The notes beneath the pieces are model-generated. The model saw only the letters and a program-made list of their open reading frames with translations, did not search any database and was not told the origin of the DNA. Made by a program: the position numbers and the translations under genes. A stretch of DNA of 64,000 nt from Catenuloplanes niger (GTDB lineage: Bacteria > Actinomycetota > Actinomycetes > Mycobacteriales > Micromonosporaceae), in assembly GCF_031458255.1 (NCBI RefSeq), contig NZ_JAVDYC010000001.1, positions 1,869,001-1,933,000 of the forward strand. The letters are read 5' to 3'. Positions 1-64,000 of the stretch are shown here, one piece after another (positions within the stretch are counted from its first letter, which is position 1; each line of letters starts with the position of its first letter).

Positions 1-540
1 CGCGTGCTTGAGGATGGCCGGGTTCGGTTTGCGGACGCCGACCTCGTCGCTGTAGATCTCCGCGCCGAACGCGCCGTCCAGCGGGGACTCCGCGATGATC
101 TCGCGGAACGCGGCGCCGCAGAGCGTGTTGCTGACCACCGCGACCGGCAGACCGGCGTCGACCGCGGTCTGGACCAGCTCGACGATGCCGGGCAGCAGCG
201 TCCAGTCGTTGTTGTCGATCAGCCAGAGGCGGCTGAGCACCTCGGCGCTGTCCCGGACCGCGGCGCGCGCGGCGGCCGGCCAGTCCGCGGCCACGTACTC
301 GGCCCAGAACTCCTGCTGGGACAGCTCCGGCGGCGCGGACGGGCGGGACATGGCGTCGCGCCACGAGCGGTAGGCCGCGCGGCCGGCCGCGTGGTCCGCG
401 CGGATCCGCTCGACGGGCACGGACGGCCCGGCGATGCGCGCGAGAACCTCGATGAACGCGTCCTCGCGGCCGGGGCGGGCCGTCGCGTGGCCGATCACCC
501 CGTGGAAGTCGAGCAGCAGCGCCCGTGGCCTGATCAACAC
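1..540 (-). CDS. HAD-superfamily hydrolase, N-terminal part (runs off the left edge)
   Basis: The visible 180 residues have the haloacid dehalogenase layout. Motif I is near residues 8-14 (LLLDFHG), a helical cap follows, motif II is VAVVSNT, and motif III contains the KPNP lysine close to the window edge. The second acid of the usual DxD motif is His here (DFHG), so phosphatase activity by the standard mechanism is doubtful. The start is taken as GTG at 540: upstream ATGs are out of frame and hit a stop within a few codons. The C-terminus with the motif IV acids lies outside the window. The gene faces the same way as the suf operon but is separated from it by a strong hairpin. The substrate cannot be read from the sequence. 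Confidence 0.75.
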   Translation of the reverse strand, partial: MLIRPRALLLDFHGVIGHATARPGREDAFIEVLARIAGPSVPVERIRADHAAGRAAYRSWRDAMSRPSAPPELSQQEFWAEYVAADWPAAARAAVRDSAEVLSRLWLIDNNDWTLLPGIVELVQTAVDAGLPVAVVSNTLCGAAFREIIAESPLDGAFGAEIYSDEVGVRKPNPAILKHA

Positions 541-614
541 GGCATTGATCCTGACATGTTCGCACCGGTAGGCCGTATCGGGGGATACCCGGATACGGCC
601 GGTGTCCAAAAGCG

Positions 615-643
615 ACCGGTGCCCGGCTGATCCGGGCACCGGT
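615..643 (-). terminator. Rho-independent-type terminator of the suf operon
   Basis: A perfect 12-bp inverted repeat (accggtgcccgg at 615-626, its complement at 632-643) has a 5-nt loop. It lies 12 bases past the sufT stop on the minus strand and is followed in that direction by a short T run (CTTTT). Confidence 0.8.
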
Positions 644-654
644 TCACCGGGTGA

Positions 655-1098
655 TCAGACGTTGAAGCCGAGCGAGCGGAGCTGGTCGCGGCCCTCGTCG
701 GTGATCTTGTCCGGGCCCCACGGCGGCAGCCAGACCCAGTTGATCCGCACGTCGTTGACGAGTCCGCCGTCCGGGCCGCTGAGCAGCGCGGTACGGGTCT
801 GGTCCTCGATCACGTCGGTCAGCGGGCAGGCCGCGGACGTGAGCGTCATGTCGAGCGTGGCGACCTTCTCCGCGTCCACGTGGACGCCGTAGATCAGGCC
901 GAGGTCGACGACGTTGATGCCGAGCTCGGGGTCGACGACGTCCTTCATCGCCTCCTCGATGTCCGCGACCAGCTTCGGGTCCACGGCCACCGGGGCCGAC
1001 GGCACGGCCGCGACCTCCGGGGAGTCCGCGGTGTCCGTCGCGGCCGGGGCGGTGGCGGGAACCGTGGCGTCGTAGATCGACGCAGGGGTGTCAGTCAT
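655..1098 (-). CDS. sufT: SufT-like Fe-S assembly factor (DUF59/MIP18 family)
   Basis: A 147-residue protein. An Ala/Pro/Thr-rich N-terminal ~38 residues precedes a DUF59 domain with the family's DPELGINVVDLGLIY segment and a reactive Cys in the TSAACPL motif. Proteins of this family act late in Fe-S cluster biogenesis, probably helping carrier proteins deliver clusters to client enzymes. The start is ATG at 1098 rather than the longer frame, because the sufU stop lies just upstream (1110) and the protein from here begins MTDTPASIYD. It is the last gene of the suf operon, directly before the terminator. The Ala-rich leader is longer than in many homologues and looks like a flexible tail. Confidence 0.88.
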   Translation of the reverse strand: MTDTPASIYDATVPATAPAATDTADSPEVAAVPSAPVAVDPKLVADIEEAMKDVVDPELGINVVDLGLIYGVHVDAEKVATLDMTLTSAACPLTDVIEDQTRTALLSGPDGGLVNDVRINWVWLPPWGPDKITDEGRDQLRSLGFNV

Positions 1099-1109
1099 CA
1101 GGGAACCTT

Positions 1110-1565
1110 TCAGGCAGCGGGTGTGGTCACGGCCACGCCGGCACGCGCCGCCGCGTCCTTGAACGCCATCCAGGGCAGCAGCGCGCACTTCACGCGCGCC
1201 GGGTACTTCGCGACGCCGGCGAAGGCGACGCCGTCACCGAGCAGTTCCTCGTCCGGCTCGACCGCGCCGCGCCCGCCCATCAGGTGGGCGAACGCCGCGT
1301 GCACCCGGGCCGCCTCGTCGGGCCGGCGGCCCTGCAGCAGCTCGTGCAGCACGCTGGCGGACGCCTGGCTGATCGAGCAGCCCTGCCCGTCGTACGAGAT
1401 GTCGGAGAGCACGCCGTCCGGGTCCACCGCGACGCGCACGGTGACCTCGTCGCCGCACGTGGGATTCACGTGGTGCGCCTCCCCGGCGAAGGGGTCACGC
1501 AGCCCGCGCCCGTGCGGGTGCTTGTAGTGGTCCAGGATGATCTCCTGGTAGAGCCCGTCAAGCAT
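1110..1565 (-). CDS. sufU: SufU zinc-dependent sulfurtransferase / scaffold-like protein
   Basis: A 151-residue IscU-like protein. Three conserved Cys sit in NPTCGD (about residue 37), GQGCSIS (about 63) and VKCALLPW (near the C-terminus), which with an Asp form the Zn site of SufU. In Gram-positive Suf systems SufU takes persulfide sulfur from SufS and passes it to SufBCD. It starts with ATG at 1565, about a dozen bases after the sufS stop, and lies between sufS and sufT, so co-transcription and partnership with SufS are expected. Confidence 0.93.
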   Translation of the reverse strand: MLDGLYQEIILDHYKHPHGRGLRDPFAGEAHHVNPTCGDEVTVRVAVDPDGVLSDISYDGQGCSISQASASVLHELLQGRRPDEAARVHAAFAHLMGGRGAVEPDEELLGDGVAFAGVAKYPARVKCALLPWMAFKDAAARAGVAVTTPAA

Positions 1566-1577
1566 CGCTCGCGCCCC

Positions 1578-2870
1578 TCAGCCGAATATCTTCCGCACCT
1601 GATCGAGGCCGCGCACGAGCGCATCGACCTCTTCGGTGGTCGTGTACAGGTAGAACGACGCTCGGGTCATCGCCGGAACGCCGTACCGGGCGCAGACCGG
1701 CCGCGCGCAGTGGTGGCCGACGCGCACCTCCACGCCGAGCGAGTCGAGCACCTGACCGACGTCGTGCGGGTGCACGCCGTCGAGCGCGAACGAGAGCGTG
1801 CCGCCGCGGCCGACCGGCGTCTCCGGGCCGAAGATCCGAAGACCCGGCACGGCCAGAAGAGCGTCCAGCGCGTACGCGGTGAGCTCCTTCTCGTGCCAGG
1901 CGATGGCCTCCATGCCGATGCCGGTGAGGTAGTCCACGGCCGCGCCGAGTCCCACCACCTCCACGATCGGCGGCGTGCCGGCCTCGAACTTCGCCGGTGG
2001 CGCCGCGAACGTGGACCCGCTCATCGACACGGTCTCGATCATCGAGCCGCCACCGAGGAACGGCGGCATCGCGGTGAGCAGCTCGTACCTGCCCCAGAGC
2101 ACGCCGACGCCGGTCGGGCCGCACATCTTGTGCCCGGTGAACGCGATGAAGTCCACGTTCAGGTCGCGCACGTCGACCGGGATGTGCGGCGCGGCCTGCG
2201 ACGCGTCCAGCATGACCAACGCGCCGACCTCGCGCGCCCGCGCGGTGATGGCGGACGTCGGGTTGATCGTGCCGAGCGTGTTGGAGACCAGCGCGTACGA
2301 CACGATCTTGGTGCGCTCGTTGATCAGCTCGTCGAGCTTGTCGAGCTGCAGCCGGCCCTGGTCGGTGATGGAGAACCAGCGCAGCGTCGCGCCGGTGCGC
2401 TCGCAGAGCAGCTGCCACGGCACGATGTTGGAGTGGTGCTCCATCTCGGTGATGACGACCTCGTCGCCGGGCCCGATCCGGAAACGCGGGTCGTCGGCGC
2501 GCTCGGAGAACGAGTACGCCACCAGGTTGATCGACTCGGTGGCGTTCTTGGTGAACACCACCTCGTCGACGCTCGGCGCGTTGATGAAGCCCGCGACCTT
2601 CGCGCGGGCCCCCTCGTACGCCTCGGTCGCCTCGGTGCCGACCGTGTGGACGGAACGGGACACGTTGCCGTTGTGCCGTTCCAGGTGCGCCTGCATGACC
2701 TCGAGCACCTGGCGCGGTTTCTGCGACGTGTTGCCGCTGTCCAGGTAGACCATGCGGTGACCGTTGACCTCACGGTCGAGGATCGGGAAGTCGGCGCGGA
2801 CCTTCTCCACGTCGAACCGGGGCTTGTCCTCGTACTGAGGCATGCCCTGCGGAATCGCGGCGGTCGACAT
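1578..2870 (-). CDS. sufS: SufS cysteine desulfurase (PLP, class V aminotransferase fold)
   Basis: A 430-residue PLP enzyme that removes sulfur from L-cysteine, giving alanine and an enzyme persulfide for Fe-S cluster assembly. The Schiff-base lysine is in FTGHKMCGPTG, the catalytic Cys is in RVGHHCARPVC near the C-terminus, and the N-terminal YLDSGNTSQKP segment is typical of SufS/CsdA. The ATG at 2870 was chosen because AAGGAG lies about 5 bases upstream; longer in-frame extension runs back into sufC. It sits between sufC and sufU in the operon. Confidence 0.96.
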   Translation of the reverse strand: MSTAAIPQGMPQYEDKPRFDVEKVRADFPILDREVNGHRMVYLDSGNTSQKPRQVLEVMQAHLERHNGNVSRSVHTVGTEATEAYEGARAKVAGFINAPSVDEVVFTKNATESINLVAYSFSERADDPRFRIGPGDEVVITEMEHHSNIVPWQLLCERTGATLRWFSITDQGRLQLDKLDELINERTKIVSYALVSNTLGTINPTSAITARAREVGALVMLDASQAAPHIPVDVRDLNVDFIAFTGHKMCGPTGVGVLWGRYELLTAMPPFLGGGSMIETVSMSGSTFAAPPAKFEAGTPPIVEVVGLGAAVDYLTGIGMEAIAWHEKELTAYALDALLAVPGLRIFGPETPVGRGGTLSFALDGVHPHDVGQVLDSLGVEVRVGHHCARPVCARYGVPAMTRASFYLYTTTEEVDALVRGLDQVRKIFG

Positions 2871-2886
2871 CAGGCTCCTTCGACGA

Positions 2887-3660
2887 TCAGATCGCGGCCG
2901 TGCCGGCGCCGGCGACGTACCGCTCGTAGCCCTCGGACTCCAGCTTCTCGGCCAGCTCCGGGCCGCCCTCCTCAACGATCTTGCCGTTGACGAAGACGTG
3001 CACGAAGTCCGGCTTGATGTAGCGCAGGATCCGGGTGTAGTGCGTGATCAGCAGCAGGCCGGTGTCGCCGCTCTCGCGGACCCGGTTGACGCCCTCGGAG
3101 ACCACCCGCAGCGCGTCCACGTCGAGGCCGGAGTCGGTCTCGTCGAGGATGGCGATCTTCGGCTTGAGCAGCTCCAGCTGGACGATCTCGTGGCGCTTCT
3201 TCTCACCGCCGGAGAAGCCCTCGTTCACGTTGCGCTGGGCGAACGCCGGGTCCATCTGCAGCCGCTCCATGGCGCCGCGCAGCTCGCCGGCCCAGGTGCG
3301 CAGCTTCGGCGCCTCGCCGTCGATCGCGGTCTTCGCGGTGCGCAGGAAGTTGGCCACGGACACGCCGGGAACCTCGACCGGGTACTGCATGGCGAGGAAC
3401 AGGCCGGCGCGGGCCCGCTCGTCCACGGTCATCGCCAGCACGTCGACGCCGTCCAGCGTGACGGTGCCGCCGGTGATCTCGTACCGCGGGTGGCCGGCCA
3501 GCGAGTAGGCCAGCGTGGACTTGCCGGAGCCGTTGGGCCCCATGATGGCGTGCGTCTCGCCGGACCGTACGGTCAGGTCGACGCCGCGCAGGATCGGCTT
3601 GAGCTCGCCCTCGGGCAGCTTGACCGACACCTGGAGGTCGCGGATCTCGAGGGTGCTCAC
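2887..3660 (-). CDS. sufC: SufC ABC-type ATPase of the SufBCD scaffold
   Basis: A 257-residue ABC ATPase with Walker A GPNGSGKST, signature FSGGEKKRHE, Walker B IAILDETDSGLD and an H-loop in LLITHYTR. The DETDSGLD and long KKRHE forms are characteristic of SufC rather than transport ATPases. SufC powers conformational change in the SufBCD cluster scaffold. Translation starts at GTG (3660), overlapping the TGA of the Rieske gene by 4 bases (GTGA), which points to translational coupling. Confidence 0.96.
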   Translation of the reverse strand: MSTLEIRDLQVSVKLPEGELKPILRGVDLTVRSGETHAIMGPNGSGKSTLAYSLAGHPRYEITGGTVTLDGVDVLAMTVDERARAGLFLAMQYPVEVPGVSVANFLRTAKTAIDGEAPKLRTWAGELRGAMERLQMDPAFAQRNVNEGFSGGEKKRHEIVQLELLKPKIAILDETDSGLDVDALRVVSEGVNRVRESGDTGLLLITHYTRILRYIKPDFVHVFVNGKIVEEGGPELAEKLESEGYERYVAGAGTAAI

Positions 3661-3992
3661 AGCGTTACTCCATTACTCGGATTCAGGTCGACGTAGATGT
3701 CCCCGTCACGGACCTCGACGGGGAAGACGGCCACCGGCTCGGTGGCGGGCAGGCCGCTGGGCTCGCCGGTCCGCAGGTCGAAGCGCGAGCCGTGCAGCCA
3801 GCACTCCAGGGTGCAGCCGTCGACCTCACCCTCGGAGAGCGGGATGGTGGCGTGCGAGCACTCGTCGTGGACGGCGTGGAACTCGTCGTCGTCGGTGTGC
3901 ACGACCGCGAGCGGGACGCCCTCCACCTCCACCGCGATGGCCGTTCCCTTGGCGATCTCGGCGACGGCCGCCACCCGTACCGTTGCCGGCAT
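3657..3992 (-). CDS. Rieske-type non-heme [2Fe-2S] ferredoxin in the suf operon
   Basis: A 111-residue soluble Rieske ferredoxin. The first ligand box is CSHATIPL and the second is CWLHGSRFD, giving the 2-Cys/2-His set. It has no signal peptide or membrane segment, so it is cytoplasmic. A Rieske protein between sufD and sufC is normal for actinobacterial suf operons; it may donate electrons during cluster assembly, or be a client, which is inference. Its start abuts the sufD stop and its stop overlaps the sufC start. Confidence 0.93.
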   Translation of the reverse strand: MPATVRVAAVAEIAKGTAIAVEVEGVPLAVVHTDDDEFHAVHDECSHATIPLSEGEVDGCTLECWLHGSRFDLRTGEPSGLPATEPVAVFPVEVRDGDIYVDLNPSNGVTL

Positions 3993-5126
3993 TCAGGCCC
4001 CCGTCTTGGCGAGCCGGGCCTCGATGGCGTCGCCGAGCCGGTCGCGCAGGTCCGCCACCGGGATCTTGTGCAGGATCTCGGCGAAGAAGCCCCGGACGAC
4101 CAGCTTGCGGGCCTCGCCCTCGGGGATGCCCCGGGCCATCAGGTAGAACAGCTGCTCGTCGTCGAACCGGCCGGTGGTGCTGGCGTGCCCGGCACCGGCG
4201 ATCTCGCCGGTCTCGATCTCCAGGTTCGGCACCGAGTCGGCGCGGGCGCCGTCCGTGAGCACCAGGTTCCGGTTGATCTCGTACGTGTCGGTGCCGGTCG
4301 CCTCGGTCTGGATCAGCACGTCGCCGACCCAGACCGTGTGCGACTCCGCGCCCTGCAGCGCGCCGCGGTAGCCGACGTAGCTGCGGCAGTCCGGCACGCT
4401 GTGGTCGACGAGCTGACGGTGCTCCTGGTGCTGGCCTCCGTCCGCGAAGTACAGGCCGTACAGCTCGGCGTCGCCGCCCCGGTCCGTGTACTCCACGCTG
4501 GTGAACTGCCGGACCAGGTCGCCGCCGAGCGTGACCTGGGTGTGCACGACGCGCGCGTCCCGGCCGAGGCGGATCTTGAGGTGCTGCGCCTGGACCGCGT
4601 CGGACGCCCAGTCGGCGACCGTCACGAGGTTCAGCCGGGCGCCGTCCGCGATCACGACCTCGACGTTGTCGGCCAGCGTGACCGAGCCCTGCTGCCAGAG
4701 CACCAGCGAGGCCTCGGCGAACCGGCCCACCGTGATCTGGGTACGGGTCGCGTGCAGCCCCTCGGCACCGGTACCGGTCACCGTGATGACGGCCGGCTCC
4801 TTGATCACCGCGTCCTTGGCGATCTCGATGAGCGTGACCTCGGTGGCCGCGCCGTAGCCGAGCGCGCTGACCCGGTCGAACGGGGTCAGCACCTTCTCGG
4901 CCTCGGACGCGGCCAGCGTCCGCAAGGTCACGCCGTCGACCTGGGGCAGCGCCACGGTGACGCCGCCGCTGACCGCCTCGGTGGCGCCGGCCAGCCCGCG
5001 GAGGCGCTTGAGCGGCGTGAACCGCCAGTCCTCCTCCAGGCCGGTCAGCGCCGGGAAGTCGGCAACATCGTAGGAGCGCAGCGCCTGCGACTTGGTCTTC
5101 GGCGGCGCTATGGCTTCAGCAGTCAT
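3993..5126 (-). CDS. sufD: SufD subunit of the SufBCD scaffold
   Basis: A 377-residue SufB/SufD-family protein with a right-handed beta-helix core. The C-terminal block HASTTGRFDDEQLFYLMARGI followed by EARKLVVRGFFAEIL is the conserved SufB/D signature. With SufB and SufC it forms the scaffold on which the cluster is built. The start is ATG at 5126, 34 bases after the sufB stop, and the stop is immediately followed by the Rieske start. Confidence 0.95.
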   Translation of the reverse strand: MTAEAIAPPKTKSQALRSYDVADFPALTGLEEDWRFTPLKRLRGLAGATEAVSGGVTVALPQVDGVTLRTLAASEAEKVLTPFDRVSALGYGAATEVTLIEIAKDAVIKEPAVITVTGTGAEGLHATRTQITVGRFAEASLVLWQQGSVTLADNVEVVIADGARLNLVTVADWASDAVQAQHLKIRLGRDARVVHTQVTLGGDLVRQFTSVEYTDRGGDAELYGLYFADGGQHQEHRQLVDHSVPDCRSYVGYRGALQGAESHTVWVGDVLIQTEATGTDTYEINRNLVLTDGARADSVPNLEIETGEIAGAGHASTTGRFDDEQLFYLMARGIPEGEARKLVVRGFFAEILHKIPVADLRDRLGDAIEARLAKTGA

Positions 5127-5160
5127 CTCGTCCTAGCTCTTGATTCGTGAAGCGTCGGGA

Positions 5161-6591
5161 TTAACCGACGGCGCCTTCCATCTGCAGCTCGATCAGGCGG
5201 TTGAGCTCCAGCGCGTACTCCATCGGGAGCTCCTTGGCGATCGGCTCGATGAACCCGCGCACGATCATCGCCATCGCCTCGTCCTCGCTGAGGCCGCGGC
5301 TCATCAGGTAGAAGAGCTGGTCGTCGCTGATCTTCGAGACCGTGGCCTCGTGCCCCATCGACACGTCGTCCTCGCGGATGTCGACGTAGGGGTAGGTGTC
5401 CGACCGGGAGATCGTGTCGACCAGCAGCGCGTCGCACTTCACCGTCGACTTCGACTGGGTCGAGCCCTCCAGGACCTGGATCAGGCCACGGTACGAGGTG
5501 CGGCCGCCGCCCCGGGCGATCGACTTCGAGATGATGCTGGACGACGTGTGCGGCGCCGCGTGCACCATCTTCGCGCCCGCGTCCTGGTGCTGGCCCTCGC
5601 CGGCCATCGCCACGGAGAGCACCTCGCCCTTGGCGTGCGCGCCGGTCATGTAGACCGCCGGGTACTTCATGGTGACCTTGGAGCCGAGGTTGCCGTCGAT
5701 CCACTCCATGGTCGCGCCCTCGTGGCACACGGCGCGCTTGGTGACCAGGTTGTAGACGTTGTTCGACCAGTTCTGGATGGTCGTGTACCGCACCCGGGCG
5801 TTCTTCTTCACGACGATCTCGACGACCGCGCTGTGCAGCGAGTCGGACGAGTAGATCGGGGCGGTGCAGCCCTCGACGTAGTGCACGTACGAGCCCTCGT
5901 CCGCGATGATCAGCGTCCGCTCGAACTGGCCCATGTTCTCCGTGTTGATCCGGAAGTAGGCCTGCAGCGGGATCTCGACCTGCACGCCCTTCGGCACGTA
6001 GATGAACGAGCCGCCGGACCAGGTCGAGGTGTTCAGCGCGGCGAACTTGTTGTCGCCGACCGGGATGACCGTCCCGAAGTACTCCTTGAACAGCTCCTCG
6101 TGCTCCTTGAGCGCGGTGTCGGTGTCCACGAAGATGACGCCCTGCTCCTCGAGATCCTCACGGATCGCGTGGTAGACGACCTCGGACTCGTACTGCGCGG
6201 CGACGCCCGCGACGAGGCGCTGCTTCTCCGCCTCCGGGATGCCGAGCTTGTCGTACGTGTTCTTGATGTCCTCGGGCAGGTCCTCCCAGCTGGCGGCCTG
6301 CTTCTCGGTGGAACGCACGAAGTACTTGATGTTGTCGAAGTCGATGCCGGTCAGGTCGGCACCCCAGTTCGGCATCGGCTTGCGCCCGAACAGGCGCAGG
6401 CCCTTCAGCCGCAGGTCGAGCATCCACTGCGGCTCGCTCTTCTTCGCGGAGATGTCCCGGACGACGGCCTCGGACAGCCCTCGCTGCGCCGCGGCGCCGG
6501 CCGCGTCCGAGTCAGCCCAGCCGTACTCGTACTTACCGAGCGCGGCGAGGTGCTCCTCCTGGCTGATCGGCTGCGCGATCTGGTCCGTCAT
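5161..6591 (-). CDS. sufB: SufB subunit of the SufBCD scaffold
   Basis: A 476-residue protein of the usual SufB length. It contains [19 protein letters not shown], the [12 protein letters not shown] stretch and the C-terminal [20 protein letters not shown] block. SufB carries the cluster-assembly site of the SufBC2D complex. Its ATG at 6591 overlaps the sufR stop as ATGA, so repressor and scaffold are translated in a coupled way. Confidence 0.97.
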
Positions 6592-7340
6592 CGATCTGTC
6601 CTCACGGTGGAGTTCTTCTTCGTGGTGGTGTTACCTGCGTGCCCGGCCGGAGCCGGGATATGCGTGGTGCAGACCCCGTCGCCGTGCGCGATCGTGGCCA
6701 GACGCTGCACGTGGGTGCCGATCAGGCGGGAGATGACCGCCGTCTCCGCCTCGCAGAGCTGGGGGAACTCGGCGGCCACGTGCGCCACCGGACAGTGGTG
6801 CTGACACAGCTGCCCGCCGGTCGCGATCGTGGTCGCGTTCGCAGCGTAGCCCTCCGCGGTCAGCACGGCCGCGAGTGCCTCCGCCCGGGCGAACGGGTCG
6901 TCGCCCGCCCCCTCCAGGGCCTGCCGGCAGCGCTGCTCCAGCGCGGAGACCTGTGCCTCGGCGAACTCGGTGACGGCCGCGGCACCGCTGTGCACCGCGA
7001 TGAAGCGCAGCGCCGCGGAGGCGATGTTGTCGTAGGCGTGCGTGCCGCACCGCAGCCGCGCCGCGTCGGTGAGCAGGAAGACCTTGGCCGGCCGCCCACG
7101 CCCGCGCGGCGCGCCCGAGGTGTGGTCACGGGTGGTCACGTCACCGTCGGCGAGCAGCGCGTCCAGGTGGCGGCGGATGCCGGCGGCGCTCAGCCCGAGC
7201 GCCCGGCCGAGCTCGGCCGCGGTGGCGCCACCGCGCTCCAGCAACAGTTGAGTGATCTTGTCCCGGGTGCGGCCGTCCTGCGCGCCGGTGGCCGGGTCGG
7301 CCTCCGTCGCGCTCGCGGAGAGCAGCTCCAGGTTTTTCAC
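6588..7340 (-). CDS. sufR: SufR Fe-S-sensing transcriptional repressor of the suf operon
   Basis: About 250 residues. An N-terminal DeoR/ArsR-like winged helix ([20 protein letters not shown], then [14 protein letters not shown]) is followed by a C-terminal cluster-binding region with Cys in CQHHC, PQLC and DGVC. SufR binds DNA as an Fe-S protein and represses suf when clusters are sufficient. The frame extends 12 codons further, but the GTG at 7340 fits best: it is 7 nt from a good -10 element and gives the family-like start (V/M)KNLELL. The predicted operator overlaps this start, consistent with autorepression. Confidence 0.92.
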
Positions 7341-7376
7341 TACGCCAGTGTTACGTATTTCGGCTCGCACCTGCAA
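7337..7376 (-). promoter_or_regulatory. sufR promoter with SufR operator; mRNA probably leaderless
   Basis: On the minus strand TTGCAG (7376-7371) and TAACAC (7353-7348) are separated by exactly 17 bases and serve as -35 and -10. Seven bases after the -10 comes the GTG start at 7340. The inverted repeat ACACT-N5-AGTGA at 7351-7337 (CACT/AGTG arms perfect) overlaps both the -10 and the start codon. It differs by one base from the ACACT-N5-TGTGA element reported for mycobacterial SufR. Confidence 0.65.
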
Positions 7377-7407
7377 ACCGCCCCTCCGGTGACCCGCGCC
7401 ACCGGGG

Positions 7408-7437
7408 TGAACACGCCTCTACGACGCTGCGTAGGAT
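7408..7437 (+). promoter_or_regulatory. ctaA promoter, near-leaderless
   Basis: TGAACA at 7408-7413 and TAGGAT at 7432-7437 are 18 bases apart. The GTG of ctaA is 8 bases beyond the -10, so transcription should start at or next to the start codon. It diverges from the sufR promoter about 30 bases away. Confidence 0.5.
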
Positions 7438-7445
7438 TGGGCTCC

Positions 7446-8372
7446 GTGAGCCAATCGTCCGTGATCACGCCCGCTCCGCCCACCTCCGATCCCGGAGCCG
7501 TCCGGAACCTGGACCGCTGGCTGCGAGGGTTCGGCCTGGCGTCCCTCGTCGCGAACGTCGGCATCGTGGTCACCGGCGGCGCGGTCCGGCTCACCAAGTC
7601 CGGCCTGGGCTGCCCCACCTGGCCCCGCTGCACGGACGAGTCCTACACCACCACGCCCGAGATGGGCATCCACGGCATCATCGAGTTCGGCAACCGGCTG
7701 CTCACGTTCGTGGTCATCGCGATCGCGATCGCCGCGCTGCTCGCCGCCGTACTGGAACGTCCCCGCCGGCGCCGCCTGGTCACGCTCGGCCTGGTCACGC
7801 TGCTCGGCATCCCGATGCAGGGCGTGATCGGCGGCATCACCGTGCTGACCAACCTCAACCCATGGGTGGTCGGCCTGCACTTCCTCGGCTCCATCTTCGT
7901 CATCACCACCGCGTACCTGTTCTGGCGCCGCACCGTCGACCACCCGGTCACCACCACTCCCCCGCGCCCGCTGCGCCACCTCGCCTGGATCACCACGCTG
8001 GTCAGCCTCGCCGTGGTCGTCGTCGGCGTCATCGTCACCGGCGCCGGCCCCCACTCCGGCGACGGCGGCGCCAAGCGCAACCACCTCGACCCCGAGCTCA
8101 TCTCCCAGCTCCACGTCGACCTGGTCATGCTGCTGATCGGCCTGTCCGTCGCGTTCTACTTCGCCGCCCGGCTGGCCGGCGCCCCCACCGGCCCCGCGAT
8201 CCTGCTGCTCGTGGTCGAGCTCTCCCAGAGCACCGTCGGCTTCGTCCAGTACTTCACCCACCTCCCGGTCATCCTGGTCGGCGCCCACATGCTCGGCGCC
8301 TGCCTGGTCTGGATCGCCACCCTCCACGTCCTGCACGCCACCCGCCCGGCGGGGGAGCACACCACGGCGTAG
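7446..8372 (+). CDS. ctaA: Heme A synthase (CtaA/COX15 family)
   Basis: A 308-residue polytopic membrane protein with about eight helices. It converts the C8 methyl of heme O to a formyl group, giving heme A for cytochrome aa3 oxidase. It shows the family segments GGAVRLTKSGLGCPTWPRC and IIEFGNRLLTF (heme-ligand His region) and HLPVILVGAHMLGA in the second half. The conserved Cys in GCPTWPRC is typical of the actinobacterial form. The GTG at 7446 gives a short cytoplasmic N-terminus before the first helix. Its partner cyoE/ctaB lies about 8 kb away on the other strand; in many actinobacteria the two are closer, so block 1 appears inserted between them. Confidence 0.93.
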   Translation: MSQSSVITPAPPTSDPGAVRNLDRWLRGFGLASLVANVGIVVTGGAVRLTKSGLGCPTWPRCTDESYTTTPEMGIHGIIEFGNRLLTFVVIAIAIAALLAAVLERPRRRRLVTLGLVTLLGIPMQGVIGGITVLTNLNPWVVGLHFLGSIFVITTAYLFWRRTVDHPVTTTPPRPLRHLAWITTLVSLAVVVVGVIVTGAGPHSGDGGAKRNHLDPELISQLHVDLVMLLIGLSVAFYFAARLAGAPTGPAILLLVVELSQSTVGFVQYFTHLPVILVGAHMLGACLVWIATLHVLHATRPAGEHTTA

Positions 8373-8427
8373 CCGGAATGACTACGCCGATCAGGTGATT
8401 ACGGCACCCGGAAGTCCACTCTATTCT

Positions 8428-8442
8428 GGGAATGCCATTCCC
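8428..8442. terminator. Short hairpin after ctaA, weak terminator candidate
   Basis: A 6-bp stem (gggaat/attccc) with a 3-nt loop lies 56 bases past the ctaA stop and is followed by C-rich rather than T-rich sequence. Within 8373-8562 there is also an AT-rich patch around 8481-8518 (TTGACT, TATAGT, but badly spaced at 26 bases) that may hold the promoter of the following cassette. Confidence 0.3.
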
Positions 8443-8562
8443 CCGGACACCCTTTTCGCGCCATTCGTCAATGACGCCTCTTGACTGCTCACTAGAAAAA
8501 CCATTTGCCACATATAGTGCCTCCGGGGCCATTTGCTTTCGTACCCACCCGGGGGGTGTCTC

Positions 8563-9497
8563 GTGCATGTCGTGTCAGTGATGAATTACAAGGGCGGTGT
8601 CGGCAAAACGACGCTGACCGCGAACATCGCGGCGGAAACTGCGAATCTCGGGCATCGAGTTCTGGTCATCGATCTCGACCCGCAGGCAAATCTCACACTG
8701 TCCTTCTACACCACAACCGAATGGCAGGAGGAACTGCGCGAGAATCGGACCATCAAGCGCTGGTACGACGGCGACAGCCCGGGCCAGAAGGTGCCGCTAG
8801 CGGAACTCGTCGTGACTCCACCACGCGTTAATGAGCGGATCCAGGACACGGGTGGCCGGCTCGACCTCATCGCCTCGCACCTCGGCCTCATCGACATCGA
8901 CCTGCAGTGGGAGCGATCCTCAACAGCGGCCACGACTTCGACTCGTCGACCCGAAAATATCTTCTTGTGCATGACTGCCTGGCCAACGCACTACAGGCAC
9001 CGGAGTTCCGCGACTACGACCTCATCATGATCGACTGTCCGCCGAACTTCGGCTTGGTCACCAAGACCGCGATCGTGGCCAGCGATTATCTTCTCGTGCC
9101 CGCCAAGCCAGATTACCTTTCGACGCTCGGCATCGGCTACATGGTCACCAGCCTGAACAAACTGGTAAAGGACTTCAATAAACACGCCAGTCATCAGTCG
9201 GAAAACTGGGGTCCACGACGACCCATCGCACCGCGAATCGCCGGCATCGCCTTCACCATGACGCAGCACCAGATCGGTCGGCCGATCAACGCCCAGCGCA
9301 ATCAGATCGAACTGGTTCGCGCGCAAGGACTGGCTCGCGTGCTGCAGTCCACCATTCGCAACAATCCTAAATACTTCTCGGAGGCGGGCGAGAACGGAAT
9401 ACCGGCAGTCCTCCGCGGTTCTCCGGTCGATCCGCTGACCGTCGAACTACGCGAGTTGACCGAGGAATTCCTGGCCTCCCTTTCCGAAAAGGGGTGA
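8563..9497 (+). CDS. ParA/Soj-family P-loop ATPase with an apparent single-base frameshift
   Basis: The 5' part (8563 to about 8910) encodes [19 protein letters not shown] with a deviant Walker A (KGGVGKTT), then [13 protein letters not shown]. The family pattern continues only in another frame from about 8907, with [13 protein letters not shown] (Walker B) and [19 protein letters not shown], to a stop at 9497. Joining frames near the G run at 8907-8910 restores a continuous protein of about 311 residues. One missing G, a sequencing error or a translational frameshift could each explain this. Without the shift the first frame ends at 9030. The start is GTG at 8563. The 3' end overlaps the next gene by 4 bases. 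ParA-type ATPases drive positioning of DNA or protein cargo; here the partners suggest a specialised role. Confidence 0.75.
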
Positions 9498-9997
9498 TCA
9501 TGGCCGCATCGACGCTGATGACCATGCTGCGCCTTGCGCACGGCGTGCTCGAATTCTTGGTCAAGCAGCGCGAGGAGGAGGTGCTCGCCTTCGCACACGG
9601 GCACACCACACTTGCCTTCATCTCCGCGTCCCAGCCGGTGGAGACGAGCGCGCCCCCGCCGTCCCGCCCAATGGAGTCGAGCGCGCGTCCGCCGGAAACC
9701 GTGCCGCTGCCAGCGGTGAACCCGGCACCGGCGAAGAGGTCATCCGGCCGAACCAAACCCACCATCGACGAACAGAAGGCGGCGGAGACGGCGGAAGCGC
9801 TGCGCCGGTGCGAGACGGAGAGCGACGGCCTCGGACACCTCAACCGCGTCGCCAAGAACAACGAGGACCGGAAGTTGATCGCGCAGGCACTCAACATCGA
9901 GGGTGCGGGCGGTCTGAGCAAGGCGAAACTGATCGAGCACATTCTGCGGCACGCGATCGGTGCGCGCCGGACCTTCGACGGGTTGTCCTCATGGTGA
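9494..9997 (+). CDS. Small helical protein of the ParA cassette, function unknown
   Basis: About 166 residues, starting at GTG 9494 (overlapping the upstream stop as GTGA) or ATG 9500. Three parts are visible: an N-terminal amphipathic helix of about 50 residues (LAHGVLEFLVKQREEEVLAF), a Pro/Ser/Ala-rich linker (about 50-95), and a charged C-terminal helical region from KPTIDEQKAAETAEALRR to about 155, which ends in a small SAP/Rho-N-like helix pair (GGLSKAKLIEHILRHAIG). I do not recognise a named family. The ParA-fitted position, the linker and the DNA/RNA-binding-like C-terminus would suit an adaptor, but this is inference. Its last codons overlap the next start. Confidence 0.7.
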   Translation: MIMAASTLMTMLRLAHGVLEFLVKQREEEVLAFAHGHTTLAFISASQPVETSAPPPSRPMESSARPPETVPLPAVNPAPAKRSSGRTKPTIDEQKAAETAEALRRCETESDGLGHLNRVAKNNEDRKLIAQALNIEGAGGLSKAKLIEHILRHAIGARRTFDGLSSW

Positions 9998-11367
9998 CGC
10001 CCGACCGCATCCGGTCCACATATCTCATCGACGGACGCCGCGTCGTCCTACGGGACCTACTCGCCGCGGGACTGCTCGCCCCGGGCACGGCGCTCAGTTT
10101 CACACGGCCGCGCATGCGTGAGTCGTACAGCGCTGTCGTCACCGAGGACGGCCGGATCCGCCTCGAGAACGGGGAGGAATTCCAGTCGCCGTCCCGTGCC
10201 GCAATGGCGGCCGCGAACACGCGGGTACTGGATGGCTGGCACGCCTGGATCGTCGAGCCTGAACACCGGCCCCTCGACGCACTGCGGCAAGAATTGCTGG
10301 ATAAAGCGGTCTCGGAGGCGCCTCCGATCGCGGCCGAGACGGCCGGTGACGGCCATCTGTCCCGCGTGCACGAACGCCTGCGAGAGATGCGGAGGCGGGC
10401 GGACGCGAACGATCCGCAGTCGACGACGGTCCGTGAACTACTGTCGCTGTGGGGCGCGCACGATCGCGGCGACCAGGTGAGCCGCATCGAGGCGGACCTG
10501 GCCAACCACGGTCTCGCCACCCGGCCGGGATTCCGGAGCGTAACGCTGGACGCGACGGTTCAAATGATCACCGCAGCGCAGGAGATCGCCCAGGAGGAGG
10601 CCGCAGAACCGGAGCCCGACGTCACCGTCCTGCCGGAGGACGACGAGGACGACGCCGAGCCGCGCCACGCCTGGCTCACGGTCGGCAACCTGTCCCCATT
10701 GAGTGGCGTCGAGTCGGTGCCACCAACGGCATCGATGAACGAGGCCGTGACCAAGATGTCGCTCAACGACTATTCGCAGCTCGCGGTGATGTCGGGCAAG
10801 CATCAGTTACGCGGCGCGGTGACCTGGCAGTCGATCAGCCAGGCGCGGCACCGGAACTCGGACGCACGATTGGCCGACGCCACGATCGACGCGCAGGCGG
10901 TCCCGTACGACACCGACCTCTTCGATGTGCTGGACCGAGTCCGCCGATCCGGGTTCGTCTTCGTCAAGAACGAGCGAAACGAAGTGGCGGGCGTCGTCAC
11001 CACCGACGACATCGTGGCCCGCTACGGGGAGACCGCGAACCCGTTCATCTTGATCGGCGATCTGGACCGTGCACTGCGACGGGCGATCGCCGCCCGGATC
11101 TTGCTGGACGACGTGAAAGCGCTCTGCAGCTCGCGCATCAACGGCTTCGATGACATGTCGATGGGCGACTACCAGCGAGTGCTGGAGAGCGAGGCCCAGT
11201 GGGAACGTCTGAACTGGCAACTCGATCGAAAGGCCTTCATCGGACGGCTGGACGAGATCCGACGGATCCGGAACAAGGTCATGCACTTCAATCCGGATCC
11301 GCTGCCGGAGGACACCGTACTGATGCTACGGAACATGAACACCACGCTGCGCCGTCTCGCCGGCTGA
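9991..11367 (+). CDS. RAMA - CBS pair - HEPN-like protein of the ParA cassette
   Basis: A 458-residue multidomain protein. Residues about 12-90 match the RAMA domain (GRRVVLRDLLAAGLLAPGTAL, then EDGRIRLENGEEFQSPSRAA, ending GWHAWIVEP), known next to restriction and methylation systems. Residues about 120-190 are helical, 200-226 acidic, and 230-345 a CBS pair (VVTTDDIVARYG), a nucleotide-sensing module. The C-terminal 350-458 is helical with RIRNKVMH at about 425-432, an Rx4H arrangement like HEPN RNases. ATG 9991 overlaps the upstream stop. The combination suggests nucleotide-controlled RNA cleavage linked to DNA recognition; no function is proven. Confidence 0.78.
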   Translation: MVTPDRIRSTYLIDGRRVVLRDLLAAGLLAPGTALSFTRPRMRESYSAVVTEDGRIRLENGEEFQSPSRAAMAAANTRVLDGWHAWIVEPEHRPLDALRQELLDKAVSEAPPIAAETAGDGHLSRVHERLREMRRRADANDPQSTTVRELLSLWGAHDRGDQVSRIEADLANHGLATRPGFRSVTLDATVQMITAAQEIAQEEAAEPEPDVTVLPEDDEDDAEPRHAWLTVGNLSPLSGVESVPPTASMNEAVTKMSLNDYSQLAVMSGKHQLRGAVTWQSISQARHRNSDARLADATIDAQAVPYDTDLFDVLDRVRRSGFVFVKNERNEVAGVVTTDDIVARYGETANPFILIGDLDRALRRAIAARILLDDVKALCSSRINGFDDMSMGDYQRVLESEAQWERLNWQLDRKAFIGRLDEIRRIRNKVMHFNPDPLPEDTVLMLRNMNTTLRRLAG

Positions 11368-11370
11368 GGA

Positions 11371-14300
11371 TCAGGCGGTACGGTACGCGCGGATCACGGT
11401 CTGAACAACGCTGTTGCCTGACGCGTCTGCGGCGGCAGCGCGCAGCGAGACGTACCCCGGCGTCGACGGGTGATCCAGCACGACCGTGCCCGCCGTGACC
11501 GGCGCGGCCGACCACGTGGCGCCGTCGTCGTACGAGACGTCGACGGTGAGCTGCGCGTTCGGTGCGGCGGCGGAGTCCGGCTGGGCGTGGACGGTGACCG
11601 GGACCGTGACGCGGCGGCCGGCGGGGGCGGCGTTGGACGCGTCGACCGGGGGTGCGAAGCGGATCGTGGAGAGCGGCATCCGGGTCAGCCCGGTCGTGTG
11701 CGCGGAGCGGAACGTCCACGCCACCCGCACGTCCGTGGAGAGCACGGCGGGGCCGCCGCGGGAGGCCGAGACCTCCAGGCGGTACGACGCCGGGTCGGGG
11801 GGCAGCGCGAACTCCGCGGTGACGCCGTCGGCGGAGGCCAGCGGCTCGCCGTCGCGGGTGAGCGTGACGGTGCCGGTGGCCAGCGAGGAGTAGCCGGCAC
11901 GGCCGGCCGCGTCGCCGTAGAGCGGCGCCAGGGCGCGGAGCGTGTCGCCGTCCCGGGTGACCCACTGGTGGTCGTACGGCGGGGACGCGACGGAGGGCGC
12001 GAAGACGCCGCGGCTCCAGCTTTCCGCGACGGCACCCGGCCGGTAGCCCTGCGGTGGCGCGACGGTGCTGGTCACGGCGACGTCGACGCCGTCGACCCGG
12101 GCGATCTCGTCGAGCGAGCGGAACCAGGAGGCGCCGCCGTCGGTGTTGTAGTACTCGGTGCGGGCGAACGGGAGCGCGAACGGCAACGGGTGCGCGAAGC
12201 CGCCCATGATGGTGTCGGGCAGCACCGGCCAGGCCGTCTTGCGGCCGGTCACGACCGTGCCCTCCCGGGCGTGGTCGGCGCGTACGGTGGCGAGCTGGTC
12301 GGGCGTGACCGTGCGGGTCAGCCCGGTCATCATCGTGCCGCGCCGCAGCCAGCCGAGGTGGTAGACGTACGGGCTGCCGGACGTGCCCGGCGCGGTCCAG
12401 GTGGAGCTGACCCGGGCGACGAAGCCGGGCTGGGCCGCGGCGGGGCCGGTCGCGCCGGCGAAGAAGCCGTCCAGCGACCCGCCGAACGTGCCCACCTCGA
12501 CGGTCCGCGCCGGGGTGACGAGCGTGGTGGCGACCTCGCCGAACACCGGGACCGCGTCGGTGGCCGGCACGCGGGCGGAGACCGGTGCGGCCTGCCGCGC
12601 GTCGAGCGTGACCCGCACGTCGCCGGCGACCGTCAGCGCGGGCTGGGCCAGCACGGACACGCCGGGGCCGACGAGCGCGGTCATCAGCGAGTACGACCCG
12701 GCGGGCACCCGGACCGTGACGACACCGTCGCCGGCCGGGGACGCGGGCAGCGACGCCACCACGGTCCCGTCCGCGCGGGCCAGCAGCGTGCTGTAGTCGG
12801 GCAGCGGCCGGCCGTCCCGGCCCACGTGCGCGACCGTGACCTGGTAGCTCTCCGCCTCACGGTCCAGCGTGACCGGCGTGACCAGCGCGCCGGACGCGGT
12901 GAGCCGCCCGCTGATCAGCCCGGTGGCGCCGTCGACCCGGGTGTCGGCGGTGACCGTGGCGGTGGCGACGCCGCCGGCCGGCACGCTGAGCGTGGCCGGG
13001 CTGACCTCGGCCATGCCGGCCGGGAAGCCGGACAGATCAAGATCAAGTTCAAGGGCGGCGGACCCGGTGTTGCGGTACGTGACGGTGCGCGTGATCAGCG
13101 GGTCGTCCTGGTGCGGCCACGACGCGCGGCCGAGGTTGAGCACCGGCGGCTCGGCGAGGACCGGCTGCGTGATCGCCCGGGCCACGTCCACCCGGCCGGC
13201 ACCCTGCGCGACGACCGCGATGTCCGGCAGTGGCGTGGCGCCGCCGATCAGCAGTGCCCGGAGCGCGGCGGCGGACAGGTCCGGGTGCTGCTGGGCGAGC
13301 AGCGCGGCCGCGCCGGCGACGTGTGGTGCCGCCATCGACGTGCCGGACATGGCCACCCGCTGGTCCGTGCCGGCCCGCGCCGCCGTGATGTCCACGCCCG
13401 GCGCCACCAGCTCCGGCTTGAGCGCGCCGTCGCCGATCCGGGGCCCGCGGGCGGAGAACGACGCGAGCCGGTCCGACCTGTCGACCGCGCCCACGGCCAG
13501 TGCCGCGTCGGCCGAGGCCGGTGAGTTGATCGCGGAGTCCAGCGGGGTGTTGCCGCCCGCGACGACGAACAGCACGCCGGTGAGGTTGCCGATCGCCGCC
13601 TCCAGCGGGTCGGTGCCCGCCGAGTCCGGGCCGCCCAGGCTGAGGTTGGCCACGGTCGCGCCCCGGGTGGCGGCCCATTCCATGCCGGCCAGGATCCACG
13701 ACTCGGCGCAGCCGCCGTCGACGCACACCTTGCCGTCGAGCAGCGACGCGCCGGGCGCGACTGCGGCCACCGTGGACGCGACGTGCGTGCCGTGGCCGGT
13801 GCGGTCCTGCGCGTCCTCGGCGCCCTCGGTCAGGTTCGCCCGGCCGGCGACCCGGCCGGTCAGGTCCGGGTGCGTGTCGTCGACGCCGCTGTCCAGGACC
13901 GCGACGGTGGTGCCGGTGCCGTCGTGGCCGGCCTGCCAGGCGGCGGGCGCGCCGATCTGCGGCACGCTCCGCTCGAGCGCGGGCTGCCGCACCCCGTCCA
14001 GCCAGATCGTGCCGATCCCGGCCGCGAACACGCCGTCCGCCACACCCGCGCGGAACGACCCCGCGGACCCGGCAGACGACCCCACGGACGCGAAAGCCGG
14101 TGCCGCCGGCGCGGCAGACGACACCACGGCAGACGACACCGCAGGCCGCGACGACGACCCCGTGCCCGCGGGAGACGACCCCGCAGACGCGGAGGACGAC
14201 CCCGCCGGTGCGGGGAACGGCGGCGCGAGTGTGCGGGACGGTGCGACGACGGCGGACCAGAAGGCGGCCTGCCGGGTGCGGTCCGTGCTGAGCAGTACCG

Positions 14301-14868
14301 CGTCGAGCTCGGTCAGATCGTCGCGGACGGTGGCGCCGGGCACCGCGAGGCCGGGGAACGGCTGGTTCTCGCCGCCGCCGTCGTAGCTCGCGATCAGCGG
14401 CAGGTCGGCGCGCCGGTCGTCGTAGCCGAACTCGAGGAGCGTGTCGATCTGGAACAGCCGCGGGTCGAGCCGGCCGTCGCGGACCAGCGGCAGCGCGTCG
14501 ACCGGCGTCACCGTCAGCCGTCCGCCGTCCCGCCGGGTCACGAAGATCATGCCGGCCCGTCCCGGGCCCGGCTCCACCGCGACCTTGTCACCGGCCGTGA
14601 CCGTGACCCGGTCACCGGTGATCAGCGTGACCGGATGCGTCGCGGCCGCCCCCGCGAAGGACGTCACCCCGCCCGACGTCACCCCGGTCGACGTCACCCC
14701 GGTCGACGTCACCCCGGTCGACGTCACCCCGGTCGACGTCACCCCGGTCGACGTCACCCCGGTCGACGGTGCCGGGACGGCGCCGGTCGCGGTCGCGACG
14801 CCGGGTGCCTGGCAGAGCAGCCCGGCGAGCAGCGGCAGGACGAGGAGGCGTCGGTGGGAAGCGCTCAT
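11371..14868 (-). CDS. Secreted S8 (subtilisin-type) serine peptidase, large multidomain
   Basis: A 1165-residue protein with an N-terminal signal peptide (hydrophobic LLVLPLLAGLLC, cleavage region near residue 27). Residues 35-70 are TGVTS repeats, followed by a propeptide-like region and a second Ser/Ala/Gly-rich stretch at about 218-275. The S8 catalytic domain has Asp326 in VAVLDSGVDDTHPD, His359 in GHGTHVAS and Ser511 in GTSMAAPHVAG. About 600 residues of beta-rich modules follow, as in actinobacterial extracellular proteases. All three catalytic residues are intact, so it should be active outside the cell. The stop is 3 bases from the convergent RAMA-CBS gene. Low-complexity stretches make its boundaries unusual. 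Confidence 0.92.
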   Translation of the reverse strand: MSASHRRLLVLPLLAGLLCQAPGVATATGAVPAPSTGVTSTGVTSTGVTSTGVTSTGVTSTGVTSGGVTSFAGAAATHPVTLITGDRVTVTAGDKVAVEPGPGRAGMIFVTRRDGGRLTVTPVDALPLVRDGRLDPRLFQIDTLLEFGYDDRRADLPLIASYDGGGENQPFPGLAVPGATVRDDLTELDAVLLSTDRTRQAAFWSAVVAPSRTLAPPFPAPAGSSSASAGSSPAGTGSSSRPAVSSAVVSSAAPAAPAFASVGSSAGSAGSFRAGVADGVFAAGIGTIWLDGVRQPALERSVPQIGAPAAWQAGHDGTGTTVAVLDSGVDDTHPDLTGRVAGRANLTEGAEDAQDRTGHGTHVASTVAAVAPGASLLDGKVCVDGGCAESWILAGMEWAATRGATVANLSLGGPDSAGTDPLEAAIGNLTGVLFVVAGGNTPLDSAINSPASADAALAVGAVDRSDRLASFSARGPRIGDGALKPELVAPGVDITAARAGTDQRVAMSGTSMAAPHVAGAAALLAQQHPDLSAAALRALLIGGATPLPDIAVVAQGAGRVDVARAITQPVLAEPPVLNLGRASWPHQDDPLITRTVTYRNTGSAALELDLDLSGFPAGMAEVSPATLSVPAGGVATATVTADTRVDGATGLISGRLTASGALVTPVTLDREAESYQVTVAHVGRDGRPLPDYSTLLARADGTVVASLPASPAGDGVVTVRVPAGSYSLMTALVGPGVSVLAQPALTVAGDVRVTLDARQAAPVSARVPATDAVPVFGEVATTLVTPARTVEVGTFGGSLDGFFAGATGPAAAQPGFVARVSSTWTAPGTSGSPYVYHLGWLRRGTMMTGLTRTVTPDQLATVRADHAREGTVVTGRKTAWPVLPDTIMGGFAHPLPFALPFARTEYYNTDGGASWFRSLDEIARVDGVDVAVTSTVAPPQGYRPGAVAESWSRGVFAPSVASPPYDHQWVTRDGDTLRALAPLYGDAAGRAGYSSLATGTVTLTRDGEPLASADGVTAEFALPPDPASYRLEVSASRGGPAVLSTDVRVAWTFRSAHTTGLTRMPLSTIRFAPPVDASNAAPAGRRVTVPVTVHAQPDSAAAPNAQLTVDVSYDDGATWSAAPVTAGTVVLDHPSTPGYVSLRAAAADASGNSVVQTVIRAYRTA
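14661..14765 (-). repeat. 15-bp tandem repeat inside the S8 protease gene
   Basis: Six perfect consecutive copies of acgtcaccccggtcg (plus strand) run from 14676 to 14765, preceded by one imperfect copy at 14661-14675. In the protease frame each copy encodes TGVTS just behind the signal peptide. Perfect identity between copies indicates recent expansion or frequent gain and loss by slippage. Confidence 0.95.
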
Positions 14869-14936
14869 TCATCGACAACAACACATGAACTGCGGCAAAA
14901 GCAACATTCATCAGCGTCAATAAATGAGCGCGTCCC
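14856..14936. repeat. Inverted repeat spanning the S8 protease leader and start codon
   Basis: gggaagcgctcatt (14856-14869) and aatgagcgcgtccc (14923-14936) are inverted copies matching at 13 of 14 positions, separated by 53 bases. The first arm contains the protease start codon. The spacer is AT-rich for this genome and holds the presumed ribosome-binding region. Confidence 0.7.
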
Positions 14937-14983
14937 ACCGTACCCTCGCGCCCGTTGGTCCTCGAACGAGGGAATCCGCCGCC

Positions 14984-15910
14984 CTAACGGGTGATGTGCG
15001 CGGCGACGGCCGCGGCGAACCGGCCGGCGGCGTCCTGGTCGAAACCGAAGAAAAGGGACGGTTCGGTGAGTTCCAGCTCGACCACCACCGGGTCGCCGCC
15101 GGGCCCGGGGAGCAGGTCGACGCGGGCGTAGAGGAGCCGCTCGGTGCCGCCGGGGATCGCGCCCAACGCCCGCTCCGCGACGGCCCGCTGCGCGTCGGTG
15201 GCGATCCGGGGGTCGATCTGCTCCTGCTTGTAGAGCCCCTCGACGCCGGTGTCCGGGCCGGTCAGCATCGCTCCCTTGCGGATCGCGTGGCTGTAGGCGA
15301 GCGTGCCGGTGGCCGGGTCCGTGAAGTACAGCAGCGCGGTCTCGCCGTCCGTGTCCACCGCGGTCAGGTACGGCTGCACCATCACCAGCCGCGCCGCCGC
15401 CAGCAGTCGTTCCACGTGCAGTTCGGCCAGTTCGCGGTGTTCGGGGTCGCCGAGGTCGTAGCGGCCCGCGTCCACGCTGCCGGCGCCGACCGCGGGCTTG
15501 ACCACCCACTCGCCGGACTCCGGCGGCGCCCACACGTCACCGGCGCCGATCCACTGCGTCTCGGTGACCGGCACGCCGGTCTCGGCCAGGTCGCGCAGGT
15601 AGGTCTTCTCGGTGTTCCAGACGATCACGTCGGCCGGGTTGAGCAGGCCGGGCACGGACGACACCCAGGCCAGGAAGTCGGCGCGGCGCTCGGTGTAGTC
15701 CCACGGCGAGCGGAGCAGGACCAGGTCGTACGCCGTCCAGTCCACGACGGGGTCGGTCCAGACGACCGGCTCCGCGGCGATCCCGGCGGCGGCGAGCGGC
15801 GCGAGGATCAGGCGGTCGTCCGGCTCCAGGTCGGGAATGGAGGCTGCGGTGACGACAGCGACCCGGGACTGCGCCCGGGTCGCCGTGTCGTCGAAGGGTC
15901 GGGTTGTCAC
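14984..15910 (-). CDS. ATP-grasp domain protein (DcsG/RimK-like), substrate unknown
   Basis: A 308-residue protein with an N-terminal pre-ATP-grasp segment (LVLLRSPWDYTERRADFLAW), VWNTEKTYLRDLAETGVPV, an ATP-binding loop (EWVVKPAVGAGSVDAGRYD) and a metal-binding end (LYARVDLLPG, then VVELELTEPSLFF). These are the hallmarks of ATP-grasp ligases of the D-cycloserine cyclo-ligase/RimK group. Such enzymes join a carboxylate and an amine through an acyl phosphate. The start is GTG at 15910, with no obvious ribosome-binding site. Neighbours do not form a recognisable biosynthetic cluster, so the substrate is open. Confidence 0.82.
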   Translation of the reverse strand: MTTRPFDDTATRAQSRVAVVTAASIPDLEPDDRLILAPLAAAGIAAEPVVWTDPVVDWTAYDLVLLRSPWDYTERRADFLAWVSSVPGLLNPADVIVWNTEKTYLRDLAETGVPVTETQWIGAGDVWAPPESGEWVVKPAVGAGSVDAGRYDLGDPEHRELAELHVERLLAAARLVMVQPYLTAVDTDGETALLYFTDPATGTLAYSHAIRKGAMLTGPDTGVEGLYKQEQIDPRIATDAQRAVAERALGAIPGGTERLLYARVDLLPGPGGDPVVVELELTEPSLFFGFDQDAAGRFAAAVAAHITR

Positions 15911-15971
15911 ATCAAGGATGGTGCTGGAGGTTGCGGTGATGCCGCGCGGCGGGGTTGGTGCCGGAACCGGC

Positions 15972-16298
15972 TCAACGCGCCATGATCCGGCGACCCATGG
16001 ACCGCCAGAGGTCGTTGCTCGGGCGCATCTGCTCCATCAGCTCGCGCTCCCACTCGTTCTCCACCGTGACGCCGGCCTTCTCGCAGGCCTGCCGCGCCGT
16101 CTTGGTGTCGGAGGCGAACTGGTCCGCCCACTCACCGTCCTCGCCCACGAGAACGATGCGGGCGCCGCGCTTACCGACGTACTCAACGACCGCCTTCGCG
16201 CCGCCGTGCCCTGCGGCGAAAGAGCGGATGCTGCCGACCAGACCGGCCGGCTGCGACTTCTCGTCGATCGTCAGCGTCGTATCGGAACCTTCTGCCAT
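15972..16298 (-). CDS. Conserved hypothetical protein, 108 residues
   Basis: A small soluble, charged protein with an alternating alpha/beta pattern: KAVVEYVGKRGARIVLVGEDGEWADQ in the middle and a helical C-terminal half ending WRSMGRRIMAR. No catalytic motif or transmembrane segment is visible. I do not assign a family. It starts with ATG at 16298, 7 bases after a TACGCT element, so its mRNA is probably leaderless. It stands alone between the ATP-grasp gene and cyoE. Confidence 0.8.
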   Translation of the reverse strand: MAEGSDTTLTIDEKSQPAGLVGSIRSFAAGHGGAKAVVEYVGKRGARIVLVGEDGEWADQFASDTKTARQACEKAGVTVENEWERELMEQMRPSNDLWRSMGRRIMAR

Positions 16299-16585
16299 GC
16301 GGGGAAGCGTAGGCAGACAGAAGATGAAACGCAGGGGTTACCCGAAGTTTTTGTGATGCCTCTAACGAGGGGTTTCAACGTCATCATTGACCGTTTTGGC
16401 AGGCTTTATACCAGAAAAACGAGACAAAATTTCGGTACGAAACGGACTTTCAGCGCGCCACCCAGGGAGTAGCACCACTCGACGGGGATTTTCGGGCGTT
16501 TCACCAGCAAGACGGCCCGTAAGGGACGGCCGGGCATCAACCTTTCGGCCGAGAAAGCCCAGTTCGAAGCGTTATCGGGTCGTGA
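16299..16585. other. Intergenic region between the 108-residue gene and cyoE
   Basis: No gene is seen. The stretch 16330-16460 is AT-rich for this genome. It includes TACGCT on the minus strand (16311-16306), 7 bases before the 108-residue gene, and a TATAAA on the minus strand near 16410 without a properly spaced -35. I see no strong terminator for cyoE. Confidence 0.6.
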
Positions 16586-17542
16586 TCACACCAGCGCGTC
16601 GATCGCGACCGCGAGGAACACGATCGTGAGGTACGTCGTGGACCAGTGGAACAGCCGCATCGGCTTGACCGGCTCCCCCTTGGACGCCCGCCGGGCCAGC
16701 AGGTGCGACTCCAGCACGAACAGCGCGCCCACGACGGTGGCCGGCACGCCGTAGATCCAGCTCAGACCGAACGGCCAGGCGGCCAGCGAGGAGATCAGTG
16801 TGAGCCAGGCGAACCCGACGATCTCCACGTTGACCCGGCGGACCGAGGCCACCACCGGCAGCATCGGGATGCCGGCCCGCGCGTAGTCGTCCTTGTACTT
16901 GATGGCGAGCGCGTAGAAGTGCGGCATCTGCCAGAAGAAGACCACGCCGAACAGCGCCCAGGCCGCGGGCGACAGCGAGCCGGTGACCGCGGCCCAGCCG
17001 ATCAGCACCGGCGCGGAGCCGCAGATGCCGCCCCAGAACGTGTTCCACGCGGTGACCCGCTTCAGCCAGAGCGTGTAGACCACGTCGTAGTAGACGATCG
17101 AACCGAGCGTCATGGCCGTGGCCAGCCAGTTCGTCGTCAACGCCATGATCGCGACGCTGAGCGCGGCGAGCGTGAGACCGAAGATCAGCGCGTTGCGCGG
17201 CGAGACCGAGTGGGCCGGCAGCGGGCGGCGCTTGGTGCGCCGCATGACCTGGTCGATGTCCCGGTCGATGTAGCAGTTCAGCGCGCTGGCGCCACCGGCG
17301 GCGAACGAGCCGCCGACCAGAACCGCCGCCATCAGCCACAGCGACGGCAGGCCGTTTGCGGCCAGCATCATCGTGGGTACGGTCGTGACGAGCAGCAGTT
17401 CGACGATGCGCGGCTTGGTGAGCGCGACATACGCCTTGATCACATCTCCGGCGCGGGGGGTGGCATCCGGAGGACGCTTCACCGACCGGGTCTTTCGCCC
17501 ACGGACAGTGGGCTGAACCGGGCGTTCGGTGAGTGTGCTCAC
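16586..17542 (-). CDS. ctaB: Protoheme IX farnesyltransferase (heme O synthase)
   Basis: A 318-residue UbiA-family membrane prenyltransferase (CtaB/CyoE) with about nine helices. The Asp-rich motif is [21 protein letters not shown], and the second conserved region is [22 protein letters not shown]. It attaches a farnesyl group to protoheme to give heme O, the substrate of CtaA. Start is GTG at 17542 with GGAAGG about 9 bases upstream. The N-terminal ~30 residues are a basic cytoplasmic extension. It diverges from tkt, as is common in actinobacteria. Confidence 0.95.
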
Positions 17543-17855
17543 GGATTGTCACCTTCCGGCATCGGCGTTGGAGCGACCCAGGCAAGCGGCCGAACGGCGA
17601 CGCACCTCAGAGGGGTGCCGCCAAGGTCACGCGCCATGGGCGACAGCCTATCGGCCCGGGATTCGCCGTCCCGGCAGACCCGGCAAGGATGCGCGGCGTC
17701 ACACCGGCGCACGCGGATGATCAAGGCGTGTGTCCGCTCACAGCTTAGGTTGTTCCCGCGTTCCGCGGGCGCGTGTTCAACAGCGCTCGCTAGGGTCGGA
17801 CACTGGAGTAGTCGAAAATCTCATTTGCCGGTCACACCCGAGGAGCACACAGATC
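17543..17855. other. Divergent regulatory region between cyoE/ctaB and tkt
   Basis: No gene is supported in these 313 bases. A TAGGGT at 17791-17796 is a -10 candidate for tkt, and TAGGCT on the minus strand (17650-17645) one for ctaB; neither has a convincing -35. A small hairpin (cccgcg/cgcggg) lies around 17755-17769. The tkt ribosome-binding site AGGAG is at about 17840. Confidence 0.5.
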
Positions 17856-19994
17856 GTGGCTGCCACCCCATCCGAGGACAGCGCTCTGAGCTGGTCCGAT
17901 CTCGACCGTAAGGCGGTCGACACCGTCCGCGTCCTGGCCATGGACGCCGTGGAGAAGTCCGGCAACGGTCACCCCGGCACCGCCATGAGCCTGGCGCCCG
18001 CGGCCTACCTGCTCTTCAACAAGGTCATGACGCACAGCCCGGCGAACTCGGCGTGGCCGGGCCGGGACCGTTTCGTGCTGTCCGCCGGGCACTCCAGCCT
18101 CACCCTCTACATCCAGCTCTACCTCTCCGGTTACGGGCTGGGCCTGGACGACCTGAAGTCGCTGCGTCAGTGGGGCTCGCTCACCCCGGGCCACCCGGAG
18201 CAGGGGCACACCGACGGCGTCGAGACCACCACCGGCCCGCTGGGCCAGGGCATCGGCAACGCGGTCGGCTTCGCGATCGCGGCCCGCCGGGAGCGCGGCC
18301 TGTTCGACCCGGAGACGCCGGACGGCGAGTCGATCTTCGACCACAACGTGTGGGCGATCGCCTCCGACGGCGACATCGAGGAGGGCATCAGCCACGAGGC
18401 CAGCGCGATCGCCGGTCACCAGAAGCTGGGCAACCTCACGCTGATCTGGGACGACAACGAGATCTCGATCGAGGACGACACCCGGATCGCGAAGTCCGAG
18501 GACGTCGCGGCGCGCTACGAGGCGTACGGCTGGCACGTCCAGACCGTCAACTGGCGCAAGTCGTTCGACGACGGCGGTGAGTACGCGGAGGACGTCGAGG
18601 CGCTGTACGCGGCGCTGGTCGCGGCGAAGGCGACCACCGACAAGCCGTCGTTCATCGCGCTGCGCACCGTGATCGGTTACCCGGCGCCGAAGAAGCAGAA
18701 CACCGGCAAGATCCACGGCTCCGCGCTGGGCAAGGACGAGGTCGCCGCCACCAAGACGATCCTGGGCTTCGACCCGGCACAGTCGTTCCAGGTGGACGAG
18801 AAGGTGCTGCAGCACGCCCGCGAGGTCGTCGAGCGCGGCAAGGCCGCCGAGGCCGCCTGGCGGGAGAAGTTCGACGCGTGGGCCGCCGCGAACCCGGAGC
18901 GCAAGGCGCTGTGGGACCGGATGTCCAAGCGTGAGCTGCCGGCCGGCTGGGACGCCGCGCTGCCGGTCTGGGAGGCCGACGCGAAGGGCGTCGCCACCCG
19001 CGCCGCCTCCGGCAAGGTGCTGAACGCGCTGGCCCCGGTGCTGCCGGAGCTGTGGGGCGGCTCGGCCGACCTGGCCGAGTCGAACAACACGACGATGGAG
19101 GGCGAGCCGTCCTTCATCCCGGAGGAGTACGCCACCAAGGCGTTCCCGGGTCACAAGTACGGCCGCACGCTGCACTTCGGCATCCGCGAGCACGGCATGG
19201 GCGCGATCATGAACGGCATCGCGCTGCACGGCGGCACCCGCGTCTACGGCGGCACGTTCGCGGTCTTCTCCGACTACATGCGCCCGTCGGTGCGGCTCGC
19301 CGCGCTGATGAAGCTGCCGGTCGTCTACGTGTGGACGCACGACTCGATCGGCCTCGGCGAGGACGGCCCGACGCACCAGCCGGTCGAGCACCTGACCGCG
19401 CTGCGCGCCATCCCCGGCCTCGACGTGGTCCGCCCGGCGGACGCGAACGAGACCGCCCAGGCGTGGAAGGCGGCGCTGGAGCACACCGACCGGCCGACCG
19501 CGCTGATCCTGTCCCGGCAGAACCTGCCGACCATCGACCGGTCCACGCACGCCTCCGCGGAGAACACCGCCAAGGGCGCGTACGTGCTGGTCGACGCGTC
19601 GAACTCGCAGCCGTCGGTGATCCTGCTGGCGTCCGGCTCCGAGGTGCAGATCGCGCTGACCGCGCGGGAGCGCCTGGAGGCCGAGGGCACGCCGACGCGC
19701 GTCGTCTCGGTGCCGTGCCAGGAGTGGTTCGACGCGCAGGACCAGGCGTACCGCGAGTCGGTGCTGCCGTCGTCGGTCAAGGCGCGCGTCAGCGTCGAGG
19801 CCGCCATCGGGATGTCCTGGCGGCACCTGATCGGCGACGCCGGCGAGTCGGTCAGCATTGAGCACTACGGAGCCTCCGCGCCGTACACGGTGCTGTTCGA
19901 GCAGTTCGGTTTCACGGCCGACAACGTGGTGGCGAAGGCGCACGCCTCGCTCACCAAGGTCGGCGCCATCACCGGCAGCAAGACCGGTAACTGA
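17856..19994 (+). CDS. tkt: Transketolase
   Basis: A 712-residue thiamine-diphosphate enzyme moving two-carbon units between ketoses and aldoses in the pentose phosphate pathway. Visible motifs are [20 protein letters not shown], the ThDP/Mg2+ motif [17 protein letters not shown], and the pyrimidine-binding region with [20 protein letters not shown] and [22 protein letters not shown] at 17856 is chosen because AGGAG lies about 11 bases upstream; a longer in-frame reading lacks such support. First gene of the tkt-tal-pgi-zwf-opcA-pgl run. Confidence 0.97.
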
Positions 19995-20017
19995 CTTCTG
20001 ATAGGGGTGTGATTCCG

Positions 20018-21154
20018 ATGACCGATCGGCTCAAGGAACTCTCCGACGCCGGCGTGGCGGTGTGGCTGGACGACCTGTCCCGCGTCCGTCTCGCGTCCGG
20101 CACGCTGGACAAGCTCCGCACGGAGAAGCACGTGGTGGGCGTGACCACCAACCCGACCATCTTCGCCAAGGCGCTCTCCGACGCGGACGCGTACGACGAG
20201 CAGCTGCGCGAGCTGGCCGACCGCGACGTCACCGTGGAGGAGGCGACGCGCGCGCTGACCACGTACGACGTGCGCTGGGCCGCCGACGTGATGAAGCCGG
20301 AGTACGACCGCTCGCAGGGTCAGGACGGCCGCGTCTCGATCGAGGTCGACCCGCGCCTGGCGCACGAGACCTCGAAGACCGTCGCCGAGGCCAAGGCGCT
20401 GTGGTGGCTGGTCGACCGGGACAACGTGCTCATCAAGATCCCGGCGACGCTGGCCGGTCTGCCGGCGATCACCGCCACGCTGGCCGCGGGCATCAGCGTC
20501 AACGTGACGCTGATCTTCTCGCTGGACCGGTACGGCAAGGTGATCGACGCGTTCCTGGACGGTCTGGAGCAGGCGAAGGCGAACGGCCACGACCTCTCCA
20601 AGATCGCCTCGGTCGCGTCGTTCTTCGTCTCCCGGGTGGACACCGAGATCGACAAGCGGCTCGACAAGATCGGCTCCGACGAGGCCAAGGCGCTGAAGGG
20701 CAAGGCGGCCGTCGCCAACGCCCAGCTGGCGTACCAGCTGTACGAGGAGAAGTTCGGCGGCGAGCGGTGGGCAGCGCTCAAGGCGGCCGGCGCGCACCCG
20801 CAGCGTCCGCTGTGGGCGTCGACCGGCACGAAGAGCGCGGAGTACAAGGACACGATCTACGTCGAGGAGCTGATCGCGTCCGGCGTCGTCAACACGATGC
20901 CGGAGTCGGTCATCGACGCGTACGCGGACCACGGCGACACCCGCGGTGACACCGTCACCGGGTCGTACGCGGCGGCGCAGGACGTGTTCGACAAGCTCGC
21001 CGCGGTCGGCATCGACTTCGACGACGTGGTGAAGGTCCTCGAGGAGGAGGGCGTCCAGAAGTTCGAGGCCTCCTGGGCCGAGCTGCTGGAGGGCCTGGCC
21101 AAGTCGCTCGACGCGGCCAAGAAGGGCGCGTCCAACCCGAGCGACGCGGCCTGA
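20018..21154 (+). CDS. tal: Transaldolase
   Basis: A 378-residue transaldolase of the long actinobacterial type. Conserved segments include [31 protein letters not shown] (with the Schiff-base Lys region), [13 protein letters not shown] and [12 protein letters not shown]. It transfers a dihydroxyacetone unit between sedoheptulose-7-P and glyceraldehyde-3-P. ATG 20018 is preferred over the GTG at 20009, with an AGGGG-like site just upstream. It follows tkt by 23 bases and precedes pgi by one base. Confidence 0.96.
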
Positions 21155-21155
21155 G

Positions 21156-22769
21156 ATGAGTGATCTGCTCAGCGGTGGCGCCGAGGCGGCCGCCGGACTG
21201 GCCGTCCACGGCGCACGCGCCATCGATGAGCAGTCACCGGCGTCCGTCCGGCGGGCGCTGGTCGCCGACGGTGTGCCCGGCCTGCTGGCCCGCAAGGATC
21301 CCACGCTGTGGGGTCCGGAGGCGGAGCCGGCGGCCGCGGCGCACCTCGGCTGGCTCGACACGTTCCACCGGTCCCGCGAGCTGCTCCCCCAGCTCGCGGA
21401 GCTGTGCGCGGAGCTCGGCGACCTGGACCACGTGGTGCTGTGCGGCATGGGCGGTTCCTCGCTCGCACCGGCCGCGATGGCCGCGACGCTCGGGCGCCCG
21501 CTGACCGTGCTGGACACCACGGACCCGGCCCGGATCCGGGCTGCGCTCGGCGACCGGCTGGACACCACCGTGGTGGTCGTGGCCAGCAAGTCCGGCGGCA
21601 CGATCGAGACCGACGCGCAGCGCCGGGCGTACCACCGGGCATTTCTCGATCTCGGTAGGACTCCGGAGGAGGCCGGCCGGCACTTCGTGGTCGTCACCGA
21701 TCCGGGTTCGCCGCTGGTCGAGACCGGGCTGGAGATGGGCGCGTTCGTCATCGTGGCGGACCCGTCGGTCGGCGGGCGGTTCGGTGCACTGACCGCGTTC
21801 GGCCTGGTCCCGGCCGCGCTGGCCGGGGTCGACGTGGCCGAACTGCTGGACCAGGCGGAGGAGTTCGCCGCCTCGCTCGGCGGCGAGGAGAACAATCCGG
21901 CGCTGGCTCTCGGCGCCGCGATCGGCGCGGCGGCCACCGCCGGCTACTCCGCGGTGGCGCTGGTGCCGGACGGCAGCGGACTGGACGGGCTCGGCGACTG
22001 GGCCGAGCAGCTGCTCGCGGAGTCGCTGGGCAAGGACGGTCTCGGGCTGCTGCCGGTCGTGGTCGAGTCGCCGTCCGCACCGGGCGCGACCGGGCTCGGC
22101 GTGCTGACCGTGGCGTACGGCGGGTCGCTCGGCACCGGCGCGGTGCCCGGCGGCGGGATCGGTGCGCAGCTGGCGGTCAACGGGCCGCTCGGCGCGCAGT
22201 TCCTGGCCTGGGAGTTCGCCACCGCGCTGGCCGCCCGGGTGCTCGGCGTGGACCCGTTCAGCCAGCCCGACGTGGCGGCCACGAAACGGCACACGGCGCG
22301 CCTGCTGGAGGCGATGCCCACAGCGGAGCCCGCGTTCACCGACGGCGCGGTCCAGGGCTTCTCCGGCGACTCCCTGACCGGTGCGCTCCGGGCCGTCCTG
22401 GACGCCGGTGACTATCTTGCGGTGATGGCCTATCTGGACCGTGACGGCGACGCGGAGATCGCGCGCCTGCGGGCCGTCCTGGCCGACAAGGCCGGCAAGC
22501 CGGTCACCTTCGGCTGGGGCCCGCGCCTGCTGCACACCGCCGGCCAGTTCCACAAGGGCGGGCCGCGGACCGGCGCGTTCCTGCAGATCACCGGTGCCGT
22601 CACCGACGACCTGGCGATCCCCGGCCGGCCGTACACGTTCGGGCGCCTGCAGGCCGCCCAGGCCGCCGCCGACCGGGCCGCGCTGGACGGCCGCCCGCTG
22701 CTTCGCCTGCACCTCACCGACCGCACGGCCGGAATCAATCAACTCGTAACGGCCGCGCAGGCACTGTAA
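21156..22769 (+). CDS. pgi: Glucose-6-phosphate isomerase (actinobacterial form)
   Basis: A 537-residue SIS-domain protein interconverting glucose-6-P and fructose-6-P. Phosphate-binding loops are CGMGGSSLAPAAMAA and VVASKSGGTIETDAQ, and the C-terminal HKGGPRTGAFLQI is typical of the actinobacterial transaldolase-linked Pgi form. The ATG is one base past the tal stop, so translation is probably coupled. It links glycolysis with the oxidative pentose phosphate branch encoded next. Confidence 0.93.
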   Translation: MSDLLSGGAEAAAGLAVHGARAIDEQSPASVRRALVADGVPGLLARKDPTLWGPEAEPAAAAHLGWLDTFHRSRELLPQLAELCAELGDLDHVVLCGMGGSSLAPAAMAATLGRPLTVLDTTDPARIRAALGDRLDTTVVVVASKSGGTIETDAQRRAYHRAFLDLGRTPEEAGRHFVVVTDPGSPLVETGLEMGAFVIVADPSVGGRFGALTAFGLVPAALAGVDVAELLDQAEEFAASLGGEENNPALALGAAIGAAATAGYSAVALVPDGSGLDGLGDWAEQLLAESLGKDGLGLLPVVVESPSAPGATGLGVLTVAYGGSLGTGAVPGGGIGAQLAVNGPLGAQFLAWEFATALAARVLGVDPFSQPDVAATKRHTARLLEAMPTAEPAFTDGAVQGFSGDSLTGALRAVLDAGDYLAVMAYLDRDGDAEIARLRAVLADKAGKPVTFGWGPRLLHTAGQFHKGGPRTGAFLQITGAVTDDLAIPGRPYTFGRLQAAQAAADRAALDGRPLLRLHLTDRTAGINQLVTAAQAL

Positions 22770-22806
22770 ACCTGCTCTGCCTGGCAAAAACTGGGAGGAT
22801 GGCGGC

Positions 22807-24324
22807 GTGAGAAATCCGCTGCGCGACCCACAGGATCGCCGGCTGCCGAGGATCCCGGAGCCGTGTGCTCTGGTCATCTTCGGCGTCACCGGCGACCTGT
22901 CCCGTAAGAAGCTGATCCCCGCGGTCTACGACCTGGCCAACCGTGGCCTGCTCCCGCCCGGTTTCGTGGTGCTCGGCTTCGCCCGGCGCGACTGGGGCGA
23001 CGGCGACTTCGAGTCGCTGGCCTACGAGGCGGCCAAGAAGGGCGCCCGCACCCCGTGGCGGGAGGACGTCTGGGCCCGGCTGGCGGAGAACATCAAGTTC
23101 GTGGCCGGCTCGTTCGACGACGACGCCGCGTTCGACACGCTGGCCTCCTCGCTGGACGAGCTGCGCGCCACGCACGGCATCGCCGGCAACGCCGCGTTCT
23201 ACTTCTCGATCCCGCCGGTCGCGTTTCCCATCGTCCTCAAGCAGCTGGCCCGCACCGGCATGGCCGACAACGGCCGGTCCGGCGGCTGGCGGCGGGTGGT
23301 GGTGGAGAAGCCGTTCGGCTACGACCTGGAGACGGCCAAGGAGCTCAACCGGCTGGTCGACTCCGTCTTCACCGCCGACGACGTGTTCCGCATCGACCAC
23401 TACCTCGGCAAGGAGACCGTCCAGAACATCCTGGCGCTCCGCTTCGCGAACTCGCTGTTCGAGCCGGTGTGGAACTCGAAGTACGTCGACCACGTGCAGA
23501 TCACCATGGCCGAGGACGTCGGCATCGGCACCCGCGCCGGGTTCTACGACGGCGCCGGCGCCGCCCGCGACGTGCTGCAGAACCACCTGCTCCAGCTGAT
23601 GGCGATGTTCGCGATGGAGGAGCCGACCAGCTTCGACCCGTCCGAGATCCGGGCCGAGAAGCTGAAGGTCCTCAAGGCGATCAGCGTGCCCAAGGACATC
23701 CAGGCCGACACGGTACGCGGTCAGTACCTGCAGGGCTGGGTCGCGGGCGAGCGCGCGGTCGGCTACCTGGAGGAGAAGAACATCCCGGCCGAGTCGACGA
23801 CCGAGACGTACGTCGCGGTCAAGCTCGCCATCCAGAACCGCCGCTGGGCCGGTGTCCCGTTCTACGTGCGCTGCGGCAAGCGGCTCCCGCGCCGGGTCAC
23901 CGAGATCGCGATCGTCTTCAAGAAGGCGCCGCACCTGCCGTTCGACCCGGCCGACGTGGAGATGCTCGGCCACAACCAGCTGGTGGTGCGCGTCCAGCCG
24001 GACGAGGGCATGGTGCTCAAGTTCGGCTCCAAGGTGCCGGGCACCACGATGGAGGTCCGCGACATCGCGATGGACTTCCAGTACGGCGAGGCGTTCACCG
24101 AGTCCAGCCCGGAGGCGTACGAGCGGCTGGTCCTGGACGTGCTGGTCGGCGACCGGACGCTGTTCCCGGACGCGGCCGAGGTGGAGCAGAGCTGGAAGGT
24201 GATCGACCCGCTCGAGGAGGCGTGGGCGGGCACCACGCCGGAGCCGTACCGGGCCGGCGAGTGGGGACCGCGCGCCGCCGACGAACTGCTGGCCCGTGAG
24301 GGCCGGAGCTGGAGGCGAGCATGA
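22807..24324 (+). CDS. zwf: Glucose-6-phosphate 1-dehydrogenase
   Basis: A 505-residue enzyme. The N-terminal dinucleotide fold has IFGVTGDLSRKKLIPAVYDLANRG, the substrate site is FRIDHYLGKETVQN with the catalytic His, and EKPFGYDL is conserved. It oxidises glucose-6-P to 6-phosphogluconolactone with NADP+. Start GTG at 22807 is preceded by GGAGG about 9 bases upstream. The end overlaps opcA by 4 bases (ATGA). Confidence 0.97.
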   Translation: MRNPLRDPQDRRLPRIPEPCALVIFGVTGDLSRKKLIPAVYDLANRGLLPPGFVVLGFARRDWGDGDFESLAYEAAKKGARTPWREDVWARLAENIKFVAGSFDDDAAFDTLASSLDELRATHGIAGNAAFYFSIPPVAFPIVLKQLARTGMADNGRSGGWRRVVVEKPFGYDLETAKELNRLVDSVFTADDVFRIDHYLGKETVQNILALRFANSLFEPVWNSKYVDHVQITMAEDVGIGTRAGFYDGAGAARDVLQNHLLQLMAMFAMEEPTSFDPSEIRAEKLKVLKAISVPKDIQADTVRGQYLQGWVAGERAVGYLEEKNIPAESTTETYVAVKLAIQNRRWAGVPFYVRCGKRLPRRVTEIAIVFKKAPHLPFDPADVEMLGHNQLVVRVQPDEGMVLKFGSKVPGTTMEVRDIAMDFQYGEAFTESSPEAYERLVLDVLVGDRTLFPDAAEVEQSWKVIDPLEEAWAGTTPEPYRAGEWGPRAADELLAREGRSWRRA

Positions 24325-25289
24325 TCGGCCTGTGGGACACGACCGGCAACGAGGTCGTCAAGGCGCTCGCCGCGGAACGGCGCAGCGCCGGCGGCGTGGC
24401 CAGCGGCCTCGCGCTCACGCTGATCGCGGTGGTGGACGAGAAGCGCGTCCGGGAGGCGGAGGCGGCGGCCACCATCGCGGCGTCCGCGCACCCGTGCCGC
24501 CTGCTGATCGTGGTCCGGTCCGACGTGGAGAGCCAGCGCAGCCGGCTGGACGCGGAGATCGTGGTCGGCGGCCGGCTCGGCCCGGCCGAGGCCGCGGTGC
24601 TGCGGATGTACGGCCGGCTCGCGCTGCACGCCGAGTCCGTGGTGATGCCGCTGCTGGCACCGGACGTGCCGGTGGTCTCCTGGTGGCACAGCGAGCCACC
24701 GGAGCAGATCGCGAACGACTTCCTCGGCGTGGTCGCGGACCGGCGGATCACCGACTCCGCGCAGGCCCCCGACCCGGTCGCCGCGCTCAGGCAGCGCGCC
24801 AAGGACTACGCGCCCGGCGACACCGACCTCACCTGGACCCGGATCACGCTCTGGCGCACGCTCGTGGCCAGCGCGTTCGACACCACGTCCGAGCAGGTCG
24901 TCGGCGCCACCATCGTCGCGCCGGAGCTGGACCCGACCGCCGCGCTGATGGGCGGCTGGCTCTCCGCCCGGCTCGGCATCACGCCGGTCCTCGAACCGAC
25001 CACCGAGCACCCGCGCATGCGCTCGGTCGAGCTGCAGTGCGCCAACGGCGACTGCATCAAGGTCACCCGCGACGAGAACACGGCGCTGTTCAGCCGCACC
25101 GGCCAGGCCGACCGCGAGATGCCGCTGGTCCGCCGCCCGGTCGGTGACGAGCTCGCCGAGGAACTGCGCCGCCTCGACCCGGACCAGGTCTACTCCGAGG
25201 CACTCGGCGCGCTCGCCGGACTGCCGCACCTGGAGAGCCGCCCCGCGCACCGCGTGCACGTCTGGAAGGACCCGGCGCTCGCGCACTGA
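24321..25289 (+). CDS. opcA: Glucose-6-phosphate dehydrogenase assembly protein OpcA
   Basis: A 322-residue OpcA-family protein starting MIGLWDTTGNEVVKAL with the family core LTLIAVVDEK and ASAHPCRLLIVVRSD, and PVVSWWHSEPPEQIAND. OpcA is required for active Zwf in actinobacteria and cyanobacteria; it is not itself an enzyme as far as is known. It is translationally coupled to zwf by ATGA overlap. Confidence 0.95.
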   Translation: MIGLWDTTGNEVVKALAAERRSAGGVASGLALTLIAVVDEKRVREAEAAATIAASAHPCRLLIVVRSDVESQRSRLDAEIVVGGRLGPAEAAVLRMYGRLALHAESVVMPLLAPDVPVVSWWHSEPPEQIANDFLGVVADRRITDSAQAPDPVAALRQRAKDYAPGDTDLTWTRITLWRTLVASAFDTTSEQVVGATIVAPELDPTAALMGGWLSARLGITPVLEPTTEHPRMRSVELQCANGDCIKVTRDENTALFSRTGQADREMPLVRRPVGDELAEELRRLDPDQVYSEALGALAGLPHLESRPAHRVHVWKDPALAH

Positions 25290-25301
25290 CCGTTCCGCCC
25301 T

Positions 25302-25335
25302 GGGTCCGCTCGCGTGTCGCCGCGCGGGCGGACCC
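25302..25335 (+). terminator. Hairpin between opcA and pgl (attenuator candidate)
   Basis: Eight-base arms gggtccgc (25302-25309) and gcggaccc (25328-25335) flank an 18-base GC-rich loop, followed by TTCC. It could reduce read-through into pgl or be an mRNA-processing hairpin. Confidence 0.35.
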
Positions 25336-25364
25336 TTCCATCTCCTCGTGAAGGTGTCTCTCCG

Positions 25365-26084
25365 ATGACAGAACCGACCGTGATCGTCCACGCGGACGCC
25401 GACATCCAGACCCAGGCCGTCGCCGCCCGCCTGATCGTCAAGATCATTGACGCGCAGGCCGCCCGCGGCACCGCCGACGTCGTCCTCACCGGCGGCCGCG
25501 GCGCCGCCAAGATCTACCGCGCGATCGCGTCGTCCCCCGCCGCCACCGCCATCGACTGGTCCCGCGTCGACCTGTGGTGGGGCGACGAGCGCTTCCTCCC
25601 GCTCGGCCACGCCGACCGCAACGAGACCCAGGCCCGCGAGGCCCTGCTGGACTCGCTGCCGCTCGACCCGAAGCGCATCCACCCGATGCCCCCGTCCGAC
25701 GGCCCGGACGGCGACGACGCCGCGGCCGCCGCCGCCCGCTACGCCGCCGAGTGGACCGCCGCGACCCCGCACATCGACGTCGTCCTGCTCGGCGTCGGCG
25801 AGGACGGCCACGTGGCCTCGCTGTTCCCCGGCCACCCCGGCCTGGCCGAGACCGGCGTCGCCGCCGGCGTCCACAACAGCCCCAAGCCGCCACCCACCCG
25901 GATCACGCTGACGCTCCCCACCATCAACGCGGCCGACGAGGTCTGGCTGATCGTCACCGGCGCCGACAAGGCCACCCCGGTCGCCGCCGCGCTGGCCGGC
26001 GGCTCCGACCTGCCGTGCGCCCGCGTCCAAGGCACGTCCCGCACCCTCTGGCTGATCGACAAGGCCGCCGCCGCCGACCTGTGA
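25365..26084 (+). CDS. pgl: 6-phosphogluconolactonase (NagB-like, Pgl/DevB)
   Basis: A 239-residue enzyme hydrolysing 6-phosphogluconolactone. Conserved blocks are VLTGGRGAAKIYRAI, VDLWWGDERFLPLGHADRNE and DVVLLGVGEDGHVASLFPGHPG, with the expected catalytic Asp/His context. ATG 25365 gives the normal family length; the longer in-frame extension covers non-conserved sequence. Last gene of the oxidative pentose phosphate block, followed by a strong terminator. Confidence 0.95.
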   Translation: MTEPTVIVHADADIQTQAVAARLIVKIIDAQAARGTADVVLTGGRGAAKIYRAIASSPAATAIDWSRVDLWWGDERFLPLGHADRNETQAREALLDSLPLDPKRIHPMPPSDGPDGDDAAAAAARYAAEWTAATPHIDVVLLGVGEDGHVASLFPGHPGLAETGVAAGVHNSPKPPPTRITLTLPTINAADEVWLIVTGADKATPVAAALAGGSDLPCARVQGTSRTLWLIDKAAAADL

Positions 26085-26090
26085 CCCGCT

Positions 26091-26126
26091 GTCCGCGGAC
26101 GTTCCCCCTGGCGAACGTCCGCGGAC
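26091..26126 (+). terminator. Terminator after pgl
   Basis: A perfect 14-bp inverted repeat (gtccgcggacgttc at 26091-26104 and its complement at 26113-26126) with an 8-base loop lies 6 bases after the pgl stop. It has no T run, as in many high-GC actinobacteria. Confidence 0.75.
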
Positions 26127-26222
26127 GGGCCACCGGTGGCGCTCCGCGGGCCGACGTATCTCGTGGCCGCAGCCGGAATCGGTCGATAGATCAGTGGATG
26201 TCCGAGCACAGCTCGGCGCGCC

Positions 26223-26228
26223 TACGCT
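26223..26228 (+). promoter_or_regulatory. -10 element (TACGCT) of the M50-like gene, leaderless
   Basis: TACGCT ends 6 bases before the ATG at 26235, placing the transcription start at the start codon. No good -35 is visible. Confidence 0.4.
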
Positions 26229-26234
26229 GCGCGC

Positions 26235-26894
26235 ATGACCAGCGCCGAACCGTCTCTGACGCTGGCCGTCGGCTCGCTCATCCTCGGCTTGGCGGCCTCA
26301 CTCCTCTGGACCGTGACGCGATTCCTCATCGTCGCCGCGCATCACGGCAGTCAGGCGCTCCTGTTCTCCGCCGGCGGCCGGCGGATCAAGCACATCGAGA
26401 TGCGGCCGGGCCGGAGCGAGATCGTCGTCGAAGGTGACGCGTCCTTCTTCGCCCTGCTGGGCGGGTTCCTCGGCCCTTCCCTGTTCGGCTTGCTCGGTGC
26501 CACCATGCTGGCGCACCGGCTGAGTCCCGAAACAGTACTGTGGACCGCCTTCATCCTCCTGGCGATCGTCTTCTTCCAGACGAAGAACCCGTTCGGCCTG
26601 GTCATCACCGCCATCTACGGCACGCTGCTCTTCGTCCTCGCCCGCAACGGCTCCGCCGGAGTCCGCGCCCTCTCCGCGTACTCACTGGTCTGGTTCCTGC
26701 TTCTCGGCAGCGTCATCCACACGGTCCTCTACAGCGTGGCCGGGAAGGACGCGGCCGACCTGCGTAAGGCAACCATGATCCCGACGAGTCTCTGGCGGGC
26801 GATCTGGTGGCTCGCCTCCATGGCAGCGCTGATCTACGGCGGCGGTGTCCTGTTCGGCCTCATTGATCCGGTGTTCCGGCGCGCGCCCGGGTGA
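26235..26894 (+). CDS. M50B-like membrane protein with degenerate zinc motif
   Basis: A 219-residue integral membrane protein with about six helices. Its layout follows the actinobacterial peptidase M50B family: a first helix ending at the zinc motif, then a (G)GRRIKHIEMRPGRSE beta segment, then GGFLGPSLFGLLGATML. At the place of HExGHAL it has HHGSQAL (residues about 36-42), so the catalytic Glu and second His ligand are lost. It is probably not a peptidase and may act in binding or regulation. It may be leaderless. The gene converges on the HerA-like gene, whose 3' end overlaps it by about 35 bases. Confidence 0.7.
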   Translation: MTSAEPSLTLAVGSLILGLAASLLWTVTRFLIVAAHHGSQALLFSAGGRRIKHIEMRPGRSEIVVEGDASFFALLGGFLGPSLFGLLGATMLAHRLSPETVLWTAFILLAIVFFQTKNPFGLVITAIYGTLLFVLARNGSAGVRALSAYSLVWFLLLGSVIHTVLYSVAGKDAADLRKATMIPTSLWRAIWWLASMAALIYGGGVLFGLIDPVFRRAPG

Positions 26895-29800
26895 CCACCT
26901 CCTCGGTGGAGAGCGGGCTCGCCGGGTGGTGGGTGAGGCAGAGCGGGGTGCGGAGCTTGCGGGGGGCCGAGCCCTCGGCCGCGAGGTAGAACTCGCCGCT
27001 GGTGAGGCGGGCGATGTCCGGGACGTCGCCGCCCTTCGCCTTGGCCATCTCGCGGGCCGTGTCCATCTGGATCGGGCTGTTCAGCCGCCCGTAGAGCTGC
27101 GTCGCCGAGTTGCCCGGGATCTGGTTGTGCAGGCCCTTCGGGGACTGGGTGGCGAAGATCAGGCCGAGGCCGTACTTGCGGGCCTGCGAGACCAGCGCCA
27201 GCGTGCTGCGCGTGCAGGGCGTCATGCCGGTGGACGGCGCGAGGTTCTGGGCCTCGTCCATGATGAGCAGGCCGCCGAGCGGGCGGTCACCGGCCGGGTG
27301 ACGCCGGATCCAGGCGAACAGCGCCATCTGCAGCTGGTTGACGAAGCTCTGCCGCATCTCGTCGCTGCCCAGCCCGACCATGCTGATCACCGACACCCGG
27401 GCGCGCTTGCCGGGCGGCGGCGTGAGCAGCATGCCCGGGTCCATCGCGGTGCCGGCGCCACCGAACAGCGGATCGTTGTACTTCGCCGCGGTCAGCGACT
27501 GCGCCAGCCCGTTCGCGATCTTCGCGGAGTCGTCCAGCTCGATGATGTCCTCCGGGAAGTCGGCGAGCGTGTCGATCAGCCCCTGGAGCCGGCTGCCGCC
27601 CTGCCGCCCGTAGTGCTCCACCGCCTTGCGCAGCACCGCGAGCTGCAGGTTCGACTTCGCGCCACGACCGCTCAACGCCCGCGGCGCCAGCGACGCCACG
27701 GCGGACTCGACCGCCTCGTTGAACTCGTCCGGATCGTCCCGCACACCGGCGAAGTCCGGCAACGCCTGGAAGACCAGCGGCCGCCCACCGTCCCGGCGCG
27801 GCGTCCAGACCACCACATCCGTGTGTGCCAGGTAGTCCGCCGCCTTCGCGGCGTCCCCTGCCTCCCACGCGGCCGGCTCCTCCGGCCACGCGTCCCCGAG
27901 CCGCGCCAGGTCGTTGTTGATGTCCAGCACGATCGAGGACACGCCCTGTAGCGCACACTCTTCCACGATGCGCCGAATCAGCACCGTCTTACCAGACCCC
28001 GATCCCGCGAAGATCGACATGTGCTTCCGCAGAGCCTCCAACTGGAGTGGAACGGCCACGCCCGAGTCATGCCCACGCCCGATCACGAACGACGCCGGTA
28101 TTTCGGCGTCGTTGATCGCCTGCCGCGGGATGAGACCAGCCGCCGGCGCCGGGCGGCCAGCCGGAGCAGAGAGGCTGGAGGTGCCAGCCAACGGACCCGG
28201 CTCACGCCGCCCATCCGCCGATGCCGCGATGACCAACTCGGCGGCCGGGCCAGTCTCGGCCGGCACCCGGGCCTCGTCAGCGCGGTCAGCGGCCAACTGC
28301 CCCGTACGGACTCCGGACGGGAGTGCCGGTTCTGTCTCGACTTTCTTTAGCGCCTGCACATCCGGGCCGGCGCTGACGACGGCGTCGAGTTCTCCCAGCC
28401 AGACGTCCGCGTCCGCGAGCGCAGCCTCGAAGACCGCCACGCTCCGGGTCGGACGGCGCGCGATGAGCCAAGCGCGCAGCTCAGCGGACTGGTCCTGCAG
28501 CATCATGCGAAGCGCGAACAGGATGCGTAGGTCCTCGGCGTCCAGCGGCAGCCGGGTGCCTCCGCTAGCGGCGAATGCGGACACCGCCTCGCGCGTCTTC
28601 GGCCCCCCGGTCATCTCACCGTTGCGCAGAATGAACAACTTGCGTTTGGGCACCTTCCCGTCGAGGCCCGCCGCGTTGCTGGCCTTGCGCAGCCGGGACA
28701 ACGTCGCCAACGCGGGATGCTCCTCACTGATCGCCCGGAAGCACCAGTGCACCTGGTCCTCCTGGGATGCGTCGATCGTAAGCCGGAGCCGGGCATGCAG
28801 GGGCGGGCGTGAGCTGGGCGGAGGATCCAGGCTGAACGGCTCGCCCGCCTCCCCCCGCTCTAGGACCCAGGCCGTGAGCCCGGCGGCGAGCAGGATCGGA
28901 ATCTCCGCGTCCTCCCTGGCACCAGTCAATGGCCCGGTTACGTCGGCGAGCCGCTTGAAGTCGACAAATCGCGCGTCGAGCCGGTCCATCTCATCGGCTG
29001 GCACGTCCGCGACCGGGACCTCACCTCTCGGCGCTGCGTCGCCCAAGCGGGTCAGTTCGCGTACCTCGCCGGCGCGCAGACACGCCCGCACATGTGAGTC
29101 AATCTCAATCAGCAGTTGACGTGGCGTGAAGTCTCCGACGTCCTCCAACGCTTTCTCGCTGACCGGCCAGGTCGGATAGGGCGGTCGAAAACCGATCTCC
29201 TGGAACCGCACGCCGAACCGCTTCTCGATGATTTTCCGGCCCAGGCGCCGATCCCGAATCGTGTTGATGACGGCTGACATCCGGAATCGGCTATGCACCG
29301 AAGCGGTGGACCGCCTCCTGATCAACGTCCAGGTCGGTGGGAGGCAGGACACCACCGTGAGCGTCCGGCGGGTGCGTTCCCGCAATGTCATCAGTCCACC
29401 GGCGATCTGTTCCAGGGCGGCCGCTTCAGCAGCGTCCCCGAGGCCCTCGGTCCGAGCCGCATCGCTCGACGCCGCCGATTGCGCGACCAGGGTGTCGATC
29501 TGATCGACCGCGATCACAGCCGGGCCGGTCAGCGCGAGCAAGCGGGAGAGCTCCTGCACGATTAGCTCGGATGTCTTGGGCATCGGACGCATGCCCCAGG
29601 CCGCGCGCTCATCGAGGGCGGACTCGTCGAGCAGCGAGAAGTACCCGTCCGCAAGGTTGAAATAACCGTCTGCCAGGTTCTGGTGGTCGAAGTCGTCCGA
29701 CGCGCTCAGCGCGAGCGCCCGAGCGGTGTCCTGACTGAACCGGGCCACGTAGCCGTCGTACTTGGCCAAGCCCAGAATAAATGCGTCCAACGTCTCCCGG

Positions 29801-30252
29801 GTCAGGGTGGTCTCACCCATGAACGCGCGACGGGCCAGCCGGGGTGCACCGACCTTGGAGGAAAGCCTGCGAAGCAGCAACTGCAGTTGCGTCTCCCCGT
29901 GAGCGCCCACCGGCCTCGCCAGCCCGTCGAGCATCGAGGCGAGGACGCTGCCCCAGAATCCCTTAGAGTCAAGCAGGCTGACGAGGAAAAAGTAGCCGCC
30001 GAGCTGCTGCGTGTGCTGACGGACCCAGCCCAGCATGTGGGTCTTGCCAGAGCCGGGAAGCCCCTGCAGAACTACACCGACCGGGCTGTTCTCCTCGTTC
30101 CGATTGGCCTCAGCGACGCCCTCCACCACGTTTTGCACCACGGTGGGGTGCAGACCGTCCACGTGGAATCGCGATGGACGCCAGACGTCGTCCGGTACGC
30201 GCGCCCAGTCGAAGTTGAGCGCCGCCAGGGCAGCCTGCTCCTCCTCAGTCAT
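26860..30252 (-). CDS. AAA - HerA/FtsK-like double ATPase, last gene of the STAND-nuclease operon
   Basis: About 1130 residues with two P-loop modules. The N-terminal AAA-like module has Walker A GLPGSGKT (about 65-72) and Walker B AVIAVDQID (about 246-254). The middle (about 380-700) is helical with no recognised family. The C-terminal module matches HerA/DUF87 translocases: FVIGRGHDSGV, Walker A GSGSGKT (about 751-757), VLDINNDLARL, Walker B GLLIMDEAQN and the motor segment FATQSPKGL. HerA proteins move along double-stranded DNA and work with nucleases. ATG 30252 overlaps the upstream stop as ATGA, with GTG 30255 as alternative. A tandem NLADGYF duplication lies at 29638-29679. Confidence 0.85.
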   Translation of the reverse strand: MTEEEQAALAALNFDWARVPDDVWRPSRFHVDGLHPTVVQNVVEGVAEANRNEENSPVGVVLQGLPGSGKTHMLGWVRQHTQQLGGYFFLVSLLDSKGFWGSVLASMLDGLARPVGAHGETQLQLLLRRLSSKVGAPRLARRAFMGETTLTRETLDAFILGLAKYDGYVARFSQDTARALALSASDDFDHQNLADGYFNLADGYFSLLDESALDERAAWGMRPMPKTSELIVQELSRLLALTGPAVIAVDQIDTLVAQSAASSDAARTEGLGDAAEAAALEQIAGGLMTLRERTRRTLTVVSCLPPTWTLIRRRSTASVHSRFRMSAVINTIRDRRLGRKIIEKRFGVRFQEIGFRPPYPTWPVSEKALEDVGDFTPRQLLIEIDSHVRACLRAGEVRELTRLGDAAPRGEVPVADVPADEMDRLDARFVDFKRLADVTGPLTGAREDAEIPILLAAGLTAWVLERGEAGEPFSLDPPPSSRPPLHARLRLTIDASQEDQVHWCFRAISEEHPALATLSRLRKASNAAGLDGKVPKRKLFILRNGEMTGGPKTREAVSAFAASGGTRLPLDAEDLRILFALRMMLQDQSAELRAWLIARRPTRSVAVFEAALADADVWLGELDAVVSAGPDVQALKKVETEPALPSGVRTGQLAADRADEARVPAETGPAAELVIAASADGRREPGPLAGTSSLSAPAGRPAPAAGLIPRQAINDAEIPASFVIGRGHDSGVAVPLQLEALRKHMSIFAGSGSGKTVLIRRIVEECALQGVSSIVLDINNDLARLGDAWPEEPAAWEAGDAAKAADYLAHTDVVVWTPRRDGGRPLVFQALPDFAGVRDDPDEFNEAVESAVASLAPRALSGRGAKSNLQLAVLRKAVEHYGRQGGSRLQGLIDTLADFPEDIIELDDSAKIANGLAQSLTAAKYNDPLFGGAGTAMDPGMLLTPPPGKRARVSVISMVGLGSDEMRQSFVNQLQMALFAWIRRHPAGDRPLGGLLIMDEAQNLAPSTGMTPCTRSTLALVSQARKYGLGLIFATQSPKGLHNQIPGNSATQLYGRLNSPIQMDTAREMAKAKGGDVPDIARLTSGEFYLAAEGSAPRKLRTPLCLTHHPASPLSTEEVVTRARAGTPDQ
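29638..29679 (-). repeat. 21-bp in-frame duplication inside the HerA-like gene
   Basis: Two adjacent 21-base units encode NLADGYF twice in the N-terminal ATPase module. They have diverged at several bases but not in protein, which suggests the copy is retained by selection. Confidence 0.8.
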
Positions 30253-30899
30253 CACACCCCGATCGCCAGCAGGTGATTGTCCTGACCGCCGCTGCGCACC
30301 GCCGACTCGATGTCGGTAGCCGTCAGCGACTTCTGGTTAACCTCCGGCGCCAGCACCCCGTCCTCGCGGGCGAGTCGCTTAAGCGCCTCGTCCAGATCGG
30401 CGCGCGGGACGTCCGCGAAGTACGGGCGGAGACGGGCAAGGCTCACCCAGGCACCCGGCTCACTGGCCAGTGATTTGTACACGTCCCGGATTCGGCCACT
30501 CAGGTTGGCGGTCGGCACCGGGGCAGGCTCGGCACGCTGCGCCGGAACGAACGAACTCTGCGCGAGCGCCTCACCGAACGTCTGGAACTGGGTCTTCGGC
30601 AGCACACGGTCCCGCATCGCGGCATGGAACGCGGACAACGCCGCACCGAGCACACGCGGCGTGGACCGGGGGAAGGCCAGGTCACCTTCCATCAGCGCCC
30701 AGCCCTTGTCGCCGAGCGCGTGGACCATAGGACGACCGTCCTGGGTCTCGAGGTAGCCCAGCCGGTTAAGCTTCTGCCGGCTCTTCGCCTCCAGCTTGAA
30801 TCCGTACACCTTCTCCAGCTCCGGATTCGGAATCTCACGGTTTTCCGACATGAGCAGGATAAGAAGTGCGCTCTCCAGCGCGGTAAGGCTTTCGGCCAT
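30252..30899 (-). CDS. Two-domain winged-helix protein of the STAND-nuclease-HerA operon
   Basis: A 215-residue protein. Residues about 1-75 look like one winged helix (ALESALLILLMSENREIPNPELEKVYG, then KSRQKLNRLGYLETQDG), and about 130-205 like a second (LSGRIRDVYKSLASEPGAWVSLARLRPYF, DLDEALKRLAREDGVLAPE). No enzyme motif is seen. It could be a DNA-binding adaptor or the operon regulator. It is 2 bases after the nuclease gene and overlaps the HerA-like start by a few bases, so it belongs to the same transcript and probably the same complex. Confidence 0.8.
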   Translation of the reverse strand: MAESLTALESALLILLMSENREIPNPELEKVYGFKLEAKSRQKLNRLGYLETQDGRPMVHALGDKGWALMEGDLAFPRSTPRVLGAALSAFHAAMRDRVLPKTQFQTFGEALAQSSFVPAQRAEPAPVPTANLSGRIRDVYKSLASEPGAWVSLARLRPYFADVPRADLDEALKRLAREDGVLAPEVNQKSLTATDIESAVRSGGQDNHLLAIGV

Positions 30900-30901
30900 G
30901 G

Positions 30902-31939
30902 CTATAACCCTCTCCGGACGTCGTGTCGCCGTTGGTTGATGAAAATGCCGATCTGGCGCACGACCGCCTCGACATCGTGTTGAACCCGCGCGTTGGTGAA
31001 TCTCAGAACCGCGAAACCGTCCAACTGAAGCCGTACGTCCCGCTGCCGATCTTCCTCGAAACGGTCCGGCCGACAGTGTTCCGGCCCATCGATCTCAACG
31101 ACGCAGCGCTCGTCCCGCCACAGCAGGTCAAGCCGTACCGGCTCGGCCAGTGCATGTGACTGGTAATTCTGGTTCCAGGCACGACCGCTCGCCCAGGGCT
31201 GCCGTGCGAGCGCCGCCTCCAGCGCCGACTCGCACCCGCTACGCGGATGTGGCCGGCCGGAAACCGTGGCATCACCGCCGACTCCAGATATGACCGGCAC
31301 GGCCGCCGATGCCGCCACGGCGAGGTCCGCGGACTCTGCCACCCCCATGGGCAGGTGAACCACGGGCAGGTGGTCAACGGTTCTCAGCGGCGCACCGCAC
31401 AACCACACTCCGGTCCCGGCCCGGTCCGCGAGCCACTCGGCTCCGGCCACGACCGTGCGCTCCTGCTCCACGCTCAACCCGGCCGGAAGCCCCATCAACA
31501 ACACCAGTCGCCGACGCCCCAGCCCGTCCGCGACCACCTGAGCCAGCCCGCGCGCCCGGACCTCGACCGTGAAGCGGGATCGCCTCGGCATCCCGGACAG
31601 CGCCGCAGCTGCCAGGTCCGCGAGAAACAATCCGAAGTGACAACTACCGGTGGCGTGCTCCATCGCGAGCGCACGGGCGGCGGCGATCCCGGTGCCGCCC
31701 GGCGAATCGATGTGTTCCGCTCCAGGTAGCCACGCAGGAAACAGCTCGTGCGCCGCCCGCTCCAGATCCATCAGCACCCTGCCGACGAAGTCGCCGATCC
31801 GGCGTGCGGGTCGGAACTGATGACCGAAGGCGGCTGGCAGATCCGGTTCGCCACGCGCGACGAGCAGAGCGAGCCGGTCCGAGTCGACCTCGCCACGTAG
31901 TTGCACCGGCCGGTCGAGAGGGAGATCGGTGAGCATCAC
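30902..31939 (-). CDS. Protein with C-terminal DUF559/Vsr-type endonuclease domain
   Basis: About 345 residues. The N-terminal ~240 residues are alpha/beta without a recognised family. The C-terminal part (about 265-335) has the restriction-endonuclease-like DUF559 pattern: VRLDLLWRDERCVVEIDGPEH followed by DRQRDVRLQLDGFAVLRFTNARV. The Asp of RLDLLW, and Glu and Asp in VVEIDG, supply the metal-binding site, so it should be an active nuclease. GTG 31939 or ATG 31936 is the start; it overlaps the STAND gene stop. Nuclease genes beside HerA-like translocases are typical of DNA-processing or defence pairs. Confidence 0.82.
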   Translation of the reverse strand: MMLTDLPLDRPVQLRGEVDSDRLALLVARGEPDLPAAFGHQFRPARRIGDFVGRVLMDLERAAHELFPAWLPGAEHIDSPGGTGIAAARALAMEHATGSCHFGLFLADLAAAALSGMPRRSRFTVEVRARGLAQVVADGLGRRRLVLLMGLPAGLSVEQERTVVAGAEWLADRAGTGVWLCGAPLRTVDHLPVVHLPMGVAESADLAVAASAAVPVISGVGGDATVSGRPHPRSGCESALEAALARQPWASGRAWNQNYQSHALAEPVRLDLLWRDERCVVEIDGPEHCRPDRFEEDRQRDVRLQLDGFAVLRFTNARVQHDVEAVVRQIGIFINQRRHDVRRGL

Positions 31940-34113
31940 GACAGGTCCTCCGCGTCCGTACCGTCCGGGTTGATGCCGAAGACCCGCAGCAGGTGCAACG
32001 TCTCGCGATCTGTCTCCTCACGTACAGTCAACAAGGCGAGATAGCGGTCAATCGCACCGGGCGTACCCGCGTTCACCTCGGCCAGTAGCGCATCGACCGC
32101 GCCGAGGTCGAATAGCAGCTCGGTAAGCTCGCGGGCAGCATCGTCGTCGCCCGCGTCGACCCGGGCCCTCAGTGCGTTGGCCTGGCGGGCGGCTGCGTCG
32201 TCCTGATCACCGGACGGAATATCCGAGACGAGCTTGTTGTAGCGACGCATGGCGTCCTCGTCACCCGCCTCCGCCCGGAGCTTCAGCTCCGCCGCTCGAC
32301 CGTGCATGGCGAGCAGGTCGGCGAGCTGTTCCGCGGCATATCGATGACCTCGCGCGGCACGGTCACGCAGCTCGTCCAGGTGGCCACGGTCGACGAGCAG
32401 ATCGACCAGCTGTTCGGCGGCAAGAGCGTCACCGGTGTCGGCGCGTTCCCGCAGTCTCGCAGTACGGCCCGCGTCGTTGAGCAGCTCATCCAGCGCGGTG
32501 GCAGCGCTGGGCTGGACCGGGATGCGGGGCCGCAGGTCGTCAGCACGGCGTTTGAGCTCCCACAGCTCGGCGTGCCGGTCGCGGAGCGTGGGTGCCGGGC
32601 TGACCGCCATCCGCCGTGCCAGTACGTCGATGGCCTCATCGATCCGGTCCTGTCGGGTCAGCAGCCCGGCCAGATCAAGGGTGGCCAGGTCGTTGCGTTC
32701 CGGGAGTCGGCGTAACGCGGCCTCCGCATAGCGGTAACGCATGCGCGACTGGGCACTCACCGCGAGCCGGCGCAGATCATCCGGATTTGTCACGTGGCGC
32801 AGAAGCGCATTCCACAGGCTGGCCGGCGGGCAACTGGTGCGCTTCACCCGGCGGATGTGCTGAGCGAGGAAGTCGGCGATCATGTATCCGTCGAGTGCAC
32901 CGGCTCGTCGCGCGAATGGCGCAAGCGCGGTCACCCCACCCTTGAGCCTCGTCGTGGCGTGCGGCAGCGCCTCCCCGAGCCAGGATTCGGGCGGCGTAGC
33001 TCGGTCGCTATGACCGAGGTAACCCTCAATAGCATCGCGAAGCAGAGCCTCCGGTAGCGGTGATCCCACGCCGAGCCGGCGTGCATCAGCTGCTGCGGTC
33101 ATCACGGCCCGGGCATACGGATTCGGCGCGTGCTGCCACCACTGGACCAGGGCTGGAGCGCCCGCGAGCGTCTGCGGCAGCCCGGCATTGCCACCCGTCT
33201 CCAGGGCTTCCCGGATTCGGCTGTCCGTCGCCGCCAGCGCCCCGGCCGTCTCGCGCTCCCGTTCGGACAGGGTTGCGTGAACATCGATCACGATGGCATT
33301 GGAGAGCAACTGCCGGTCATGCATGTACTTGTCGACACCGGCTGGCCGGCGTATCGCGGTACGAGGGAGGTATTCCTCCGACCACAGTGTTCCGACGACG
33401 ATCATGCCCGCCTTAAGCATGCCTTCCAGAACAGCCCGGGTCAGCGGCGGATCGGCACCGAGGAAGTTCTGCAGCTCGTCGAGCCAGAGAACGGTCTTCT
33501 CGGTGGGCACGTCGCAGGCCCGAATGACATCACGTGTGTCGGCGGGATGCAGAAGCCACCAATCCGGCACGACGGCGAGAATCGCTTCGTACAACGAACG
33601 GGTCTTTCCGGTCGAGGAGCCACCGACCATCAGTACGAAGCAACCCTCGTCCACGCCCTTCGCGATGTGCCCGCGCAGCTCGTCATCGAAGTCCCGGACA
33701 ACATAGGCCGGTAACTCGCTCGCCGATTCACCGGCTCGGATCGACGCATGGATGCCGAGCGCCCGGGGGGAGGCTTCCCGGCACCGCACGGCGTTCTCCG
33801 GCCCGACACCGGGCTCGGCGTCCAGACGCCGCCAGACCTCGCGCACCCTGGCACGCACCTCGTCGCGAATCGGCCAGGCCTCCAGCAGCCGTTCCAGCAG
33901 GACCTTCCGGATCGGGCGTCGGCCGCTCAATGCATCGCTGACGGCAACACGCCGGAGCTCGCGATCACCAGGCCGCCGCCGGCTGGCCTCCACCTCTTCG
34001 AGATCGGTGAAGTTCATTCCGGTGCCCTGATGAATGAGGCTCAGCCAGACGGCGAAATCCGACCAGGTGCGGATCTCGGGAAGATCAGCATTGGCGGAGG
34101 ACAGCGGGCTCAA
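31936..34113 (-). CDS. HTH - STAND-like P-loop NTPase - helical repeat protein, first gene of the operon
   Basis: 725 residues. The N-terminal ~110 residues resemble an XRE-like helix-turn-helix region (TWSDFAVWLSLIHQG ... SDALSGRRPIRKVLLERLLEAW). Walker A is GGSSTGKT at 164-171 and Walker B TVLWLDELQNF at about 207-217. The C-terminal half (about 440-690) is a series of degenerate TPR/Sel1-like helical repeats (AAEQLVDLLVDRGHLDELRDRA, AAEQLADLLAMHGRAAELKLRA). STAND NTPases with such C-termini often sense an intruder and switch on an effector. The only start before the upstream stop is TTG at 34113, directly after GAGGGG; true initiation may differ. Confidence 0.82.
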   Translation of the reverse strand: MSPLSSANADLPEIRTWSDFAVWLSLIHQGTGMNFTDLEEVEASRRRPGDRELRRVAVSDALSGRRPIRKVLLERLLEAWPIRDEVRARVREVWRRLDAEPGVGPENAVRCREASPRALGIHASIRAGESASELPAYVVRDFDDELRGHIAKGVDEGCFVLMVGGSSTGKTRSLYEAILAVVPDWWLLHPADTRDVIRACDVPTEKTVLWLDELQNFLGADPPLTRAVLEGMLKAGMIVVGTLWSEEYLPRTAIRRPAGVDKYMHDRQLLSNAIVIDVHATLSERERETAGALAATDSRIREALETGGNAGLPQTLAGAPALVQWWQHAPNPYARAVMTAAADARRLGVGSPLPEALLRDAIEGYLGHSDRATPPESWLGEALPHATTRLKGGVTALAPFARRAGALDGYMIADFLAQHIRRVKRTSCPPASLWNALLRHVTNPDDLRRLAVSAQSRMRYRYAEAALRRLPERNDLATLDLAGLLTRQDRIDEAIDVLARRMAVSPAPTLRDRHAELWELKRRADDLRPRIPVQPSAATALDELLNDAGRTARLRERADTGDALAAEQLVDLLVDRGHLDELRDRAARGHRYAAEQLADLLAMHGRAAELKLRAEAGDEDAMRRYNKLVSDIPSGDQDDAAARQANALRARVDAGDDDAARELTELLFDLGAVDALLAEVNAGTPGAIDRYLALLTVREETDRETLHLLRVFGINPDGTDAEDLS

Positions 34114-34418
34114 CCCCTCGGTCGCGGGCCGGGATTCCGGGACAGCCTAGAAGGCTGTGACACCGAAAGACCATATGCGGCGCAGGGTGGGGTCCGATCG
34201 GACGTGTCTGGCGCGCCGATCGGCCAATCCGTTCCGGGTGAACAGGCGCGAGAGCTGATCGTCCACATGCTGTTGGTGGGATTCTCATAAAAGCGATCAG
34301 CAGCCGAAGGTCCTGGCACCGAGGACTTCGGACCCTGATGTGCGGCAGTACCCAAGGGACATGCTGATCATGCAGCCGCGGCCGGAGCCACCGGCCGGGA
34401 GCCCGAGGGAGAGACGCG
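34114..34418. other. Divergent region between the STAND operon and the low-complexity gene
   Basis: No convincing gene. It holds the operator/promoter described at 34142-34158 and an imperfect hairpin at 34304-34331 (ccgaaggtcct/aggacttcgg). The ribosome-binding site of the next gene (GAGGGAGAG) is near 34405. Confidence 0.5.
34142..34158 (-). promoter_or_regulatory. Putative promoter and operator of the STAND operon
   Basis: A perfect 7-bp inverted repeat (acagcct-aga-aggctgt) overlaps TAGGCT (34149-34144), a -10 element about 30 bases before the TTG start of the HTH-STAND gene. No convincing -35 is present. A repressor site over the -10 would fit autoregulation by the HTH protein or the winged-helix protein. 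Confidence 0.45.
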
Positions 34419-34946
34419 ATGCACGTCAGCAGCCAGTCCACCGTTGTCGCACCGGCCCGCCTGCGCGGCGGCTTCGGTGCTTACCGGGGTACCACCAGCG
34501 GCACCCGCCGCAACCAGCTGCCCCGACCGCCGCGTCCACGCTCCGCTCCCGACACCACCATCGCGACCGGCACCGCGCCAACCATCGTGTTCGGCACCGC
34601 GCCGGCCGTCGCCACCGGCACCGCGCCGGCCACAGCCACCCCCACCGCTCCAGCCAGCGCGATCAGCCCAATCCCAGCCACCGCAGCCGGCACCGCGACG
34701 GCCGTCGCAGCCGGTAGCACAGCGGCCACCGCAACGGGCACCGCGACGGCCGTCGCGGTGGACGGCACGGTCACCACCGTCGCCGGCGGCACCATCGGCG
34801 CGACCGCCGGCCTCCCCGCGACCGGCGCCGGCGGTGTGCGCGGCGCCGACGGCACCTCGACCGAGGCCGGAGCCGAGGCCGAGGCCAGAGCCGGAGCCCG
34901 GGTCGAAATCGACCTCGACTGGTTCGTCCACCCCTTCGTCGACTGA
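34419..34946 (+). CDS. Ala/Thr/Gly-rich low-complexity protein, unknown function
   Basis: A 175-residue protein. A basic, Pro/Arg-rich start (about 1-45) is followed by a long region of TGTAP/ATATG-type repeats (about 48-140), an Ala/Glu stretch, and a distinct acidic-aromatic end EIDLDWFVHPFVD. Coding is supported by strong G/C preference at third positions, a good GAGGGAGAG ribosome-binding site and a terminator-like hairpin 34 bases after the stop. It could be structural or surface-attached, but there is no clear signal peptide. Antisense frames are also open because of base composition, so confidence is moderate. Confidence 0.5.
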   Translation: MHVSSQSTVVAPARLRGGFGAYRGTTSGTRRNQLPRPPRPRSAPDTTIATGTAPTIVFGTAPAVATGTAPATATPTAPASAISPIPATAAGTATAVAAGSTAATATGTATAVAVDGTVTTVAGGTIGATAGLPATGAGGVRGADGTSTEAGAEAEARAGARVEIDLDWFVHPFVD

Positions 34947-34979
34947 CGCCACAGACCTGTCTCGGCACCCCCAGGACCT

Positions 34980-35055
34980 GGGTGATCAACCAGCTCGCGT
35001 CGGCCGGCCGGGGCCGCAGCCGGCCGGCCGCCCTCCCGCGACTGGTTGATCACCC
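34980..35055 (+). terminator. Bipartite long inverted repeat / terminator-like structure
   Basis: Outer arms gggtgatcaaccag (34980-34993) and ctggttgatcaccc (35042-35055) are perfect, extended by cgcg with one mismatch. Inside lies a second pair of cggccggccg (35001-35010, 35021-35030). It could end the low-complexity gene, and lies immediately before the next promoter, so it may also be an operator. Confidence 0.55.
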
Positions 35056-35074
35056 GGGCCGCCCACCCGGCCCG

Positions 35075-35080
35075 TACAAT
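35075..35080 (+). promoter_or_regulatory. -10 element (TACAAT), leaderless start of the NTF2-like gene
   Basis: TACAAT ends 7 bases before the ATG at 35088 and lies in the short palindrome gtacaatgtac. A -35 at 17-18 bases is not obvious. Confidence 0.45.
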
Positions 35081-35087
35081 GTACGGT

Positions 35088-35513
35088 ATGACGTACACAC
35101 CCACGCACGACGAGGTCGGCGCCCTGCTCGACTGGTTCGCCCGGTACGACTCGCACGCGCGCGACAACGACATCGAGGCCATGGCCGACATGGCGCTCTT
35201 CCCGCTGATGGTGATGACGGACGACTCCGCCGGTGAGTGCGTGGGGCAGGTGTGGGACCGGGCGACGTTCGTCGCGGCGATGAGCATGGCCGGCGCGGGC
35301 TCGGCCACGGTCGACTTCGACAACCGCCGCAGCCCGGTGTTCCTCGACGCCGATCTGGCCGTGGTCACGACGGACTCCACGATGACGATCGACGGCGAGA
35401 TCAGCCGGACCCGCTACGTCGACGTCATGGCCAAGGAGCACGGCGAGTGGCGCTTCAAGAGCATGATCCAGCCCGGCTGGGGCGACATGCTGCGCCAGCA
35501 CCTGGGCGCGTAG
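35088..35513 (+). CDS. NTF2-like/SnoaL-type small protein
   Basis: A 141-residue single-domain protein of the alpha+beta cone fold. The N-terminal helix pair (VGALLDWFARYDSHARDNDIEAMADMALFPLMVMTD) and the following strands with RTRYVDVMAKEHGEWRFKSMIQPGWGD match the DUF4440/SnoaL-like pattern. Members are often binding proteins or small-molecule isomerases; no catalytic residue can be assigned. ATG 35088 sits 7 bases from a TACAAT -10, suggesting leaderless mRNA; the frame's upstream extension lies in the inverted repeat. Monocistronic with its own terminator. Confidence 0.8.
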   Translation: MTYTPTHDEVGALLDWFARYDSHARDNDIEAMADMALFPLMVMTDDSAGECVGQVWDRATFVAAMSMAGAGSATVDFDNRRSPVFLDADLAVVTTDSTMTIDGEISRTRYVDVMAKEHGEWRFKSMIQPGWGDMLRQHLGA

Positions 35514-35527
35514 CGGTCACGACGCGG

Positions 35528-35565
35528 CCGGGGCCCGCACCGCGGCATCGCGGTGCGGGCCCCGG
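35528..35565. terminator. Bidirectional terminator between the NTF2-like gene and rbpA
   Basis: A perfect 17-bp stem (ccggggcccgcaccgcg at 35528-35544, complement at 35549-35565) with a 4-base loop lies between two convergent genes, 14 bases after the NTF2-like stop and 66 bases from the rbpA stop. Confidence 0.8.
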
Positions 35566-35631
35566 ATCCGTGACGGGACCGCCGAGCCGAAGGGCACGCC
35601 GGAAGCGGGCGGATCGGCTTCGGAACAGCTG

Positions 35632-35976
35632 TTACCGCTCGCCGCGCCGCGCCCGCACCGCCGCCAGCGCCTCCGCGAGGATGGCCTCGCCGTCCTCAGG
35701 GGACCGGCGTTCCTTCACATAGGCCAGATGTGTCTTGTACGGCTCCGGGCGCGCCGGACCGGGTGGGTTCTCGCGGTCGCGGCCGGCGGGCTGGCCGCAG
35801 CGCGGGCAGTCCCAGGCCTCCGGCGCCGGGGCCTCGGCCGCGAGCAGCAGCTCGGTCGTGTGGCCGTTGCCGCACCAGTAGGTGACGGGGACGCGCGGGG
35901 CCGGTTCGCTTCTCTCGGTGGGGCGCATGGGGCTGGAGCCCACGCGGGTGCCCCGGATAGCGCTGCCGTTCGGCAC
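35632..35976 (-). CDS. rbpA: RNA polymerase-binding protein RbpA
   Basis: A 114-residue actinobacterial transcription factor that binds the sigma subunit and stabilises open complexes. It shows AIRGTRVGSSPM at the N-terminus, a zinc-binding core with YWCGNGH and WDCPRCGQ, and the C-terminal sigma-interacting helix THLAYVKERRSPEDGEAILAEAL. GTG at 35976 is preceded by GGAG about 7 bases upstream. Adjacency to secG is conserved in actinobacteria. The C-terminus ends ARRGER, without the extra tail seen in some streptomycete homologues. Confidence 0.93.
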   Translation of the reverse strand: MPNGSAIRGTRVGSSPMRPTERSEPAPRVPVTYWCGNGHTTELLLAAEAPAPEAWDCPRCGQPAGRDRENPPGPARPEPYKTHLAYVKERRSPEDGEAILAEALAAVRARRGER

Positions 35977-36021
35977 GATTCGCTCCTGTCCGTTGGGGGA
36001 TCGGTGGAAGCGGCGGGAAGC

Positions 36022-36070
36022 AAACAAAAACTCTGCGCTTGGCCCCGAGGACGGGGACCAAGCGCAGAGT
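36022..36070 (-). terminator. Rho-independent terminator after secG
   Basis: A stem of about 18 bp (36031-36047 with 36052-36070, one bulged A) is followed on the minus strand by TTTTTGTTTG. This is the most classical terminator in the window. It separates secG from rbpA, so rbpA has its own transcription start or depends on read-through. Confidence 0.9.
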
Positions 36071-36089
36071 GTACGACTACGGGTGCCGC

Positions 36090-36347
36090 TCAGGCACCGT
36101 CGACGGCGAGTTTCAGCCAGAAACCGAGCCCGACGATGCAGGCGAACCACACGATTCCGACCAGAACGGTGTAGCGGTCGAGGTTCTTCTCGGCCACGGA
36201 CGATCCGGCCAGGCTGGAGGTGACGCCGCCGCCGAACATGCTCGACATGCCGCCGCCCTTGCCCCGGTGAAGCAGGATGAGCATGGTCAGGATGGCACTC
36301 GTGATGATCAGCAACACGATCAACGTGTAGGCGAACCACATCGGCAT
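36090..36347 (-). CDS. secG: Preprotein translocase subunit SecG
   Basis: An 85-residue protein with two transmembrane helices (about 4-25 and 60-80) joined by a Gly-rich loop HRGKGGGMSSMFGGG, as in all SecG. It is the small subunit of the SecYEG channel. It follows tpiA after a terminator-like hairpin and precedes the strong terminator at 36022-36070. Confidence 0.95.
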   Translation of the reverse strand: MPMWFAYTLIVLLIITSAILTMLILLHRGKGGGMSSMFGGGVTSSLAGSSVAEKNLDRYTVLVGIVWFACIVGLGFWLKLAVDGA

Positions 36348-36426
36348 GATCGGGTCGTTCCTCTCTTGGGCAGGGCCGTCGCCAAGGATAGCGGGCGGTC
36401 GAAGTCACAGTCACGCGGGGCACGCG

Positions 36427-36452
36427 GAAGGGGGCCCAGCCGGGCCCCCTTC
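36427..36452 (-). terminator. Terminator after tpiA
   Basis: A perfect 11-bp stem (gaagggggccc 36427-36437, complement 36442-36452) with a 4-base loop lies just after the tpiA stop on the minus strand. It has no long T run. It likely ends the gap-pgk-tpiA transcript or reduces flow into secG. Confidence 0.7.
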
Positions 36453-36465
36453 GTTTCAACGAGCG

Positions 36466-37257
36466 TCAGCGCGCGACGTGCTCCGGGAAACGCACGATCT
36501 GCACGAACTGCTCGGCGTCGATGCTGGCGCCGCCGACCAGCGCACCGTCCACGTCCGGCTGCGCCATGATCTGGGCGACGTTGTTGCCCTTGACGGAGCC
36601 GCCGTAGAGCACGCGGACCTTGTCCGCGGTCTCCTGCCCGTACTTCTTCGCCAGGCGGGCGCGGATGTCGCCGCACACCTCCTGCGCGTCCTCCGGCGTG
36701 GCGGTCTTGCCGGTGCCGATCGCCCAGACCGGCTCGTACGCGATGACGATCTTCTCGACCTCGGCGGCGGTGAAGCCGTCGAGACCGGCCTCGAGCTGGT
36801 CGGCGCAGTGGGCGATGTGCCCACCGGCCTCGCGGACGTCCAGGCCCTCGCCGAGGCAGAAGATCGGCGTGAGCTCGTTCGCCAGCGCGGCCTTGGCCTT
36901 CGCGTTGACCAGGGCGTCCGACTCGTTGTGGTACTCGCGGCGCTCGGAGTGCCCGACCACCACGTAGGTGCAGCCGAGCTTCGCGAGCATCGCGCCCGAG
37001 ATCTCGCCGGTGTAGGCACCCGACTTGTGCGCCGAGATGTCCTGCGCGCCGTAGCCGATCAGCAGCTTGTCACCGTCGACCGCGGTCTGCACCGTGCGGA
37101 TGTCGGTGAACGGCGGGAGCACCACGGTCTCCACGTCGGTCAGCTGCTTCTCGGTGAGGCCCGCGGCCAGCTTCTGGACGAGAAGGTTCGCCTCGAAGTG
37201 GTTGAGGTTCATCTTCCAGTTGCCGGCCATCAGCGGCCGGCGCGACGAGGTCGCCAT
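36466..37257 (-). CDS. tpiA: Triosephosphate isomerase
   Basis: A 263-residue TIM barrel. The catalytic Lys is in AGNWKMN, the electrophilic His in [10 protein letters not shown], and the catalytic Glu in [21 protein letters not shown], with YGGSVKGNN for phosphate binding. ATG 37257 overlaps the pgk stop by one base (TAATG), the reason for choosing it over longer frames. It interconverts DHAP and glyceraldehyde-3-P. Confidence 0.97.
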
Positions 37258-38453
37258 TACTTCTCCAAAGCCTCGATACCGGGAAGGGTCTTGCCCTCGA
37301 GGTACTCCAGCGAGGCACCGCCACCGGTGGAGATGTGGCCGAACGCGGCCTCGTCCAGGCCGAGCGTGCGCACGGCCGCGGCCGAGTCGCCGCCGCCGAC
37401 CACGGTGAAGCCGTCGACCTTGGTGATCGCCTCGGCGACGCCCCGGGTGCCGGCCGCGAACGGCGCCAGCTCGAAGACGCCCATCGGGCCGTTCCAGAAG
37501 ACGGTCCGGGCACCGGCGATGGCCTCGGCGAAGAGCTGGACCGACGCCGGTCCGATGTCGAGGCCCAGGCGGTCGGCGGGAATCCCGTCCGCGGGAACGA
37601 CGTCGTGCGCGGCGGACGCCGAGAACTCCGAGGCCGCGACCACGTCGACCGGCAGCACGATCCGGTCGCCACCGCGCGCGAGCAGGTCGCGGCAGGTGTC
37701 CAGCATCTCCTCCTGGAGCAGCGACTTCCCGACCTCGTGGCCCTGGGCCTTGAGGAACGTGAAGCACATGCCGCCGCCGATGAGCAGCCGGTCCACCTGG
37801 GGCAGCAGCGCCTCGATCACGGCCAGCTTGTCGCTGACCTTCGAGCCGCCGAGCACCACCACGTACGGCTTCTCCGGGGAGCTGACCTTCTTCAGCACCT
37901 CGACCTCGCGGCCGACCAGGCCACCGGCGTAGTGCGGAAGCAGGGCCGGCACGTCGTAGACGCTGGCGTGCTTGCGGTGCACCGCACCGAAGCCGTCGCC
38001 CACGTAGACGTCCGCGAACGCGGCGAGCTTGGCCGCGAAGGCCTCGCGCTCCGCGGCGTCCTTGCTGGTCTCGCCCGCGTTGAAGCGCAGGTTCTCGAGC
38101 AGGAGGACGTGGCCGTCCTCCAGCGCGGCGACCGCGGTCTCGGCGCCGGGGCCGACCGTGTCCTCCGCGTAGACCACGGCGGACCCGAGCAGCTCGCGAA
38201 GCCGCTCGGCGACCGGCTCCAGGGTGAACGCCGGGTCCGGCGCACCCTTCGGGCGGCCGAGGTGGGACATGACGATGACGCGGGCGCCCGCGTCACGGAG
38301 CGCCACCAGCGTCGGGAGGACCGCGCGGATCCGGCCGTCGTCGGTGATGACGCGGGGGTCAGAGTCCTTCTCGAACGGGACGTTCAGGTCGGCGCGCACG
38401 AGCACGCGCCGACCCGAGACACCCTCGCCGAGCAGGTCGTCGAGAGTCTTCAC
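37257..38453 (-). CDS. pgk: Phosphoglycerate kinase
   Basis: A 398-residue two-lobed kinase. Motifs visible are [21 protein letters not shown], the hinge segment [11 protein letters not shown] and the C-terminal [13 protein letters not shown] with nucleotide contacts. It transfers phosphate from 1,3-bisphosphoglycerate to ADP. It lies between gap and tpiA with 12 bases to gap and a one-base overlap with tpiA. Confidence 0.97.
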
Positions 38454-38465
38454 AGAATGAGTCCC

Positions 38466-39813
<1,348 letters not shown>

Positions 39814-40794
39814 TCAGCAGGCGAGCATCTCCGGCGTCACGGCCGCTTCGGTGTCCGGTATCCCCAGGTCACGCGCCCGTTTGTCGGCGAGCGCGAGCAG
39901 CCGGCGGATCCGCCCGGCGATCGCGTCCTTGGTCAGCGGCGGGTCAGCCAGCGCGCCCAGTTCCTCCAGCGACGCCTGCCGGTGCTGCAACCGCAGGTGC
40001 CCGGCGGAGGTCAGGTGGTTGGGCGCGTCCTCGGAGAGAATCTCCAACGCACGGGTGACCCGGGCGGCGGCCGCGACCGCGGCCCGGGCGGACCGGCGCA
40101 GGTTCGCGTCGTCGAAGTTCGCCAGCCGGTTCGCCGTCGCCCGGACCTCGCGGCGGACCCGGCGCTCCTCCCAGGACAGCACGCTGGAGTGCGCACCGAT
40201 CCGGGTGAGCAGCGCGGCGATCGCGTCACCGTCCTTGACCACCACCCGGTCCACGCCGCGCACCTCACGCTGCTTGGCGGTTATCCCGATCCGCCGGGCC
40301 GCGCCGACCAGCGCCAGCGCCGACTCCGGGCCGGGGCAGGTGATCTCCAGCGCGCAGGAACGCCCCGGCTCGGTGAGCGAGCCGTGCGCCATGAACGCGC
40401 CGCGCCAGGCCGCGACCGCGCAGCACGCGTTCCCGGAGATCACGTGATGCGGGAGTCCGCGCACCGGCCAGCCGCGCACGTCGAGCAGCCCGGTCTGGCG
40501 GGCCAGCGCCTCGCCGTCCTTGACCACCCGGACGATGAAGTGGCTGCCCTTGCGCAGGCCACCGGAGGCGAGCACGTGGGTCTCGCTGGAGTAGCCGTAC
40601 ACCTCGGCGATCTCCCGCCGGAGGCGCCGCGCCGCGACGCCGGTGTCGAGCTCGGCCTCCACGACCACCCGGCCGGACACGATGTGCAACCCGCCCGAGA
40701 AGCGCAGGAGCGCGGTCATCTCGGCCCGCCGGCAGCACGGCTTCGCCACTTCCACGCGGCTCAGCTCGTCCTTGACGGCCGCAGTCATCGCCAT
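39814..40794 (-). CDS. whiA: WhiA sporulation/division transcription factor
   Basis: A 326-residue WhiA. The start [16 protein letters not shown] is the conserved N-terminus; residues about 90-210 form the LAGLIDADG-like domain (without nuclease residues), and the C-terminal DUF199 helix-turn-helix includes [20 protein letters not shown]. In streptomycetes WhiA works with WhiB to trigger sporulation septation. ATG 40794 is used rather than the long open frame upstream, which is not conserved. A ribosome site GAGGTGACG is upstream. It is last of rapZ-yvcK-whiA. Confidence 0.95.
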
Positions 40795-40880
40795 ATCGTC
40801 GTCACCTCGTGCACGCAATCCTTGAGTTGTGTGAGCCGTTGTCAACCTGGCCCGGGTGGCCGGACGGCAGGACGCCGCTC

Positions 40881-42961
40881 GACGGCCCGGTGCGCCAGGT
40901 CGAAAAAAGCTCAATGTCTCTGCTCGCCTCGCCCATGGCTTAACGATCGACTTCCAGCACCGGCACCAGCGCGGTGCCGAGTGTGACCGGATCATGCCGC
41001 GGGCTGCCGTCCGGCACCGCGACGGGAGCCAGCACCAGCCGGGCACCCAGCGATTCTGCCGCACCCGCGACCGGTTCGGGGTCACCGACCGCCGCGGGAT
41101 CCGCGAGGACCACGTCCGCGGTCAGTCCCGGCAGGTACCAGGCGAGCGCGGCCAGGTGGTCGGCGACGGAGAGCCCGAGCGTCTCCTTCTCCGCCGCGAG
41201 GTTGAGCAGCACCAGCCGCCGGGCCGGGCTGGCCAGGATCGCCGCGGCCAGCTCCGGCACCAGCAGGTGCGGGATGACGCTGGTGTACCAGCTGCCCGGC
41301 CCGAAGATCAGCCAGTCCGCCTCGGCCACGGCCGCGAGCGCCTCCGGGCAGGCCGGCGGGTCCTTGGGCAACAGCCGGACCTGCTGCACGGTGCCGCGGG
41401 TGACCGCGACCTCGTGCTGGCCGTGCACGGTGCTGATCTCGTCCGGCCGGTCCGGGTCGACGCCGCGCACGTCCGCCTCCAGCTGCACGCCGTGCGTGGA
41501 CATCGGCAGCACCCGGCCCTGCGCGCGGACCAGTCCGGCCGCGTGGTCGAGCGCCGCGACCGGGTCGCCGAACAGTTCCATCAGGCCGCAGAGCAGCAGG
41601 TTGCCGACCGCGTGGCCGGTGAGCGGGTCCTCGTCGCCGAAGCCGGCCGCGGTGAACCGGTGCTGGAGCAGCGCGGCGGTGCGGGCCGACGTCTCGTCCT
41701 CCGCGGCGAGCGCGGCGAGCGCCTGGCGCAGATCGCCGGGCGGGAGGATGCCGCGCTCCGCACGCAGCCGCCCGCTGGACCCGCCGTTGTCACCCACGGT
41801 GACGACCGCGGTCAGCTCGAGGTGCAGCTCCGGCCGGATCCGCCGGAGCGCCCGCAGCGACGCCCCGAGACCGTGACCGCCGCCGAACGCGACGACCTTG
41901 ACGGCCGGCGAGCCGCTGTCGGCCCGCCCGGCCGGTGGCAGAACGCTCACTCGCGCCCCAGGTCGCGGTGGTGGGCGGTGGCGGCGAGGCGCGCCTCGCG
42001 GAGCCGGGTGGCGAGCTCCTCGGTGATGGCGACGCTGCGGTGCTTGCCGCCGGTGCAGCCGATCGCCACGGTCAGGTAGCGCTTGCCCTCGCGCTCGAAG
42101 CCGGACGCGGTCGCCGCGATCAGCGACGCGTACGACCCGACGAAGTCCAGCGCGCCGTCCTGGCCGAGCACGTACGAACTGACCGACTCGTCCCGTCCGG
42201 TGAACTCGCGCAGCTCCGGCACCCAGTACGGGTTCGGCAGGAACCGGGCGTCGAGCACGAAGTCCGCGTCCGGCGGCAGCCCGTACTTGAAGCCGAAGGA
42301 CAGCACGGTCACCCGCAGCCGGCGCGCGTCCTCGCCGCCGAACAGCTCCTCGACCCGGCGGCGCAGCTGGTTGACGTTGAGGTGGCTGGTGTCGATGATG
42401 ACGTCGGCCTGGTCGCGGGCCTCCTCGAGCAGCTTCCGCTCGGCCGCGATGCCCTCCTCCAGCCGGCCCTCGCCCTGCAACGGGTGCGAGCGGCGGACGC
42501 TCTCGAAGCGCCGGATCAGCACCTCGTCGTCCGCGTCCACGAACACCACGCGCGGGTGGAAGCCCTTGTCGCGCAGCGCCTGGATCGCGCCGGCCAGGTC
42601 GGTGGAGAACGCCCGGCTGCGCACGTCCAGCACCATCGCGGTCTGCCGGGTCGCGCCGCCGCCGGCGGCGAACGCCAGCTCGGCCATCTCGACCATGAGC
42701 GCCTGCGGCAGGTTGTCGACGACGTAGAAGCCGACGTTCTCCAGCGCCCGGGCCACCGTGCTGCGGCCGCCGCCGGAGACGCCGGTGACCACGACGAGAC
42801 TGATCTCCTCGCGGGACGACGAGTCGCCCTCCGGTCGGTGCTCGCCGTGCCGGTCGAGCCGGTCGGTCAATGAGCCGCCGTCCGCCTGGCCGGTGCGGCC
42901 GGGCGGCGTGGCGGCAGTGGACGGCCCGGGTGCGCCAGGTGGAAAAACGCTCACTGTCTCT
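40881..42961. repeat. Dispersed repeat in the rapZ-yvcK-whiA segment (three copies)
   Basis: The 41-base stretch at 40881-40921 (between yvcK and whiA) matches 42920-42961 (inside rapZ) at about nine of ten positions, both containing gtgcgccaggt and an A run. A shorter related copy (ggtggcagaacgctcac, 41934-41950) covers the yvcK start. In the rapZ frame it reads ETVSVFPPGAPG; upstream of whiA the same strand reads [12 protein letters not shown] without a start; yvcK begins (M)SVLPPAG. Confidence 0.7.
40940..41950 (-). CDS. yvcK: YvcK/CofD-family protein (gluconeogenesis factor)
   Basis: A 336-residue CofD-like protein. Signature motifs are [33 protein letters not shown], and [17 protein letters not shown], with [22 protein letters not shown]. 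YvcK binds UDP-sugars and is needed for growth on gluconeogenic carbon and for cell shape in other bacteria. Start is GTG 41950, overlapping the rapZ stop as GTGA. The gene sits between rapZ and whiA, conserved from firmicutes to actinobacteria. Confidence 0.94.
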
Positions 42962-42993
42962 TCCGGTCGCTCGTCGTCGCGCCGCTCGGTCAC
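41947..42993 (-). CDS. rapZ: RapZ-family nucleotide-binding protein (YvcJ)
   Basis: 348 residues. After a non-conserved N-terminal ~65 residues comes the P-loop ATPase domain starting LVVVTGVSGGGRSTVARALE (Walker A variant GVSGGGRS), followed by FYVVDNLPQALMVEM and the C-terminal RapZ fold with GCTGGKHRSVAITEEL. Enterobacterial RapZ controls GlmS by RNA binding; the actinobacterial role is unclear. GTG 42993 follows a GGGGG site and gives VTERRDDERPEE; the open frame continues further upstream without conserved sequence. The tail overlaps yvcK. Confidence 0.92.
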   Translation of the reverse strand: MTERRDDERPEETVSVFPPGAPGPSTAATPPGRTGQADGGSLTDRLDRHGEHRPEGDSSSREEISLVVVTGVSGGGRSTVARALENVGFYVVDNLPQALMVEMAELAFAAGGGATRQTAMVLDVRSRAFSTDLAGAIQALRDKGFHPRVVFVDADDEVLIRRFESVRRSHPLQGEGRLEEGIAAERKLLEEARDQADVIIDTSHLNVNQLRRRVEELFGGEDARRLRVTVLSFGFKYGLPPDADFVLDARFLPNPYWVPELREFTGRDESVSSYVLGQDGALDFVGSYASLIAATASGFEREGKRYLTVAIGCTGGKHRSVAITEELATRLREARLAATAHHRDLGRE

Positions 42994-43033
42994 GACGGCC
43001 CCCTCAAGGTCGAAAGTCTGTCGGGCGCCAATC

Positions 43034-45289
43034 CTAGAGTTCGCGCGCCGCCGGGTGTACGCCCGCTTCGGCCTCAACATCCCCGGTGGATGCGCTGTTC
43101 CCCGGCATATCGGTCGTCTCCGGGCCCGCGGGCGCGGCCGGCTTTTCACCCGTCAGGGCGGCGATGATGGCCTCGGCCGTGCGCGGCCCGATGCCCGGGA
43201 CCTCGGCGATCTCGGCCGGTGAGGCGGCCGCGAGCTTCTTCACGGAGCCGAACTGGCGCAGCAGCGCCTTGCGGCGCACCTCGCCCAGGCCGGGCACGTC
43301 GTCCAGCGCGGAGACCGTCATCCGCTTGGAACGGCGCTGCCGGTGGAACGTGATGGCGAACCGGTGTGCCTCGTCGCGGACGCGCTGCAGCAGGTAGAGC
43401 GCCTCGGAGTTGCGCGGCAGGATGACCGGGAACTCGTCGTCCGGCAGCCACACCTCCTCCAGCCGCTTGGCCAGGCCGCACAGTGCCACGTCGGTGACGC
43501 CCATCTCGGCCATCACCGCGGCCACGGCCGCGACCTGCGGCGCACCGCCGTCGACCACGATCAGGTTCGGCGGGTACGCGAAGCGCCGCGGCCGGCCGGT
43601 CGTCGGGTCGATGCCGGGCAGCTCGGCCGGGACCGGCTCGCCGCGCGCGGTCAGCTCCTCCGCGGGCGCCAGCTCGCCGGCCGCGGTGACCTCGTCGTTG
43701 GCCACCGGCTGATCGCCTGCGGCGTCGTCCGGGCCACCGGCGGCGAGACCCTGACCACCCGGGGCCGAGCCCGGACCGCCCCGGGCCACACCCTGGCCGG
43801 CCGCGGCCGGGTCCCGGTCACCCGCGCCGGACCAGCCGTCCGCTGTCCGTACCGCGTCGGCCTGGGCTTCGGCCTGGGTGTTCTCCGACTTGAGCCGGGC
43901 GAACCGGCGGCGCATCACCTCGGACATCGCGGAGAGGTCGTCCATGCCGCCGCCGTGCCGGTCGCCGCGCACGATGAACCGCCGGTACTCCCCCTTTCGG
44001 GGCAGCCCGTCCTCGAACACCACCATGCTGGCGACCACGTCGGTGCCCTGGATCTGGGACACGTCGAAGCACTCGATGCGCAGCGGCGCGGTGTCCGTGC
44101 CGAGCGCGTCCGCGATCTCCTCCAGCGCCTTGCTGCGCGTGGTCAGGTCGCCGGAGCGCTTCAGCTTGTGCCGGGTCAGCGACTCGGCCGCGTTTCGCGC
44201 CACCGTCTCCATCAGCGTCTTCTTGTCGCCGCGCTGCGGGACGCGGATCTGCACCCGGCTGCCCCGGTGGTCGGAGAGCCAGTCGGCCAGCGCGTCCGCG
44301 TCGTCCGGCAGCGCGGGGACGAGCAGCTCGCGAGGCACGTCCGCCTCGCCCTGCTCGGCGCCGTAGACCTGGGTGCAGAAGTGGTGCACGAGGTCGCCGA
44401 GGGACAGCTCCTCGTTCTTCTCCACCACCCAGCCGCGCTGACCGCGGATCCGGCCGTCGCGCACGTGGAAGACCTGGACCGCGGCCTCGAGCGGGTCGTC
44501 GGCGAACGCCACCACGTCCGCGTCGGTGCCGTCGCCGAGCACCACGGCCTGCTTCTCCAGCGCGCGGCGCAGCGCCGCGATGTCGTCCCGCAGGCGGGCG
44601 GCGAGCTCGAAGTTGAGCTCGTCGGACGCGGCCATCATCTCGCGCTCCAGCTTCTTGACCATGGTGTCGGTCTTGCCGGCCATGAAGTCGCAGAAGTCGA
44701 GCACGATGTCCCGGTGCTGGTCCATGGTGACCTGGCCGGTGCACGGCGCGGAGCACTTGCCGATGTAGCCGAGCAGGCAGGGGCGGCCGACCTGGGCCGC
44801 GCGCTTGAACACGCCGGCCGAGCAGGTGCGCGCCGGGAAGACGCGGAGCAGCAGGTCGAGCGTCTCGCGGATGGCCCAGGCGTGCGAGTACGGCCCGAAG
44901 TAGCGCACGCCCTTGCGCTTGGCGCCGCGCATCACCTGCAGGCGCGGATAGTCCTCGTCCAGCGTGACCGCGAGGAACGGGTAGGACTTGTCGTCCCGGT
45001 ACTTCACGTTGAAGCGCGGGTCGAACTGCTTGATCCAGGTGAACTCCAGCTGGAGCGCCTCGACCTCGCTGCCGACGGTCACCCAGTCCACCGAGCCGGC
45101 CGTGGTGACCATCTGCTGGGTGCGGGGGTGCAGCGTGAACGTGTCGGCGAAGTACGAATTGAGCCGGCTGCGCAGGCTCTTCGCCTTGCCGACGTAGATC
45201 ACCCGGCCGGTCGGGTCACGGAACCGGTAGACACCGGGGGACTCGGGGATGGTCCCGGGCGCGGGGCGATAGGTCGACGGATCGGGCAC
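43034..45289 (-). CDS. uvrC: UvrC excinuclease subunit with a Gly/Ala-rich insertion
   Basis: A 751-residue UvrC; typical lengths are about 600-680. N-terminal GIY-YIG nuclease ([27 protein letters not shown]), the Cys-rich [15 protein letters not shown], the UVR motif, the RNase H-like endonuclease domain ([21 protein letters not shown]) and C-terminal HhH motifs ([29 protein letters not shown]) are all present. An additional ~70 residues of GQG/AGG/APAE low complexity (about residues 475-545) interrupt the RNase H-like domain before the PNLIVVDGG motif. GTG 45289 is the start. Confidence 0.95.
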
Positions 45290-45330
45290 TCACCCAGCCT
45301 AATCCGGGGGTGTGACAACCCTCCTCCGGC

Positions 45331-45354
45331 GGCCGGGCGTGCGGGCGCCCGGCC
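45331..45354 (-). terminator. Hairpin after the Rieske lipoprotein gene
   Basis: A 9-bp stem (ggccgggcg/cgcccggcc) with a 6-base loop sits between the Rieske stop and uvrC start, so uvrC may have its own promoter. Confidence 0.45.
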
Positions 45355-45369
45355 ACCGGTGGGCGGGAC

Positions 45370-45876
45370 TCAGGCGAGCGTGATCGACTCGCCGTCGACG
45401 GTGATCTGCTTCTCGTCCAGCGGCTGGCGTGCCGGGCCGGAGGTGGGCGAGCCGTCCTCGATGGAGAACAGGCTGTTGTGGCACTTGCAGACGATCGAGC
45501 CACCGTCCACGCTGCTCACCGGGCAGCCCTGGTGCGTGCAGACGTTGCTGAAGCACTTGAACGTGCCCGCGGCCGGCTGCGTGATGACGACCTGCTGCTC
45601 CGCGAGGATCACGCCGCTGCCGACCGGGACGTCCGTCGTCTTGGCGATCGCGTTCGCCGCGGTGTCGCCGCCACCGGCCGACGGTGCGGCGCTCTGGGCA
45701 CCGGTCGTCGAGGGAGCACCCGTGGTCGGGTCGGACCCCGGCCCCGAGCTCGTGCTCGGCGAGTCGGACTCGGTGCCGCACGCCGCGAGCGCGGCGACCG
45801 CACCCACGGATCCGGCGCCGACCAGCAGCATCCGGCGCGACGCGGTCCCGGCCTCGAGCACCTGCTCGTTCTTCAT
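45370..45876 (-). CDS. Rieske [2Fe-2S] lipoprotein
   Basis: 168 residues. The N-terminus has twin Arg (SRRMLLVGAGS) and a lipobox LAAC, so it is probably a Tat-exported lipoprotein. A Ser/Thr/Gly/Pro-rich linker (about 35-75) leads to a Rieske domain with CTHQGCPV and CKCHNSLFS ligand boxes. Domains of this layout resemble the QcrA-like or Rieske oxygenase-type iron-sulfur proteins, but the electron partner is not encoded nearby. ATG 45876 is preceded by GGAGGGGTTA, an excellent ribosome-binding site. Confidence 0.9.
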   Translation of the reverse strand: MKNEQVLEAGTASRRMLLVGAGSVGAVAALAACGTESDSPSTSSGPGSDPTTGAPSTTGAQSAAPSAGGGDTAANAIAKTTDVPVGSGVILAEQQVVITQPAAGTFKCFSNVCTHQGCPVSSVDGGSIVCKCHNSLFSIEDGSPTSGPARQPLDEKQITVDGESITLA

Positions 45877-46074
45877 GCTGTAACCCCTCCTGTTAGCCCG
45901 CGGTGCGCCGGCCGCTGTGCCGCCGTGCGCGTCCACGTCCATAGACACGGGTGGCGGGCCCGGCCGGTTCGACGAGAACCGGCCGGACCACCCCACGTCC
46001 GTTACTCACGGTAGAGAACACACCTGTGCGTAACAGAAGAACCCGGGCACGGTTTGCTGACAGAGGGTCGACCG

Positions 46075-49050
<2,976 letters not shown>

Positions 49051-49165
49051 TGCCCGCCCACTTCCCAGCTCAAAGAATGCCATACCTGTTGTGGTCTGTG
49101 TCACATCGGGCCCTGGATGAGCCCGGGATGTTCCAACGCCCCTTACCCCGGTTGAACTCCCGCTT

Positions 49166-49177
49166 CCCCGATCGGGG
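49166..49177. repeat. 12-bp palindrome upstream of uvrA
   Basis: ccccgatcgggg is a perfect palindrome about 120 bases upstream of the uvrA start in the 49051-49254 intergenic stretch. It does not match the actinobacterial SOS box closely. No other gene is seen here. Confidence 0.4.
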
Positions 49178-49254
49178 TACTAACAGCAGGTCAGACCGCA
49201 GACAGGCGCCGCAGGCGACTGTAATCGGGGGGTACGACATTTTTCGCCGAGCGC

Positions 49255-51063
49255 TCAGACGGGAAGGTCCGAGACCTCCCACACCCAGGCACCACCGACC
49301 AGCCGCGGCTCCCGGCCCAGAAGGTCGGAGACCGTACGTTTCAGGATCTCCGCCTGCGCGTGCCGCTCCCCCAGCACCAGTGCGCCGGCCCTCCAGTATT
49401 TCAGGTCGTCCCGCGCGGCGGCCCGGTCGGCCGGGGTCACCACCGGCGCCCGGCCGGACCGGACGATCTCGAACAGGATGTCGGAGGTGCGGCGGGCCGG
49501 CGCGTTCCAGGTGCCGGTGGGGTCGATCTCACCGTTCGTCGGGCCCATGAAGTAACCGCGCGGCACCGGGGCGTCCAGCGCGGCGAACGCGGCCATCCGC
49601 ATGCCCTCGCGGCCCACCGTCACCTCGGGCAGCGGCACCGGGACCAGCGAGCGGCCGTCCGGCACGAACTCGCGCCACTGGCCGGACGTGATCAGCTCCG
49701 GCATCGGCGTGGCCGGCGCGGTGATCAGCGGCTTCGGCGCGACCGGGAGCAGCGCCACCGTGATCGTCACCCACCAGAGGAGGACACGCCGCCGTGCCGT
49801 GGCCGGATCCGGCTCCTCGTCCCGCGCGCGCAGCACCCGGTCGGTCGCGACGGCCAGCAGGAACGCGCACGCCCAGACCACGACCATGGTGAACCGCGTG
49901 GTGGTGATCAGGTTGATCAGCGGCAGGTGGCTGACGAAGAACAGCGGCATCGGCACCTCGGTGTCCACGCCGCCGACCACCAGCGTCGGCCCGGCGGCGA
50001 TGATCACGAAGACCAGCCCGGTGATCACGACCGCGCGCATCGCCCGCTGCCGCCAGGTCAGCACCGCGCACACCACCAGCAACACCACCAGCGGCAGGCC
50101 GAAGAAGCTGTTGTCCTCGGTCGCGCTGACGCTCAGCGACTCGGCCAGCGCGGTGTGGCCGGCGATCGACTGGCGGGCGTAGAACACGTACGACGCGAGG
50201 TCGGTGACGTAGACGTCCGGCGTGAACGGCAGGCCCCGGTAGTGCTGGCGGCCGAGGAACTGCTGGAACAGCGGGTACGCGAGCAGCACGCCCGAGGTGC
50301 CGGCCGCCACCGCGAGACCGGTCAGCCCGGGCTTCCAGACCGTCCTGATCCGGTCCCGGTGCATCAGCACCCAGCAGACCGTGAAGATCGCGCAGGCCAG
50401 CGCCACGAACAGCAGGATCTCCTCGTTGACGAAGACCTGGGCGGTGATCAGCAGGCCGAGGACGACGCCGTTCCGGACGGCTCCCGCCGGCTCGCGCAGC
50501 ATGGCGACGCGCCAGAACAGGAACGGCACCAGGATCAACACGGTGAAGTTGATGTGCCCGTTCGCGTGGGAGATCATCGTCGGCGCGAACCCGCCCCACA
50601 GCCCGGCCACGAACGCCGCGCTCCGGTGACCGACGAAGTGCCGGCCGAGCACCCAGTACCAGGCCGCGGCCGTGCCGCCCAGCCCGATCGTGATCAGCAG
50701 CGCCATCGACACGCCCGGGCCGAACCAGTGCGTGATCGGCGAGACCGGGATGCCCAGCGCCAGGATCGACGTGTTCGCCATCATGTTGATGCCGTCCGGG
50801 AAGTTCAGCCGGTCCGTGTAGAACAGCCCCTCCCCGTGGAAGACGGCCCGCTCCGCGTGCGCGAGCACGAACAGGAAGAAGCCGTGGTCGTCCTCGTTCG
50901 CCGCCAGCACCCGGCCACCCGGGTCCGCCCACAGGCGCGAGGTGACCAGCACCGACAGCGCCGCATAGACCACGCCGGCTATCACGTCCCAACGACGGTG
51001 GGATCCGGGCCGGCCGTCGGGCTTCGGCGTCGCTTCCTCGGGCGCACTGTCCAGGACTCGCAC
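49255..51063 (-). CDS. Large polytopic membrane protein, GT-C-like
   Basis: About 602 residues with 10-12 transmembrane helices and a soluble C-terminal region of about 130 residues. The segment LNFPDGINMMANTSILALGIPVSPI after a first loop with ANEDDHGFFLF resembles acidic-residue loops of lipid-linked GT-C glycosyltransferases. The function is uncertain; it may be a mannosyl- or arabinosyl-like transferase or only fold-related. The GTG at 51063 starts shortly before the first helix; frames beginning further upstream overlap the divergent hydrolase gene. Confidence 0.7.
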   Translation of the reverse strand: MRVLDSAPEEATPKPDGRPGSHRRWDVIAGVVYAALSVLVTSRLWADPGGRVLAANEDDHGFFLFVLAHAERAVFHGEGLFYTDRLNFPDGINMMANTSILALGIPVSPITHWFGPGVSMALLITIGLGGTAAAWYWVLGRHFVGHRSAAFVAGLWGGFAPTMISHANGHINFTVLILVPFLFWRVAMLREPAGAVRNGVVLGLLITAQVFVNEEILLFVALACAIFTVCWVLMHRDRIRTVWKPGLTGLAVAAGTSGVLLAYPLFQQFLGRQHYRGLPFTPDVYVTDLASYVFYARQSIAGHTALAESLSVSATEDNSFFGLPLVVLLVVCAVLTWRQRAMRAVVITGLVFVIIAAGPTLVVGGVDTEVPMPLFFVSHLPLINLITTTRFTMVVVWACAFLLAVATDRVLRARDEEPDPATARRRVLLWWVTITVALLPVAPKPLITAPATPMPELITSGQWREFVPDGRSLVPVPLPEVTVGREGMRMAAFAALDAPVPRGYFMGPTNGEIDPTGTWNAPARRTSDILFEIVRSGRAPVVTPADRAAARDDLKYWRAGALVLGERHAQAEILKRTVSDLLGREPRLVGGAWVWEVSDLPV

Positions 51064-51148
51064 CCGCGCATCATGCCAGAACCCGCGTCCCGCGTCCCGG
51101 TCGCTACGCTGGGACCTGATTCGATCATCGATGGGGACGGGGTCGCTC

Positions 51149-51805
51149 GTGACGTACACCGGTCATGTCTCACCGGGGTCCGCCCCGGCCGTGCGCGAAC
51201 TGCCCGCGCTGACCATCACGAAGCAGTCCGTCGGCGGCGCCTTCGACAACAACGCCTACCTGCTGCGCTGCACCGCCACCGGCGCCCAGCTGCTGATCGA
51301 TGCCGCGAACGACGCCGCCGTGCTGCTCGGGCTGGCCGGCGAGGCCGGGCTGGAGACCGTGGTGACCACGCACGCGCACGGCGATCACTGGGGCGCGCTG
51401 GCCGAGGTGGTCGCCGCCACCGGAGCCGCGTCCGTCGCGCACCGGGACGATGCCCCGGACCTGCCGGTCGTCACCCGTACGGTGGAGGACGGCGACACCA
51501 TCACGGTCGGCGAGGTCGCGCTCGAGGTGATCCACCTGGTCGGCCACACGCCGGGCTCGATCGCGCTGCTCTACCAGGACCCCGGCGGTACGCCGCACCT
51601 GTGGACCGGCGACTCGCTCTTCCCCGGCGGCGTCGGCAACACCCGCGGCGACCGGGCCGCCTTCGACTCCCTGATCACCGACGTCGAGACCAAGCTCTTC
51701 GCCCGCCTCCCCGACTCCACCTGGTTCTACCCCGGCCACGGCGACGACTCCACCCTCGGCCACGAACGCCCGTCCCTCCCCGAATGGCGCACCCGCGGCT
51801 GGTAA
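51149..51805 (+). CDS. MBL-fold metallo-hydrolase
   Basis: About 218 residues of the metallo-beta-lactamase fold. Metal motifs are THAHGDHWG (HxHxDH), HLVGHTPGSI and the C-terminal GHGDDSTLGHE, with an Asp in WTGDSLFPGG. It resembles glyoxalase II-like or hydroxyacylglutathione hydrolase-like small hydrolases; the substrate is unknown. GTG 51149 follows a GGGGACGGGG site, while ATG 51131 is an alternative. It diverges from the GT-C-like gene. Confidence 0.88.
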   Translation: MTYTGHVSPGSAPAVRELPALTITKQSVGGAFDNNAYLLRCTATGAQLLIDAANDAAVLLGLAGEAGLETVVTTHAHGDHWGALAEVVAATGAASVAHRDDAPDLPVVTRTVEDGDTITVGEVALEVIHLVGHTPGSIALLYQDPGGTPHLWTGDSLFPGGVGNTRGDRAAFDSLITDVETKLFARLPDSTWFYPGHGDDSTLGHERPSLPEWRTRGW

Positions 51806-51816
51806 CCGCTTCGGGC

Positions 51817-52221
51817 TCACACGCTGATGACCTTGACCATGGCCTCCAGGCCGACGAAGTCTCCGGCGTTGCGGGTGTAGAGCGGCAGGTCGCGCGCCGA
51901 CGCGATCGCGGCGATCATCAGGTCGATGCGGCGAGGTCTCGGGTCGCGCCTCGCCTCGACGGTCAGGCCCACGAGCGTGCCGAAACGCGCGGCGGCCGCC
52001 CCGTCGAACGGCAGCGGCTCGAACGAGTCGATCGCCGCGCCCAGCATCTCCATGCGCGCGGCCCGGGTGGCGGCGTCCTTGGCCATCCCGACGCCCTGAT
52101 GCAGCTCCGCCAGGGTGACGGCGGTCAGCTCGGGGATCCGGGGCAGGATCGCCGGATCGACGGCGTCGATGTCGATATAGGCGCACGTGTCCAGCACGCC
52201 GTACTCGTACCGCTCAACCAC
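51817..52221 (-). CDS. PIN-domain toxin of a type II toxin-antitoxin pair
   Basis: About 134 residues. PIN-domain features are the N-terminal Asp in [12 protein letters not shown], Glu in [11 protein letters not shown], and Asp residues in [25 protein letters not shown]. VapC-like PIN toxins cut RNA, often tRNA. GTG 52221 gives a GGGAG site and 8-base overlap with the antitoxin stop; ATG 52242 would overlap 29 bases. Paired with the upstream Phd-like antitoxin. Confidence 0.85.
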
Positions 52222-52495
52222 GGTGCCGCTCCCAGGGATCATCCTGATCGCCGATCCGGTCCTCGGTGCCGAAGAACTCGTCGGCCTCCCGTCGCATCCG
52301 GGCGTGATCGACCTTGGGAAGCCGCTTGTGCCGCTCGACCAGTTCCTCCGCCGTGAGACGCCGGCGGCGGGCCAAGGGGCGGACTTCGGCGATCTCCACC
52401 CCGTTCCGGGTGATGTGGTAGGTCTCGCCGGCCTCCACCGCGTCCATGACCGCGGCAGAGTTGTTCCGGAACTCCCGCTGGCTGATGACCTTCAT
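52214..52495 (-). CDS. Phd/YefM-family antitoxin
   Basis: 93 residues. The N-terminal [40 protein letters not shown] is the classical Phd/YefM DNA-binding fold, followed by a toxin-neutralising C-terminal tail ([14 protein letters not shown]). Such antitoxins repress their own operon. The stop overlaps the toxin start. Confidence 0.88.
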
Positions 52496-52569
52496 GCCTT
52501 CACCGTAGCGAGCCGTAGCACAGCGCGCTACGTCTCGAACGGCTGATGCCGGAAGCCCTCGTCGACCGG

Positions 52570-52827
52570 TTATCGGCCGGTGGGCTCGGCGACGCGACGG
52601 GAGCCGCTGTCGAGCCAGGCATCGAGTGCGATCTTTCTGATGAGCCAGCGAGCGCCGAGCCGATTGCCCGGTAGTTCCCCCTCCTGAAGTCCGGCTATGA
52701 CCTCCGCGACATCGACACCCAGGTAGTCAGCGGTCTGACGAGCCGACAACACCGGCGGAAGCGAGCCTTCATCGTCGTGGGGCGCGGAACCCGCAGAGCG
52801 CGGTGCTCGCCGCGCGGGATCGGACAC
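52570..52827 (-). CDS. Excisionase-type helix-turn-helix protein
   Basis: 85 residues. After a disordered N-terminus comes [49 protein letters not shown], the MerR-like/excisionase DNA-binding pattern. No integrase or other mobile-element gene is seen nearby, so it may be a free-standing regulator or a remnant. The starting GTG is at 52827. It lies directly next to the toxin-antitoxin pair but has its own spacing (74 bases). Confidence 0.72.
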
Positions 52828-52857
52828 CTCACCAGAAGGCGGCCGCCGGCGGGTTGT

Positions 52858-54489
52858 TCAGAAGACGGTGCCGGCGTCGGTGGGGATCAGGGTGTCGAGG
52901 CAGCGTTCGACCAGGGCGGCGACGGTGAGGGCGGGGTTGCAGGCGGCGGTGGAGCCGGGGATGAGGGAGGCGTCGAGGACGTAGAGGCCGGGGTGGTCGT
53001 GGACCCGGCCGAAGAGGTCGCAGGCGCGGTCCAGGACGGCGCCGCCCAGCGGGTGGAACGTGTAGGGCTCCAGCGCGTTCATGTCGAGCAGGCCGTAGGG
53101 CGCGGCCGCGGCGGCGGACAGCAGGCCGTCGAGCACCGGGATGCCGGTCGCCGGCGGGTGGGGACCGGGGGTGGGCGTACCGGCGACCAGGGTTTGCAGG
53201 GTGTCGCGGATCGCGGCCTGCGCCGCGGCATCGGCGGTGGACGGCCAGGTCAGGCGGGTGTCGTCGGTGAGCGGGTCGTACCGGAAGTGACCGGCCGGCT
53301 CGCAGAGGCCGATGCCGGGCAGCGGCATCGCGTGCGTCTCGACCGGGAACGGCGCGGGGCCGAACTCGACGGTGACCGCCCGCGCCGGGTCGGCCCAGCG
53401 GGTGATCGCGACGCTGGTCGGACCGCCCTGGTACGGCCCGGTCGGCGACGGGATCAGCGCACGCAGGTAGAGGCGCAGGCCGTTGTTGCCCCAGTGCCGA
53501 CCGATCTCGTCGGTCAGGCGCGGCAGCGCGCCGGTCTCCCGGGCCCGGACCAGCAGCCGGGTGGTGCCCATCGAGCCGGCGGCCAGGATCAGCGCGTCGG
53601 CGGTCAGGACCAGATCAGCCACGGGTACGCCGTCCTCGGTGATCTGCCGGGCACGGATCTCGTAGCGGCCCTGGGCGGCGGCCGCGATGTCCGTGACCAC
53701 GTGCAGCGGCCGCACCTCGGCCAGACCGGACGCCTCGGCCCAGGCGAGATAGTTGCGGTCCACGGAGGTACGGGCGCCGCTGTTGATGCCGGTCAGGTAC
53801 TCGCCGATCGAGGCCGCGGGTACCGCGGTACCGGCCAGTTCGTCGCGCACCACGGACCAGTCGCAGGCCTCGTCCAGGCGGGCCGTGGGTAGGCCGGCCC
53901 GGGCGGCCTGGTCGAGGAAGAGCCGGGTGGGCGCGTACCGCCGGTTGGCGAGCACGTCGTCCGGGATCCGCTGCGCGCCGATCCGCGCCCGGACCCGTGG
54001 GTAGTGCACGTCGGCCAGCTCCTGGTAGTCGACGCCGGACGGCATCACCCGGCTGAAGACGTCGCCGTCCGGCTGCAGCATGACGCCGTCGACCAGCGAC
54101 AACCCGCCCACGCCGGCCCCGGTGATCACGTCCATGCCGTCGCCGCGGACACGCTCGAAGAGACCGGCGTACGGCCGGTAGACCACCGGTGGCATGCCGG
54201 GATAGACCGGCGTGGGCGTGAACCAGGACGAGCGGCGGTCGGGCGCGAGGAACGGCGGGAACGTGTCACCGCCCGGCAGCACCGGCCAGCGCCGCCCCCG
54301 CTCCAGCACCAGGCTCCGGACCCCGGCCTCGGCCAGCCGGTACGCCGCGATCGCCCCGCCGTACCCGGACCCGACGATGACCACCCGGTGGTGTTCCCGT
54401 CGCGGCCCGGCCGGACCGGCGGGAATGGACGGCAGCATCGCGGCGGCGCCCAGCGCCAGCACGTTCCGGCGGGTCAGTTCGACGGCCAC
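52858..54489 (-). CDS. GMC flavoprotein, class I cholesterol oxidase-like
   Basis: 543 residues. A twin-arginine signal (TRRNVLALGAAAMLPSIPAG) is followed by the FAD motif VIVGSGYGGAIAAYRLAEAG with VLERG, then DMDVITG-type region MDVITGAGVGGLSLVDG, and C-terminal YTFHPLGGAVL plus LIPGSTAACNPALTVAALVER. These segments line up with streptomycete cholesterol oxidase, including the catalytic His (HPLGG) and Asn (CNPALT) positions, so the product is probably an exported FAD sterol oxidase or close relative. The substrate is inferred only. Confidence 0.85.
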   Translation of the reverse strand: MAVELTRRNVLALGAAAMLPSIPAGPAGPRREHHRVVIVGSGYGGAIAAYRLAEAGVRSLVLERGRRWPVLPGGDTFPPFLAPDRRSSWFTPTPVYPGMPPVVYRPYAGLFERVRGDGMDVITGAGVGGLSLVDGVMLQPDGDVFSRVMPSGVDYQELADVHYPRVRARIGAQRIPDDVLANRRYAPTRLFLDQAARAGLPTARLDEACDWSVVRDELAGTAVPAASIGEYLTGINSGARTSVDRNYLAWAEASGLAEVRPLHVVTDIAAAAQGRYEIRARQITEDGVPVADLVLTADALILAAGSMGTTRLLVRARETGALPRLTDEIGRHWGNNGLRLYLRALIPSPTGPYQGGPTSVAITRWADPARAVTVEFGPAPFPVETHAMPLPGIGLCEPAGHFRYDPLTDDTRLTWPSTADAAAQAAIRDTLQTLVAGTPTPGPHPPATGIPVLDGLLSAAAAAPYGLLDMNALEPYTFHPLGGAVLDRACDLFGRVHDHPGLYVLDASLIPGSTAACNPALTVAALVERCLDTLIPTDAGTVF

Positions 54490-54830
54490 GGCAGCTCCTC
54501 AGCGGGTCGGCTGCACGCATTCTGAACCCGTCGGCATCTCGACGCATGTCGATCAACGGACCGGGTCCCGGACGGCGAACGCGGTCGAACGGGCCGACGT
54601 CACGCCGCGAGTGCGTGGCGGAGGCGGTCACGGAGGGCACGGGTCTCCGGGGCCGCGGACGCGCCGACCTGGGAGCGGAGCAGGTCGACCGTCGAGGTCC
54701 GCATCACCACCGGCAACGCCGCCCTCGGCGCCTGGACCAACGACACCTCCGGCACCGACCTGGTCGTCCTGGACGACTTCCTCTACGGAGAGCCCAGGGC
54801 TCTCTCCTGACGCACCGCACGACGACGATG

Positions 54831-54866
54831 CGGCAGTGGCCGGGGTTGCCGCCCCGGCCACTGCCG
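54831..54866. terminator. Strong hairpin in the 54.8 kb intergenic region
   Basis: A perfect 15-bp stem (cggcagtggccgggg 54831-54845, complement 54852-54866) with loop ttgccg. It has no T run. It could terminate a short or decayed gene ending at 54810. Confidence 0.6.
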
Positions 54867-55045
54867 TCGCACACCGGCCCCGGCCCGTTGAGGCCGATCG
54901 ATCTGAGGACCGATCTCGATACCCGGCCGGGACAGTTCGTCCTGACCGGATCGTCCCGGCTCCCGGCGCCGCGGTCGCCGGCGGATGCGCTTCCCGGCCA
55001 CATGGAGATCATCGAGCGGTGGCCGTTCGCGGCGACGGGCGCAAG

Positions 55046-55051
55046 TAGAGT
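55046..55051 (+). promoter_or_regulatory. -10 element (TAGAGT), leaderless start of the helicase
   Basis: TAGAGT ends 8 bases before the ATG at 55060; no convincing -35 is found. Confidence 0.4.
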
Positions 55052-55059
55052 GGCGCGCG

Positions 55060-57771
55060 ATGGACCCGCGGAAGATCCTTGTGGCGCTTGCCGACCTGGC
55101 ACCGGCCAGGTCGGAGCTGGTGCTGGACGTGAGCCGGGCGGGGCAGCCGTTCGCCTGGCTGGAGGAGCCGGAGCGGGCGCCGGCGGGGCGGGTCGGTGAC
55201 CGGTTCGCCGGGCTGGACGCGCTGCACCGGGAGGAGCGGGTGCTGCGGCGCGGCCTGGGCTGGGTGCTGGGCAGCACGGAGATCGGCGGGGTGCGGCGGC
55301 GGGTGCGGGTGCCGCTGGTGTCCCAGCCGGTACGGGTCGAGCGCGGACTGCGCGGGCGGCTGCTGCCGGCCGGGGACCTGGAGATCACGCCGCTGCTGGC
55401 GGACCGGGGACTGGCGGCGCGGTTCGAGGAGGCGTCCGGGCTCGGCGGCCCGGGGTGGCTGACCGCGCCCGGCACCAAGGCGTGGATCTCGTCGCTGGCG
55501 TGGGCCGCGGAGCTGCCGGTGCGCGACGTGCTGGAGCCGCCGGTGCGCAAGGCGCCCGCGGAGCACCTGGTGGCGTACGCGGTGGCCGCGCTCTACGTCG
55601 CCCGGGACGTGGCCTCGACCGGCCCCCGTGACACGCTGCTGACCTGGTCCAACCGCACCGGCCTGGAGCACACCGCGCTCGACGCCGTCTACCGCGGCAC
55701 GGACGGCGGCACCGGCCGCGACACGGACGCGGAGGACGTCGGCGAGCGTGTGCTCTCGCCCCTTCCGCTGAACGCGGCGCAGCGGACCGTGGTCGCCCGC
55801 AGCCGCCGGGAGCGCGTGGTCGTCGTGTCCGGGCCGCCGGGCAACGGCAAGTCGCACGCGGTGGTCGCGGCCGCGCTGGACACCGTGGACCGCGGCGGCT
55901 CGGTCCTGATCGCCACCCAGTCACGGCACGCGGCCGAGGTGCTGGGCGGGCTGCTGGACCGCTATCCCGGCCCGGTCCCGGTGCTGTTCGGCGACGCGGA
56001 GCGGCGCGAGGAGATCGCCACGAAACTCACCGCCGGCCTGGGCGAGGGCGTCCCGCGGAGCCGCCTGGCCGAGGACGCGCGCCACGCCGCCGAGGCCGCC
56101 GAGACCGTGGCGCGCACCGAGCGGGAGATCACCGCGGCGCTGACCCGGGAGGCGCTGGCCGAGCGGCTGGAGGAGTGGCTTCCGCTGCTGCCCGCGCTGC
56201 GCGCCGACGTACCCGCGGTCTTCGCCCCCGGTTTTGATCTCGACCGTGCCCGGCGGCTGCACGACGAGGCGACCGGCGAGGCACCCGGCTGGTGGCGGGC
56301 CTGGCGTCGCCGCCGCGCGGCGGCTCGGCTGCGCGAACTGCACGAGGACCACGACCGCGTGGGTACGGCGTTGCGGGCCGCCGCGAGCGTGCGCGCCGCG
56401 GCGGAGCTGGCCGCGTCCGGCGGCACCGACCTGGCCGGCCGCTGGGACGCGCTGGCCCGCGCGGACGACGCGCTCGCGGCCGCGACCGGCACCCGGATGC
56501 GGCACGACGCGACCAGCGCGGCCCGCTGGGACGCCGCCGCCCGCCGGAGCGCGTCCGCGCTGGCCGCCGCGCTGCGGGCCGGACGCGCCCGCCGCCGCGA
56601 GGCGCTGGCCGCGCTGGACGCGACGGCGCTGGTCCGGGCGCTGCCGCTGTGGGTCGGGACGGTCACGGACGCGGAGGACCTGCTGCCGGCCGTACCGGCG
56701 CTGTTCGATCTGGTGATCCTGGACGAGGCCGCGCACATCGACCAGCTGCGGGCCGCGCCGGTGCTGGCCCGCGCCCGCGCCGCGCTGGTCGTCGGCGACC
56801 CGCGCCAGCTGCGGTTCGTCTCGTTCGTCGGCGACGCGGACGTGGCCGTGACACTGGCCGCCCACGGCCTCGGCGGGTACGCGGACCGGCTGGACCTGCG
56901 CCGGATCAGCGCGTTCGACCTGGCCGCCGGCGCGACCGCGGTGACCGTGCTGGACGAGCACTACCGGTCCGTGCCGCACCTGATCGAGTTCTCCGCGCGG
57001 CGCTTCTACGACGACCGGATCGCGCTGGTCACCCGCCATCCGCGCACCGAGGGCACGGACGCGGTCGAGGTCCGCGCGGTCACGCCGGAGACCGAGATCG
57101 AGGCCGTGGTCGCGGAGGTCCGCGCGCTCGCCGGGGAGACCAGCGTCGGAGTGATCACGCCGTTCCGCGCGCACGCGGACGCGCTGGAGGCCGCGCTGCT
57201 GGCCGCGTTCGGCGTCGACGAGATCGAGGCGATGGGACTGCGCGTCGGTACGGTGCACGCGTTCCAGGGCGCGGAGGCGGAGGTCGTGGTGGCCTCGCTC
57301 GCGCTCTCCGACGCGGACCCGGCGTCCCGGCACCGGTTCGCCGCGGACCCGAACCTGTTCAACGTGCTGATCACGCGGGCCCGTCGCCGACTGGTCGTGG
57401 TGACCGCGCAGCGGAACGCGTCCGGGCTGATCGGCGACTTCCTGCGGTACGCCGCGGAACCGCCCCGCCCGGCGCACGCACCGCCGGACGCGGCAAAGGG
57501 CTGGGCCGCGCGACTCGGCCGCGAGCTGGCCGAGTCCGGCGTGCCGGTGCGGGCGGACTACCCGGTCGGCCGGTGGAGCGTGGACCTGTGCGCGGACGAG
57601 GCCGGCCTGATCTGCCGGGTGCACCCGGACGGCCCGGCGGCGCACATCGAACGGCAACGCACGCTGCGGCGCGCGGGCTGGCGGCTGCACGACGCGTTCC
57701 CGACCCGCTGGGACGGTGACGCCGCCCGCGCCGCCCTCGACCTCGCCACGCCCGCCGCACGACACCCGTGA
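55060..57771 (+). CDS. SF1 helicase (Upf1/Dna2-like) with C-terminal nuclease-like region
   Basis: 903 residues. The N-terminal ~225 residues are of unknown fold. Walker A is VSGPPGNGKSHAVV, Walker B LVILDEAAHIDQL, motif III VVGDPRQLRFVS, and later motifs TVLDEHYRSVPHL, HAFQGAEAEVVVASLA and LFNVLITRARRRLVVVTAQ are complete. The last ~90 residues (GWAARLGRELAESGVPVRADYPVGRWSVDLCA … HIERQRTLRRAGWRLHDAFPTRW) follow the DUF559/MTES_1575 helicase-linked nuclease layout, but the usual EVDG core is LICRVHPDG. The nuclease may be inactive. It is a single gene with a leaderless-type start. Confidence 0.83.
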   Translation: MDPRKILVALADLAPARSELVLDVSRAGQPFAWLEEPERAPAGRVGDRFAGLDALHREERVLRRGLGWVLGSTEIGGVRRRVRVPLVSQPVRVERGLRGRLLPAGDLEITPLLADRGLAARFEEASGLGGPGWLTAPGTKAWISSLAWAAELPVRDVLEPPVRKAPAEHLVAYAVAALYVARDVASTGPRDTLLTWSNRTGLEHTALDAVYRGTDGGTGRDTDAEDVGERVLSPLPLNAAQRTVVARSRRERVVVVSGPPGNGKSHAVVAAALDTVDRGGSVLIATQSRHAAEVLGGLLDRYPGPVPVLFGDAERREEIATKLTAGLGEGVPRSRLAEDARHAAEAAETVARTEREITAALTREALAERLEEWLPLLPALRADVPAVFAPGFDLDRARRLHDEATGEAPGWWRAWRRRRAAARLRELHEDHDRVGTALRAAASVRAAAELAASGGTDLAGRWDALARADDALAAATGTRMRHDATSAARWDAAARRSASALAAALRAGRARRREALAALDATALVRALPLWVGTVTDAEDLLPAVPALFDLVILDEAAHIDQLRAAPVLARARAALVVGDPRQLRFVSFVGDADVAVTLAAHGLGGYADRLDLRRISAFDLAAGATAVTVLDEHYRSVPHLIEFSARRFYDDRIALVTRHPRTEGTDAVEVRAVTPETEIEAVVAEVRALAGETSVGVITPFRAHADALEAALLAAFGVDEIEAMGLRVGTVHAFQGAEAEVVVASLALSDADPASRHRFAADPNLFNVLITRARRRLVVVTAQRNASGLIGDFLRYAAEPPRPAHAPPDAAKGWAARLGRELAESGVPVRADYPVGRWSVDLCADEAGLICRVHPDGPAAHIERQRTLRRAGWRLHDAFPTRWDGDAARAALDLATPAARHP

Positions 57772-57808
57772 CCGGGGCAGCGGTCTCGTCCGCACCACCC
57801 GGCGGGGG

Positions 57809-58558
57809 TCAGCCGGTGATGTCCCGGGCCCACGGCAGCATCAGGCGCTCGGCCAGCACGATCGTGTAGAAGAGCGACACGCTGGTCAGCGCGAGCAGCA
57901 CGATCGCGGCGAACGCCATCGGCGTGTCCGCGGACGCGCTGGACAGCACGATCACCGCGCCGAGCCCCTGGTCCGGGTTGGCGATCTCCGCGACCACCGC
58001 GCCGATCACCGCGAGCGAGACCGCGACCTTCAGGCCCACGAAGATCTGCGGCAGCGCCCACGGCAGCCGGACCTTCGCGTACGTCTGCCAGCGGGACGCG
58101 TCCAGCGAGCGGGACAGCTCGGTCAGCTCCACCGGCGTGGCCGTGAGCCCGGCCGCGGACGCCAGCGCGATCGGGAAGAACGAGATCAGCACGACCAGCA
58201 CGATCTTGGGGGACGCGCCGAACCCGAGCCAGACCACGAGCAGCGGGGCGACCGCGGCCTTCGGCACCGCGTTCAGCGCGACCAGCAACGGCAGCACCGC
58301 GTGCTCGACCGGGCGCCACGTGGTGAGCAGGATCGCGAGCGCGATGCCGGCCACCGCCGCGATCACGAACCCGGCCGTGGTCACCGACAGCGTCCGGCCC
58401 AACTCGGTGAGCAGGTAGTGCGGCTCCCGCAGGTACGCGTCGAGGATGTCCGGCGGCGACGGCAGGAAGAACGGGCGCACCCGGAACGCCTCGACCGCCC
58501 ACCACCAGAATCCGAGCACGGTCACGGCCGCGGCCAGCGGCGACAGCACGCGGGTCAC
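57809..58558 (-). CDS. ABC transporter permease (SsuC/TauC/ThiX-like)
   Basis: 249 residues with about six helices and the binding-protein-dependent permease loop EIANPDQGLGAVIVLSSAS (EAA-like region). It fits the nitrate/sulfonate/taurine/pyrimidine importer family. It is last in a three-gene operon after a solute-binding lipoprotein and a methyltransferase, overlapping the latter by 4 bases. No ATPase gene is in this operon. Confidence 0.88.
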   Translation of the reverse strand: MTRVLSPLAAAVTVLGFWWWAVEAFRVRPFFLPSPPDILDAYLREPHYLLTELGRTLSVTTAGFVIAAVAGIALAILLTTWRPVEHAVLPLLVALNAVPKAAVAPLLVVWLGFGASPKIVLVVLISFFPIALASAAGLTATPVELTELSRSLDASRWQTYAKVRLPWALPQIFVGLKVAVSLAVIGAVVAEIANPDQGLGAVIVLSSASADTPMAFAAIVLLALTSVSLFYTIVLAERLMLPWARDITG

Positions 58559-59331
58559 GGGCGCCGGCCCGCGGTCGAGTAGAGCAACGGCGCGCGCACC
58601 ACCATCCGCGGATCGGACATCAGCGCGGTCACCCGGTCCAGCAGGTCGTCGCGGAGACCGGCCGCGCGCAGCCCGTCCCGCTGCTGCGCGATGTTAGCGG
58701 CGTTGAGCAGCGCACCGGCCGTGCCGCCGGGCCAGGAGCGGGCGTGCACCTCGGTCTGCACGCCGGTCAGCCCGGCGTCCAGCATCGCCGCGTGCACGCG
58801 CAGCGCCCAGGCCGGGTCGTTGCCGCGCGCCGGGAGCACCCGGCCGATGAACACGTCGAGGTAGGTCTCGAACGCGGCCGCGTCGGCGGGCGACGGCGCG
58901 GCCAGCACCGCGTTGCGGAACGTGGTGGCGAACTCCTCCAGCAGCAGCACGCCGCCGGGGGCCAGCGCGCCGGCCAGCCGGGGAAGGATCGCCGCCCGCT
59001 CCGGCAGGTGCAGCAGCAGGAGCCGGGCGTGGATCAGGTCCCACTCGCCGGCCGGCAGCGGCTCGGTCACCAGGTCGTGCCGGAGCACGTCGTAACCGGC
59101 GCCGCCCGGCAGATGCCGGACGTTCAGGTCGGTGGCGAGCACCCGCGCGCCCTGCCGGGCCAGCCAGCCCGCGACGCTGCCGCCGCCCGCGCCCAGCTCG
59201 AGGCAGCGCCGCCCGGCCAGGTCACCCAGCCCGGCCAGCCGGGCGGTGGTGACGTCGTCGAACATCTCGGCCAGGTAGCGGTGCCGGTCCGCCGCGGCCG
59301 GGTCGTCGTTGTCGAACGCGTACCGCAGCAT
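58555..59331 (-). CDS. SAM-dependent methyltransferase within the importer operon
   Basis: 258 residues with the class I fold: motif I CLELGAGGGSVAGWLA, an acidic end of strand 2 in VLATDLNVRH, WDLIHARLLLLHLPE and GGVLLLEEFATTF. The substrate is unknown. Its position between the binding protein and permease genes, with overlapping ends, suggests that it modifies the transported compound or a product made from it. Confidence 0.85.
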   Translation of the reverse strand: MLRYAFDNDDPAAADRHRYLAEMFDDVTTARLAGLGDLAGRRCLELGAGGGSVAGWLARQGARVLATDLNVRHLPGGAGYDVLRHDLVTEPLPAGEWDLIHARLLLLHLPERAAILPRLAGALAPGGVLLLEEFATTFRNAVLAAPSPADAAAFETYLDVFIGRVLPARGNDPAWALRVHAAMLDAGLTGVQTEVHARSWPGGTAGALLNAANIAQQRDGLRAAGLRDDLLDRVTALMSDPRMVVRAPLLYSTAGRRP

Positions 59332-59334
59332 GCC

Positions 59335-60336
59335 TCAGCTCCCCGGGGTGAGCGGGAACGCGACGACCTCGTCCGCGGTGAGCCCCGGTGCGAAGAGCCC
59401 GGCGTCGGTGAGCATCGCGATCGCGCGCGTCAGCCGGTCCCGGTCGATGCTGCCGAGCGGGCCGCCGCCGGTCGGCGTGGTCAGCGGCGCCATCAGCGTG
59501 ATCTCCCCCTCGGCCGCCGCCACGGTCGAGGCGGGATTGCGCTCGTGCAACAGTTCCGCGGCCGCGCGCGGATCGGCGAGCGTGTCGGCGAGCCCGCGCA
59601 GTGCCGCGTCCCGGAAGCGCCGGACCAGGTCGGGATCGCTCTCCGCCAGCGACGCGGAGGTGGTCAGCGCGTTGCCGAACGTGTCCGGCAACGCGTCGCT
59701 GAACGGCAGCACGGTCATCTGTTTCCCGGCGGCCGCCTCGATGCCGGGACGGCCGATCAGGAACGTGCACAGCGCGTCCACCCGGCCGGACGCGAGTAGC
59801 GCCGGCACCTGGGCCGGTGCCGCGTTGACCCAGGTGACGCCGGCCGGGTCGAGGCCGGTGGCCTTCGCGTACGCCGGGAACAGCACCTGGTTGACGGACG
59901 CGGTCGCGGCGCCGAGACGCTTGCCGGCCAGGTCCGCGGGCTTCTTGATCGGCCCGTCGGCCGGCGTGACGATCGAGACCAGCGACTGCTGGTGGATCGC
60001 GGCGAACACCCGGAAGCCGGTGAACGTGCCCTGACCGGCCGAGATCACGCCGCCGATCAGGTCGCTGTTCATGAAGTCGGCCCGCCCGGCCGCGAGCGTC
60101 CGCATGTTGTCCGAGAGCGCGGCACCGAGCCGGATCTCGACGTCCAGTCCGGCGTCCCGGAAGTAGCCCTTCTCCTGGGCCACCCAGGCGAACGCGTCCC
60201 GCCCGGTCGCGCCGAACGCCGTGAGGTAGACGATCCGGCGTAACGAGCCGTCGTCCTCGTCCGCGCCGGGATTCTGGCACCCGGCCGCGAGCAGGACGGC
60301 GACGAGCAGGATCGACACGATGCGTGACCGGCCCAT
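59335..60336 (-). CDS. Solute-binding lipoprotein (NMT1/THI5-like)
   Basis: 333 residues. The lipobox LLAAGC is near residue 18. The body is of the NMT1/SsuA-like fold: YLTAFGATGRDAFAWVAQEKGYFRDAGLDVEIRLG, GRADFMNSDLIGGVISA, LVSIVTPADGPIKKPADLAGKRLG and a C-terminal lobe (TADEVVAFPLTPGS). Members bind thiamine precursors, sulfonates, nitrate or other small molecules. The ligand is not identifiable here. Confidence 0.9.
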   Translation of the reverse strand: MGRSRIVSILLVAVLLAAGCQNPGADEDDGSLRRIVYLTAFGATGRDAFAWVAQEKGYFRDAGLDVEIRLGAALSDNMRTLAAGRADFMNSDLIGGVISAGQGTFTGFRVFAAIHQQSLVSIVTPADGPIKKPADLAGKRLGAATASVNQVLFPAYAKATGLDPAGVTWVNAAPAQVPALLASGRVDALCTFLIGRPGIEAAAGKQMTVLPFSDALPDTFGNALTTSASLAESDPDLVRRFRDAALRGLADTLADPRAAAELLHERNPASTVAAAEGEITLMAPLTTPTGGGPLGSIDRDRLTRAIAMLTDAGLFAPGLTADEVVAFPLTPGS

Positions 60337-60448
60337 CAGGGCCTCCCCGTGAGGTCAGGCTGATCAAGACATCCAAGCCTAACGATGGCTAAGTCCACCC
60401 GCGACGAACCGTCCTAGATCTGATAGAGATATGTCGGAGGTGGGAACA

Positions 60449-61621
60449 ATGGCGTTCTATCGTTCCGTCGGCGAGGTTCCGCCGAAACGGCACACCCAGC
60501 ACCGGCGCCCGGACGGCGGCCTCTACTACGAGGAGCTGATGGGCGAGGAGGGCTTCTCCGCCGACTCGTCGCTGCTCTACCACCGCGAGATCCCGTCCGC
60601 GATCGTCGACGCGGCACCGTGGCAGCCGCCCGGCCTCGGCACCACCCCGAACCACCCGCTGCTCCCCCGGCACCTCAAGCTGCACTCGCTGGACTTCGCG
60701 GAGGCCGACGTCGTCACCGGGCGGCGCCTGGTGCTCGGCAACGGCGACGTGCGCATCTCGTACGCGGTGGCGAGCACCCCGTCGCCGCTCTACCGCAACG
60801 CCATCGGCGACGAGTGCGTCTACGTCGAGTCCGGGGACGCGCTGGTGGAGACCGTGTTCGGCGCGCTGACCGCGACCGCCGGCGACTACGTGATCCTGCC
60901 GCGCGCCACCACCCACCGCTGGGTGCCCCGGGGCCCGGAACCCCTGCGCGCGTACGTGATCGAGGCGAACAGCCACATCGCGCCGGCCAAGCGGTACCTG
61001 TCCCGGTACGGGCAGTTCCTGGAGCACGCGCCGTTCTGTGAGCGGGACCTGCACGGTCCGGCCGTGCCGCTGACGGCCACCGGCACGGACGTTCCGGTGC
61101 TGGTCAAGCACCGCGGCAGCACGGGCGTGACCGGCACCCGCTACGTCTACCCCCGGCACCCGTTCGACGTGGTCGGCTGGGACGGCTGCCTCTACCCGTA
61201 CACGTTCAGCGTGCACGACTTCGAACCGATCACCGGGCGCGTGCACCAGCCGCCGCCGGTGCACCAGGTGTTCGAGGGCGCCGGGTTCGTGATCTGCAAC
61301 TTCGTGCCGCGGAAGGTCGACTACCACCCGCTGGCCATCCCGGTGCCGTACTACCACTCCAACGTGGACAGCGACGAGGTCATGTTCTACTGCGGCGGGA
61401 ACTACGAGGCGCGCAAGGGCTCCGGCATCGGCCAGGGCTCGATCTCGCTGCACCCGGGCGGCCACCCGCACGGCCCGCAGCCCGGCGCGTACGAGCGCTC
61501 GATCGGCGTGACCGAGGTCGACGAGCTGGCCGTCATGGTCGACACGTTCCGCCCGCTGGAGCTGGGCGAGGCCGCCACCGCCGCCGAGGACCCGGCCTAC
61601 CCGTGGAGCTGGGCCCGGTAG
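60449..61621 (+). CDS. hmgA: Homogentisate 1,2-dioxygenase
   Basis: About 390 residues, the short bacterial form. The Fe site is in the C-terminal half: PVPYYHSNVDSDEVMFYCGGNY (His and Glu) and HPGGHPHGPQPGAYERS (His). It opens the ring of homogentisate in tyrosine breakdown. ATG 60449 is preferred to ATG 60431 because GGAGG lies about 8 bases upstream of it. No other tyrosine-catabolic gene is nearby; maleylacetoacetate isomerase and fumarylacetoacetase must be elsewhere. Upstream is a 94-base divergent region with the binding-protein gene. Confidence 0.93.
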   Translation: MAFYRSVGEVPPKRHTQHRRPDGGLYYEELMGEEGFSADSSLLYHREIPSAIVDAAPWQPPGLGTTPNHPLLPRHLKLHSLDFAEADVVTGRRLVLGNGDVRISYAVASTPSPLYRNAIGDECVYVESGDALVETVFGALTATAGDYVILPRATTHRWVPRGPEPLRAYVIEANSHIAPAKRYLSRYGQFLEHAPFCERDLHGPAVPLTATGTDVPVLVKHRGSTGVTGTRYVYPRHPFDVVGWDGCLYPYTFSVHDFEPITGRVHQPPPVHQVFEGAGFVICNFVPRKVDYHPLAIPVPYYHSNVDSDEVMFYCGGNYEARKGSGIGQGSISLHPGGHPHGPQPGAYERSIGVTEVDELAVMVDTFRPLELGEAATAAEDPAYPWSWAR

Positions 61622-61631
61622 GGCGGCGCGC

Positions 61632-62288
61632 TCACTCCTGGCGGCGGCCCACGTAGTAGACGGTCGCGGCGGCCGCGGCGACCATCAGCACCGAGACCGC
61701 GCCGAGGCCGGAGAGCGGCGTCAGCATGGTCTCCGGCGCGGCCTCGCTGCCGAGCAGCACCAGCATCGGCGCGACCGGCGGCACCACGCGCAGCAGCACC
61801 ATCGCGCCCACCGCACCGACCGCGGCCAGCACGGCCACGCCGGTGCGCCGGATCAGCAGCCGCGAACAGAGCAGGCCGACCGCGATGCCGGCGAAGGCGG
61901 CGGTCAGCTGCGCGAGCACGCCGACCGCCAGGCCGGCGCCGGTGATCGGGTGCCGGCCGGCGTAGAGCGGATAGATCAGGCCGACCAGCATCAGCAGCAC
62001 CGCGACGAACGTGGCGGCCAGCACGTTCCCGGCCAGCACCCGGGTCTCGCCGCCGGCCGCGGTCGCGGTCATCGCGCGCTGGGTGCGGTCCTCCGTGTTG
62101 ATCAGCACGACGGTCAGCCAGGTCATGCAGAGAAAGAGCACGAGCGCGCAGGCCGAGTACGTCTCCGCCAGCGGCCCCGCGTCGCCGGTGGTGAGCACCA
62201 TGATCGCGGCGCCGAAGAGCAGGATCGGCGCGATGTACGCCTGGCTGCGCACCAGCATGGAGAGCGAGTAGCGGGCCAGCGCGATCAT
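61632..62288 (-). CDS. ABC-2-like membrane protein, partner of the repeat-tailed ATPase
   Basis: 218 residues with about six hydrophobic helices and no soluble domain. The start overlaps the stop of the ATPase gene by 4 bases, so it is its likely membrane subunit. No cargo motif can be read. Confidence 0.8.
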   Translation of the reverse strand: MIALARYSLSMLVRSQAYIAPILLFGAAIMVLTTGDAGPLAETYSACALVLFLCMTWLTVVLINTEDRTQRAMTATAAGGETRVLAGNVLAATFVAVLLMLVGLIYPLYAGRHPITGAGLAVGVLAQLTAAFAGIAVGLLCSRLLIRRTGVAVLAAVGAVGAMVLLRVVPPVAPMLVLLGSEAAPETMLTPLSGLGAVSVLMVAAAAATVYYVGRRQE

Positions 62289-63844
62289 CGGGCCTGCTCC
62301 GCGACGTCGGTGTCCTTCACCAGCGTGAGCTTGGGGCGCGGCCGGGGCTGCGGCTTCCGCGGCGCGGGCGCCGGCCGGCCGGCTACCGGCGGCTCGCCAC
62401 CGGACCCGCCGTCACCGTCCGCCCGGCCACCGGCGTCCTGCCGGGCACCGTGATCGTCCCGCCGGGCACCGTGATCGTCCCGCCGGGCACCGTGATCGTC
62501 CCGCCCGGCACCGCGATCCCGCGGGGCGTCGACGTCACGCCCGCCGTCACTGTCACGCTCATCATCCCGGTCCCGGCCGGACCGGCCATCCGCAGCACCC
62601 GAGCCGTCCACCGCGCCCGGCTCAGACGCGTCCCGCCCGTCCGCCACGTCCCGTGCGTCGTCCCGCCGGTCTGCCACGGCCCGCCGGTCCGCGAAGTCCC
62701 GCGGGTCAGCCACGTCCCGCGGGTCAGCCAGGTCCCGCGGGTCAGCCACTTCCCGCGGGTCAGCCACGTCTCGCCCGGCCGCCATGTCCCGCGAGCCAGA
62801 CATGTCCCGCGAGCCAGACATGTCCCACCGGTCGGCCAGGTCCCGCGCGTCCGCCACGTCCCGGGGGTCCGCCACGTCCCGGGGGTCCGCCACGTCCCGC
62901 GGGTCCGCCACGTCCCGCGCGTCCGCCGGGCCGGACGTACCCGGCGCGCCGAACGCGTCGACCTCGTCGATCTCGGTCCGGCTCGCGCGCGTCCGCTCCC
63001 CCGCCACCACCGGCACCGGCGCCGAGCGGCGCACCGACTGCACCGACCAGCCGTTGCCGAGGGCCTGGAAGATCAGCTCGTCCGCGTACTTCGCGACGAT
63101 CTCCAGCGTCACCACCGCGTCGTCGCGGCGGGCCTCCAGCACGCCGGGGAGCCGCCACCAGTCCGGCTCGGGCGCGTCCAGCGCGGCGTCGACCAGCTCC
63201 ACGAACGCGAGCGTCTCGCCGGGCGGCGCCGTGGAGAGCCGCCCGCCGGCGATCCGGTAGATCACCGACGCGCTGGCCGAGACGACCGCCTCCCGGTGGT
63301 CGGTGAACACCACCGCGCCGCCCTCGCGCGCGGTCTCCGCGATCAGCTCGGCCAGCACCTCGTGCGCGGCCGCGTCCAGGCCGGACCACGGCTCGTCCAG
63401 CACCAGCAGCTGCGGCGGGACCATCAGCGCCTGCGCGACCGCGACCTTCTGCGCGTTGCCCTTGGACAGCCGGCGCAGCTCCGCGTTCGCGCCGCCGACC
63501 AGCGCCAGGCGGCTGAGCAGCTCGTCCGCCCGGGCCACCGCGGCGCGAGTGTTCAGGCCGCGGATCCGGCCGATGTGCTTCAGGTAGGAGCGCGCCGAGA
63601 CACGCGCCTGGGTGGGAAACCGCTCGGGCACGTAACCGACCACCCGCGGCCGGGCGATCACCGCGCCGGACGAGACCGGCGAGAGGCCGGCGACGATGCG
63701 CAGCAGCGTCGACTTACCGGAACCGTTGCCGCCGACCACGCCGACGACCTCGCCCGGGTAGATCACCAGGTCGATGTCGTCCAGCACGGTGCGTGACCGG
63801 TCGTATCGCTTGCCGACGCCGCGCAGCTCGACGAGGCCAGCCAT
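62285..63844 (-). CDS. ABC exporter ATPase with a long tandem-repeat tail
   Basis: 519 residues. The ATPase domain (about 1-205) has Walker A GGNGSGKST, signature RLSKGNAQKVAVAQ and Walker B QLLVLDEPWSGLD; LTDHREAVV holds the switch His. From about residue 300 to 480 the chain is short repeats: units of RDVADP and related, then repeated DDHGARR units, and a final Pro/Arg tail (KPQPRPRPKLTLVKD). The tail is highly charged and probably disordered. ATG 63844 has GGAGG about 6 bases upstream. Its membrane partner follows directly. Confidence 0.88.
   Translation of the reverse strand: MAGLVELRGVGKRYDRSRTVLDDIDLVIYPGEVVGVVGGNGSGKSTLLRIVAGLSPVSSGAVIARPRVVGYVPERFPTQARVSARSYLKHIGRIRGLNTRAAVARADELLSRLALVGGANAELRRLSKGNAQKVAVAQALMVPPQLLVLDEPWSGLDAAAHEVLAELIAETAREGGAVVFTDHREAVVSASASVIYRIAGGRLSTAPPGETLAFVELVDAALDAPEPDWWRLPGVLEARRDDAVVTLEIVAKYADELIFQALGNGWSVQSVRRSAPVPVVAGERTRASRTEIDEVDAFGAPGTSGPADARDVADPRDVADPRDVADPRDVADARDLADRWDMSGSRDMSGSRDMAAGRDVADPREVADPRDLADPRDVADPRDFADRRAVADRRDDARDVADGRDASEPGAVDGSGAADGRSGRDRDDERDSDGGRDVDAPRDRGAGRDDHGARRDDHGARRDDHGARQDAGGRADGDGGSGGEPPVAGRPAPAPRKPQPRPRPKLTLVKDTDVAEQAR
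62440..62502 (-). repeat. 21-bp tandem repeats in the ABC ATPase tail
   Basis: Three perfect adjacent copies of gccgggcaccgtgatcgtccc (62440-62502), with a degenerate fourth beginning at 62503. In frame they encode DDHGARR units. Confidence 0.9.
62640..62935 (-). repeat. 15-18 bp tandem-repeat block in the ABC ATPase tail
   Basis: About fifteen imperfect units of the form gggtcagccacgtcccgc encode RDVADP and variants (RDLADP, RDFADR, RDMSGS). Unit similarity is high at DNA level, indicating recent amplification. Confidence 0.85.
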
Positions 63845-63951
63845 GACACCTCCATATTCGCAGGCATCCGCCCGTCGCCCCGGCCCAGCATACAAACCGG
63901 AGGCCGTTCGCGGGGGTACGCCGGCCCACCGTCACCCACGGGAAGGCGATC

Positions 63952-63957
63952 ACTCTA
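63952..63957 (-). promoter_or_regulatory. -10 candidate (TAGAGT) for the ABC exporter operon
   Basis: TAGAGT on the minus strand within the short palindrome gatcac/gtgatc (63948-63964). A matching -35 is not evident. Confidence 0.35.
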
Positions 63958-63962
63958 CGTGA

Positions 63963-64000
63963 TCATCTCGTCGCGATCAGATCCACCACGATGAGCAGCG
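63963..64000 (-). CDS. Possible C-terminal end of a gene entering from the right
   Basis: The last 38 bases contain an open minus-strand frame ending LLIVVDLIATR and TGA (63965-63963). It is too short to identify and could be chance. Confidence 0.25.
   Translation of the reverse strand, partial: LLIVVDLIATR

Follow-up and report, generated by a model that had tools for sequence, protein, structure and literature searches.

Operon organization and genomic site

The locus lies on contig NZ_JAVDYC010000001.1 of Catenuloplanes niger, within a 64,000-nucleotide stretch that we analyzed as a whole (the window), and consists of four minus-strand genes (Table 1). In order of transcription, they code for a P-loop NTPase, a DUF559 nuclease, a winged-helix (wHTH) protein and a double ATPase ending in a HerA translocase. 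The tight packing described in the initial annotation, with overlaps or 2-base gaps, is confirmed by the ORF calls, which place the three junctions at -4, +2 and -4 bp; a promoter and terminator scan on the 5′ side of the operon returned nothing informative. The insertion site is devoid of any gene of the block in 8/8 other genera of the family, which agrees with the earlier view of the block as an acquired islet. Neither repeats nor a tRNA marking the block were found at the insertion boundary, and there is no tRNA gene within the 64-kb window. Within the genus, the block proteins are only 54–85% identical versus 93–100% for the products of the backbone genes opcA, pgl, rbpA, secG and tpiA, which is the pattern expected from an arms race; such low identity is not unique to the block, as a neighboring M50B-like gene (54–62%) and two small ORFs (58–86%) are similarly low.

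Table 1. Genes and domains of the four-gene block, in coordinates of the window (Catenuloplanes niger, NZ_JAVDYC010000001.1)
Feature	Coordinates	Strand	Basis
Four-gene block	26860..34113	minus	
Gene 1, 725-aa P-loop NTPase with C-terminal helical (TPR/Sel1-like) repeats	31936..34113	minus	ORF call
Gene 2, 345-aa nuclease with C-terminal DUF559 (PD-(D/E)xK-type), putative effector	30902..31939	minus	DUF559 E 4.4e-11
DUF559 core of gene 2, residues 270-331	30947..31132	minus	Pfam stretch
Gene 3, 215-aa protein with two winged-helix-like units	30252..30899	minus	
Gene 4, 1131-aa AAA+/middle domain/HerA translocase	26860..30255	minus	DUF87 6.8e-10
AAA+ module of gene 4, residues 37-395, STAND/ORC-like (AAA_16)	29071..30147	minus	
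Middle domain of gene 4, residues 420-630	28366..28998	minus	secondary structure of model
Disordered linker of gene 4, residues 630-718	28102..28368	minus	pLDDT under 50
HerA/FtsK translocase domain of gene 4, residues 719-1118	26902..28101	minus	

Domain architectures of the four proteins

The gene 1 product has Walker A and B motifs, whose columns are nearly invariant across the six sequences aligned; among the STAND/NACHT/NB-ARC families, a weak nSTAND3 match (0.065) is seen in one of the six members. The repeats of gene 1 are recognized weakly by TPR_14 (E 0.31 for the window protein, 0.0016 for one relative); a PDB profile search was uninformative, and PADLOC has no entry matching it. The only Pfam matches of gene 2 are DUF559 and MTES_1575, and its profile also recovers 3hrl ('Endonuclease-Like Protein', 1.2e-12), while PADLOC yields only DpdF (0.032) and NurA gives no match up to E 1. 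In an alignment of the window nuclease with those from 46 of the 55 nuclease loci (see below), followed by a count over 63 nuclease ORFs, N256, D271, E282, D284, H288, R300 and D301 are constant in all 62 complete sequences, the 63rd (L035) ending at a contig end. The DUF559-type core that the initial annotation took to be intact is thus maintained throughout, and decay of the nuclease or Walker residues among homologs is rejected (62/62 complete nucleases and 95–96/96 motors retain them).

Gene 3, the most divergent component of the operon core, has no matching Pfam family or PADLOC entry. Its predicted model shows winged-helix-like units and structure searches recover mostly MarR-type proteins, Foldseek giving no match at 0.001 or better. 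A wHTH profile run against the PDB retrieved 179 sequences up to E 1 (best 7.5e-6), and all 60 matches listed are calmodulin or calmodulin fusions; we set aside a calmodulin-like reading because of the winged-helix-like model and the mostly MarR-type structural matches.

For gene 4 (AF2 model with pLDDT 85.7 and pTM 0.61), the alignment combined the window protein with those from 37 of the 80 fetched loci and from four loci of the family, and residue counts were recomputed on 96 HerA ORFs. A further alignment covered the window and 31 loci. Both P-loop modules keep their motif residues in 95–96 of these, the exception being one split gene, and the HerA/FtsK domain has its Walker A/B, sensor Q and arginine finger all intact. 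The extra N-terminal AAA module noted earlier is likewise supported: G70, K71, D251 and D254 are present in 96/96, and of 27 N-terminal halves scanned, 26 give AAA_16 at 0.001 or better, the sole miss being the window's own, whose whole protein gives 4.9e-4, below the Pfam cut-off. Against PDB profiles, this module shows weak matches to AAA+ and other proteins (best 0.015), which do not assign it to the ORC/CDC6 clade. The middle domain has no PDB profile match. The model predicts an alpha-beta-beta-beta-alpha-beta-alpha-beta order, that of residues 448–569 being compatible with a REase fold, with neither a fold or profile match nor a conserved ExK: between residues 470 and 547, no E or K is shared by at least 30 of 42 sequences, and the acidic D477 and D495 occur in 34/42 and 33/42, respectively. 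R507 and R521 are found in 96/96 and H487 and R544 in 95/96. This domain is a candidate for an inactive restriction-endonuclease-like fold. In structure, the HerA domain lies nearest to DndH and to HerA proteins, some of which belong to anti-phage complexes (SIR2/HerA and DUF4297). Where full-length HerA chains are matched, the match begins at chain residues 109–157; residues 630–718 are disordered in the model and the HAS barrel gives no match in gene 4 up to E 1. Only the mad8, generic HerA and weak DndH profiles of PADLOC recognize the protein.

A conserved two-gene core with exchangeable effectors

We fetched the best 80 of at least 564 HerA loci, so that the proportions below lean to close relatives. 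A wHTH ORF was detected in 80/80 of these, and in 79 it is the called gene next to HerA, with a junction of -4 in 57/79 and -1 in 16/79. The DUF559 nuclease is present in 55/80 and is the called gene directly upstream of the wHTH gene in 52/80, and gene 1 is found in just 2/80, one being from the same genus. Hence, the conserved unit is a pair of genes, with the wHTH gene directly upstream of the AAA+/HerA double ATPase, to which an exchangeable effector is joined, gene 1 being a lineage add-on. The earlier treatment of the four genes as one system is not borne out, as they are not conserved together outside the genus, and we reject it on the rarity of gene 1. This rarity also bears on a possible, if rather doubtful, alternative, under which the block combines two independent systems: an NTPase gene for immunity or signaling (gene 1), able to act by itself, would have landed upstream of a nuclease-wHTH-HerA defense operon. 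Its absence from 78 of these best 80 loci would fit such a history, as would the 90 plasmid records that contain its relatives (79 are from Streptomyces; several relatives are annotated as TPR or Sel1 repeat proteins among the 15 matches listed) and weaker matches elsewhere in genomes of the family. However, gene 1 is retained in 5/5 same-genus genomes, is also kept in Phytohabitans (L061), and overlaps the nuclease gene by 4 bp in all of these. Gene 1 is probably a lineage-specific accessory of the operon, acting as an extra sensor or regulator.

Elsewhere among the best 80 loci, the pair is accompanied by TIR and ParA/TIR (4/80), STAND-WD40 and Trypco1 (3/80, with two more in genomes of the family), DUF4365 with a 333–346-aa partner (3/80) or AIPR (1/80, with two more besides), the AIPR genes of L020 and L029 matching PADLOC AbiU at 3.3e-112 and 3.5e-76. 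The AIPR gene sits downstream of the pair and the STAND-WD40 genes are divergent and 270–380 bp off, making both links weaker than the upstream overlap. No recognized effector is present at 14/80, which a strict effector model leaves unexplained; each effector was sought over the whole fetched locus with a single blastp query (1e-8) or, for the nuclease, its profile, so that distant or novel effectors would be missed, one of these loci (L079) has merely 858 bp of upstream sequence, and two further loci outside the 80 (L027 and L030) end at a contig edge. Twelve of the 14 are from Mycobacteriaceae, in one clade of 13 that includes one nuclease-bearing row, and one of the 14 (L108) has a DUF559 piece of about 50 aa.

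On a 96-row HerA tree, effector labels change 13 times, where shuffling gives 31.7 changes on average; thus, effectors follow HerA clades and differ between them. Of the label groupings in this tree, six concern 'none', with two such rows stopping at a contig edge, and long branches were flagged. Distances for HerA correlate with those for the nuclease (r 0.90) and the wHTH protein (r 0.91) across 49 loci, with 0/2000 permutations as high; these are the 49 of 81 rows in which each of the three genes was called inside preset length limits, and L058 was omitted as the same genome as G002. This co-divergence can be explained by shared descent alone. The effector-less pairs, 12 of the 14 being mycobacterial, could suggest that the wHTH-HerA pair is a selfish or housekeeping unit with effectors as cargo using its promoter. 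We consider this unlikely, given that effector type tracks HerA clade and that nuclease and HerA co-diverge, and the nuclease piece beside the orphan pair L108 suggests that a nuclease was lost there, not that the pair was ancestrally alone.

Distribution and predicted function

The module is patchy, being found in 15/148 genomes of the class, a count that includes the genome of the window; one example from another phylum is in Methylobacterium. It occurs in 3/72,556 plasmid records, one of which is 11.85 Mb long, and in 0/50,697 phage records; we therefore reject travel mainly on phages or plasmids. Viral contigs scanned with the window protein gave no match, and an alignment-based scan gave four distant HerA-domain matches at 29–32% identity. 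A motor and nuclease for DNA double-strand-break repair, akin to HerA-NurA end resection, is very unlikely in light of this patchiness, the replacement of the nuclease by TIR, AIPR or STAND-WD40 in other clades and the identity of gene 2 as DUF559 rather than NurA. Least probable of all is a DNA-transfer or mobilization element, pairing an actinobacterial conjugation translocase with a regulator, given the near-absence from plasmid and phage records, the tRNA-free window and partners such as nuclease, TIR and AIPR.

Instead, we consider it likely that the operon works against invaders from the chromosome, as a HerA/FtsK-capture type of system with a core pair and an exchangeable effector; defense, as initially proposed, is its likeliest role. 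We predict that the wHTH protein and the AAA+-HerA motor form the recognition-and-motor core, in which the winged helices and the AAA+/middle module would load onto the double-stranded DNA of an invader. HerA, presumably assembled as a hexameric ring, would pump this DNA using ATP, and the engaged motor would turn on the effector encoded by the neighboring gene. The DUF559 nuclease would cut the DNA thus captured or, where the response is suicidal, that of the host. Gene 1, in Catenuloplanes and one Phytohabitans, would most likely serve as a second sensor or a switch that licenses the nuclease.

We give roughly even chances to a broader proposal: that the wHTH and AAA+/middle/HerA pair serves generally as a 'plug-in' core for recognition and DNA pumping, a role not described so far, and that actinobacteria equip it with a DUF559 or DUF4365 nuclease, TIR, AIPR or protease/STAND effectors. 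These would dock via the AAA+/middle module or the wHTH protein, in place of the HAS barrel that known HerA complexes have. If so, a HerA-type motor pair in about a tenth of the sampled genomes of the class (15/148) would be a defense core with interchangeable outputs, and swapping effectors on one core could test how a single DNA pump triggers a nuclease, a TIR enzyme or a protease/STAND protein. The catalog of defenses would also gain DUF559 nucleases and a HerA architecture lacking the HAS barrel.

Comparison with known HerA-containing systems

The MADS gene set includes mad8 together with other mad genes. The window HerA has mad8 as its best PADLOC match (1.7e-21), and mad8 also matches 42/42 homologs scanned, but genes 1–3 match no mad family up to E 1; we reject membership in MADS, since a mad8-type HerA is present and the other mad genes are missing among the four. 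DndFGH is rejected likewise, with no DndF or DndG match and DndH reaching merely E 0.015 over 46 residues. Unlike HerA-DUF4297 and HerA-SIR2 (Nezha), genes 1–3 lack a DUF4297 or SIR2 match, gene 4 has the AAA+/middle module and disordered linker in place of a HAS barrel and a wHTH gene lies upstream, which leads us to exclude these systems, as does the DUF559 identity of gene 2 for HerA-NurA. The BREX-related capture (BRC) systems resemble the operon in that a single locus brings together a STAND NTPase, HerA/FtsK and a multi-wHTH protein but, as described in the main text of PMC12839542, also feature PglZ and a BrxC-like DUF6079 ATPase, neither of which is found among the four genes.

The closest resemblance is to the ORC/CDC6 class of HerA/FtsK capture systems (Rakesh, Aravind and Krishnan 2024; PMC10853773). 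As set out in its main text, these already combine an ORC/Cdc6-type AAA+, HerA/FtsK, a wHTH and a restriction-type nuclease, in single or several polypeptides, with an inactive REase domain between the AAA+ core and the C-terminal wHTH and an active nuclease from one of two families. An AAA+ ATPase, HerA/FtsK, a fast-evolving wHTH protein and a restriction-type nuclease recur in our operon; its probably non-catalytic post-AAA+ domain is consistent with their inactive REase insert, and its proposed role shares the idea of capturing invader DNA. The initial annotation knew of no precedent for this exact combination, and we found no published description of the architecture in the literature searched, among the matches listed; the general combination has been published as these capture systems. 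What sets the operon apart from the capture systems is that AAA+, middle domain and HerA form a single polypeptide after one wHTH gene in 80/80 loci (best 80 of at least 564), and that the usual effector is DUF559, with TIR, AIPR, DUF4365 or STAND-WD40 in other clades. The main text of PMC10853773 mentions neither AIPR, DUF4365, trypsin nor actinobacteria, and its 'TIR domain' is a fusion to the ORC/CDC6 protein. DUF559 is absent from the main texts of both PMC10853773 and PMC12839542; the nuclease of the operon is an intact PD-(D/E)xK-type DUF559 protein. The best reading is that the operon is a variant of the HerA/FtsK capture systems with an exchangeable effector, to which an NTPase was added in Catenuloplanes, and the comparison points to the operon and its relatives as an undescribed branch of a known kind of defense against invading DNA.

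A wHTH-HerA core with exchangeable putative effectors

The window's host genome is a single 9.74-Mb contig, of which the window represents bases 1869001-1933000, and the four minus-strand ORFs of the block are present as the initial annotation described them, with junctions of -4, +2 and -4 bp in transcription order from gene 1 to gene 4. A scan with the HerA alignment, using one genome per species, recovered at least 564 relatives among at least 597 stretches, and the best 80 of these were studied; among them, the named locus closest to the window HerA (79%) is from Catenuloplanes japonicus (Micromonosporaceae). An ORF matching the wHTH profile is found in all of the best 80 HerA loci and, in 79 of them, is called as the gene that directly precedes HerA, the last (L077) having the ORF without a gene call; the wHTH-HerA junction is -4 in 57/79 and -1 in 16/79 loci. 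The DUF559 nuclease is found in 55 of these best 80 loci (immediately upstream of the wHTH as a called gene in 52), and gene 1 in only two. Because of these frequencies, genes 3 and 4 are the core, with the nuclease as its commonest partner and gene 1 as a lineage add-on. Joint conservation of the four genes, a condition that the initial annotation set for its candidate system, thus holds in these loci for the gene 3-gene 4 pair and in part for the nuclease, but not for gene 1.

Sixteen further loci (the window, three plasmid-collection records and 12 from genomes of Micromonosporaceae) display gene 1 with the nuclease (5), the nuclease only (3), AIPR (2), STAND-WD40 (2) or a match to the PADLOC candidate family PDC-M55B (2, that of locus L031 being at 31% and elsewhere in the locus), or reach a contig edge (2).

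Coordinates of features in the window and in related HerA loci
Feature	Source	Coordinates	Strand	Remarks
Gene 1, P-loop NTPase	window	31936-34113	-	725 aa
Gene 2, DUF559 nuclease	window	30902-31939	-	345 aa
Gene 3, wHTH	window	30252-30899	-	215 aa
Gene 4, AAA+/HerA motor	window	26860-30255	-	1131 aa
Peptidase_M50B-like gene	window	26235-26894		PF13398, 6.3e-23; convergent with HerA, 35-bp overlap
Alanine/threonine-rich repeat ORF	window	34419-34946		no Pfam match
Eight overlapping 48-nt copies	window	34558-34773		24-bp spacing; inside the repeat ORF
Second wHTH-HerA pair	L020, window's genome	G000:C1:681799-684960		followed by AIPR/AbiU gene
AAA_15/DUF3696 and PDC-M55B genes	L022, same-genus genome G001	8619-11496		upstream of second wHTH-HerA pair
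333-346-aa gene	L083	6272-7312		between DUF4365 and wHTH
333-346-aa gene	L101	6379-7380		between DUF4365 and wHTH
DUF559 piece, ~50 aa	L108	7178-7354		just upstream of wHTH
Module in ribosomal-protein operon	L008, Tsukamurella	5544-14582		rpsQ/rplN interval
Two tandem HerA genes	L092, Rhodococcus sp. IEGM 1381	2435-9579		wHTH ORF before each
Split HerA frame	L031, genome G012	9385-12538		two overlapping ORFs

In loci without DUF559, other genes neighbor the core. A TIR protein and a ParA-like/TIR protein are encoded upstream of the wHTH in L099, L102, L107 and L111, and a DUF4365 gene with a 333-346-aa gene occupies this position in L083, L101 and L105, the latter gene showing no Pfam match in the two scanned (L083, L101). 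Kibdelosporangium and Rhodococcus rhodnii share a near-identical DUF4365 cassette, at 98% and 93% identity, which has therefore been recently transferred between families. An AIPR gene lies directly downstream of HerA in L097, and also in L020 and L029; L020 has it in place of a nuclease, and its HerA is 60% identical to that of the window over the C-terminal part and 36% over the N-terminal part. A divergent Trypco1 and STAND-WD40 gene pair is positioned 270-380 bp away in L053, L055 and L065, and also in L026 and L028. PMC7159879 defines Trypco1 as adjoining trypsin-like peptidases of conflict systems; a trypsin domain scores above the cut-off in L053 and none is reported in L055. The two genes preceding the L022 pair are possibly a further effector type.

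On a quick HerA tree, with "none" scored as a label and long branches flagged (e.g., L009 with L029), 13 changes account for the effector labels, compared with 31.7 on average after shuffling. TIR and DUF4365 each form one clade with full support, and the three AIPR rows do not group together. No recognized effector accompanies 14 of the 80 pairs (12 from Mycobacteriaceae and one each from Pseudonocardia and Gordonia). One such mycobacterial pair (L108) has a DUF559 piece 46-54% identical to DUF559 nucleases, and the nuclease gene is complete in its sister L088, which argues for effector loss.

Residue conservation and distribution

The nuclease and Walker residues, whose loss would have spoken against the initial annotation, are retained in homologs. 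Across every locus (96 motors, 63 nucleases), N256, D271, E282, D284, H288, R300 and D301 are identical in all 62 complete nucleases, the remaining one, which ends at a contig edge, being left out; the motor has G70, K71, D251, D254, K756, T757 and R1026 in 96/96 and D1000, E1001 and Q1037 in 95/96. L031 alone has a gap at these three positions, and its HerA may be a broken copy or a sequencing error. Distances over 49 loci correlate at 0.90 (HerA-nuclease) and 0.91 (HerA-wHTH), with none of 2000 permutations as high, and vertical descent contributes to both values.

In a class-wide sample of 148 genomes, HerA (domain at 1e-50) turns up in 15, the window's own included, with the match covering less than half of the domain in two of the 15; it is strong in 10/20 relatives. 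It is present in 3 of 72,556 plasmid records, one of 11.85 Mb, and in none of 50,697 phage records. In Tsukamurella, the nuclease-wHTH-HerA module shares its place in the ribosomal-protein operon with a helicase gene and a VapB/PIN pair, and in the tandem Rhodococcus locus a nuclease was found before the first HerA only.

The insertion site

In 5/5 same-genus genomes, pgl and rbpA flank the block, and none of its genes is at this site in 8/8 genomes of other Micromonosporaceae genera, which supports its initial description as an acquired islet in this backbone. Its proteins share 54-85% identity within the genus (for HerA, two genomes were scored on the best segment alone), compared with 93-100% for opcA, pgl, rbpA, secG and tpiA. 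Similarly low values for the neighboring M50B-like gene (54-62%) and for two small ORFs (58-86%) mean that low identity is a feature of the region and not of the block alone. Given this low identity and the lack of a match at the site in the eight other-genus genomes, the M50B-like gene may be part of the inserted stretch.

Proposed mechanism and relationship to known systems

We consider a chromosomal anti-invader system of the HerA/FtsK-capture kind to be the likely explanation, with confidence slightly lowered by the low within-genus identity that the neighboring genes share. Judging from gene anatomy, the wHTH and the AAA+/middle module would probably find or load on invading DNA, which HerA would pump, and the engaged complex would then switch on the neighboring effector. 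For the window, the predicted DUF559 nuclease would cut DNA, with gene 1 as a putative added NTP-dependent switch.

HerA/FtsK capture systems, as described in PMC10853773, combine ORC/CDC6 ATPase, inactive REase, active REase, HerA/FtsK and wHTH proteins in varied arrangements, and the window operon fits this kind in general; tests of the ORC clade, the inactive REase and the nuclease family pointed neither for nor against membership. That paper's main text lacks DUF559, AIPR, DUF4365 and trypsin, and mentions TIR as a fusion to an ORC/CDC6 protein; PMC12839542, which extends the capture theme to BREX relatives, likewise lacks DUF559 in its main text. Among the literature matches listed, which comprise abstract openings and cover few subscription papers, none gives an account of a wHTH-AAA+/HerA plus effector architecture. 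Given this and the general fit, we rate the window operon as an undescribed variant within the known HerA/FtsK capture kind.
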